Positions 1 through 38,105 of a DNA stretch of 38,105 bases are shown one piece after another. How positions within the stretch are numbered: the first letter of the stretch is position 1; the number at the start of each line of letters is the position of its first letter. The position numbers were made by a program, and so were the translations under genes. The stretch spans positions 1-38,105 of the forward strand of contig QFNF01000031.1 of the NCBI GenBank assembly GCA_003240755.1. The letters are read 5' to 3'. Source of the DNA: Sphingomonas hengshuiensis. Its GTDB lineage: Bacteria; Pseudomonadota; Alphaproteobacteria; Sphingomonadales; Sphingomonadaceae. Below the pieces are notes generated by a model. That model was given only the letters and a program-made list of their open reading frames with translations, was not told where the DNA came from and made no database searches.

Positions 1-425
1 TGGATATGCTCCCATTCCAGGGTCTTGATCGAGGTCGGGGCGGCAGTCAGGTCGGCCTGGGGGTTGCCCTCGACGCGAGCGAACGCCGCCTCGATCTCGT
101 CGGTATTGGCGGGTTTGGTGAGGTAGTTGGTCGCGCCCAGCTTGATCGCTTCCACCGCGGTCGCGATGCTGGCGAAGCCGGTGAGCACGACGATCCGCAT
201 CGCCGGGTCGATCGCCGAGAGCGCCGATACGCATGCCAGCCCCGATGCACCTCCCAGCCGCAGGTCGACCACCGCGTGATCGGGGGCGAAATCGCGCGAC
301 AGTTCCTCCAGCCGCTCGGGGCCGCCCGTCACCTGTACCACATAGCCGCGCCGTTCGAACGAACGGCACAGCGTCCGCGCGAAGGTCGCGTCGTCCTCGA
401 CGATCAGCAGGCGGCGGGTGGTCAT
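1..425 (-). CDS. regA: RegA/ActR/PrrA-type redox response regulator (3' end cut off)
   Basis: This is the N-terminal 141 residues of a response regulator; the C-terminal end lies beyond the left edge. Visible are the acidic pocket (EDD at 10-12), the phosphoacceptor Asp54 in VVDLRLG, the switch Thr in VLTGF and Lys104 in YLTKPAN. The VVDLRLG and GATNYLTKPA signatures, and the TLEWEHI linker start just before the edge, match the RegA/ActR/PrrA family, which has a small Fis-type HTH at its C-terminus. The ATG at 425-423 overlaps the stop of the kinase gene (ATGA), so the two are translationally coupled. In the family, RegB phosphorylates RegA in response to redox state, and RegA then controls respiratory oxidases and other energy genes. 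The location downstream of cyoABCD suggests that this oxidase is a target (inference). Confidence 0.9.
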   Translation of the reverse strand, partial: MTTRRLLIVEDDATFARTLCRSFERRGYVVQVTGGPERLEELSRDFAPDHAVVDLRLGGASGLACVSALSAIDPAMRIVVLTGFASIATAVEAIKLGATNYLTKPANTDEIEAAFARVEGNPQADLTAAPTSIKTLEWEHI

Positions 426-1729
426 CGCATCTTCTCCAGCGCCAGCGAATCGACCGGCAGGACCAGCGTCGTCTCCGCCCCGCCCGAACCGCGGTTCAGC
501 GCCTCGATCGTGCCGCCCAGCGGACGCAGCACGTTGGTGGCAAGATAGAGGCCGAGCCCGGCGCCCTGCCGGTCCTTGCTGGTATTATAGGGTTTGCCGA
601 GGCTGGAGAGGATACGGTCGGAAAAGCCGTTGCCATCGTCGCGTACCGTCAGGCGCAGCATCGCCCCGTCGCGCAACGCGATCAGCACGATGGAGCGCCC
701 GCCAGCCTCCAGGGCATTGTCGAGCAGGTTGGTCAGCGCCTGTGCCAGCGCGCGATCGGCGACGATCGGAATATCGGGGCCCAGCCGATCCTCGAACGCG
801 GCGCGCATCGGATCGGAGCCGCGCCAGCGGTCGAGCGTGTCGGTGAGGAAGGTGCGCAGCGTCGTGCGGGTCGGCGCCTCACCGGTGACTTCACCAGCGG
901 CGAACAGGATGCCGGAGACGATTTCCTTGCACCGCATGACCTCGGCCCGCATGTCGTCGACCTCGGCGACGAAGCGCGGGTCGCGGCGGATCGCCGGTTC
1001 GTTCTTCCAGTCGCCAAGGAGTACCGCGATCGACGACAGCGGTGTACCCAGTTCATGCGCGGCACCGCTGGCGAGCAGGCCCATCCGGACGATATGCTCC
1101 TCCTCGACCGCGCGCTGGTGGAGTTGCGCGACCTTGGTATCGCGGTCGCGCAGATTGGCGGCGATGCGCGTGACGAACGCGACGAGCAGCGTGGCGGCTA
1201 GCACGAAATTGATCCAGTTGCCGATCAGATAGGCATCGGACAGGCTGCTGACATAGGCCGGGGGCAGTTGCAGCGGGCGATGGAAGGGGCCGAGCAGCGC
1301 GAACGCGCCGCTGGTGATCGCGACCAGTGCCCAGCTCGACCAGACCTCCAGCAGGATCGCACCGATCACGACCTGCAACAGATAAAGGGAGACGAACGGA
1401 TTGCGAGCGCCCCCCGACAGATAGAGCTGCGCCGTGAGCGCCGCGACATCGAGCACCAGCGCGGCGAACAACGGCAGGTTGGTATCGCTCCACCGCGACC
1501 GGCGGGCAAGCGTGACGAGGTTGAGCAGTACCAGCCCCGCCAGCACGCTCGCCATCGGCAGCAGCGGCAGGCGGATGCCGAGCAGGCCGTCGACCACGAG
1601 GATCGTGCCGAGCTGCCCGCCGACCGCCAGCCAGCGTAGCTGCACCAGCAGCAGCATGTTGCGCCCGGCACCCTCGGCCGGCGGGGGCAGCGGAGTCGCG
1701 GAAGGGGGGGCGGGTTGCATCGGGCGCAT
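422..1729 (-). CDS. regB: RegB/ActS/PrrB-type redox sensor histidine kinase
   Basis: A 435-residue membrane histidine kinase. The N-terminal half (about 25-190) has about six hydrophobic segments. The sequence GGARNPF at 106-112 matches the GGxxNPF motif that binds quinone in RegB. The H-box ASGAAHELGTP carries the phosphorylated His225. Cys267, in MRCKEI, sits where RegB has its redox-active cysteine. The ATPase domain shows an N-box (NLLDNALEAG) and glycine-rich boxes (DDGNGF, GAGLGLYLA). With both quinone motif and cysteine present, it should sense the quinone pool and cytoplasmic redox state and phosphorylate RegA. Its start lies one base from the SURF1 stop, and its stop overlaps the regA start. 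It may begin at the second Met (residue 4) instead. Confidence 0.92.
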   Translation of the reverse strand: MRPMQPAPPSATPLPPPAEGAGRNMLLLVQLRWLAVGGQLGTILVVDGLLGIRLPLLPMASVLAGLVLLNLVTLARRSRWSDTNLPLFAALVLDVAALTAQLYLSGGARNPFVSLYLLQVVIGAILLEVWSSWALVAITSGAFALLGPFHRPLQLPPAYVSSLSDAYLIGNWINFVLAATLLVAFVTRIAANLRDRDTKVAQLHQRAVEEEHIVRMGLLASGAAHELGTPLSSIAVLLGDWKNEPAIRRDPRFVAEVDDMRAEVMRCKEIVSGILFAAGEVTGEAPTRTTLRTFLTDTLDRWRGSDPMRAAFEDRLGPDIPIVADRALAQALTNLLDNALEAGGRSIVLIALRDGAMLRLTVRDDGNGFSDRILSSLGKPYNTSKDRQGAGLGLYLATNVLRPLGGTIEALNRGSGGAETTLVLPVDSLALEKMR

Positions 1730-1730
1730 G

Positions 1731-2429
1731 CTACGCCGGTGGTTCGCGGCGGGCGACCCACCATGTCATGCCCGCCAGCAGCGCGGCGAGCCCGAACCAC
1801 GTCAGCGCATAGACCAGGTGGCTGTTGCGGAAGGTGACGACCGTGAGCCCGCCGCGCGGCCAGCCATTGCCGGGGGCGGCGGCCGCGTCGATGAAATACG
1901 GGGCGACGCCGGTCAGGCGTCGCCTGGCTGCGATCGCGGCGACGTCGCGCGAATACCAGCGGTCGGCGGCGGGATCGTTGCTGCGCAGGAAGCCGCCTCC
2001 GGGCTCGGTGATGCGCAGCAGCCCGCGGACGGTCACGGTGCCGGTCGGGGCGGCGACCCTGCCACGCCGGGCGGGCGGGACGAAGCCGCGATTGACGAGG
2101 ACGGTGAAGCGCCCGGTATCGAGTGGGGTCAGGACCCAGAAACCGCCGCCGAGTGCGGTTGCGGCCTGGGTATAGGTATCGGCCTGCCGGCGGTAGCGCC
2201 CGGTCGCGACGACGGGACGATATACGTCGTTCTGGCCGATCCCGCTCCATGCGGCGGGGCCCGGGGCGGGAACGGGCGGGGAGCGCAACATCGCCTCGGT
2301 CCGCTGGATCAGGTCCAGCTTCCACGCCCGCCGCTGCAACTGCCACACGCCCAGCCCGACCAGCCCGGCGATGACGCATCCGATCACACAGGCGATCAGG
2401 ATGCGTCGGATCGGCCGGGAGCGGGTCAC
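1731..2429 (-). CDS. SURF1 family oxidase assembly protein
   Basis: A SURF1/Shy1-type protein of about 232 residues with an N-terminal membrane segment (ILIACVIGCVIAGLVGLGVW) followed at once by QLQRRAWK, the family's GxWQLxRxxWK signature. A second hydrophobic segment lies near the C-terminus (LVYALTWFGLAALLAGMTWW). The NRGF motif is visible in the middle. SURF1 proteins help insert haem into haem-copper oxidases. I chose the GTG at 2429-2427, which overlaps the cyoD stop (GTGA). The longer reading from an ATG at 2492 would overlap cyoD by about 67 bases and add a polar leader that does not look like the family. It sits between cyoD and regB in the operon. Confidence 0.9.
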   Translation of the reverse strand: MTRSRPIRRILIACVIGCVIAGLVGLGVWQLQRRAWKLDLIQRTEAMLRSPPVPAPGPAAWSGIGQNDVYRPVVATGRYRRQADTYTQAATALGGGFWVLTPLDTGRFTVLVNRGFVPPARRGRVAAPTGTVTVRGLLRITEPGGGFLRSNDPAADRWYSRDVAAIAARRRLTGVAPYFIDAAAAPGNGWPRGGLTVVTFRNSHLVYALTWFGLAALLAGMTWWVARREPPA

Positions 2430-2812
2430 ATCGCGCTCATGTCCCCGGACATCTGGGGCATCATGTTCAGGTTCATATGGTACATGACCCACAGCGAGCC
2501 GGCCAGGACGATGACCACGAGGATGATGGTGAAGATCAGCGCCATCAGCGTCCAGCCATTCTCCGACTTCGTATTCATGTGCAGGAAGTAGATCATGTGC
2601 ACCACGATCTGCACGATCGCGCAGAGCATGACGATGCCGGCGGTGATGCGGGTATCGGCAAAGGCGTTGGTCATGACGAGCGTGAAGGGAATCGCGGTCA
2701 GCACCACCGACAACAGGAAGCCGATGACATATTCGCGGCGAGAACCGTGCGCAGGCGCATCGCCATGGCCGCCATGGTCGTTTCCGTGCGCGTGATGTGC
2801 GTGGCCGGCCAT
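2426..2812 (-). CDS. cyoD: Cytochrome o ubiquinol oxidase subunit IV (CyoD)
   Basis: A 128-residue small membrane subunit of the bo3-type quinol oxidase. The N-terminal 25 residues are rich in His and Gly (HAHHAHGNDHGGHGDAPAHG). Three hydrophobic helices follow: YVIGFLLSVVLTAIPFTLVM, ITAGIVMLCAIVQIVVHMIYF and LMALIFTIILVVIVLAGSLWV. The HMIYFLHMN stretch is typical of the CyoD/COX4_pro family. The ATG overlaps the last base of the cyoC stop (TAATG). The His-rich head could bind metal such as copper, but that is speculation. The C-terminus is Met-rich (NLNMMPQMSGDMSAM). Confidence 0.93.
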   Translation of the reverse strand: MAGHAHHAHGNDHGGHGDAPAHGSRREYVIGFLLSVVLTAIPFTLVMTNAFADTRITAGIVMLCAIVQIVVHMIYFLHMNTKSENGWTLMALIFTIILVVIVLAGSLWVMYHMNLNMMPQMSGDMSAM

Positions 2813-3441
2813 TACAGCACTCCCAGCAGATAGACGAAGGTGAAGACGCCGATCCAGACGACGTCGAGGAAGTGCCAGAACAGCGACAGGCACATCAGGC
2901 GGCGCATGTTGGCGGCGCCCAGCCCGAACCTGGCGACCTGCACCATCAGCGTCACCAGCCAGATGATGCCGAAGGTGACGTGCAGCCCGTGCGTGCCGAC
3001 CAGCGTGAAGAAGCTGGACAGGAACGCGCTGCGCTGCGGCCCGGCGCCTTCGTGGATCAGATGGCTGAACTCGTACATTTCGATGCCGAGAAAGCACAGG
3101 CCGAACAGGCCGGTGATGGCGAGCCAGCGCAGCGTCGCAGCCTTCTTGCCCCCTTCGGCGGCGATCATGGCAAAGCCGTAGGTGATCGACGAGAACAGCA
3201 GCATCGCGGTGTTGAGCGCGACGAGCGGCAGGTCGAACAGCTCCTTGGCGTCCGGACCGCCCGCGGTGCTGCCCGAATAGACGCCATAGGCCGCGAAGAG
3301 CATGGCGAAGATGAGACAGTCGCTCATCAGGTAGAGCCAGAAGCCGAGCATGGTGCTCGACCCTGCCGCATGCTCATGCTCTTCCGCGAGGTGGTAGGCG
3401 CGTTCGGACGCGCCTGCCGGGACTTGAACCGACGAACTCAT
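2812..3441 (-). CDS. cyoC: Cytochrome o ubiquinol oxidase subunit III (CyoC)
   Basis: A 209-residue membrane protein of the COX3 family in its short, five-helix CyoC form. Visible signatures are [18 protein letters not shown] in the first helix, the EMYEFSHLI region, and [14 protein letters not shown] followed by [20 protein letters not shown] at the end. Subunit III stabilises the catalytic subunit and its proton uptake path. Five bases separate it from cyoB, and its stop overlaps the cyoD start, so the genes form one transcript. The length agrees with E. coli CyoC (204 residues). Confidence 0.95.
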
Positions 3442-3446
3442 GATCC

Positions 3447-5447
3447 TTACACCCCCGCGGCCTGGAGGTCGGCGGTGCGCCGCCGCTCCGTCTCGATGAC
3501 TTCCTCGACCGGAATGTGGAAGTCACGGTTGTAGTTGAAGGTGTGGTAGATCGCGACGCCGATCACCGCGACGAACGACAGCGCCGCCAGCCACCAGATG
3601 TACCAGACCATCGCCAGACCGAACACGGTCGACAGGCCGGCCAGCACGATCCCCGCCCAGGTGTTGCTCGGCATGTGGATGGCGGTGAAGCCCTCCGTCG
3701 GCCGGGCGTATTTGTGCTCCTTCATGTCGTACCACGCGTCCATGTCGTGGACGACCGGCGTGAAGGCGAAGTTGTAGTCGGGTGGCGGCGACGAGGTGGC
3801 CCATTCGAGGCTGCGGCCGCCCCACGGATCGCCGGTGAAATCCCGCAGCTTCTCGCGGTTCATGATGCTGACGGCGATCTGCACCAGGAAGGCGGCAATG
3901 CCGACCGCGATGATCGCGGCACCGACAGCGGCGATGACGAACCAGATCTGGAGCGACGGATCGTCGAAGTGGCGCAGGCGGCGGGTGATGCCCATCAGCC
4001 CCAGCACGTAGAGCGGGGTGAACGCGACCCAGAAGCCGACGAACCAGCACCAGAAGCTGACCAGACCCCATTTGCGGTCGAGCTTGAAGCCGAACGCCTT
4101 GGGGAACCAGTAGTTGATGCCGGCGAACATCCCGAACACCACGCCGCCGATGATGACGTTGTGGAAGTGGGCGACGAGGAACAGTGAGTTGTGCAGCACG
4201 AAGTCGGCGGGCGGCACCGCGAGCAGCACGCCGGTCATGCCGCCGATCGTGAAGGTCAGCATGAACGCGATCGCCCACATCATCGGCAGTTCATACCGGA
4301 TACGGCCGCGATACATGGTGAACAGCCAGTTGAAGATCTTCGCCCCCGTCGGGATCGAGATAATCATCGTCGTGATGCCGAAGAACGAATTGACGCTCGC
4401 GCCCGACCCCATGGTGAAGAAATGGTGGAGCCACACCAGATACGACAGGATGGTGATGACCAGCAACGCATAGACCATCGACGTATAGCCGAACAGCCGC
4501 TTGCCCGAGAAGGTCGACACGATTTCCGAGAACACGCCGAATGCCGGCAGGATCAGGATATAGACTTCCGGGTGGCCCCAGATCCAGATCATGTTCACGT
4601 ACATCATCGGGTTGCCGCCCAGCGTGTTCGTGAAGAAATTGGTCCCGACATAGCGGTCGAGCGACAGCAGCGCGAGCACCGCGGTCAGGACCGGGAAGGC
4701 GGCGACGATCAGGATGTTGGTCACGAGCGCCGACCAGGTGAAGATCGGCATCTTCATCAGGCCCATGCCGGGCGCGCGCATCTTGACGATGGTCGCGATC
4801 AGGTTGACGCCGGACAGCAATGTCCCGACGCCGGCCAACTGGAGCGCCCAGATATAATAGTCGACGCCGACGTCGGGCGAATAATCCAAGCCCGACAGCG
4901 GTGCGAACGCCAGCCAGCCGGTGCGGGCGAATTCGCCGACGAACAGGCTGGCCATCACGATCACGACGCCGGATGCGGTCATCCAGAAGCTGAAGTTGTT
5001 GAGGAAGGGGAAGGACACGTCGCGCGCGCCGATCTGGAGCGGGACGATGTAGTTCATCAGCCCCGTCACCAAGGGCATCGCCACGAAGAAGATCATGATG
5101 ACGCCGTGGGCGGTGAACACCTGGTCATAGTGATGCGCGTTCAGGAAACCTTCGTTCTGGCCGAACGCCATCGCCTGCTGCCCGCGCATCATGATCGCAT
5201 CGGCGAAGCCGCGCAGCAGCATGACGATGCCGAGGATCATGTACATGATCCCGATCCGCTTGTGGTCGACGGTGGTGAACCACTCTTTCCAGAGATAGCC
5301 CCACAGCCTGAAATAGGTCAGCGCCGCCAGCACCGCCGCGCCGCCGATGGCGACCACGATGAAGGTCATGACGATGATCGGTTCGTGGATCGGGAAGCTT
5401 TCGATCGTCAGGCGACCGAAGATCAGCTTGGTCAGGGTATCGGACAT
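3447..5447 (-). CDS. cyoB: Cytochrome o ubiquinol oxidase subunit I (CyoB)
   Basis: The 666-residue catalytic subunit of a haem-copper quinol oxidase, close to the 663 residues of E. coli CyoB. Haem and copper ligands are visible: His in [10 protein letters not shown], the cross-linked His-Tyr pair in WGHPEVYI, the HH pair in WLHHFFTMG, and the two His of [11 protein letters not shown]. The quinone-site residues that mark quinol rather than cytochrome c oxidases are also present: Arg and Asp in RGFAD, and His and Gln in HHYDQVF. It reduces oxygen to water with electrons from ubiquinol and pumps protons across the inner membrane. About 15 transmembrane helices are expected. Confidence 0.97.
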
Positions 5448-5458
5448 GATTGCTTGTC

Positions 5459-6610
5459 TCAGCCTTGCGCCGGAGCGGGGCGGCCCGGCATCGCCCGCGG
5501 TGCGACGCGGGTCATGTTGCGGTTGGCATCGCTGCCGGGGTCGGCGGCGCCGGGTGCGGCCTTCGACCCCTGCGGCGCGTCGCCGCTGCTATGCGGGCTG
5601 ACGCCATAGTCGTCCGGCGCCTGTTCCAGCGCGCCCTTGGTGCGTTCGCCTTCCTGCGGCAGGCGGCTGTTCACGGCCGAACCATGGCCGCCGCCATGCT
5701 GCATGCTTTCGGTCATGCACGGCGTGCCGGGCTTGACGCACATCTGCACCACGCGGGTGAACAGTCCCTGTTCGACCCCGCCAAAGCCCATCGGCGGCAC
5801 CTTTTCACTGGGTTTTTCGAGTTCGAGGTAGCGCGCGGTGTCGAGCCGGTTCGGCATCGCCTTCACGCCCGCGACGAAACGGTCGAAGCCGGCCGCGTCG
5901 GTGCTGGTCGTCTTGAAGTTCATGTAGGAGAAGCCGGCGCCGCTGTAATGCGCCGACATGCCCTCGAAGGTGCCCGGCTTGTTCAGCACCGCGTGCAGCT
6001 TCGTCTCCATGCCGGGCATGGTGTAGATCATGCCGGCCATGGCGGGCACGTAGAAGGTGTTCATCACCGACGATGACGACAGGCGGAAGCGCACCTGCCG
6101 GTCGACCGGCACGACGAGGCGGTTGACGGTGGCGATCCCCTGTTCGGGATAGATGAACAGCCATTTCCAGTCGAGCGAAACGACCTGGATATCCAGCGGC
6201 GCGTCGCGCGGCGTCGCGGTCTTTTCCGCCGAGATGCGATCGATCGGGCGATAGGGGTCGAGCAGGTGCGTGCTGATCCATGTCAGCGCGCCCAGCGCGA
6301 TGACGATCAGCAGCGGACCCGACCAGATGACCAGTTCGAGCGCGGTCGAATGGTCCCAGTCAGGCTTGTACGTCGCCTTGTCGTTGCCCGCGCGATATTT
6401 CCACGCGAACCATATGGTCAGCGCCATGACCGGAATGATGATGAGCAGCATCAGGCCGACCGAGATCATCAGGACGTCGGCCTGCTGGCGCGCGATGTCG
6501 CCGGCGGGATTGAGCACGACCATGTCGCAGCCGCCCAGCAGCGGCACGGCCGCGAGAGGCAGGAGCGAACGCAGTGGCCGGTGCCACGGAAGCGAGCGGG
6601 GCAGGATCAT
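5459..6610 (-). CDS. cyoA: Cytochrome o ubiquinol oxidase subunit II (CyoA)
   Basis: A 383-residue subunit II with a lipoprotein signal (lipobox LLGGC, Cys28) and two transmembrane helices (about 44-65 and 85-108), then a periplasmic cupredoxin domain. The CuA ligands of cytochrome c oxidases are missing: the region reads [14 protein letters not shown], and no CSxxC is found. This fits a quinol oxidase. The sequence [20 protein letters not shown] matches CyoA. The tail after about residue 290 is longer than in E. coli, low in complexity and rich in Pro, Ala and Gly, with two Cys ([11 protein letters not shown]). It is the first gene of the operon; a perfect palindrome lies 34 bases upstream of its ATG. 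Confidence 0.95.
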
Positions 6611-6643
6611 GGCCGCGCCCTATGCCTGTCGATGCTGCACTGC

Positions 6644-6664
6644 GATAGGACATTTTGTCCTATC
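6644..6664. promoter_or_regulatory. Perfect 21-bp palindrome in the cyoA/MFS divergent promoter region
   Basis: Two 9-base arms, GATAGGACA and TGTCCTATC, flank a TTT centre with no mismatch. The dyad lies 34 bases upstream of the cyoA start and 79 bases upstream of the MFS start. The arms are AT-richer than the surroundings and no T-run follows, so a protein operator is more likely than a terminator. It does not look like the FNR-type (TTGAT-N4-ATCAA) site. Which regulator binds is unknown; a dimeric redox or iron-sulfur sensor, such as an Rrf2-family protein, is one guess. Confidence 0.6.
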
Positions 6665-6671
6665 CCCGCGT

Positions 6672-6700
6672 TTGGTGCATTGCGATAACGGGCGCATATT
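6672..6700 (+). promoter_or_regulatory. Possible sigma70-type promoter for the MFS gene
   Basis: TTGGTG at 6672-6677 and CATATT at 6695-6700 are separated by 17 bases. Each matches the consensus only in part. They lie 44 bases upstream of the MFS ATG and just downstream of the palindrome at 6644-6664. This is a motif reading only, with no transcript evidence. Confidence 0.3.
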
Positions 6701-6743
6701 CAGTCTTACCCGCGCGTCCAATCGCGCAACGCTTGGAGTCCCT

Positions 6744-8078
6744 ATGGCCGAGGCCTTCGTCCATTCCCGCGAGATCGAGGCCGACGCCCGGGCCATCAAC
6801 ACCTCCGATACGCGTGAGGTGAACGTCCAGTCCGAGGAGATCGCGATCGGCGTCATCATCGGGCGTACGTCGGAATTCTTCGACTTCTTCGTGTACGCGA
6901 TCGCATCGGTGATCGTGTTTCCCCAGTTGATGTTCCCCTATGTCGACCGGCTGACGGGTACGCTCTATTCGTTCGCGCTGTTTCCGCTCGCGTTCTTCGC
7001 GCGGCCGTTCGGCACGCTGTTGTTCATGTGGATCGACCGGCGGCATGGCCGCGGGACCAAGTTGACCATCGCGCTGTTCCTGCTCGGCACCGCCACGGTG
7101 GCGATGGGCTTCCTGCCCGGATATGCGCAGGTCGGCGCATGGTCGGCGATCCTGCTGGCCGGTCTGCGCATCCTGCAGGGCATTGCGCTTGGTGGTGCAT
7201 GGGACGGGCTCGCCTCGCTGCTGGCGCTGAACGTGCCGCAGGATCGGCGTGGCTGGTACGCGATGATCCCCCAGCTCGGGGCCCCGCTCGGCCTGATGGT
7301 GGCAAGCGCCCTGTTCGCGTTCTTCACCGCCTATATGAGTGCCGAGGATTTCATCGCCTGGGGCTGGCGCTATCCGTTCTTCGTCGCATTCGCGCTGAAC
7401 GTCGTGGCGCTGTTCGCGCGGCTGCGCATCGTCGTGACGCCCGAATATACCAAGCTGTTCGAGAATCGCGAGTTGAAGGCGTCGCCCGTGCTCTCGACGG
7501 TCGGTCGCGAATGGCGGACGATCGCGATCGGCGCGCTGGTGCCGCTGGCCAGCTTTGCGCTGTTCCACATGGTGACGGTGTTCCCGCTGTCGTGGATCCT
7601 GCTGCGCACCGAGCAGCCGATCGAGCGTTTCCTGTGGATCGAGACCGCCTGCGCCATCTTCTTCATCTTCGCGATCCTCATATCGGGCGTGCTGGCCGAC
7701 CAGGTCGGGCGGCGGACGCTGCTGGGCATCGGCGCGATCGCCATCGCGCTGTTCTCCGGGCTCGCGCCGCTGCTGCTCAACAGCGGTGACGCGGGCGAGA
7801 TCGCGTTCATGATTACCGGCTTCATCCTGCTGGGCCTGTCGTTCGGCCAGTCGTCGGGCACCGTCGCAGCGAACTTCGCCAAGGATTCGCGCTATACCGG
7901 TGCCGCCCTGACATCGGACCTCGCCTGGCTGTTCGGTGCGGGCTTCGCGCCGTTCGTCGCCCTCGCGCTTGCCGACCGGCTGGGACTGTTCGCATCGGGC
8001 CTGTACCTGTTGTCCGGCGCGATCGGCACGCTGGCGGCGCTGGCGCTCAACAAGGAACTGGCACGGCGGCTCGACTGA
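6744..8078 (+). CDS. MFS transporter, metabolite:H+ symporter-like
   Basis: A 444-residue major facilitator superfamily protein with about 12 hydrophobic helices. Family signs are IGRTSEFFDFFVYAIAS in helix 1 (like the GxxxExFDFxxY of the metabolite:H+ symporter, ProP/KgtP-like branch), FFARPFGTLLFMWIDRRHGRG before helix 3 (the loop 2-3 signature), and LADQVGRRTLL in the second half. The substrate cannot be told from sequence; organic acids or compatible solutes are typical of the branch. I chose the ATG at 6744 because GGAG at 6735-6738 lies at good spacing, and the N-terminus from there is normal for the family. It is divergent from cyoA, and the protease gene follows after 8 bases. Confidence 0.85.
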   Translation: MAEAFVHSREIEADARAINTSDTREVNVQSEEIAIGVIIGRTSEFFDFFVYAIASVIVFPQLMFPYVDRLTGTLYSFALFPLAFFARPFGTLLFMWIDRRHGRGTKLTIALFLLGTATVAMGFLPGYAQVGAWSAILLAGLRILQGIALGGAWDGLASLLALNVPQDRRGWYAMIPQLGAPLGLMVASALFAFFTAYMSAEDFIAWGWRYPFFVAFALNVVALFARLRIVVTPEYTKLFENRELKASPVLSTVGREWRTIAIGALVPLASFALFHMVTVFPLSWILLRTEQPIERFLWIETACAIFFIFAILISGVLADQVGRRTLLGIGAIAIALFSGLAPLLLNSGDAGEIAFMITGFILLGLSFGQSSGTVAANFAKDSRYTGAALTSDLAWLFGAGFAPFVALALADRLGLFASGLYLLSGAIGTLAALALNKELARRLD

Positions 8079-8086
8079 GCTTTTCC

Positions 8087-9340
8087 GTGTTGCGCCACGC
8101 GGTGGCGGCGCTTGCGCTGGTGGCGGGAACCCCGACCATTGCGCAGGACGCCGCCACCGTCGTTTCGGGCGAGGCGGCACTGGCGCAGGATGCCGCCGAG
8201 GTGGCGCGGGTGCGCGGGATCGATACCGCTGCCGCATTGCGGTTGCTCAGGGCGCAGGCGGCAAGCGTCGCTGCCACCGAATGGGTCGAGGGGCGGTATC
8301 GCGACCGGCTCTCCGGCATCTCGATCGAGCGTGACGGTACGGTCGCCGTTTTGCTGACCGGCCAGCGACCGGTCGCCGATGGCGAGGTGCGCGACGGCGA
8401 TATCGTCGTGCCGATACGGTTTCGTACCGGCGCCGCGGCGACGCGGACGGAAATGCTCGACGCGATCGCGAAATATCAGGCGACGATCCGCGCGATGCTG
8501 GTGCGTCCGCCGGCGATGGGGGTCGATGCGCGGCGGGGCGAGCTCGTGGTGCTGATCGGCGGAGGCGATGCGGCGGGCGATACCACGGCGCTGCGGCGAC
8601 GGATCGAGGACATGACCGGCGTTCCGGTGCGGATCGCGACGACCGGCCGACCCGATCTGGATCTGGCGGGGGAAGTCGTCGGCGGGTCGCGGCTGATCGG
8701 CCCCGACCCGACCACCGGCCGGCGCTATTTCTGCACGACCGGCTATGTCGTGACCGACGGCGTGCAGACCGGCGTCGTGACCGCGGCGCATTGTCCCGAT
8801 ACGCTGGAGCATGTTGCCAGGAACGGCGCGCGGACGCCGCTGACCTTTATCGGGCAATGGGGCTGGGGGTTCCACGACGTACAGGTCAATACCAGTCCCG
8901 CCGCCACGTTGCCGCTGTTCCATCCCGATGCGGCGCGCGCCGTGTTGCGCCCGGTCGAGGCGCAGCGCAGCCGGGCCGGGACGCGGGTGGGCGACATGGT
9001 GTGCCACCGGGGCGAAAGCAGCGGCTATAGCTGTGCCGAGGTCGAGATGGTCGACTTCGCGCCATCGGGCGACCTGTGCGGCGGGCCGTGCCTGCCGACC
9101 TGGGTCGCGGTGGCGGGGCCGGGATGCCGCGGCGGCGACAGCGGCGGGCCGGTGTTCATCGGGACGACGGCGGTGGGGATTTTGAAGGGCGGGAGTTATC
9201 GGCCCGACGGGTCCTGCGTGTCCTATTATTATATGTCGCTCGATTACCTGCCGGACGGATGGCGGCTGGTGCGGTCGACGCCGTCGGTGCCGGAGGATCG
9301 CGACGCGGTCCAGCCGGCGGCCATGTCCGCAGGCCCATGA
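8087..9340 (+). CDS. Secreted trypsin-like serine protease with a prodomain-like N-terminus
   Basis: A 417-residue S1-family serine protease. The triad can be placed at His235 (VTAAHC), Asp264 (GFHDVQV) and Ser352 (GDSGGPVF). Several Cys (206, 236, 306, 316, 331, 335, 347) could form disulfides. Residues 1-20 look like a signal peptide (AVAALALVAGTPTIAQ). Between it and the catalytic domain are about 180 residues, including a stretch at 143-190 (GVDARRGELVVLIGG, then GVPVRIATTGRPDLDL) that resembles the pro-region of alpha-lytic protease/streptogrisin enzymes. It is probably made as a zymogen and exported. The start is a GTG 8 bases after the MFS stop with a weak ribosome site, so it may be coupled to that gene. 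Substrate unknown. Confidence 0.85.
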   Translation: MLRHAVAALALVAGTPTIAQDAATVVSGEAALAQDAAEVARVRGIDTAAALRLLRAQAASVAATEWVEGRYRDRLSGISIERDGTVAVLLTGQRPVADGEVRDGDIVVPIRFRTGAAATRTEMLDAIAKYQATIRAMLVRPPAMGVDARRGELVVLIGGGDAAGDTTALRRRIEDMTGVPVRIATTGRPDLDLAGEVVGGSRLIGPDPTTGRRYFCTTGYVVTDGVQTGVVTAAHCPDTLEHVARNGARTPLTFIGQWGWGFHDVQVNTSPAATLPLFHPDAARAVLRPVEAQRSRAGTRVGDMVCHRGESSGYSCAEVEMVDFAPSGDLCGGPCLPTWVAVAGPGCRGGDSGGPVFIGTTAVGILKGGSYRPDGSCVSYYYMSLDYLPDGWRLVRSTPSVPEDRDAVQPAAMSAGP

Positions 9341-9446
9341 CGAACATGGCCGGATTCCGTTTCGTCGCGGCAACGGCGTCGGCACGATACGCACTTCACC
9401 GCGACCCGGCCTTCACAGGAACGCCGGCCGCCCCCAATTCGTCACC

Positions 9447-10160
9447 ATGACGCCTGCCATTCCCGCCGCCACGCTGATCCTGTTACGCGATCGTGCCGAG
9501 GGTCCGCCCGACATCCTGATGGTGGAACGTGCGGCGACGATGGCCTTTGCCGGCGGGGCGCTGGTATTTCCCGGCGGGCGGATCGACCCCGGCGACGAAG
9601 CGTTGGCGCTGGCGATGGGCGATGGTGATCTGGCACCGCGACTGGCCGCGATCCGCGAGACGATCGAGGAGGCGGGGATCGCGATCGGCGTGGCCGGCGA
9701 CATCGGCACGTTGCGCGACAGGCTTGCGCAGGGGGTTCCGATCGGCGCGCTGGGGCCGGTCGATCCGTCGCCGTTGATCCCCTATGCCCGCTGGCGGCCG
9801 GAACATGTGCCGGTGCGTGTGTTCGATACCTGGTTCTTCGTCGCGCGGCTGCCCGACGATGCGCCCGCGGCGATCGTCGATGCGACCGAGAATGTACGGA
9901 CGTTATGGACCACGGCGAGGGACGCGCTGGCGGCGGCGGACCGGGGTGATGCGGCATTGCTGTTCCCGACGCGGCGCGTGCTGGAGCGGTTGGCGCAGCA
10001 TGACGATGTCGCCGCGGTGCTGGCCGATGCGCGGGCATGGCCGGTGCGGACGATTACGCCATGGGTCGAGCGGCGCGGCGAGGGCGACTGGATCTGCATC
10101 CCCGACGATCTGGGCTATCCGGTGACGGGCGAACCGGCGACGCGTGCGGTGCGCGGGTGA
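9447..10160 (+). CDS. NUDIX hydrolase (NUDT7/NUDT19-like)
   Basis: A 237-residue NUDIX protein. FPGGRIDPGDE followed by RETIEEAGIAI at about 72-82 supplies the NUDIX helix, but an insertion separates the leading GG from REx2EE. That spacing is typical of the NUDT19/RP2-like branch, some of whose members cleave CoA or acyl-CoA pyrophosphates. The C-terminal half (PVRVFDTWFFVARLP, then LFPTRRVLERLA) also resembles that branch. The real substrate is unknown. No strong Shine-Dalgarno precedes the ATG at 9447. The stop overlaps the GTG start of the next gene (GTGA), so the two are likely co-translated. Confidence 0.85.
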   Translation: MTPAIPAATLILLRDRAEGPPDILMVERAATMAFAGGALVFPGGRIDPGDEALALAMGDGDLAPRLAAIRETIEEAGIAIGVAGDIGTLRDRLAQGVPIGALGPVDPSPLIPYARWRPEHVPVRVFDTWFFVARLPDDAPAAIVDATENVRTLWTTARDALAAADRGDAALLFPTRRVLERLAQHDDVAAVLADARAWPVRTITPWVERRGEGDWICIPDDLGYPVTGEPATRAVRG

Positions 10161-10894
10161 GGGCGCTGTCGGCCGGCATCCGCACCCTGGTCTGGCTGGC
10201 GATCCTCGCCGGGATTGCGTTTGCGGTCTATGCCTTTACCCGCAGCAGGCCGCAGGACGTGCCGTGGACGCCGCTGGACCTGTCGCAGCCGGTCGGCATG
10301 TTCACCCGCAGCAAGATCGGCGATCTGCGCGGCGACTTTGCCGGGTGCCGGGCGCTGCTCGACGCGGCGGGGGTCCGCTATACCGCGCTGCCGCCGCGCG
10401 ACGGGACAGGGCAGTGCGGCTATGACGACGCGGTGCGGCTGCGCGGGGGCGGATCGCGGACGATCGATATCACGCCGGACGTCGGCGTGTCGTGCCGCGT
10501 GGCGACGGCGATGGCGCTATGGGAATGGCAGGTGGTGCAACCGGCGGCACAGAAGCATTTCGGCCAGGCGGTGGCGCGCATCCAGAATTTCGGCAGCTAT
10601 AATTGCCGGCGACTGTACGGGCGCGATACCGGCGCGTTCAGCGAACATGCGACCGCCAACGCGCTCGACATCGCCGCCTTCGTGCTAAGCGATGGCCGCC
10701 GGATCAGCGTCGTCGGCGACTGGACCGCAGGGGAGGGGCAGGACGATGCCGCAAAGGCTGCATTCCTGCGCGAGGTGCGCGACGGGGCATGCGGCGTCTT
10801 CTCGACCGTGCTGTCGCCCGATTACAACGCCGCGCACCGCGACCATTTTCATTTCGACCAGGCGGCGCGGGGCTTCGGCGGGGCCTGTCGCTGA
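10157..10894 (+). CDS. Extensin-like family protein, probable metal-dependent envelope hydrolase
   Basis: A 245-residue protein with one N-terminal membrane anchor (about 11-27) and a periplasmic domain of the 'extensin-like C-terminal' family (PF06904). The name is misleading. SEHATANALD (His164, Asp171) and HRDHFHFD (His227, His230, His232) are the HxxxxxxD and HxxHxH patterns that bind zinc in M15 peptidases such as VanX and VanY. Six Cys (64, 87, 113, 150, 212, 244) suggest disulfides and an extracytoplasmic site. A role in trimming peptidoglycan peptides is an inference. I chose the GTG at 10157 because it overlaps the NUDIX stop; the upstream reading has no signal-like start. Confidence 0.8.
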   Translation: MRALSAGIRTLVWLAILAGIAFAVYAFTRSRPQDVPWTPLDLSQPVGMFTRSKIGDLRGDFAGCRALLDAAGVRYTALPPRDGTGQCGYDDAVRLRGGGSRTIDITPDVGVSCRVATAMALWEWQVVQPAAQKHFGQAVARIQNFGSYNCRRLYGRDTGAFSEHATANALDIAAFVLSDGRRISVVGDWTAGEGQDDAAKAAFLREVRDGACGVFSTVLSPDYNAAHRDHFHFDQAARGFGGACR

Positions 10895-10906
10895 CCCCGC
10901 CGGAGC

Positions 10907-11458
10907 TCAGTGCATCGGGGCGCCGGCTTCGACCTTTTCCACCCATGCGGGGTAGAAGGCCGGTTGCCGCATCGACCAGCCCGAAGCGGTCGCTGCCGCC
11001 TCGCTGAGCGACTGCAGCAGCTTGCGGCGCAGTTCCGGATGGAGGTGCGGCAGCGCGGCCGATGCGCAGAAGGCGGCGGGCAGCCACGGCCGCGCCTCTG
11101 CGCCGACCAGCCGTTCGTACAGAAAGCGATAGGCCCCGAACGTGGTCAGCCGCCCCTGGCCCAGATCGAACGCCGTCACCTGCAGCAGCGGGGTCATGAA
11201 CGGTTCGATCGCGTCGAGCCCGCTATCGTCGGGAATGCACGCGCGAATATCGGGCAGGCGGTCATAGACGCGCGCCTGGGCGCGGATGCTGGCTGCCTCC
11301 ACCACGTCGCGCGACCAGCGGCGCATCGCGTCGTCACGGTCGAGCCCGATGTCGAGCGCGCGCCGGATATAGCGCTGCGTCGCTGCCGAAAAGGTTGCGA
11401 ACTCCTTCATTTCCGACAGCGTCATCGCGCCTTCCGCCGGTCGCCGTGCAATCGCCAT
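10907..11458 (-). CDS. Conserved hypothetical protein
   Basis: A 183-residue soluble protein that I do not recognise. It is mainly helical and rich in Ala, Arg and Leu, with no signal peptide or membrane segment. Landmarks are FATFSAATQRYIRRALDIGLDRDDAMRRWSRD near the start and QSLSEAAATASGW and YPAWVEKVEA near the end. I chose the ATG at 11458 because GGGGAG lies nine bases upstream; an upstream Met at 11566 has no ribosome site and would give a poorly structured leader. It converges on the extensin-like gene with only 12 bases between. Function unknown. Confidence 0.6.
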   Translation of the reverse strand: MAIARRPAEGAMTLSEMKEFATFSAATQRYIRRALDIGLDRDDAMRRWSRDVVEAASIRAQARVYDRLPDIRACIPDDSGLDAIEPFMTPLLQVTAFDLGQGRLTTFGAYRFLYERLVGAEARPWLPAAFCASAALPHLHPELRRKLLQSLSEAAATASGWSMRQPAFYPAWVEKVEAGAPMH

Positions 11459-11803
11459 TCTCCTGAACTCCCCGCCATCGCTCCTACCAACCGGATATTG
11501 CCGGACAATGGTTAACGGCTCGCTGAACGAAACGCGCCCGGCCCGATCGGTGACATATTCGAACATGGTCCGTTTTGCATTGCAACATCGCCGCGTCGCC
11601 GTTCGTCGCATTCCGCGGCGCATGTGGTTTTCGGGGCGACAAGGGGGGATGAACCGGATGCCCGGGACGGGTTCGTCCGCCGGTCATCGCCGCGCAAACA
11701 CGGTTCGTCGGAAAAGGTTCCCCGACGAAGCGCGACGGGCTTCTCGTGCGGGAAAAACCCTGCTTCATGCCGCTCACGACATTCGTGGGGCCGTGGGGGT
11801 CAG
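11459..11803. other. 345-bp non-coding region between divergent genes
   Basis: No convincing gene is found here; the short open frames have no ribosome sites and unlikely compositions. The left part must hold the promoter of the minus-strand hypothetical gene and the right part the promoter and leader of the CHAP gene. It contains an AT-richer patch around 11495-11585, a clean hairpin at 11704-11729 and a GGGGGT ribosome site just before 11804. A long structured leader or small RNA is possible but unproven. Confidence 0.5.
11704..11729. repeat. Hairpin in the leader of the CHAP gene
   Basis: Two perfect 8-base arms, TTCGTCGG and CCGACGAA, flank a 10-base loop. No T-run follows, so it is not an obvious terminator. 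It lies 75 bases upstream of the CHAP start and could be an mRNA leader element or an operator. Confidence 0.4.
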
Positions 11804-12382
11804 ATGAAGTTTGGTGCTGTTGCAGCGCGTTTCGCGCTGGTGGTTTCGTGCGCTCTGGCGATGGTGGCTCCGGCCCAGGCCCGCTTCTGGCAATGCGCAC
11901 CCTATGCCCGCGAGATTTCCGGCGTCGAAATCTTCGGCAACGCCCATACCTGGTGGGGGCAGGCCTCCGGCAGGTACCAGCGCGGCCACACCCCGCAGGA
12001 AGGTGCGGTCCTGTCGTTCGCCGCCACCTCGAAGATGCGCCTCGGCCATGTCGCGATGGTGTCGAAGGTGGTGAGCGAGCGCGAAGTGCTGCTGACCCAT
12101 GCCAACTGGTCGCGCCGCGGCGGGATCGAGCGCGACGTTCGTGCGATCGACGTGTCGCCGGCCGGCGACTGGACCGAGGTCAAGGTGTGGTTCGGCCCGG
12201 TCGGCGGGCTTGGCACCTCGGCCTATCCGACCAACGGCTTCATCTATGCCAAGCATGCGCCGCGTGCGACGGAGCTGGACGCGCCGCTGGTGATCGTGAA
12301 GGCCGATCCCCCGGCGCCGGCAAAGGGCGGCGGCGGCGCGCAGCCGGCCCTTGCGCGGATGGTCGTCGCGCTCAACGACTGA
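11804..12382 (+). CDS. Secreted CHAP-domain amidase/peptidase
   Basis: A 192-residue exported protein. Residues 1-26 are a signal peptide ending AQA before RFWQC. The CHAP domain follows with catalytic Cys31 (FWQCAPYAR), His82 (LGHVAMVS) and a third polar residue Asn101 (THANWS). CHAP proteins of the NlpC/P60 fold cut peptidoglycan peptides or act as glutathionylspermidine amidases. A short Ala/Pro/Gly-rich tail follows. I chose the ATG at 11804 because the signal peptide begins there and a GGGGGT ribosome site precedes it. It is likely single-gene, ending in a hairpin terminator. A role in cell wall turnover is inferred. Confidence 0.82.
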   Translation: MKFGAVAARFALVVSCALAMVAPAQARFWQCAPYAREISGVEIFGNAHTWWGQASGRYQRGHTPQEGAVLSFAATSKMRLGHVAMVSKVVSEREVLLTHANWSRRGGIERDVRAIDVSPAGDWTEVKVWFGPVGGLGTSAYPTNGFIYAKHAPRATELDAPLVIVKADPPAPAKGGGGAQPALARMVVALND

Positions 12383-12404
12383 TCCGGTCCGCCGCCATGC
12401 AAAG

Positions 12405-12431
12405 GGCCCGTCGCACATCCTGCGGCGGGCC
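12405..12431. terminator. Bidirectional terminator between the CHAP gene and msrB
   Basis: GGCCCGTCGCA and TGCGGCGGGCC form an 11-bp stem with one T-G wobble and a 5-base loop. TCTTGCATTT follows on the plus strand and TTTGC on the minus strand. It sits in the 58-base gap between two convergent stops, which fits termination from both sides. Confidence 0.6.
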
Positions 12432-12440
12432 TCTTGCATT

Positions 12441-12926
12441 TCAGGCGGGGTGGAAGGTCATCGCAACGCCGTTCATGCAATAGCGTTTGCCCGTCGGCGG
12501 CGGACCGTCGTCGAACACATGGCCCAAATGCCCGCCGCAGCGGCTGCACAGCACCTCGGTCCGCGACATCATGAGCGACCGGTCGGTGCGGTCGACGACG
12601 GCGCCGTTCCGCGGCGCGTAGAAGCTGGGCCAGCCGGTGCCGCTCTCGAACTTCGTCGACGACAGGAATAACGGCTGCCCGCATCCGGCACAGGCGAATA
12701 CGCCCTTGCGCTTTTCATCGTTCAACGGGCTGCTGTAGGGTCGTTCGGTTCCCTCCTGTCGCAGCACATTATATTGGGCGGGGGTCAGTCGCGCCTTCCA
12801 CTGCGCATCGCTCAGCCCGAACGGGAAACCCGGCGCGGCCTCGCTTTCGGACGGAGCGCAGCCGATCAGTACGGCCAGCCCCGACAGGCTGGTCAGTTCG
12901 AGCAGGCGGCGGCGATCGATCGACAT
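12441..12926 (-). CDS. msrB: Exported methionine-R-sulfoxide reductase (MsrB)
   Basis: A 161-residue MsrB. Zinc-binding pairs are CAGC and CSRC, and the catalytic Cys is in RYCMNGVAM, followed by the usual aromatic (TF). WPSFYAP and GHLGHVFDDGPPPTGKRYC are also typical. The N-terminus is unusual: DRRRLLEL followed by a hydrophobic stretch and VLIGC looks like a twin-arginine signal with a lipobox, so the enzyme is probably exported and perhaps lipid-anchored. It repairs oxidised Met-R-sulfoxide in proteins. I chose the ATG at 12926, where the signal starts; the longer reading is an unlikely Arg-rich leader. The electron donor outside the cytoplasm is not evident. Confidence 0.92.
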   Translation of the reverse strand: MSIDRRRLLELTSLSGLAVLIGCAPSESEAAPGFPFGLSDAQWKARLTPAQYNVLRQEGTERPYSSPLNDEKRKGVFACAGCGQPLFLSSTKFESGTGWPSFYAPRNGAVVDRTDRSLMMSRTEVLCSRCGGHLGHVFDDGPPPTGKRYCMNGVAMTFHPA

Positions 12927-13103
12927 AGGCGAATCCTCTCGGACGCGATGTGGTGAGCGTGGCGATCGGCGGCAACGGGCGGGTACGCCAACCGACAGAC
13001 GTCGCTCCCACATGAAAGTCTTTTTTCGGATTCGGGTTCGCCGACATGCGAAACCGGCGCTGCGGGCTTGCCGTGGCCGCAATTTGGGGCCATCTGGCGC
13101 ATT

Positions 13104-14780
13104 ATGCCTTTTTCGACGTTGCCCGAACCGCTCGCCGCGGCGCTATCCGCGCGTGGCTATGAAGCCCCGACCGCCGTGCAGGCGGCCGTCCTGACGCCCG
13201 ACGCCGAAGGGCGCGACCTGCTGGTATCCGCGCAGACCGGATCGGGCAAGACCGTTGCCTTCGGCCTCGCCATGGCCCGCGACCTGCTGGATGCGGACGA
13301 CCGGATGCCGCGCGCGGGTACGCCGCTGGCCCTCGCCATTGCTCCGACGCGCGAACTGGCGCTGCAGGTCGCGCGCGAATTGCTGTGGCTCTATGGTCCG
13401 ACCGGGGCGCGCATCGTGTCGTGCGTCGGCGGGATGGACGCGGCACGCGAACGCCGCAACCTGAGCCATGGTGCGCATATCGTCGTCGGCACGCCGGGGC
13501 GTCTGCGCGACCATCTGGAACGCGGCGCGCTCGACCTGTCAGGCCTGAAGGTCGCGATCCTCGATGAAGCCGACGAGATGCTCGACATGGGGTTCCGTGA
13601 GGACCTTGAGGGTATCCTCGACGGGACGCCGGCCGAACGCCGCACGCTGCTGTTCTCGGCGACGCTTGCCAAGCCGATCGTGGCGCTGGCCAAGCGGTAT
13701 CAGAAGGACGCGTTCCGCATCGACACGCGCGAGGCGGAACGTGGCCATGGCGACATCAGCTATCAGGCGATGACGGTGGCGCCGAACGATATCGAGAATG
13801 CGGTCGTCAACCTGCTGCGCCTGCACGAGCCGGACACCGCGTTCCTGTTCTGCGCGACGCGCGAGGCGGTGCGGCACCTGCACGCCAATCTGGTGGAGCG
13901 CGGGTTCGACGCGGTGGCATTGTCGGGCGAGCATTCGCAGTCGGAGCGCAACCATGCGCTGCAGGCGCTGCGCGACCGGCGTGCGCGGGTCTGCGTCGCG
14001 ACCGACGTCGCCGCACGCGGCATCGACCTGCCGTCGCTGAGCCTCGTCGTCCATGTCGAGTTGCCGCGCGATGCCGAGGCGCTGCAGCACCGCTCGGGCC
14101 GGACCGGCCGCGCCGGCAAGAAGGGCATCGCCGCGCTGATCGTGCCGTTCCAGCGCCGCCGCCGGGTCGAGGGGCTGCTGCGCGATGCGAGGATCAACGC
14201 CGAGTGGATCGGTGTGCCGACGCCGGAACAGATTCATGCGGCCGACCGCGAGCGGCTGCTCGCCAAGCTGGCCGAACCGGTCGAGTTCGACGAAGCCGAT
14301 GTCGAGCTGGGCGCGCGCCTGCTGACCGAAAAGTCGCCAGAGGATATCGCCGCGCTGCTGGTCCGCGCCTATCGCGCCAAGCTGCCGGCGCCCGAGGAAC
14401 TGTCGGCCGGCGGGGCGCCCGAGCGTCGCGAACGTCCCGAAGGGCCGCGCCCGGGGTTCGAGGATACGGTGTGGTTCCGGATGAATGTCGGCCGGCGGCA
14501 CAATGCCGATCCGCGCTGGCTGTTGCCGCTGCTGTGCCGGCGCGGGCACATCACCAAGGGCGAGATCGGCGCGATCCGCATCGCCAATGACGAGTCGGCG
14601 TTCGAGATTCCGAAGGCGATCGCGGGCAAGTTCATCGCATCGGTCAAGCGGACGGCGACACCCGACGATGACCTGATGTTCGAACAGATGGCGGGTCCGC
14701 CGGCGGCGCCGCAGCGTCGCACCAATGGCGCGCCGCCGCGCCATGCCGCCAGGCCGTATCGGCCGGGGCGTCGGGGGTGA
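13104..14780 (+). CDS. DEAD-box RNA helicase with a DbpA-type RNA-binding C-terminus
   Basis: A 558-residue DEAD-box helicase. Motifs in order are AQTGSGKT (I), APTRELALQ (Ia), TPGR (Ib), DEAD (II), SAT (III), ATDVAARGID (V) and HRSGRTGRAG (VI). After the two RecA domains and a helical linker, the region from about 455 (TVWFRMNVGRRHNADPRW, then GEIGAIRI) resembles the DbpA/CsdA RNA-binding domain. Thus it belongs to the DeaD/CsdA group, which helps ribosome assembly and RNA turnover, often in the cold. The tail is basic, rich in Arg and Pro. I chose MPFSTLP at 13104. Its neighbour rpsA also acts in RNA and translation. Confidence 0.88.
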   Translation: MPFSTLPEPLAAALSARGYEAPTAVQAAVLTPDAEGRDLLVSAQTGSGKTVAFGLAMARDLLDADDRMPRAGTPLALAIAPTRELALQVARELLWLYGPTGARIVSCVGGMDAARERRNLSHGAHIVVGTPGRLRDHLERGALDLSGLKVAILDEADEMLDMGFREDLEGILDGTPAERRTLLFSATLAKPIVALAKRYQKDAFRIDTREAERGHGDISYQAMTVAPNDIENAVVNLLRLHEPDTAFLFCATREAVRHLHANLVERGFDAVALSGEHSQSERNHALQALRDRRARVCVATDVAARGIDLPSLSLVVHVELPRDAEALQHRSGRTGRAGKKGIAALIVPFQRRRRVEGLLRDARINAEWIGVPTPEQIHAADRERLLAKLAEPVEFDEADVELGARLLTEKSPEDIAALLVRAYRAKLPAPEELSAGGAPERRERPEGPRPGFEDTVWFRMNVGRRHNADPRWLLPLLCRRGHITKGEIGAIRIANDESAFEIPKAIAGKFIASVKRTATPDDDLMFEQMAGPPAAPQRRTNGAPPRHAARPYRPGRRG

Positions 14781-14795
14781 CGTCCCGCGTAGCGT

Positions 14796-14861
14796 GAACC
14801 GGCGCTTCTGCCGCGCCAACCGTTGCGCCCACCCACGAAAACGCGTATGGCGCGCCGGTTC
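14796..14861. repeat. Spaced inverted repeat in the gap before rpsA
   Basis: The 10-base arms GAACCGGCGC and GCGCCGGTTC are perfect complements 46 bases apart, in the 266-bp gap between the helicase and rpsA. I find no gene in the gap. It should contain the rpsA promoter and leader, and the arms may fold in the transcript. No function can be assigned. Confidence 0.35.
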
Positions 14862-15046
14862 GACGAGCACAGACTCGCGAAGGCCGGGCGCTCGCCGCCC
14901 TTTCCGCACAGCCGGGTCATGCCTTTCGTGACGACATGATCGCCGGATGCCGCGCATTGCATTCGGCACGCGCGGCAATCCCGGTCAAAGACCGCCGGAT
15001 CCAACCGGCCGGCCGGAAACATTGAAGTCTAGGAACCACGTTCTTT

Positions 15047-16750
15047 ATGGCCAGCATGGCAAATCCCACCCGTGACGATTTCGCGTCGATGCTCGACGAC
15101 ATGTTCGGTGCCTCGGAAAGCTTCGAGGGCCGCGTGGTCATCGGCACCGTCACCGGCATCGAGAACGACCTCGCCGTCATCGACGTCGGCCTGAAGTCGG
15201 AAGGCCGCGTGCCGCTGCGCGAATTCGCGGCGCCGGGCCAGAAGGCGGACCTGAAGGTCGGTGACGAAGTCGAAGTCTATGTCGACCGCGTCGAGAATGC
15301 GAACGGCGAAGCGATGCTGAGCCGCGACCGCGCCCGCCGCGAAGCCGCGTGGGACAAGCTGGAAACCGAATTCGCCAAGACCGCGCGTGTCGAGGGTGTG
15401 ATCTTCGGCCGGGTCAAGGGCGGCTTCACCGTCGACCTGTCGGGCGCCGTGGCGTTCCTGCCGGGTTCGCAGGTCGATATCCGTCCGGTGCGTGACGTCA
15501 CCCCGCTGATGGACATTCCGCAGCCGTTCCAGATCCTGAAGATGGACCGCAAGCGCGGCAACATCGTCGTGTCGCGCCGCGCGGTGCTCGAGGAAACCCG
15601 CGCCGAGCAGCGTTCGGGCCTGATCCAGAGCCTTGCCGAAGGCCAGGTGATCGACGGCGTCGTCAAGAACATCACCGATTACGGTGCGTTCGTCGACCTC
15701 GGCGGCATCGACGGCCTGCTGCACGTCACCGACCTGTCGTACAAGCGCGTCGGCCATCCGAGCGAAGTGCTGAACATCGGCGACACCGTCCGCGTCCAGA
15801 TCATCCGCATCAACCGCGACACGCAGCGCATTTCGCTGGGCATGAAGCAGCTTGAGAGCGATCCGTGGGATGGCGCCGGTGCCAAGTATCCGGTCGGTGC
15901 GAAGCTGTCGGGCCGCGTCACGAACATCACCGAATATGGTGCGTTCGTCGAACTGGAGCCGGGTATCGAAGGCCTGGTCCACGTTTCGGAAATGAGCTGG
16001 ACCAAGAAGAACGTCCATCCGGGCAAGATCGTGTCGACCAGCCAGGAAGTCGATGTGATCGTCCTCGAGGTCGATCAGGACAAGCGCCGCATCTCGCTGG
16101 GCCTCAAGCAGGCGCAGGCCAATCCGTGGGAGAAGTTCGCGGAGGATCACCCCGTGGGTTCGACCGTCGAGGGCGAAGTCAAGAACGCGACCGAATTCGG
16201 CCTGTTCATCGGCCTGGACGGCGATGTCGACGGCATGGTCCATATGTCGGATATCGCATGGGGCATTTCGGGCGAGGACGCGCTCAACCTGCACCGCAAG
16301 GGCGAGACGGTTCAGGCCGTCGTGCTGGCGATCGAGCCGGACAAGGAGCGTATCTCGCTCGGCATGAAGCAGCTTGAGCGCGGCGGCCCGGTCGCGGCGC
16401 AGGCGGGCGACCGCCTGAACAAGAACGCGATCGTGACCGTGACCGTGCTCGAAGTCCGCGACGCGGGCCTCGAGGTGCAGCAGGGCGACGATGGCGCGAC
16501 CGGCTTCATCAAGCGGACCGATCTCGGCCGCGACCGCGACGAACAGCGTCCGGAGCGTTTCCAGGTCGGCCAGAAGTTCGACGCGATGGTCACTGGCTTC
16601 GATCGTTCGAAGAAGCCGACCTTCTCGATCAAGGCGATGCAGATCGCCGAAGAGAAGCAGGCCGTGGCACAATATGGATCGTCGGACTCGGGTGCGTCGC
16701 TCGGCGACATCCTCGGCGAGGCGCTGAAGGCACGCGGCGAACAGAAGTAA
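15047..16750 (+). CDS. rpsA: 30S ribosomal protein S1
   Basis: A 567-residue S1 protein with six S1 RNA-binding repeats at about 27-93, 112-177, 198-266, 283-351, 370-438 and 455-525. The third and fourth are the most canonical (DYGAFVDLGGIDGLLHVTDLS, EYGAFVELEPGIEGLVHVSEMS, each followed by RISLGMKQ or RISLGLKQ). S1 binds mRNA leaders and brings them to the 30S subunit. AGGAA at 15031-15035 lies 11 bases before the ATG at 15047, so I prefer it to the Met three codons later. A strong terminator follows. In many proteobacteria cmk precedes rpsA; here a DEAD-box helicase does. Confidence 0.97.
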   Translation: MASMANPTRDDFASMLDDMFGASESFEGRVVIGTVTGIENDLAVIDVGLKSEGRVPLREFAAPGQKADLKVGDEVEVYVDRVENANGEAMLSRDRARREAAWDKLETEFAKTARVEGVIFGRVKGGFTVDLSGAVAFLPGSQVDIRPVRDVTPLMDIPQPFQILKMDRKRGNIVVSRRAVLEETRAEQRSGLIQSLAEGQVIDGVVKNITDYGAFVDLGGIDGLLHVTDLSYKRVGHPSEVLNIGDTVRVQIIRINRDTQRISLGMKQLESDPWDGAGAKYPVGAKLSGRVTNITEYGAFVELEPGIEGLVHVSEMSWTKKNVHPGKIVSTSQEVDVIVLEVDQDKRRISLGLKQAQANPWEKFAEDHPVGSTVEGEVKNATEFGLFIGLDGDVDGMVHMSDIAWGISGEDALNLHRKGETVQAVVLAIEPDKERISLGMKQLERGGPVAAQAGDRLNKNAIVTVTVLEVRDAGLEVQQGDDGATGFIKRTDLGRDRDEQRPERFQVGQKFDAMVTGFDRSKKPTFSIKAMQIAEEKQAVAQYGSSDSGASLGDILGEALKARGEQK

Positions 16751-16777
16751 GCCGCGCTCCTTCGGGAAGACAGGGAC

Positions 16778-16808
16778 GGGGTGCTCCACAGCGGAGCGCC
16801 CCGTTTTT
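16778..16808 (+). terminator. Rho-independent terminator after rpsA
   Basis: GGGGTGCTCC pairs with GGAGCGCCCC through a 10-bp stem with one G-T wobble and a 5-base loop, followed directly by GTTTTT. It sits 28 bases after the rpsA stop. It is the clearest intrinsic terminator in the window and means ihfB has its own promoter or depends on readthrough. Confidence 0.9.
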
Positions 16809-16822
16809 GCGTTCATTCAAAA

Positions 16823-16851
16823 GACGGATTGTCCGTTCCGATAGATATAGG
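16823..16851 (+). promoter_or_regulatory. Possible ihfB promoter
   Basis: TATAGG at 16846-16851 is a fair -10 box in an AT-rich patch just after the rpsA terminator; GACGGA at 16823 is a poor -35 box at 17-base spacing. An alternative -35, TTGTCC at 16829, would pair with TTAGTG. A short perfect dyad, GATCGG-A-CCGATC at 16872-16884, lies downstream and could be an operator. Confidence 0.3.
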
Positions 16852-16915
16852 TTAGTGGCCGACATTGCCCGGATCGGACCGATCGGGGGCATGGTTTTGA
16901 TTTGCCGAGGGAATG

Positions 16916-17194
16916 ATGATCCGATCCGAACTGGTTCAGCATGTCGCGCAGGAAAATCCCGACCTGCCGCTTCGCGACGTCGAACGGATCGTTGCGACCT
17001 TCTTCAACGCCATCACCGAACGGTTGCGCAGTGGCGGGCGCGTCGAGCTCCGCGGCTTCGGCGCCTTTTCCACGCGCGCGCGCGATGCCCGCACCGGCCG
17101 CAACCCCCGCACCGGCGAGGCGGTCGAAGTCGACGCGAAGCGTGTGCCCTATTTCAAACCCGGCAAGGAAATGCGCGCCCGGCTGAACGTCTGA
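16916..17194 (+). CDS. ihfB: Integration host factor subunit beta
   Basis: A 92-residue DNA-bending protein of the HU/IHF family. It begins [15 protein letters not shown], followed by the helical [14 protein letters not shown], the [25 protein letters not shown] arm with its intercalating Pro (NPRTGE), and [15 protein letters not shown] at the end. This pattern marks the beta subunit rather than HU or IHF alpha. Two ATGs stand in tandem. I chose the second (16916) because the family usually starts MIRSEL and GAGGGA is then three bases away rather than adjacent. The order rpsA-ihfB is widely conserved in proteobacteria. Confidence 0.95.
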
Positions 17195-17275
17195 CCCGTA
17201 GCGGGACGGATTTAGGTCTTTCGCGCCCGCCATGGCTGGCGCATGTCGGTGGCCGAACCGATGAAGGACCGGCCG

Positions 17276-18220
17276 ATGACCACTGCCCGCCTGTTCCTGC
17301 CCGCCGCGCTGGTACTGGCGGTGTCACCGCTCTCCGCGCAACAGCGCAGCGCCCCGTTCGTGATCGAACAGACCGGGGAGGGATTTCCGACCATCGATGC
17401 GGCCGTGACCGCCGTGCGCGACGGGACCGCGACGATCCTGATCGCGCCCGGCACCTATCGGGACTGCACGGTGCAGACGGGCGGCGACATCACCTACCGC
17501 GCGCGCACGCCCGGCACGGTGATCTTCGACGGCGGCGCGTGCGAGGAGAAGGCGACCTTCGTCCTGCGAGGTCGCCGGTCGACCGTCGATGGCATCGTGT
17601 TCCGCCGCATCCGCGTGCCCGACGGCAATGGCGCGGGCATCCGTACCGAGATCGGCGATCTGACCGTCACCAATTCGACCTTCCTCGACAGCCAGGAAGG
17701 GATATTGGGTGGCAACCCGGACGGGCAGCAGCGCATCACGATCGACCGGTCGACCTTTGCCGGGCTGGGGCAATGCGACGAGACGACCGATTGTTCGCAT
17801 TCGGTCTATCTGGGCAATAACGGATCGATCACCATCACCCGGTCGCGGTTCGAGCGCGGCACCGGCGGCCATTACGTCAAGATCCGCGCGCCGCGGATCG
17901 AGATCACCGATTCGAGCTTCGACGACAGCCGCGGCAGCAAGACGAACTATATGATCGACCTGCCCGAAGGGGCGACCGGGTTGATCGCGCGCAATACCTT
18001 CGTCCAGGGCAAGGCGAAGGAAAACTGGACCGGCTTCATCGTCGTCGGTGCCGAGAAGCACACGTTTCCGGCGCGCGGGCTGCGCGTCGAGAACAACGAC
18101 GCGCGGCTGGCGCCCGGCATGGACAAGAGCCCGGCTTTCGTCGCGGACTATACCGGCGACGGTGTCGCGGTCGGCGCGAACCGGCTGGGGCCGGGGGTGC
18201 GCAAGTTCGAAACGCGCTGA
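17276..18220 (+). CDS. Secreted right-handed beta-helix repeat protein
   Basis: A 314-residue exported protein with a signal peptide (LFLPAALVLAVSPLSAQ). The body is a run of short strands with Asn/Asp turns (LTVTNSTFLDS, RITIDRSTFAG, SITITRSRFERG, RIEITDSSFDDS, GLIARNTFVQG), typical of parallel beta-helix/pectate-lyase-like folds. IDAAVTAVRDGTATILIAPGTYRDC near the start is the usual entry to such helices. Many relatives bind or cut polysaccharides, but I see no clear catalytic set, so the substrate is unknown. I chose the ATG at 17276 because AAGGA lies eight bases upstream and the signal peptide starts there. Confidence 0.8.
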   Translation: MTTARLFLPAALVLAVSPLSAQQRSAPFVIEQTGEGFPTIDAAVTAVRDGTATILIAPGTYRDCTVQTGGDITYRARTPGTVIFDGGACEEKATFVLRGRRSTVDGIVFRRIRVPDGNGAGIRTEIGDLTVTNSTFLDSQEGILGGNPDGQQRITIDRSTFAGLGQCDETTDCSHSVYLGNNGSITITRSRFERGTGGHYVKIRAPRIEITDSSFDDSRGSKTNYMIDLPEGATGLIARNTFVQGKAKENWTGFIVVGAEKHTFPARGLRVENNDARLAPGMDKSPAFVADYTGDGVAVGANRLGPGVRKFETR

Positions 18221-18283
18221 TCCCGGTCCGATCCCGCCGGCGCTGTGAGAGTGCCGGGCAGGTGTCGGACGTCGCTGGTCGCT

Positions 18284-18308
18284 GCCCCCACTGCGTGAAC
18301 GTGGGGGC
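18284..18308. terminator. Hairpin between the convergent beta-helix and phosphatase genes
   Basis: GCCCCCAC and GTGGGGGC form a perfect 8-bp stem with a 9-base loop in the 129-bp gap between two convergent stops. There is no T-run on either side, so it may act as a transcript end or a 3' barrier rather than a classic terminator. Confidence 0.4.
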
Positions 18309-18349
18309 CGAAGCTCATCTGACCGACCGGGCCAGGTTCGCCGCAGCGC

Positions 18350-20020
18350 TTACCTGCAGGTCGTGCCTTCCCCCGGATCGAGATCGAGGCAACGACCGTC
18401 GATCTCGTTCCTGGGAACGGGCAGGTGGATCGTGGCTGCCAGCGTCGGCAGGATATCGACCGTTTCCACGCCGAACGGCTCCTCGAACCCGCCCTGTCCC
18501 TTGCGCCAGAAGAGAATGGGCACCCGGCGGTCATAGTCCCAGAAGCTGCCATGCGTCGCCACGGCGCTGCCGACCACCGGATGCGGCAGGGTGAGCACGC
18601 GCGGTTTCATCGCGACCAGCAGGTCGCCCGAGCGCGGCGGGTAGTAGGAGGCGCGTGCACGTTCGATCAGCGACCAGGTTTCGGGCGGGGTGCCCGGCAC
18701 GGTCGTCGCCATGATCTGCGCGCGGGTGAACACCGCCTGCGTCTGCGGATGGGCCGTGAAGATCGCGATCGCCTCGCGCTCCACCGCCGCCTTCTGCGCC
18801 GGGGTCAGCCCGATGTCGTACCACACATCGCCATTGACCCCGCCGAACAGGACCGGGCCGGCAATGCCGAGCTTCTGCCCGATCGCCTTGCCGACACCTT
18901 CGACCGTCAGTTCGGCGTCCTGCCGGACCGCGTCGGGAACGGCGTGGTGGGCGAGGCGTTCGCTGGCGTCGCTGCCGCCATGGTCGGCGGTCAGCACGAC
19001 CTGATAATCCACGCCGGTAGCGTCGAGCACCTTGAAGAATTCGCCGAGGCTCTGGTCGAGCGAGGTCAGTTGCAGGCACATCTCGCTGCCTTCGGTGCCA
19101 TAGCCGTGCCCGACATAATCGGTCGCCGATGCGCCGATCGAGATGATATCGGTCTGCGGTCCCTGACCCAGCTTCATGTCCTGAATCAGTCCGGCGGCGA
19201 GCGCCAGGACGGCGGCGTCATATTCCGGAGAGCGGCGGAAGCCCGCGACGTCGCCGGCCGCGCGCGCGAAGCGGCCGGTGCCGATCGTCTTGTCCCCGAC
19301 ACGGACCGCGCGCGCGAGTGGCTGGCAGAAGGTCGGGAGCGTCATCGCCGGCTGCGCGGTCGCGATCTGCCTGGCGACGGCGGCATTGGCGCGGGCGACG
19401 ACGGGGGGCATCCTGCGCCCGGCATAGCTGGTGAAGCCGTCCTTGCCGAACCACCACAGTTCGTCGACCTTGTGCCCGCCCATCATCACCGCCGCGCGGT
19501 CCTTGCCCGCGACCGAGACGACGCGGGTGCGCGGATCGGCGGCCTTCATCCGCTCGCCCAGCGTCGGCACCATCAGGTGCGCGTCGGAGACGGTATAGTC
19601 CTTGAAGGTCGAACCCGCGACGCGTTCGTCCTCGGCGCAATAGACCTTGTGGTCGGGGCGGGCGGTGCTGCGCTGGTCGATCCAGTCATTGGCGATGATG
19701 CCGGTGCGCGACGGGCGCGATCCGGTGAGGATCGTTGAATGGCCCGGACAGGTTTCGGTCGCGGCGTGGCTCTGATAGCCGGACGGGAACACCGCGCCCT
19801 GCATCAACCGCGCGAAGCCGCTGGTGAAGCGCGCGCGATATTCGGCGAACAGGTCGGCCGAGAACTGGTCGACCGAGATCGCGACGATCAGCCTGGGCGG
19901 CGTCGCCGGATAGGTCGGCGGCACCGGCACGTCGGCGGGCACGCCGACCGGCGCGGCGGTCTGGGCAAGGGCGGGAGTGGCGGACGCCAGCAACAGCGCG
20001 GCGAGGGAAACGAGACGCAT
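18350..20020 (-). CDS. phoK: PhoK-like (Sphingomonas-type) secreted alkaline phosphatase
   Basis: A 556-residue exported phosphatase, close in length to PhoK/SPAP of Sphingomonas (559). After a signal peptide (ends about residue 20), metal and active-site residues match that family: Asp51 (ISVDQFS), the nucleophile Thr90 in the TETCPGHS region, Asn111 (ANDW), Lys173 and Arg175 (AGKDRA), Asp and His of TDYVGHG, the DH pair of TADHGG, and His of ATHGSFWDYD. It releases phosphate from organic esters in the periplasm or outside the cell. No obvious Pho box was found. It is divergent from the DsbD-like gene with only 52 bases between the starts. Confidence 0.88.
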   Translation of the reverse strand: MRLVSLAALLLASATPALAQTAAPVGVPADVPVPPTYPATPPRLIVAISVDQFSADLFAEYRARFTSGFARLMQGAVFPSGYQSHAATETCPGHSTILTGSRPSRTGIIANDWIDQRSTARPDHKVYCAEDERVAGSTFKDYTVSDAHLMVPTLGERMKAADPRTRVVSVAGKDRAAVMMGGHKVDELWWFGKDGFTSYAGRRMPPVVARANAAVARQIATAQPAMTLPTFCQPLARAVRVGDKTIGTGRFARAAGDVAGFRRSPEYDAAVLALAAGLIQDMKLGQGPQTDIISIGASATDYVGHGYGTEGSEMCLQLTSLDQSLGEFFKVLDATGVDYQVVLTADHGGSDASERLAHHAVPDAVRQDAELTVEGVGKAIGQKLGIAGPVLFGGVNGDVWYDIGLTPAQKAAVEREAIAIFTAHPQTQAVFTRAQIMATTVPGTPPETWSLIERARASYYPPRSGDLLVAMKPRVLTLPHPVVGSAVATHGSFWDYDRRVPILFWRKGQGGFEEPFGVETVDILPTLAATIHLPVPRNEIDGRCLDLDPGEGTTCR

Positions 20021-20072
20021 CGGATACTCCGCGGACGGTGCATCCGTCCCGAAACTCCGCTACTCCGCGTCT

Positions 20073-22091
20073 ATGACAGCGGCAAGAACACTATGGCGTC
20101 GAATCGTCCTTCTCGCCGTACTGCTGTGCGCATCGTGGCCGGCGGCGGCACAGGTGCCGGGGCAGCGCCACGTCCAGATGCGGATCGTGGCGGAAAGCGA
20201 TACGCCGGCGGCGGGCGGGCGCGTGGCGATCGCGCTGGTATCGGTGCCCGATGCCGGCTGGCACGGCTATTGGCAGAACCCTGGCGCGGTCGGGACGCAG
20301 CCCCGGCTCGACTGGACGCTGCCGACGGGCGCACGCATCGGCGATCTGCGCTATCCGGTGCCCGAGCGGCTGATGGTCGCGGGCATCACGAACTATGTCT
20401 ATGAACGGCCGTGGACGATCCTGACCGAGCTGCAACTGCCCGCCGGGCTGGCGCGGGGCAGTATGGTGCCGGTGCGGCTGGCGATCGATTATCTGGTCTG
20501 CACCCGCGAGATCTGCGTACCGGAAAAGGCGGTATTGTCGACCGACCTGACCATCGGCGACGGTGCGATCATGCCCGGGCGCCGTGCCGAGTTCGATGGC
20601 TGGCGACGCGCGCTGCCACGGGCTCTGGGATCGCCTGCAGTGTTCCAGGCGGGCGAACCGCTGCGGCTGCGCGTGCCGTTTCCGGCGACCCGGGCGATCG
20701 GCGATCCGTACTTCTTCGCGCTGACCGAGAATGCGGTCGATTACGATGCGCCGCAGACGATCCGGCGCGACGGCGACGCGATCGTCATCGAGACGAAGGG
20801 GACGGGCAGGCCGCCGCGGATCGAGGGGGTGCTGGCGACGGGACCGGGGCAGGGCTTTACGATCCGCGCCACCCCCGGCGCCGTCGCCGCGCCGGCGGAA
20901 CCCGCGCCGATCCGGGCGGCGTTGCTGGCCTTTGCCGGGGCGCTGCTCGGCGGGTTGTTGCTCAACGTCATGCCGTGCGTCTTCCCGATCCTGAGCCTGA
21001 AGGCGCTCAGCCTTGCCCGTTCGGGCGAGTCGGCGGCGCATGCGCGGGCGGAGGGGTTCGCCTATACCGCCGGTGCGGTTGCCACCTGCATCGCGCTGGG
21101 CGGCGTGCTGCTGGCGATCCGTGCGGCAGGGGTCGCGGCGGGATGGGCGTTCCAGTTGACCGATCCGCGCATCGTGCTGTTGCTGCTGGTGCTGACCGGG
21201 GCGATCGCACTGAACCTTGCGGGGCTGTTCGAGCTGCCGACGCCGCAGGTCGGCAGCCGCAACGGACGCGGCGGGGCATTCGCGACCGGTGCGCTGGCGG
21301 CGTTCGTCGCGACGCCGTGCACCGGTCCGTTCATGGGAGCGGCGCTGGGATCGGCACTGATGCTGCCGCCGGTCGCGGCGATGGCGGTGTTCGCCGGGCT
21401 GGGGTTGGGGCTGGCGCTGCCGTTCCTGCTGCTCGGTTTCGTACCGGCACTGCGCCGTCGCCTGCCAAGGCCGGGCGCATGGATGGACACGCTCCGGAAA
21501 GCATTGTCGGTCCCGATGTTCCTGACCGCGCTGGCGCTGGCATGGATATTGGGGCGGCAGGCGGGGGTCGATGGCATGGCGTTCGGGCTTGGCGCGCTGC
21601 TGCTCGCGGGGCTGGGGCTGTGGTGGACCGGGCGGCGGCAGTTGCGCGGACGCGATCGGGCGTGGTGGCCGGCGATCGCCGCACTGCCGCTGGCGATCGG
21701 CGCCGCGATGCTGGTCGAGCGCGCCCCGCCGGCCGGGACGGGTTCGACCGCCATGGCCGGCGCGGAACCGTTCAGCGAGGCGCGCCTGGCCGCACTGCGC
21801 GCCGAAGGCAGGCCGGTCTTTGCGTATTTCACCGCCGACTGGTGCCTGACGTGCAAGGTCAACGAACGCGCCGCGATCGAGACGCGGGCGGTGGCGGCGG
21901 CATTCGGCAAGGGCGGGGTCAAGATACTGGTCGGCGACTGGACCGACGGCGATCCGGCGCTGGGCCGCTTCATCGAGGCGCACAACCGCGCCGGGGTGCC
22001 GCTATACCTCTATTATGCGCCGGGCCGGAGCGAGCCGCGGGTGCTGCCGCAGGTGCTGACCCCGGCGACGCTGACCGATCTGGTATCCTGA
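20073..22091 (+). CDS. DsbD/ScsB-like thiol-disulfide transmembrane reductase
   Basis: A 672-residue protein with a signal peptide (1-26), an N-terminal periplasmic beta domain (about 30-270, with CTREIC), an eight-helix membrane domain (about 278-560) and a C-terminal thioredoxin domain. Redox Cys can be placed: about 302 in NVMPCVFPI, about 414 in TPCTGPFMG, and the CxxC at 591-594 in DWCLTCK. This is the layout of DsbD and its ScsB-like relatives, which pass electrons from cytoplasmic thioredoxin to periplasmic partners. Targets could include the exported MsrB or Cys-rich periplasmic proteins, but this is speculative. I chose the ATG at 20073, where the signal peptide starts; no strong ribosome site is visible. 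Confidence 0.88.
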   Translation: MTAARTLWRRIVLLAVLLCASWPAAAQVPGQRHVQMRIVAESDTPAAGGRVAIALVSVPDAGWHGYWQNPGAVGTQPRLDWTLPTGARIGDLRYPVPERLMVAGITNYVYERPWTILTELQLPAGLARGSMVPVRLAIDYLVCTREICVPEKAVLSTDLTIGDGAIMPGRRAEFDGWRRALPRALGSPAVFQAGEPLRLRVPFPATRAIGDPYFFALTENAVDYDAPQTIRRDGDAIVIETKGTGRPPRIEGVLATGPGQGFTIRATPGAVAAPAEPAPIRAALLAFAGALLGGLLLNVMPCVFPILSLKALSLARSGESAAHARAEGFAYTAGAVATCIALGGVLLAIRAAGVAAGWAFQLTDPRIVLLLLVLTGAIALNLAGLFELPTPQVGSRNGRGGAFATGALAAFVATPCTGPFMGAALGSALMLPPVAAMAVFAGLGLGLALPFLLLGFVPALRRRLPRPGAWMDTLRKALSVPMFLTALALAWILGRQAGVDGMAFGLGALLLAGLGLWWTGRRQLRGRDRAWWPAIAALPLAIGAAMLVERAPPAGTGSTAMAGAEPFSEARLAALRAEGRPVFAYFTADWCLTCKVNERAAIETRAVAAAFGKGGVKILVGDWTDGDPALGRFIEAHNRAGVPLYLYYAPGRSEPRVLPQVLTPATLTDLVS

Positions 22092-22170
22092 ACGTCCGAA
22101 GCCGCTTGTCACGCCGCATTTCGCAGCGCAGCATAGGGAGCGTTTACCGGCAGGTTGCGTTGGAGGATGA

Positions 22171-23652
22171 ATGGGGCAGGCATTCGACGAAATCTGGGGA
22201 CATGGCGGGCCGGATCATCCGCGCACCGACCTTGCGGCACTGGCACGATGGATGCGCGGGGTGCCGGCCCACGAGTTGAAACGCCGCTTGCAATCCGCCG
22301 AAGCGACCTTTCGCCAGTTGGGCATCACCTTCGCGGTCTATGGCGACAGCGAGGCGGCGGAGCGGATCATCCCGTTCGACATCGTACCGCGCGTGTTCAT
22401 GGCCGACGAATGGGCGCGGCTGTCCAAGGGGCTGATCCAGCGGACCCAGGCGATCAACGCGTTCCTCGACGATATCTATGGCGAACGGCGGATCCTGAAG
22501 GCAGGGGTGCTGCCGCCCGACCTGATCTTCGGCAACGCGCAGTTCCGTCCCGAGATCGCCGGCATCCGCCCGCCACACGGGGTATGGGCGCATATCTGCG
22601 GCATCGACCTGGTCCGGACCGGGCCCGACGAATTCTATGTGCTGGAGGACAATGCGCGCACGCCGTCGGGCGTGTCGTACATGCTGGAGAATCGCGAGGC
22701 GATGATCCGGCTGTGCCCCGAACTGTTCCGCAATTTCCGCGTGGCGGCGGTCGACAGCTATCCCGACCGGCTGCTGGAAACGATGCGGTCGGTGGCGCCG
22801 CCGGGCGCGGGGGCGCATCCGACCTGCGTCGTGCTGACGCCCGGCCATTTCAACTCGGCCTATTACGAACACAGCTTCCTTGCCGATTCTATGGGCGTCG
22901 AACTGGTCGAGCCGGCCGACCTGCTGGTCGACGACGACGTGGTGTGGATGCAGACGATCGCCGGACGGGTGCGGGTCGACGTCATCTATCGCCGGATAGA
23001 TGACGATTTCATCGATCCGGTGGTGTTCCGGCCCGAATCGCTGCTCGGCGTGCCGGGGCTGATCGCGGCGTATCGGGCGGGCAATGTCGCGCTGGTCAAC
23101 GCACCGGGCAACGGCATCGCCGACGACAAGGCGATCTACAGCTACATGCCGGAAATCGTGCGCTTCTATTCCGAAGCCGAACCGCTGCTGCCCAATGTCG
23201 AAACGTGGCGCTGCCGCGAGCCGGCGGCGTTGCGATATGTGCTCGACCACCTCGACGAAGTGGTGGTGAAGCTGGTCGACGGGTCGGGCGGCTATGGCAT
23301 GCTGGTCGGGCCGACCGCGTCGAAACAGGAGATCGAGGATTTCCGCCGCGCGCTGATCGCCGAGCCGCAGCGCTATATCGCGCAGCCCACGCTGGCGCTT
23401 TCCACCGTGCCGACGCTGACCGAAGCGGGGCTGGCGCCCCGTCACGTCGATTTCCGCCCGTTCGTTCTGACCGGCGCGGAGGTGGTGCAGGTCGTGCCCG
23501 GCGGGCTGACCCGCGTGGCGCTGAAGGAAGGGTCGCTCGTCGTCAATTCCAGCCAGGGCGGCGGAACCAAGGACAGTTTCGTGCTGATGGACGACGCCCC
23601 GGTGCAGTCGCAGACGATGGGCGGCATGACCCAGCGCCAGGGGGGGCGCTGA
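22171..23652 (+). CDS. Circularly permuted type 2 ATP-grasp protein
   Basis: A 493-residue protein of the circularly permuted ATP-grasp group (DUF404/DUF407, CP_ATPgrasp). Recognisable stretches are FDEIWGHGG near the start, LEDNARTPSGVSYMLENR (about 152-170), TPGHFNSAYYEHSFLA, NAPGNGIADDKAIYSYMPEI, and the glycine-rich KLVDGSGGYGMLVGP (about 370). ATP-grasp enzymes activate a carboxylate as acyl phosphate and join it to an amine; here a peptide or amide product is predicted, substrate unknown. GGAGG at 22162-22166 gives a strong ribosome site. It is the first gene of a compact triad: one base separates it from the alpha-E gene. Confidence 0.9.
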   Translation: MGQAFDEIWGHGGPDHPRTDLAALARWMRGVPAHELKRRLQSAEATFRQLGITFAVYGDSEAAERIIPFDIVPRVFMADEWARLSKGLIQRTQAINAFLDDIYGERRILKAGVLPPDLIFGNAQFRPEIAGIRPPHGVWAHICGIDLVRTGPDEFYVLEDNARTPSGVSYMLENREAMIRLCPELFRNFRVAAVDSYPDRLLETMRSVAPPGAGAHPTCVVLTPGHFNSAYYEHSFLADSMGVELVEPADLLVDDDVVWMQTIAGRVRVDVIYRRIDDDFIDPVVFRPESLLGVPGLIAAYRAGNVALVNAPGNGIADDKAIYSYMPEIVRFYSEAEPLLPNVETWRCREPAALRYVLDHLDEVVVKLVDGSGGYGMLVGPTASKQEIEDFRRALIAEPQRYIAQPTLALSTVPTLTEAGLAPRHVDFRPFVLTGAEVVQVVPGGLTRVALKEGSLVVNSSQGGGTKDSFVLMDDAPVQSQTMGGMTQRQGGR

Positions 23653-23653
23653 C

Positions 23654-24592
23654 ATGGCGATGCTCTCGCGCACCGCCGCATCGCTCTACTGGCTGGGCCG
23701 CTATGTCGAGCGTGCCGATTTCCTCGCCCGGCTGGTCGAGGCGACGGTGCGACTGGATGCGCTGTCGTCGCGCCCGGCAGGCGACGCGGCATGGGCCAGC
23801 GCGCTGGCGGTCAGCTATACCGAGGAAAGTTTCGCCGCGACGGAACAGGAAATCGGGCAGGCATCGGTCGCGCGCTTCCTGACCTGCGACCGCAGCCATC
23901 CGGGATCGATCCTGTGGTGCCTCGATGCCGCGCGCAACAATGCCAAGGCGGTGCGTACCGCGCTGACCCGCGATGCATGGACGGCGATCAACCGCGCGTG
24001 GATCGTCTTCAACGCGCCGCAGGGCGGGGATGGCGAGGACATCCTCAATCTGGTCGAGGCGATCAAGGCCGAGGCGCGCGGGTTCGAAGGCGCGGTGCAG
24101 CGCATGATGAAGAACGAGGCGACGTGGTTCGTCCAGCTTGGCGCCGCGATCGAGCGCGCCGACAACACCGCGCGGCTGATCGACGTCAAATATCACCTGC
24201 TGCTGCCCGAGGGCGAGCGGATCGGCGGCGCGATCGACCGCGATCAATGGACCACCATCCTGCAGACCGTGTCCGCCGTCACCGCCTATCGCTGGCTGTA
24301 CAGCGAGGGGCTGAAACCGGCCAACGTCATCGAATTGCTGCTGTCGCGCGGAGAGGTGCCGCGCAGTCTGGCGGCGTGTGTCGACGAAACGGTCGAAATG
24401 CTCAACATGCTCGGCAAACGCACCGGTTTCCAGGGTGAGGCCGACCGCATGGCCCGTGCCCGGCTGGCACGGATGCAGAAGACCCGCGCGCACGAGGTCA
24501 TCGTCAGCGGGCTGCACGAATATCTGACTGCCTTCATCCGGGAGAATGCGATGCTCGACGCCGCGATCGCCCGCCAGTTCCGCTTCATCTGA
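23654..24592 (+). CDS. Alpha-E domain protein
   Basis: A 312-residue all-helical protein of the alpha-E family (PF04168), which covers nearly its whole length. Typical features are the start MLSRTAASLYWLGRYVERADFLARLVEA, AARNNAKAVRTALTRDAW, QLGAAIERADNTARLIDVKYHLLLP, and ending IRENAMLDAAIARQFRF. The family takes its name from conserved Glu residues (YVERAD, IERADN) on helices and always lies near circularly permuted ATP-grasp and transglutaminase-like genes. Its role is not established. The ATG follows the ATP-grasp stop by one base, and its own stop overlaps the next start (TGATG). Confidence 0.9.
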   Translation: MAMLSRTAASLYWLGRYVERADFLARLVEATVRLDALSSRPAGDAAWASALAVSYTEESFAATEQEIGQASVARFLTCDRSHPGSILWCLDAARNNAKAVRTALTRDAWTAINRAWIVFNAPQGGDGEDILNLVEAIKAEARGFEGAVQRMMKNEATWFVQLGAAIERADNTARLIDVKYHLLLPEGERIGGAIDRDQWTTILQTVSAVTAYRWLYSEGLKPANVIELLLSRGEVPRSLAACVDETVEMLNMLGKRTGFQGEADRMARARLARMQKTRAHEVIVSGLHEYLTAFIRENAMLDAAIARQFRFI

Positions 24593-25389
24593 TGCGGCTG
24601 TCGGTCCACCATGAGACGCGGTATCGCTTCACCGAACCGCAGGCGCGCATCGTCCAGTTGCTCCGTCTCTTTCCCGGCGACACCAGCCATCAGACGGTAG
24701 TGAACTGGCGGATCGACGTGGATTGCGACGCACGGCTGCGCGACAGCATCGACGGTTACGGCAACGTCACGCGGATGCTGTATGCCGAGGGGCCGGTCGA
24801 GACGCTGCTGCTGACGGTATCGGGCGAGGCGCTGCTGACCGAGGACCACGGCCCGATCGGGGGCACGGACGAACCGTTTCCGCCCGAGCTGTTCCGGCGG
24901 GTGACGGCGCTGACCCGTGCCGACGACGCGATCGACGCGCTGGGGCAGGGTGCCGACCTGTCCGCGATGACGGCGCTGGCGGCGGCGATCCATGCGCGCT
25001 GGCCGCTCGACCGGCGTCCGGCGCCCGCCATCCGTCCGGCGGCGGAGGCGGCGATGGCGGACCGGTTGAGCCCGCGTGACATGGCGCAGATATTCGTTGC
25101 CGCCGCGCGGGCGCGCGGCGTGCCGGCGCGCTATGTGTCGGGATACAGCCTGTCGGGGGATGACGAGCGTCGCGCCGCCGCGCCACATGCCTGGGCCGAG
25201 GCGCATGTCGCCGGCGGCTGGTATGCGTTCGATCCGGCGATCGGCGGGCGATCGGGGCTGGACCATGTGCGCGTCGCCGTGGCGCTGGACGCGGCCGGTG
25301 CGGCGCCGATCGCCGGCGTGCGGATGGGCCCCGGCGACGAGGCGCTGGACGTCGATGTCGACGTGCGGGTCGAGGGCGGGGCGGATTAG
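24592..25389 (+). CDS. Transglutaminase-like protein lacking the catalytic Cys (probable pseudoenzyme)
   Basis: A 265-residue protein with the bacterial transglutaminase N-terminal domain (starts MRLSVHHETRYRF) and a transglutaminase-like core. The core should read GVCxDxAH at the catalytic Cys; here the matching stretch is LSPRDMAQIF, with Pro161 in place of Cys and Gln in place of the following His. The other triad members remain: His199 (PHAWAE) and Asp214 (FDPAIG), and the ARGVPARYVSGY landmark is intact. The only Cys in the protein is far away, in DVDCDAR. There is no frameshift or stop, so the gene is kept. It is the third gene of the triad and overlaps alpha-E by one base. A binding or scaffold role is an inference. 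Confidence 0.85.
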   Translation: MRLSVHHETRYRFTEPQARIVQLLRLFPGDTSHQTVVNWRIDVDCDARLRDSIDGYGNVTRMLYAEGPVETLLLTVSGEALLTEDHGPIGGTDEPFPPELFRRVTALTRADDAIDALGQGADLSAMTALAAAIHARWPLDRRPAPAIRPAAEAAMADRLSPRDMAQIFVAAARARGVPARYVSGYSLSGDDERRAAAPHAWAEAHVAGGWYAFDPAIGGRSGLDHVRVAVALDAAGAAPIAGVRMGPGDEALDVDVDVRVEGGAD

Positions 25390-25443
25390 CGCCGCCGCGG
25401 CGCGAGGCAGCGGACCAGCCGCAGGCCGCGAAGGCGCGTCGCG

Positions 25444-26910
25444 TCAGGCTTCGTGGTCGCGATAGTTCTTAAGCTCGTCGCCGACGATCTGGACGACGTG
25501 CAGCACGTTGGTCGACCCCGGCGTCCCGAACGGCACGCCGGCGCACACGACCACCCGGTCGCCGGCCGACGCGATGTTGTGGCGCAGCAGCATGCGCTTG
25601 GCCTTGGCCACCATCTCCTCGAACGACGCGACGTCGCGGGTATGGACGGCATGGACGCCCCACAGCAGCCCCAGCCGGCGCGCGGTATCGAGCTGCGGCG
25701 TCAGCACCATGATCGGCACCGCCGGACGTTCGCGCGCGATGCGGCGCGCGGTCGAGCCCGATTTGGTGAAGCACAGGATCGCCTTTGCATCGACGGTCGC
25801 GGCGATGTTCTTCGCGGCTTCGGCCAGCGCGTCGGCGGTGGTGGGATCGGGGCGCAGCACGGTGAAGTGGACACGGTCGCCATGCGCCGGGTCGCGTTCG
25901 ACGGCGTGCGAGATGTCGTTCATCATCGTTACCGATTCGACCGGCCAGCTACCCGCGGCGCTTTCCGCCGACAACATGATCGCGTCGGCGCCGTCATAGA
26001 CCGCGGTCGCGACGTCCGACACTTCCGCGCGGGTCGGCGAGGGCGAGGTAATCATCGATTCGAGCATCTGCGTCGCGACGACCACCGGGCGGCCCAGGCG
26101 GCGTGCGGTTTCGACGATGCGCTTCTGCAGCGGCGGCACCGATTGCGGCGGCAGTTCGACGCCCAGATCGCCGCGCGCGACCATCACGCCGTCACACTGT
26201 TCGACGATTTCCTCCAGCCGCGCGACGGCCGAGGGCTTCTCGATCTTGGCGAGCAGCGCCGCCTTGCCCTGGATCAGCTTGCGCGCCTCGGCCAGATCCT
26301 CCGGGCGCTGCACGAACGACAGCGCGATCCAGTCGACACCCTGGTCGACCGCGAAGTGCAGGTCGGAGATATCCTTCGGCGTCAGCGCCGCCATCGGCAG
26401 GACCACGTCGGGAACGTTCAGCCCCTTGGAATTGGACAGTGCGCCGCCCACCACGACCTCGGTCACGATCCGGTCGTCGTCATGGTCGAGCACGCGCAGC
26501 ACCAGCTTGCCATCGTCGAGCAGCAGCCGTGCGTCGCGGGCGATCGCCGCGAAAATCTCCCGGTGCGGCAGTTCCACGCGGGTCGCGTCGCCCGGCTCGT
26601 TCGAGCGGTCGAGCGTGAAGCGCTGCCCGGCTTCGAGCATCACGCGCCCTTCCGCAAAGCGCCCGACCCGCAGCTTCGGCCCCTGAAGATCGGCGAGGAT
26701 CGTCGTCGGGCGGCCATATTGCCGCTCCAGCCCGCGGATCGCCTCGATCACCGCGACCTTGGATTGCTGGTCGCCATGGCTCATATTGACGCGGAACGCG
26801 TCGGCGCCGGCTTCGAACAGCTTGGCGATCATTTCCGGCGTGTTGCTGGCGGGGCCGAGCGTGGCGAGAACGCGAACCTTGCGCGAACGGGGGCTGATGG
26901 CCTTGGTCAT
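25444..26910 (-). CDS. pyk: Pyruvate kinase
   Basis: A 488-residue pyruvate kinase, which converts phosphoenolpyruvate and ADP to pyruvate and ATP in glycolysis. Signatures are ATLGPASNTPEMI near the start, FRVNMSHG, ADLQGPKLRVG, LLAKIEKPSAV (the active-site Lys region), GVMVARGDLGVELP, VVVATQMLESM with PTRAEVSDVATAVYDGADAIMLSAESA, and the C-terminal domain with FTKSGSTAR. The length fits the bacterial family. I chose the ATG at 26910, preceded by GGAGAG at good spacing; a GTG two codons upstream is possible. It converges on the transglutaminase-like gene and is divergent from the DUF1244 gene. Confidence 0.97.
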   Translation of the reverse strand: MTKAISPRSRKVRVLATLGPASNTPEMIAKLFEAGADAFRVNMSHGDQQSKVAVIEAIRGLERQYGRPTTILADLQGPKLRVGRFAEGRVMLEAGQRFTLDRSNEPGDATRVELPHREIFAAIARDARLLLDDGKLVLRVLDHDDDRIVTEVVVGGALSNSKGLNVPDVVLPMAALTPKDISDLHFAVDQGVDWIALSFVQRPEDLAEARKLIQGKAALLAKIEKPSAVARLEEIVEQCDGVMVARGDLGVELPPQSVPPLQKRIVETARRLGRPVVVATQMLESMITSPSPTRAEVSDVATAVYDGADAIMLSAESAAGSWPVESVTMMNDISHAVERDPAHGDRVHFTVLRPDPTTADALAEAAKNIAATVDAKAILCFTKSGSTARRIARERPAVPIMVLTPQLDTARRLGLLWGVHAVHTRDVASFEEMVAKAKRMLLRHNIASAGDRVVVCAGVPFGTPGSTNVLHVVQIVGDELKNYRDHEA

Positions 26911-26982
26911 AATCACTCTCCGGGCGTTGCGCGCCTGCCTCTAAGGCTTATTCGAAAACGATCAACCTCGTAGGATCATGGC

Positions 26983-27357
26983 ATGACGACAATCGATTCA
27001 ATTCCTGATGCGGCGCAGGCTGCCGCGTTCCGCCGGCTGCTCCGGCATCTCCGGCACCGTACCGATGCGCAGAATGTCGACCTGATGGGGCTGGCCGGAT
27101 TCTGCCGCAACTGTCTGGGCGACTGGCTGGGCGAGGCGGCTGGCGTTTCGAAGGAGGAGGGCCGCGAGGCGGTGTACGGCATGCCCTATGCCCGGTGGAA
27201 GGCCACCCACCAACTGCCCGCCAGTGCCGAACAGATCGCGCGGATGGAGGAAAGCGTGGCGAGGAACCGTACCGACGCCGCGCTCGACGAGGCGCTCGAC
27301 GACAGTTTCCCGGCCAGCGATCCGCCGGCGATGACCGAACCCAAGCTGATCGGTTGA
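26983..27357 (+). CDS. DUF1244 family protein with a C-terminal extension
   Basis: A 124-residue soluble protein. Residues about 15-80 are the DUF1244 domain (FRRLLRHLRHRTDAQNVDLMGLAGFCRNCLGDW, then YGMPYARWKA), seen across Alphaproteobacteria. The paired Cys in FCRNCL are conserved there and could bind metal, but the function is not known. A tail of about 40 residues follows, ending DEALDDSFPASDPPAM, a motif I associate with several small alphaproteobacterial proteins. It is divergent from pyk, 72 bases apart, and is followed by gapR. Confidence 0.85.
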   Translation: MTTIDSIPDAAQAAAFRRLLRHLRHRTDAQNVDLMGLAGFCRNCLGDWLGEAAGVSKEEGREAVYGMPYARWKATHQLPASAEQIARMEESVARNRTDAALDEALDDSFPASDPPAMTEPKLIG

Positions 27358-27420
27358 GGCGCGCGCGCGGATCGGCTAGGCGCGCCCGTTCACGAATTCT
27401 TGACCATCGTAAGGGAACCC

Positions 27421-27657
27421 ATGACCGACAATGTATCGGCGGAACAGCTCCGCCTGCTGATCGAGCGCATCGAGCGCCTGGAAGAAGAGAAGAAGGGCAT
27501 CAGCGACGATATCAAGGACGTCTATGGCGAAGCCAAGTCGACCGGGTTCGACGTGAAGACGATGCGCACGATCATCCGCCTGCGCCGCATGGAAAAGCAT
27601 CATCGCGACGAAGCGGACATGCTGCTCGAAACCTACAAGCAGGCACTGGGCATCTGA
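27421..27657 (+). CDS. gapR: GapR-like nucleoid-associated protein (DUF2312)
   Basis: A 78-residue DUF2312 protein. The pattern [37 protein letters not shown], then RTIIRLRRM, matches GapR of Caulobacter, where the protein forms a clamp around overtwisted, AT-rich DNA ahead of replication and transcription forks. The long helical Glu/Lys-rich segment and the basic IRLRR stretch are as expected. It is shorter at the N-terminus than Caulobacter GapR. I chose the ATG at 27421 because GGGAA precedes it and the extended reading adds seven unlikely residues. It sits between the DUF1244 and DUF1003 genes. Confidence 0.9.
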
Positions 27658-27677
27658 AGCCGGCGGGGGGCGGGGAC

Positions 27678-28211
27678 ATGGCGAGCGTCTTTCATTTCGC
27701 GACCCGCCTGCTGACGCGGCACGGCGATCCGCAGGGTGAGGAAGAAGCCCATGTCCTGTCGGCGATCGAACGCGGCACGCCGGTCAGCCGCGACGCCGCC
27801 GACGAATCGGACCTGCGCGCGACCTTCGGCGACCGGCTGGCCGATCGCGTCGCGGCGGTGGGCGGGTCGTGGGGGTTCATCATCGCCTTCACGGTGGTAC
27901 TGCTGGGATGGATGCTGCTCAATTCCGACGTGCTGTCGCATTTCGGGCTGGCGTTCGATCCGTACCCCTACATCTTCCTCAACCTGATGCTGTCGACGCT
28001 GGCGGCGATCCAGGCGCCGGTCATCATGATGAGCCAGAACCGGCAGTCGGAAAAGGATCGGCTGGCGGCGCGGCTGGATTACGAAACCAATCTGCGCGCC
28101 GAGATCGACATCCTCGCGCTGCATGCGAAGCTCGACACCGACGTGATCGAGCGGCTGGCGGCGCTGGAGGCCAAGATCGACGCGCTGGCGCAAAGCTCGT
28201 CCCGGGCGTAG
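27678..28211 (+). CDS. DUF1003 membrane protein
   Basis: A 177-residue protein of the DUF1003 family (PF06210). Two transmembrane helices are clear, at about 63-78 (WGFIIAFTVVLLGWMLL) and 92-115 (PYIFLNLMLSTLAAIQAPVIMM). Their joining sequence DPYPYIFLNLMLS and the following MSQNRQSEKDR are the family's signature. The C-terminal third is a likely coiled coil (NLRAEIDILALHAKLDTDVIERLAALEAKIDAL). The function is unknown; some relatives are described as cyclic-nucleotide-linked or stress-related, but nothing here shows it. A GGGG tract serves as the ribosome site for the ATG at 27678. Confidence 0.85.
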   Translation: MASVFHFATRLLTRHGDPQGEEEAHVLSAIERGTPVSRDAADESDLRATFGDRLADRVAAVGGSWGFIIAFTVVLLGWMLLNSDVLSHFGLAFDPYPYIFLNLMLSTLAAIQAPVIMMSQNRQSEKDRLAARLDYETNLRAEIDILALHAKLDTDVIERLAALEAKIDALAQSSSRA

Positions 28212-28238
28212 AGCGGGCGGGAACATAAAGAGGCACCG

Positions 28239-28982
28239 ATGGCAGGCCATAGCAAATTCAAGAACATCATGCACCGCAAGGGTGCGCAGGATAAGAAGCG
28301 GTCGGGGATGTTTTCCAAGCTCAGCCGCGAAATCACCGTCGCGGCGAAGATGGGCCTGCCCGATCCCGACATGAACCCGCGCCTGCGCGCGGCGGTCAAC
28401 GCCGCCAAGGCGCAGTCGATGCCCAAGGACAATATCCAGCGCGCGATCGACAAGGCGTCGAAGGGCGACATGGAGAATTACGAGGAGATCCGCTACGAAG
28501 GCTTCGGCCCGGCGGGGGTCTCGCTCATCATCGAGGCGCTGTCCGACAACCGCAACCGCACCGCGACCAACGTGCGCACCGCCGTATCGAAGAATGGCGG
28601 CAACCTCGGCACCGCCGGGTCGGTCAGCCACGGGTTCGACCGGGTCGGCCTCATCAACTATCCCGCACAGGCCGGCGACGCCGAAAAGGTGTTCGAGGCC
28701 GCGCTGGAAGCCGGTGCCGAAGACGTCACGTCGAGCGAGGACGGCCACGAAATCTGGACCGCGCAGGGCGACCTGCACGAAGTCGCCAAGGCGCTGGAAC
28801 CGGTGCTGGGCGAGGCGGAGGGCGCCAAGCTCGCCTGGCGGCCGCAGACGATGGTCGCGGTCGGCGAGGACGATGCGGCGACGCTGTTCAAGTTGCTCGA
28901 CGCGCTCGACGACGACGACGATGTCCAGACCGTGTGGGGCAATTACGAAATCTCCGACGAGGTGATGGAGAAGCTGGGTTGA
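28239..28982 (+). CDS. yebC: YebC/TACO1 family translation or transcription regulator
   Basis: A 247-residue YebC-family protein, the usual family length. It begins [21 protein letters not shown] and has the internal landmarks [41 protein letters not shown] and FDRVGLI. YebC proteins have been described as DNA-binding regulators and, more recently, as ribosome-associated factors that help translation of proline-rich stretches; mitochondrial TACO1 is the same family. The gene is next to ruvCAB in many proteobacteria. The Pro-rich TolA encoded downstream could be a client (speculation). A palindromic repeat follows the stop by five bases. Confidence 0.93.
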
Positions 28983-28987
28983 CGATG

Positions 28988-29125
28988 AATCCTCCCCAAG
29001 CTCGCTTGGGGAGGGGGACCAGCCGCAGGCTGGTGGAGGGGGACGACGCGCCAGCGTCGGCTGCGCCGCCGCCCCCTCCACCATGCTTCGCGTGGTCCCC
29101 CTCCCCATCGCAGATGGGGAGGATT
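28988..29125. repeat. 138-bp palindromic intergenic repeat between yebC and ruvC
   Basis: The element is framed by 11-base inverted ends, AATCCTCCCCA (28988-28998) and TGGGGAGGATT (29115-29125). Inside are further palindromes: an 11-bp stem at 28991-29001/29004-29014, ACCAGCC-gca-GGCTGGT at 29018-29034, GGAGGGGG paired with CCCCCTCC, ACCATGC-ttc-GCGTGGT with a wobble, and a final hairpin ending in GGGGAGG. The modular palindrome-in-palindrome layout is typical of mobile REP/BIME-like or MITE-like intergenic elements in sphingomonads. No transposase gene is inside. Its right arm lies against ruvC. Confidence 0.85.
29116..29122 (+). promoter_or_regulatory. ruvC ribosome binding site inside the repeat arm
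   Basis: GGGGAGG in the right arm of the repeat lies eight bases before the TTG at 29131, where the conserved RuvC sequence starts. There is no other Shine-Dalgarno nearby. If this arm pairs with the left arm or its own hairpin partner in the mRNA, the ribosome site would be hidden. Confidence 0.6.
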
Positions 29126-29130
29126 TGCGT

Positions 29131-29640
29131 TTGCTGATCCTCGGGCTCGATCCCGGCCTTGGCACCACCGGCTGGGGCGTGATCCGCGCCGACGGCAACC
29201 GGCTGAGCCATGTCGCCAACGGCCAGATCCGTACCGACCCGTCGATGCAGCTCCCGCGCCGCCTCGCGCTGCTGTTCGGCGCCCTGGGGGAGGTGATCCG
29301 CACCGAACGCCCCGACGGTGCGGCGGTCGAGGAGGTGCTGGGCAACAGCAACGCGCAATCGACGCTCAAGCTGGGGCAGGCACGCGGCGTCGTCCTGCTT
29401 TCCGCCTCGACGGCGGGTCTGGCGATCGGGGAATATCATCCGAGCATCGTCAAGAAGGCGGTGGTGGGCACCGGCGGCGCGGACAAGAAACAGATCCAAG
29501 CCATGGTCGGCCACCTGCTGCCCGGCGTGAAGCTGTCGGGTCCGGACGCCGCCGATGCGCTGGCGGTCGCAATCACCCACGCCCATCACCTCGCCAGCGC
29601 GCACGCACGGGCGCGGCGATCGACGGGAATCGGGGCTTGA
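29131..29640 (+). CDS. ruvC: Crossover junction endodeoxyribonuclease RuvC
   Basis: A 169-residue RuvC, close to E. coli (173). It resolves Holliday junctions by paired cuts, acting with RuvAB. Acidic active-site residues are in LGLDPG (start), VEEVLGN (middle) and [11 protein letters not shown] (end). [15 protein letters not shown] and [19 protein letters not shown] are family hallmarks. I chose the TTG at 29131, which gives an N-terminus of normal length with GGGGAGG eight bases upstream. An ATG at 29083 would start within the palindromic repeat and add 16 residues unlike the family. It is the first of ruvC-ruvA-ruvB. Confidence 0.93.
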
Positions 29641-29655
29641 TCGTCGCTGCGACCA

Positions 29656-29735
29656 TATCCCCGCGCAGGCGGGGACCCGGAGCCGGACAGAACCGGCGTC
29701 GATTGTCGCCCTGGATCCCGGCCTGCGCGGGGATA
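29656..29735. repeat. Inverted-repeat element between ruvC and ruvA
   Basis: Perfect 15-base arms, at 29656-29670 (TATCCCCGCGCAGGC) and 29721-29735, are separated by 50 bases. The inner ends carry further pairing (GGCGGGGACCC against GGATCCCGGCC). This CCCCGC-GCAGG-type element resembles a GC-rich repeat that recurs between genes in sphingomonads. It fills most of the 118-bp ruvC-ruvA gap and differs in sequence from the repeat upstream of ruvC. Confidence 0.7.
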
Positions 29736-29758
29736 CGGCTTATCGGGGGAAGTCACCC

Positions 29759-30361
29759 ATGATCGCCCATCTCAAAGGTACGCTGTCGGTTTCCGGCATC
29801 GACCATGCCGTCATCGACGTGAACGGCGTCGGCTATCTGGTCGGCGCCTCTTCGCGGACGTTGCAGGCGCTGGGGCCGGTCGGCGGCAGCGTCACGATCC
29901 ATACCGAGATGCTGGTCGCCGAGGATTTCATCCGCCTCGTGGGTTTCGCGAGCGCGGACGAGCGCGACTGGTTCCGCCTGCTGACCGGCGTGCAGGGCGT
30001 CGGCGCGCGCGTGGCGCTGGGCATCCTGTCCACCCTGTCGCCCGAGGAAGTCCGCACCGCGATCGCGCGCGGCGACAAGGCCAGCATCGCGCGCGCCAAC
30101 GGCGTCGGCCCGAAACTGGCGCAGCGCATCGCGATGGAGCTGAAGGACAAGGTCGGCGGCATCGCCATCGGTCCCGGCGCGGTCGCGCCGGCGGCGGCCG
30201 AGGGTGGTATCGAGGGCGACGCGGTATCGGCACTGCTCAACCTCGGCTTCCGCCCTGCCGAGGCGGCAACGGCGGTCGGCAAGGCGGCGGAGGAACTGGG
30301 GCCGGGCGTCACCCTCGACGCGCTGGTGCGATTGGCGCTGAGGAAGGCGTCGCGGAACTGA
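29759..30361 (+). CDS. ruvA: Holliday junction DNA helicase subunit RuvA
   Basis: A 200-residue RuvA, the usual length. It begins [11 protein letters not shown] with the OB-fold domain, and the sequence [28 protein letters not shown] (about 62-90) holds the first helix-hairpin-helix. [22 protein letters not shown] is the second. The C-terminal domain ([19 protein letters not shown]) contacts RuvB. RuvA binds the four-way junction and loads RuvB rings for branch migration. The ATG at 29759 follows a GGGGGAAG ribosome site. It lies 118 bases after ruvC, with an inverted repeat between. Confidence 0.95.
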
Positions 30362-30419
30362 TCCCTCTGGTCGTGGACGGGACCTTTCCTCCCTTCCCGC
30401 GAACGTCTAGGGAACGCCA

Positions 30420-31439
30420 GTGACCGACGACCGCATGACCACTCCCCTTCGCCGTCCCGAGGACGTCGATGCAGCCCTTCGCCCGAAGGCGCTCGACGAG
30501 TTCGTCGGGCAGCAGGCGGCGCGCGAGAATCTGCGGGTGTTCATCGATGCCGCGCGCGGGCGGGGGGACGTGCTCGACCATGTCCTGTTCTTCGGGCCGC
30601 CCGGCCTCGGCAAGACGACGCTGGCGCAGATCGTCGCGCGCGAAATGGGGGTGGGGTTCCGCGCCACCTCCGGCCCGGTCATCGCCAAGTCGGGCGACCT
30701 TGCCGCGCTGCTGACCAATCTCGAGGATGGCGACGTGCTGTTCATCGACGAGATCCACCGGTTGAATCCGGCGGTCGAGGAGGTTCTCTACCCCGCGATG
30801 GAGGACCGCGCACTCGACCTGATGATCGGCGAGGGGCCTTCCGCGAGAAGCGTCCGGATCGACCTGCCGCGCTTCACGCTGGTCGGGGCGACGACGCGGC
30901 AGGGGCTGTTGACGACGCCGCTGCGCGACCGGTTCGGTATTCCGGTCCGCCTGCAATTCTACACCGTCGAGGAACTGACCCGCGTCGTCACCCGTGCCGC
31001 CGGGTTGCTGGGGCTGGGCATCGCCAGGGATGGCGCGACCGAGGTGGCGAAGCGCGCGCGCGGCACGCCGCGCATCGCCGGGCGGCTGCTGCGCCGCGTG
31101 CGCGACTTCGCCAATGTCGCCGGGGTCGAGATCGTCGACGCGCGCACGGCGGATGCCGCGCTCAACCGGCTGGAGGTCGATGCCAAGGGGTTGGACGCGA
31201 TGGACCGGCGGTACCTGACGATGATCGCCGATGTGTATCGTGGCGGACCGGTGGGGGTGGAGACGCTGGCCGCCGGCCTGTCCGAACCGCGCGACACGAT
31301 CGAGGAGGTGATCGAGCCCTATCTGATCCAGATCGGCATGATCGCTCGCACCGCGCGGGGCCGCTGTCTCAACGCCGGTGGGTGGAAGCATCTGGGGTTC
31401 GAGCCGCCTGCGGGGTCGCAGGACGGGCTGTTCGATTGA
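30420..31439 (+). CDS. ruvB: Holliday junction DNA helicase RuvB
   Basis: A 339-residue AAA+ motor. Walker A is GPPGLGKTT, Walker B is LFIDEIHRL, sensor 1 is in [18 protein letters not shown] and the arginine finger region RDRFG follows. The C-terminal winged-helix domain ([31 protein letters not shown]) binds DNA. RuvB drives branch migration of Holliday junctions with RuvA. The start is the GTG at 30420 (an ATG five codons later, MTTPLRRP, is possible). Its stop overlaps the ribosome site (GAGGGA) of the small gene that follows. Confidence 0.96.
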
Positions 31440-31449
31440 GGGAATTGCG

Positions 31450-31779
31450 ATGAAACGGACCTTGTTGTCGTCGGCCGCTATCGGCCTGGCCGCGGCGCCG
31501 GCGGGTGCCGAAACCGCACCGCCGCTGAAGATCGGTGTCGAGATGGCCAGCGAGGCCATAGCGCGCGTTACCATCGAAACCGCAACCTTCCTCCTCCCCG
31601 ATGAACGGGAAGCAATGTCGGCGGCGTTGCAAGCGAGGGCGGACAAGGATCGCCCCGTCACGCTGGTCGTCACCGGAAAGACCGCCGCGCCCTATCGTAT
31701 CATCGGCGGCATGATCTACCTCACCCAGTCCGCGGGGTTCCGGCAGGTAACGGTCGCCACCGATCCGCCCGCTGATTGA
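31450..31779 (+). CDS. Small secreted protein resembling the TolR/ExbD periplasmic domain
   Basis: A 109-residue protein with a signal peptide (LLSSAAIGLAAAPAGAE). I do not know its family for certain. The last 50 residues, RPVTLVVTGKTAAPYRIIGGMIYLTQSAGFRQVTVAT in short pieces, line up with the C-terminus of the TolR encoded 1.5 kb away (RQVMLRADRSLDYGRV, then LNRAGLNRVSLIS): the same strand-loop-Tyr-helix-AG-strand pattern. TolR/ExbD need an N-terminal membrane helix with an essential Asp, which is absent here. It lies 10 bases after ruvB and 55 before ybgC, so it may be co-transcribed with either. Function unknown; a partner or decoy of the Tol complex is an inference. Confidence 0.7.
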   Translation: MKRTLLSSAAIGLAAAPAGAETAPPLKIGVEMASEAIARVTIETATFLLPDEREAMSAALQARADKDRPVTLVVTGKTAAPYRIIGGMIYLTQSAGFRQVTVATDPPAD

Positions 31780-31834
31780 CGACGTCCGTCCGCTCCCCCT
31801 TTCCCCGGTTGCCCCCGATGGTTAAAGCGGACGC

Positions 31835-32293
31835 ATGACCGACCCCGACCAGCCGGCCGGCGGCCGCTTCGTCGGCGGCACGCACCGCTTCCCCGTCCGC
31901 ATCTATTTCGAGGACACGGACCTGTCGGGCGTCGTCTATCATGCGAACTATCTTCGCTATTTCGAACGCGCGCGCAGCGACATGCTGATGCTGGCCGGCA
32001 TCGACCAGCGTGCCGCGCACGAAGCGGGCGAGGGGGCCTATGCCGTGCGGTCGATGCAGCTCGACTGGCGCGCACCGTCCCGGCTGAACGATGCGCTGAT
32101 CGTCGTCAGCACCGTCGAACGCGTCCGCGCGGCGGCGGTGGATATTCATCAGACAGTCATCCGCGACGATATCTTACTGGCGTCGGCAAAGGTCGAGGTC
32201 GCGTTCGTGGCCCCGAACGGGCGGCCGCGTCGTCAGCCGGCCGCATGGGTCGAAACCTTCTCCGCGCTGGTCGCAACCGATAAAGGGGCATGA
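31835..32293 (+). CDS. ybgC: Tol-Pal-associated acyl-CoA thioesterase YbgC
   Basis: A 152-residue hotdog-fold thioesterase. The active-site stretch YFEDTDLSGVVYHANYLRYFERAR contains the catalytic Asp29, and the rest (MQLDWRAPSRLNDAL, VEVAFV) fits the YbgC/4-hydroxybenzoyl-CoA thioesterase family. YbgC hydrolyses acyl-CoA in the cytoplasm and is nearly always the first gene of the tol-pal cluster, as here. Its link to envelope function may be through phospholipid metabolism. The stop overlaps the tolQ start (ATGA), so the genes are translationally coupled. Confidence 0.93.
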   Translation: MTDPDQPAGGRFVGGTHRFPVRIYFEDTDLSGVVYHANYLRYFERARSDMLMLAGIDQRAAHEAGEGAYAVRSMQLDWRAPSRLNDALIVVSTVERVRAAAVDIHQTVIRDDILLASAKVEVAFVAPNGRPRRQPAAWVETFSALVATDKGA

Positions 32294-32982
32294 TGGACGT
32301 TTTCGTGAACACCGACGCCGCGACCATGTCGCCGGTCGCGCTCTTCCTGCAAGCCGACTGGGTGGTGAAGGCGGTGATGCTGGGGCTGCTGGCAGCCAGC
32401 ATCTGGACCTGGGCGATCATCGTCGGCTTCCTGGTGCGCGCGCGCAAGGTCCGTCGCGACATCGACCGGTTCGAGGTCGAGTTCGAACAGGCCGAGGATA
32501 TCGACGCGTTCCACCGGTTGCAGGGATCGCGCGACACGGCCATCGCCCGCGTGTTCTCGTCGGGGGTGCGCGAATGGCGGCGTTCCACCGCGTCGAAGCA
32601 GATCGACCGCGATGGCACGCGTGAACGCCTGGCCACCGCGATGGCGTCGAGCGTCGCGGACGAGAGCGAGACGCTGGCCGACCGGCTGAACGTGCTGGCG
32701 ACCGTCGGGTCGGTCGCGCCGTTCGTCGGGCTGTTCGGCACCGTGTGGGGCATCATGCGATCGTTCACCGCGATCGCGTCCGAACAGAACACGTCGCTGG
32801 CGGTCGTGGCGCCGGGCATCGCCGAAGCGCTGTTCGCCACCGCCATCGGCCTGTTCGCGGCGATCCCGGCGGTCATCGCCTATAACCGGTTCAGCCACAG
32901 CGTGAACCGGATCGAGGCGCGGCTGAACCGCTTTGCCGACGCGTTCCACGCGACGCTGTCCCGCCAGCTCGAAGGCGTCTGA
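32290..32982 (+). CDS. tolQ: Tol-Pal system proton channel subunit TolQ
   Basis: A 230-residue inner-membrane protein of the MotA/TolQ/ExbB family with three transmembrane helices: about 26-48 (VVKAVMLGLLAASIWTWAIIVGF), about 130-160 (LNVLATVGSVAPFVGLFGTVWGIM) and about 175-200 (IAEALFATAIGLFAAIPAVIAYN). The signatures GTVWGIM and EALFATAIGL are typical. With TolR it forms the ion channel whose proton flow energises TolA, pulling the outer membrane inward at division. Two ATGs lie in tandem (32290, 32293); the first overlaps the ybgC stop. AAAGGGG gives a ribosome site. tolR follows after three bases. Confidence 0.96.
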   Translation: MMDVFVNTDAATMSPVALFLQADWVVKAVMLGLLAASIWTWAIIVGFLVRARKVRRDIDRFEVEFEQAEDIDAFHRLQGSRDTAIARVFSSGVREWRRSTASKQIDRDGTRERLATAMASSVADESETLADRLNVLATVGSVAPFVGLFGTVWGIMRSFTAIASEQNTSLAVVAPGIAEALFATAIGLFAAIPAVIAYNRFSHSVNRIEARLNRFADAFHATLSRQLEGV

Positions 32983-32985
32983 ACG

Positions 32986-33417
32986 ATGGGCATCAACCTG
33001 CCGTCCGCCCGGGGAAAGGGCCGTCGCGCGCCGATGGCGGAGATCAACGTCACGCCGCTGGTCGACGTGATGCTGGTGCTACTCATCATCTTCATGGTCA
33101 CGGCCCCGCTGATGACCGCGGGCGTGCCGGTGAACCTGCCCGACAGCCGCGCCAAGGCGGTCGAACAGGCGCAGCAGCCGGTGACGTTGTCGATGGATGC
33201 GGACGGGCGGACCTATCTCGACGATATCGAGGTGTCGGCCGATAACCTGCCGGGCGAGCTGGAAAAGATCGCGGCGGCGGGTGCGGGCGCGACCGAACCC
33301 CGGCAGGTGATGCTGCGCGCGGACCGTTCGCTCGACTATGGCCGGGTCAACGCCGTGCTGGGCGAACTGAACCGCGCCGGGCTGAACCGCGTGTCGCTCA
33401 TCAGCGTGGCGCAGTAG
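32986..33417 (+). CDS. tolR: Tol-Pal system protein TolR
   Basis: A 143-residue TolR/ExbD-family protein. The short cytoplasmic head is followed by one transmembrane helix, INVTPLVDVMLVLLIIFMV, in which Asp27 is the proton-carrying residue. The periplasmic domain ends RADRSLDYGRVNAVLGELNRAGLNRVSLIS, the usual TolR fold. It forms the channel and peptidoglycan-binding part of the TolQR motor. It is packed between tolQ (3-base gap) and tolA (5-base gap). Confidence 0.96.
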   Translation: MGINLPSARGKGRRAPMAEINVTPLVDVMLVLLIIFMVTAPLMTAGVPVNLPDSRAKAVEQAQQPVTLSMDADGRTYLDDIEVSADNLPGELEKIAAAGAGATEPRQVMLRADRSLDYGRVNAVLGELNRAGLNRVSLISVAQ

Positions 33418-33422
33418 GCCCG

Positions 33423-34430
33423 ATGCACAAGGCGGAGAAGATCGGGCTCGGCGTAGCGCTGGCGGGACATGCCGTCCTGTTCGGGCTGTTGTCGGTCGGC
33501 TTTCTCGCGACGCCCAACCCGCTCAAACTCGAATCGAAGCCGATGGACGTCAGCTTCGCCGAGGACGTCGCCGCCGAACAGAGCGCGCCGGAGCAGACCG
33601 ACGCGCCGGCGATCAGCCAGGCCCCCGAAACCGGCCCGCCGGAGGATGCCGCGCCGAGCGAACCGGCGAGCGAGCCCGAACCGGCACCCGAACCCCAGCC
33701 TGCTCCGCCGGCCCCTGCGCCGCGTCCGCAACCGGCTCCGCGGCCCGAACCCAAGCCTGCACCCAAGCCCGCTCCCGCGCCCAGGCCCGTGCCGAAGCCG
33801 GTTCCCAGGCCGGCACCGAAGCCCGCGCCGAAGCCCGAGCCCAAACCGGCGCCGGCCAGGCAGCAGGCGCGCCCGGCACCGGCACGCCCGGTCGCCGTGG
33901 CCAAGGCCCCGCCCAAGGCCGCGCCCGCCAGACCCGCCGCAGCGCCGGCGAGGCCGGCGGCCAAGCCAACCGCAACCCGTGGCGAAGGCGGCAACGCACA
34001 GGCGACCGCGCAGCGTCCGCGCGGCGGGCGGCTGGGCAACGACTTCCTGAAGGGCATCGCCGACACCCCCGCGCCGGGCAAGGCACAGGCGCCGCGCGGT
34101 ACGGCGGTCAGTACCCAGTCGGTCGCCGGCCTCGCCAGCGCGATCCAGCGGCAGGTGCAGCCCTGCGCCAACAAGATTCCCAATCCGGGGCCGGGCGCGA
34201 ACCAGATCCGATCGAAGGTCCGCTTGCAGATGCGCGCCGACGGCACCTTCGCCGCCAGGCCCGCGCTGCGCGGACAGACGGGCGTCGACGACGAAAACCG
34301 CCGCTATGCGCAGCGCGTGTCCGAACTGGCGATCGCGGCGCTGATCCAGTGTGCGCCGTACGAATTGCCCGCCGACCTGTATGAAGGCGGCTGGAAAGAC
34401 ATCATCATCAACTACAAGCTGCCCGGCTGA
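33423..34430 (+). CDS. tolA: TolA-like envelope-spanning protein with a Pro/Ala-rich linker
   Basis: A 335-residue protein with an N-terminal membrane helix (about 8-28, LGVALAGHAVLFGLLSVGFL) and a C-terminal TolA/TonB-like domain (about 240-335) with two Cys (QPCANK, IQCAPYE), as in TolA domain III. Between them, about 60-205 is a low-complexity stretch built from short Pro-Ala-Pro-Lys/Arg/Glu units. In E. coli this region is a long Ala/Lys helix; here it should be an extended polyproline rod, as in TonB. TolA links TolQR in the inner membrane to TolB-Pal at the outer membrane. Confidence 0.9.
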   Translation: MHKAEKIGLGVALAGHAVLFGLLSVGFLATPNPLKLESKPMDVSFAEDVAAEQSAPEQTDAPAISQAPETGPPEDAAPSEPASEPEPAPEPQPAPPAPAPRPQPAPRPEPKPAPKPAPAPRPVPKPVPRPAPKPAPKPEPKPAPARQQARPAPARPVAVAKAPPKAAPARPAAAPARPAAKPTATRGEGGNAQATAQRPRGGRLGNDFLKGIADTPAPGKAQAPRGTAVSTQSVAGLASAIQRQVQPCANKIPNPGPGANQIRSKVRLQMRADGTFAARPALRGQTGVDDENRRYAQRVSELAIAALIQCAPYELPADLYEGGWKDIIINYKLPG

Positions 34431-34443
34431 CCGGAGGGGATGT

Positions 34444-35766
34444 ATGCGTAAAGTCACGATGGCATTGGGGGCGGTCCTCGCCAGCCTGCTCGCCGCACCC
34501 GCCGCGTTCGCGCAGGTCGAGGTGGATATCGAGGGCGGGATTTCCGAGCCGCTGCCGATCGCGGTGCCGGTAATGCCGACGCCGCAGGTCGCATCGACTC
34601 CCGCCGGGGCGACCGATGCGCTCGGACGGCAACTGGCCGAGATCGTCGCTACCGACCTGCGCAATTCGGGGCTGTTCAAGCCCGCCGGTCCTGCCGGCCT
34701 GCCGGCCGTCGCGATGGCGCAGGTACAGGCGCCCGACTATGCCGCATGGAGCGGGGCGCAGGCACTGGTGCAGGGCTATGTCCGGGCGGAGGCGAACGGG
34801 ACGCTGACCATCGGCTGCTACCTCTACGACACGTTCGGGCGCACCGAGCTGACGCGGCAGGGGTTCAACGTCGCCCCCGCCGAGTGGCGCCGCGCCGCGC
34901 ATAAGTGCGCCGATGCGGTCTATACCCGCCTGTCGGGCGAGGGCGCCTATTTCGACAGCCGCATCGTCTATGTCAGCGAGACGGGGCCGAAGGGCAACCG
35001 GACCAAGCGGCTGGCGATCATGGACCAGGACGGGGCGAACCACCGCTTCCTGACCAATGGCCAGTCGATCGTGCTGACGCCGCGTTTCGCGCCGAACCAG
35101 CAGTCGATCGTGTACATGTCCTACGCCAATGAACGGCCGGCGATCTATGTCCTCGATCTGGACAGCGGGCGGCAGCGGTTGCTGGTGCAGAATGCGTCGC
35201 TGACCTTCGCCCCGCGCTTCTCGCCCGATGGCCGCTACGTCCTGTTCTCGATGGCGCAGGCCGGCAATACCGACATCTATCGCGTATCCTCGGGCGGGGG
35301 CAGCCCGCAGCGGCTGACCAATGCGCCGGGCATCGACACCGGCGGCAGCTATTCGCCCGACGGATCGAAGATCGTCTTCGAAAGCGACCGGTCGGGGTCG
35401 CAGCAGCTCTATGTCATGAACGCCGACGGATCGAACCAGACGCGGATCAGCTTTGGCGGGGGACGTTATGCGACGCCCGTGTGGAGCCCGCGCGGCGACC
35501 TGATCGCCTTTACCCGCCAGGGTGGCGGCACGTTCCGCATCGGCATCATGTCGCCGAGCGGCAGCGGCGAGAAGCTGCTCTCCGATGCATGGGGTGACGA
35601 AGGGCCGAGCTGGTCGCCCAACGGCCGGGTGCTCACCTTCTTCCGCAGCGCGCAGGGGTCGGGCCGGGCGCAGATATGGTCGGTCGACCTGACCGGGTCG
35701 AATATCCGCCGCATCCCGACCGCACTGGACGGATCGGATCCGAGCTGGGGGCCGATCCGCCCCTGA
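34444..35766 (+). CDS. tolB: Tol-Pal system beta-propeller protein TolB
   Basis: A 440-residue periplasmic protein with a signal peptide (GAVLASLLAAPAAFAQ). The N-terminal domain (about 25-165) is followed by a six-bladed propeller with repeats such as LTFAPRFSPDGRYVLFS, GGSYSPDGSKIVFESD and YATPVWSPRGDLIAFT. These SPDG/SPRG-type units are the WD40-like PD40 repeats of TolB. It binds Pal and TolA. I chose the ATG at 34444 because GGAGGGG precedes it and the signal peptide begins there; it follows tolA by 13 bases. pal follows after 74 bases that contain a hairpin. Confidence 0.95.
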   Translation: MRKVTMALGAVLASLLAAPAAFAQVEVDIEGGISEPLPIAVPVMPTPQVASTPAGATDALGRQLAEIVATDLRNSGLFKPAGPAGLPAVAMAQVQAPDYAAWSGAQALVQGYVRAEANGTLTIGCYLYDTFGRTELTRQGFNVAPAEWRRAAHKCADAVYTRLSGEGAYFDSRIVYVSETGPKGNRTKRLAIMDQDGANHRFLTNGQSIVLTPRFAPNQQSIVYMSYANERPAIYVLDLDSGRQRLLVQNASLTFAPRFSPDGRYVLFSMAQAGNTDIYRVSSGGGSPQRLTNAPGIDTGGSYSPDGSKIVFESDRSGSQQLYVMNADGSNQTRISFGGGRYATPVWSPRGDLIAFTRQGGGTFRIGIMSPSGSGEKLLSDAWGDEGPSWSPNGRVLTFFRSAQGSGRAQIWSVDLTGSNIRRIPTALDGSDPSWGPIRP

Positions 35767-35790
35767 CCTTTCACCAACGGGGGCCGTTTG

Positions 35791-35811
35791 CGCTACAGGG
35801 GCATTGTAGCG
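35791..35811. promoter_or_regulatory. Hairpin in the tolB-pal gap
   Basis: CGCTACA and TGTAGCG are perfect 7-base arms around a 7-base loop. The hairpin lies 24 bases after the tolB stop and 29 before the pal start. There is no T-run, so it may stabilise an mRNA end or separate pal from tolB expression, or be an operator. Confidence 0.45.
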
Positions 35812-35840
35812 AAAGGCATGAAGACCAAGGGAGATTTGCG

Positions 35841-36371
35841 ATGAACAGGATTTCGACGACGTTGATCGTGGCAGCAGCGCTGGCGGCGACCGCCGGTTGC
35901 GCCAAGAAGCGCCCGGAAGTGCTGCCGCCCGCTCCTGGCCAGACCGTCGATCCCAATGCCGGTATCGGCACGGGTACCGGCACCGGCACCGGCACGAACG
36001 GCGTGGTCCCGGGATCGCGCGCCGATTTCCAGCAGTCGGTCGCCAGCGACACGATCAATTTCGGGCTCGACCAATATGATATCGACGCGACCGCGCGGCA
36101 GATCCTCGACAGCCAGGCACAGTGGCTGACGCGCTATCCCAATGTCCGCGTCACGATCGAGGGCCATGCCGACGAACGCGGCACCCGCGAATACAACCTC
36201 GCGCTGGGCGACCGTCGCGCCAATGCGGCCAGCAGCTACCTTGCCACGCGCGGCATCGCGCCGTCGCGCATCACGACGATCAGCTATGGCAAGGAACGCC
36301 CGCTGGCGCTGGGATCGGACGAGGCCGCCTGGGCGCAGAACCGTCGCGCCGTGACGGTGGTGTTGCAGTAG
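35841..36371 (+). CDS. pal: Peptidoglycan-associated lipoprotein Pal
   Basis: A 176-residue outer-membrane lipoprotein. The lipobox ATAGC places the lipidated Cys at 20. After a low-complexity linker that contains a run of Gly-Thr repeats (IGTGTGTGTGTNG) comes the OmpA-like peptidoglycan-binding domain (about 68-176) with EGHADERGTREYNLALGDRRA and ISYGKERP. Pal binds peptidoglycan and TolB and holds the outer membrane at the cell wall. The Gly-Thr run comes from an imperfect GGCACC hexamer repeat, so it can change length without shifting frame. AAGGGAG precedes the ATG. Confidence 0.96.
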   Translation: MNRISTTLIVAAALAATAGCAKKRPEVLPPAPGQTVDPNAGIGTGTGTGTGTNGVVPGSRADFQQSVASDTINFGLDQYDIDATARQILDSQAQWLTRYPNVRVTIEGHADERGTREYNLALGDRRANAASSYLATRGIAPSRITTISYGKERPLALGSDEAAWAQNRRAVTVVLQ

Positions 36372-36381
36372 ATGTTGTTGT

Positions 36382-36401
36382 CCCGCCGCCGGAGCGGCGG
36401 G
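36382..36401 (+). terminator. Hairpin after pal
   Basis: CCCGCCGC and GCGGCGGG form a perfect 8-bp stem with loop CGGA, starting 10 bases after the pal stop. Only GCATTT follows, so it is a weak intrinsic terminator or transcript end for the tol-pal operon. Confidence 0.45.
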
Positions 36402-36424
36402 GCATTTCCGCGTCGGACGGCAAA

Positions 36425-36450
36425 ACGGCCACCCCGTTCGGGGTGGCCGT
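36425..36450 (-). terminator. Terminator after clpA (possibly bidirectional)
   Basis: ACGGCCACCCC and GGGGTGGCCGT form a perfect 11-bp stem with a 4-base loop. Read on the minus strand it is followed by TTTTG, so it should end the clpA transcript, 31 bases after its stop. On the plus strand CCTGTTT follows, so it may also stop readthrough from pal. Confidence 0.8.
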
Positions 36451-36480
36451 CCTGTTTCGGGCGACGCGCCGTAGCCGTGC

Positions 36481-38105
36481 TTACGCCTCGGCAGGTGCCT
36501 TTGTCTTGCCGCCCTTGCGCGGCTTCTTTGGCGCGGCCGGCGTCATCTCGAACGCCAGTGCATTGTCCTTCAGCGTGACGTTCACCTCACCGCCATGGAC
36601 CAGCTTGCCGAACAACAGTTCCTCGGCCAGCGGTTGCTTGATCTTATCCTGGATCAGGCGGCCCATCGGACGTGCGCCATAGAGCTTGTCATAGCCCTTG
36701 TCGGTCAGCCACGTCTTCGCTTCCTCGTTCAGCCGGATATGGACGCCGCGGTCGGCCAGTTGCAGTTCGAGCTGCAGGATGAACTTGTCCACCACCCGCG
36801 CGACGACGTCAGGCGGCAGGTAGCCGAACGGCACGATCGCATCGAGCCGGTTGCGGAATTCGGGGGTGAAGAGCTTCTTCACCGCTTCTTCCTGCACGTC
36901 CTCGCGGTCGATCTGGCCGAAACCGATCGACTCCTTGGCCATGTCCGACGCGCCGGCATTGGTCGTCATGATGAGGATGACGTTGCGGAAATCGACGGTC
37001 TTGCCGTGGTGGTCGGTCAGCTTGCCATTGTCCATCACCTGCAACAGGATGTTGAACAGGTCGGGATGCGCCTTTTCGATCTCGTCGAGCAGCAGGACGC
37101 AATGCGGCTGCTGGTCGATCGCATCGGTCAGCAACCCGCCCTGGTCATAGCCGACATAGCCCGGCGGGGCACCGATCAGCCGGCTGACCGAATGGCGCTC
37201 CATATATTCGGACATGTCGAAGCGCTGCAGCGGGATGCCCATGATCTCCGACAATTGCCGCGCGACCTCGGTCTTGCCGACGCCGGTCGGGCCGGTGAAC
37301 AGATAGTTGCCGATCGGCTTGTCGGGATCGCGCAGCCCCGCGCGCGACAGCTTGATGGCCGAGGACAGCGCCCTGATCGCATCGTCCTGCCCGAACACCA
37401 CCCGTTTCAGGTCGAGTTCGAGATTGGCCAGCACCCGCGTATCGTCGGTCGACACGGTTTTCGGCGGGATGCGCGCCATCGTCGCGATCACCTGCTCGAT
37501 TTCCTTCGACGTGATCGTCTTCTTGCGCTTGGGCGCGGGTACCAGCATCTGCATCGCGCCGACTTCGTCGATCACGTCGATCGCCTTGTCGGGCAGCTTG
37601 CGGTCGTTGATGTAGCGCGCCGACAATTCTACCGCCGATTTGATCGAATCAGGGGTGTATTTCACCTTGTGGTGATCTTCGAACGCCGAGCGCAGGCCGG
37701 TGAGGATCTTGATCGTATCCTCGACCGAAGGCTCGTTCACGTCGATCTTCTGGAACCGGCGCAGCAGTGCGCGATCCTTTTCGAAGTGGTTGCGGAACTC
37801 CTTGTAGGTCGTCGAGCCGATGCAGCGAATCTGCCCGCCCGACAGCGCGGGCTTCAGGAGATTCGATGCGTCCATCGCCCCGCCGCTGGTCGCACCGGCA
37901 CCGATGACGGTGTGGATTTCGTCGATGAACAGAACCGCGTGCGGCAGCTTCTCCAGCTCGGTCACGACCTGTTTCAGCCGCTCCTCGAAATCGCCGCGAT
38001 AGCGGGTGCCCGCCAGCAGCGCGCCCATGTCGAGCGAATAGATGACCGCAGGCAGCAACACCTCGGGCACGTCGCCCTCGACGATCTTGCGCGCCAGACC
38101 TTCGG
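36481..38105 (-). CDS. clpA: ATP-dependent Clp protease ATP-binding subunit ClpA (5' end cut off)
   Basis: The last 541 residues of ClpA; the N-terminal domain and first Walker A lie beyond the right edge. The reading is open to the edge with EGLARKIVEGDVPEVL. Visible are the first AAA+ module (GTRYRGDFEERL, FIDEIHTVIGAGATSGGAMDA) and the second with Walker A (GPTGVGKTEVA), Walker B (LLLDEIEKAHP), sensor 1 (TTNAG) and the conserved MERHSVSRLIGAPPGYVGY. No long middle domain is present, which marks ClpA rather than ClpB. The sequence IGFG in KESIGFGQ could be the ClpP-docking loop. The C-terminus is Lys-rich (KKPRKGGKTKAPAEA). ClpA unfolds proteins for ClpP. Confidence 0.95.
   Translation of the reverse strand, partial: EGLARKIVEGDVPEVLLPAVIYSLDMGALLAGTRYRGDFEERLKQVVTELEKLPHAVLFIDEIHTVIGAGATSGGAMDASNLLKPALSGGQIRCIGSTTYKEFRNHFEKDRALLRRFQKIDVNEPSVEDTIKILTGLRSAFEDHHKVKYTPDSIKSAVELSARYINDRKLPDKAIDVIDEVGAMQMLVPAPKRKKTITSKEIEQVIATMARIPPKTVSTDDTRVLANLELDLKRVVFGQDDAIRALSSAIKLSRAGLRDPDKPIGNYLFTGPTGVGKTEVARQLSEIMGIPLQRFDMSEYMERHSVSRLIGAPPGYVGYDQGGLLTDAIDQQPHCVLLLDEIEKAHPDLFNILLQVMDNGKLTDHHGKTVDFRNVILIMTTNAGASDMAKESIGFGQIDREDVQEEAVKKLFTPEFRNRLDAIVPFGYLPPDVVARVVDKFILQLELQLADRGVHIRLNEEAKTWLTDKGYDKLYGARPMGRLIQDKIKQPLAEELLFGKLVHGGEVNVTLKDNALAFEMTPAAPKKPRKGGKTKAPAEA

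Follow-up and report, generated by a model that had tools for sequence, protein, structure and literature searches.

A transglutaminase-fold protein without its catalytic cysteine in the ATP-grasp/alpha-E operon of Sphingomonas

What does a transglutaminase-like protein contribute to an ATP-grasp/alpha-E operon when the cysteine of its active site is missing? The question is raised by three adjacent genes in a 38,105-nucleotide stretch of DNA from Sphingomonas hengshuiensis (contig QFNF01000031.1; the whole stretch is hereafter called the window). A sequence-only reading had described them as a known gene association acting as one unit. The association usually includes the proteasome-like Anbu. 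Iyer et al. are said to have described the Anbu operon association in 2009. Both the association and the unity of the triad were borne out: its frames, strand and coordinates agreed with a check of the sequence and of its open reading frames, and the genes lie one base apart or overlap by one base. The features referred to below (TG, transglutaminase) are:

19977..22091, + strand: DsbD-family gene (predicted start), with Pfam matches to DsbD_N, DsbD_TM and Thioredoxin_7
22171..23652, + strand: ATP-grasp gene, ATG at 22171, stop TGA at 23650-23652; 493 aa
23654..24592, + strand: alpha-E gene, ATG at 23654, one base past the ATP-grasp stop; 312 aa
24592..25389, + strand: TG-like gene, ATG at 24592, overlapping the alpha-E stop by one base; 265 aa
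25072..25074, + strand: codon CCG of Pro161, the catalytic Cys position according to alignments; followed by Arg162
25186..25188, + strand: codon of His199, the retained catalytic His (120 of 120 homologues listed)
25231..25233, + strand: codon of Asp214, the retained catalytic Asp (120 of 120 homologues listed)

The triad and its surroundings in the genus

The order and strand of the three genes were kept in 22 of the 23 loci examined (the window and L031-L052), the sole exception (L034) being cut by a contig end, which agrees with the earlier expectation that the triad is inherited together; the ATP-grasp, alpha-E and TG genes are contiguous and in this order in the window and in 21 of 22 genus loci. 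The proposed search for conserved neighbours was also productive. In 17 of the 23 genus loci, the window among them, a DsbD-family gene on the triad's strand precedes it within 1 kb, and matches to this family occurred in 7 of the 9 Sphingomonas loci that carry names versus none of the 71 other named loci; the gene is a conserved genus neighbour of the triad. The TG homologues that carry names are, among the best matches, mostly from Sphingomonas, and the operon tree placed the named Sphingomonas loci inside the clade of the window; on these grounds the genus is taken to be Sphingomonas. Sigma54 control within the genus was considered and rejected, as a sigma54-like site upstream of the ATP-grasp gene was found in none of the 22 genus loci scanned; the motif was present in one of three other loci scanned (L054). 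A search limited to promoters of the sigma70 type found none between 19800 and 25600, where 0.4 was expected.

NCBIfam returned no family for the three proteins, and their assignment was made with Pfam. The ATP-grasp protein matched PF14403 (CP_ATPgrasp_2) over the whole profile (1-374 of 374) with 544.7 bits (cut-off 32) and PF04174 with 481.5 bits, and aligned with the solved structure 3n6x over residues 20-474 (phmmer, 6.1e-186). In a five-sequence alignment the segments VLEDN (157-161), ADDKAIY (317-323), K367 and SGGYG (372-376) were invariant, so that the protein looks intact, as had been supposed, and is predicted to be a circularly permuted (CP) amide or peptide ligase. The alpha-E protein scored 263 bits against PF04168 (cut-off 20.8); its AlphaFold model consists entirely of helices (pLDDT 88.5), and its two ER motifs, E19-R20 and E167-R168, were invariant in 24 sequences.

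As the sequence-only reading had noted, no Anbu gene adjoins the triad: a profile search of the window found none. The gap is far from unusual: a search with an Anbu alignment found the gene nowhere in 58 of 61 same-genus genomes, the remaining three carrying Anbu somewhere in the genome. The alignment was used in place of PF00227, which gave only a weak hit (24.4 bits) to the Anbu of one genome (G032) and none to that of another (G017).

A transglutaminase fold without the catalytic cysteine

The TG-like protein has two Pfam matches, Bact_transglu_N (60.7 bits, cut-off 27) and Transglut_core (PF01841, 50.1 bits, cut-off 23), and AlphaFold predicts a beta/alpha globular protein that retains the full TG fold. 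The GVCQD motif of active TGs reads L-S-P-R-D in the window, and in several alignments the Cys of GVCQD or CRDFA falls on Pro161; in 3isr, the transglutaminase-like putative cysteine protease of Cytophaga hutchinsonii, the CRDFA cysteine occupies this position. The catalytic Cys was absent from all 120 of the best TG homologues listed. Among 60 genus loci (window included), 57 lack the Cys and have no adjacent Anbu, and three have both. The supposition that the TG-like protein acts by its own chemistry was therefore not supported for the window, for the homologues listed or for most of the genus, and labels such as 'transglutaminase-like putative cysteine protease' in public databases probably misstate the activity of these proteins. 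Both other residues of the catalytic triad, His and Asp, are present in 65 of 65 Sphingomonas-clade loci.

Arg162 was considered as a new functional residue. All 120 homologues listed have it, but it occurs in only 60 of the 65 loci of the Sphingomonas clade and in 7 of the 26 remaining Cys-less loci, and an Arg also follows the Cys in 3isr and other TGs; no special role is therefore claimed for it. No published account of Cys loss in the TG of this operon was found in the passages of open-licence literature searched; the passages of PMC10318531 deal with human proteins or belong to a list of references.

Repeated loss of the cysteine and the second locus

A set of 200 loci, from which fragments of one genome (L055 and L056 of G037) and duplicates of loci fetched longer (L213-L215) were left out, contained 191 TGs beside alpha-E, 100 with the Cys and 91 without it. 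Nine loci had no TG there; two of these (L053, L137) end directly after alpha-E, and in L169 the TG lies further away. On a tree of ATP-grasp and alpha-E (168 rows, 159 with a TG) the Cys state changed at least 12 times, and 10 independent pairs on supported branches differed in it. The order of losses can be seen in the relatives: of the 39 rows of the Sphingomonas-type clade, the 5 outer ones are Cys-less with Anbu and the inner 34 lack both, the TG Cys having gone first and Anbu afterwards.

One candidate driver of the Cys loss, the loss of Anbu, was rejected. The raw counts were 90 loci with Cys and Anbu, 10 with Cys and no Anbu, 16 with Anbu and no Cys, and 75 with neither; strong in these counts, the association did not stay so once phylogeny was corrected for (independent pairs, median p 0.625), and Anbu still adjoins the TG in 16 of the Cys-less operons; for these reasons Anbu loss was not accepted as the cause.

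A second CP-ATP-grasp locus was found in related genomes. It encodes an ATP-grasp::alpha-E fusion, whose open frames in the genus are about 800-990 aa long, and a TG with an intact Cys-His-Asp; in 10 genus genomes its ATP-grasp part is 32-35% identical to that of the window. The families are those of the window triad, from which the second locus differs by its fused ligase and its GVCQD-bearing TG. GVCQD and the His were present in all 64 second-locus regions read (34 of 34 in one set and 30 of 30 in another, the latter being the best 30 of 55 strong matches). These counts come from relatives of the window's genome, which itself presumably carries the second locus.

The co-occurrence of the Cys-less state with the second locus is observed in the relatives. 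Among 129 loci in all, the 54 Cys-less ones lie in genomes with a second locus and none in genomes without it, and the Cys-bearing ones are divided between two-locus (28) and one-locus (47) genomes, so that every one-locus genome with a TG (47 of 47) retains the Cys. The 28 indicate that a second locus is not sufficient for the loss. All 13 inferred losses fell on two-locus branches, whose share of the total length at risk is 37% (binomial P 2e-6). This P assumes a model with losses only; unordered parsimony gives 5 losses and 7 gains. The main weakness of this link is the small number of informative independent contrasts (3-4): an independent-pairs sign test gave 3.6 agreeing, 0.0 disagreeing and 6.4 non-differing pairs (median p 0.125, not significant).

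Taken together, we consider it reasonably likely that the triad is a ligase unit with a TG-fold pseudoenzyme subunit, TG catalysis being left to the paralogue at the second locus. To judge from its family, the ATP-grasp protein, with alpha-E as a partner, would activate a carboxylate with ATP and join it to an amine. The TG-like protein, in which no thioester should be possible, appears to have kept its fold, His, Asp and surrounding cleft under selection and most likely serves as a non-catalytic subunit that binds substrate, product or a partner. In the ancestors of Sphingomonas the triad locus appears to have lost its hydrolytic arm, first the TG cysteine and then Anbu, and catalysis by the second-locus TG probably made the first-locus Cys dispensable. 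Counting against a pseudoenzyme subunit is the low conservation of the TG-like protein, the least conserved member of the triad within the genus (mostly 44-52% identity to the window; 72-83% for ATP-grasp). An additional scenario, which we regard as possible but doubtful, is that in two-locus genomes the two TGs divide the work between them: that of the standalone triad would repeatedly have become a dedicated non-catalytic subunit for binding or presentation, passing the substrate or product of the ligase on to the active TG at the fused locus.

Another possible explanation is that the TG gene is a decaying relic, heading for loss and doing nothing. In 15 of 16 pairs it had a higher dN/dS than either of the other two genes, some relatives have no TG beside alpha-E although the sequence continues (e.g. 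L166, L118, L122), and the His is also lost in L080 and L156 and the Asp in L103. However, dN/dS was 0.035-0.236 in 10 close Cys-less pairs, about the same range as in 6 Cys-bearing pairs (0.090-0.191), and values of 0.035-0.24 indicate continued constraint in these relatives; no stops interrupt the TG matches listed for another 35 genomes of the genus (G249 was excluded from this survey for low completeness), the position beside alpha-E is kept, and His and Asp persist throughout the Sphingomonas clade. We thus find a relic unlikely. That the gene persists solely because it helps translational coupling or operon expression, as its one-base overlap with alpha-E might suggest, is very unlikely, since it is the last gene, not needed for coupling of the other two, and retention of the cleft His and Asp goes beyond the upkeep of a reading frame.

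An enzyme kept active by a nearby Ser or Thr, or by a shifted Cys, seems highly improbable. Thr or Ser occupies position 160 (Ser in the window) in 103 of 120 homologues listed, position 161 is Ser in 23 of 120, a Cys lies one position off in 5 of the 91 Cys-less TGs (L156, L167, L175, L243, L250), and Cys45 occurs in 110 of 120 homologues listed. No replacement was invariant: 160 may also be Gly, Ala or Pro, and Pro and Ala prevail at 161. Cys45 was rejected as a substitute nucleophile; the model places it in the N-terminal beta region, 19 Cys-bearing TGs share it, and it does not look compensatory. A standard active system, in which the TG-like protein would still be a functioning transglutaminase or cysteine peptidase and the triad would make or modify peptides as in Anbu operons, would suit the Pfam scores, the public names and the retained His and Asp, but is highly improbable given the missing nucleophile.

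Should the division of labour between the loci be real, the ATP-grasp/alpha-E pair would be the core of the system and the part to assay, TG catalysis and Anbu being optional additions; if the nucleophile was lost many times while selection kept fold and cleft, models that require TG chemistry at this locus would be wrong for whole lineages. Sphingomonas would offer a natural ligase-only version whose locus has neither Anbu nor TG chemistry, and product might build up in it.

Relation to known systems

In passages of PMC5666114 and PMC6376114 the Anbu operon is given as CP-ATP-grasp, alpha-E, transglutaminase and Anbu. The window has the same three families in the same order, but neither Anbu nor the TG catalytic Cys; in many relatives outside Sphingomonas, Anbu directly follows the TG. 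Parts of PMC6376114 report release of orthophosphate from ATP by a related Yersinia ATP-grasp protein, no detected peptidase activity of Anbu, and no detected specific interaction of Yersinia Anbu with other operon proteins. An established function for the Anbu/alpha-E/ATP-grasp/TG system was not found in the literature searched.

In Burkholderia cenocepacia, I35_5080-5083 comprise DUF404/407, DUF403 and TG-like genes, as in the window triad, and according to a passage of PMC5491218 are NtrC/sigma54-dependent, with lowered expression in an ntrC mutant. A Cys-less TG (GTSRD) was seen in two further species of Burkholderia (L117, L123); unlike that of the window, it is directly followed by a large second TG.

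RloABC of Pseudomonas aeruginosa, as presented in parts of PMC12239564, likewise combines an ATP-grasp protein and an inactive transglutaminase in one operon. Its ATP-grasp protein is compared there with RimK and its peptidase is retropepsin-like, unlike the window triad; alpha-E, present in the window, is not mentioned in those parts; and the Rlo TG is part of a fusion with seven transmembrane helices, whereas that of the window (265 aa, globular model) is not. RloABC nevertheless provides a precedent for a functional dead TG.

Layout and neighbours of the triad

The circularly permuted (CP) ATP-grasp, alpha-E and transglutaminase (TG)-like genes lie among the following features:

1731-6610, minus strand: SURF1, COX1 and COX2, ordinary neighbours
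19977-22091, plus strand: DsbD-family gene, immediately preceding the triad on its strand
22171-23652, plus strand: ATP-grasp
23654-24592, plus strand: alpha-E, one base after ATP-grasp
24592-25389, plus strand: TG-like gene, overlapping alpha-E by one base
29083-31439, plus strand: RuvC, RuvA and RuvB, ordinary neighbours
36481-38070, minus strand: Clp-type AAA protein extending near the window end, an ordinary neighbour

Gene order and strand were conserved in 22 of 23 genus loci (the window and L031-L052), L034 being interrupted by a contig end. Pyruvate kinase and DUF1244 genes adjoin the triad in the window and were present in only one of the 22 other genus loci (L031), which places them outside the triad unit. 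In 17 of the 23 loci, window counted, a DsbD-family gene lies no more than 1 kb upstream in the same orientation, and DsbD-family matches occurred in 7/9 named Sphingomonas loci versus 0/71 other named loci. This gene is a conserved neighbour of Sphingomonas triads and a candidate functional partner.

Loss of the catalytic cysteine

The named best homologues of the window's TG were mostly Sphingomonas proteins. A set of 200 loci with an alpha-E gene was assembled. Besides the window itself, it consists of 22 loci from the genus, 2 from the same order, the best 80 of 594 named loci matched by ATP-grasp, 60 loci from 169 family genomes with a match (a non-random choice, guided mostly by how well the ATP-grasp scored and how large the contig was) and another 35 genomes of the genus. 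A TG adjoined alpha-E in 191 of the 200 loci; 100 TGs carried the catalytic cysteine and 91 lacked it (Pro161 in the window), the cysteine being shifted by one position in five of the latter. In L156, L167 and L175 it lies one residue early (GCSMD), and in L156 Gln also replaces the catalytic His. The remaining catalytic positions, His and Asp, were retained in all 65 Cys-less loci of the Sphingomonas clade.

Among 60 genus loci, window counted, 57 were Cys-less without an adjacent gene for Anbu, the proteasome-like protein often accompanying the triad, and three had Cys and Anbu. In the tree, the operon of two of these three (G262 and G263) clusters with a Sphingobium locus and G113, apart from the native genus operon, and the third (G017) was placed in the sister clade. 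In four genomes of two family genera (L251-L254), Anbu is located apart from the standalone triad.

The tree, built from ATP-grasp plus alpha-E by a quick method (LG+G4; 168 rows, 159 with TG), requires at least 12 changes of Cys state, and its supported branches yield 10 independent pairs. The window's clade comprises 39 rows (SH-aLRT 98): five outer rows have kept Anbu with a Cys-less TG, and in the 34 inner rows (SH-aLRT 100) Anbu is also absent, indicating that the cysteine was lost first and Anbu later. Losses of the cysteine elsewhere include loci of Methylobacterium, Bosea, Lichenifustis, Falsiroseomonas and Burkholderia. In two Burkholderia loci (L117 and L123; about 6343-11409), a Cys-less TG (GTSRD) comes directly before a large protein whose TG motif (GSCRD) is intact. 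In one Roseomonas and one Rhodovarius operon (L118 and L122), ATP-grasp, alpha-E and Anbu are present and no TG was detected between them.

The cysteine was lost without visible relaxation of constraint on the TG. Nei-Gojobori dN/dS in 10 Cys-less pairs (two sharing L069) was 0.035-0.236 for TG, 0.009-0.140 for alpha-E and 0.016-0.125 for ATP-grasp; in six Cys-bearing pairs the TG gave 0.090-0.191. The TG ratio was the highest of the three genes in 15 of the 16 pairs, Cys-bearing and Cys-less alike.

A paralogous second locus

Two alpha-E loci were found in 21 of 25 same-genus genomes, the nearest included; the second alpha-E is fused to a CP-ATP-grasp, and its own TG follows it. A strong match to this second TG was present in 55 of 61 genus genomes; the other six were G017, G262 and G263, which carry Cys and Anbu, and G004, G008 and G013, which gave no alpha-E match. 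The first locus was Cys-less in all 54 second-TG genomes examined (54 of the 55, G249 omitted). Both traits were known for 129 loci, a set exclusive of the window and of partial loci L216-L245; there, second-locus presence was scored from alpha-E count, second-TG match and ATP-grasp count (the last for 50 of the 80 named loci). These loci are distributed as follows.

Cysteine state of the first-locus TG and presence of the second locus (129 loci)
Cys-less: 54 with second locus, 0 without
Cys-bearing: 28 with second locus, 47 without

In a model that allows only losses, all 13 Cys losses fell on two-locus branches, which make up 37% of the branch length at risk (P 2e-6). A stricter independent-pairs test offered only 3-4 informative contrasts, all in one direction (p about 0.125), and unordered parsimony gave 5 Cys losses and 7 gains. 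The association is a good lead, short of proof. The second-locus TG itself had GVCQD and His in 30/30 genus regions (the best 30 of 55) and in 34/34 regions beyond these; within that sample, Cys loss is thus confined to the standalone triad.

Proposed function and relation to known systems

As judged from the protein families, the ATP-grasp would form an acyl phosphate and then an amide; orthophosphate release is reported for a Yersinia relative (PMC6376114). Binding is the most likely role of the TG-like subunit; alpha-E had no clear fold relative in the searches made. Nitrogen limitation is the best physiological hint for the system: the B. cenocepacia cluster is described as NtrC-dependent (PMC5491218) and P. 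putida Anbu as raised under nitrogen limitation, though unaltered in other conditions (PMC5666114). A sigma54-like motif was found in 0/22 genus loci.

The triad is a known association, as the sequence-only reading had stated. In the literature searched, which did not extend to Iyer 2009, no published account was found of this TG being a pseudoenzyme across Sphingomonas, or of its cysteine having been lost repeatedly and, in the present sample, only alongside the paralogous locus.
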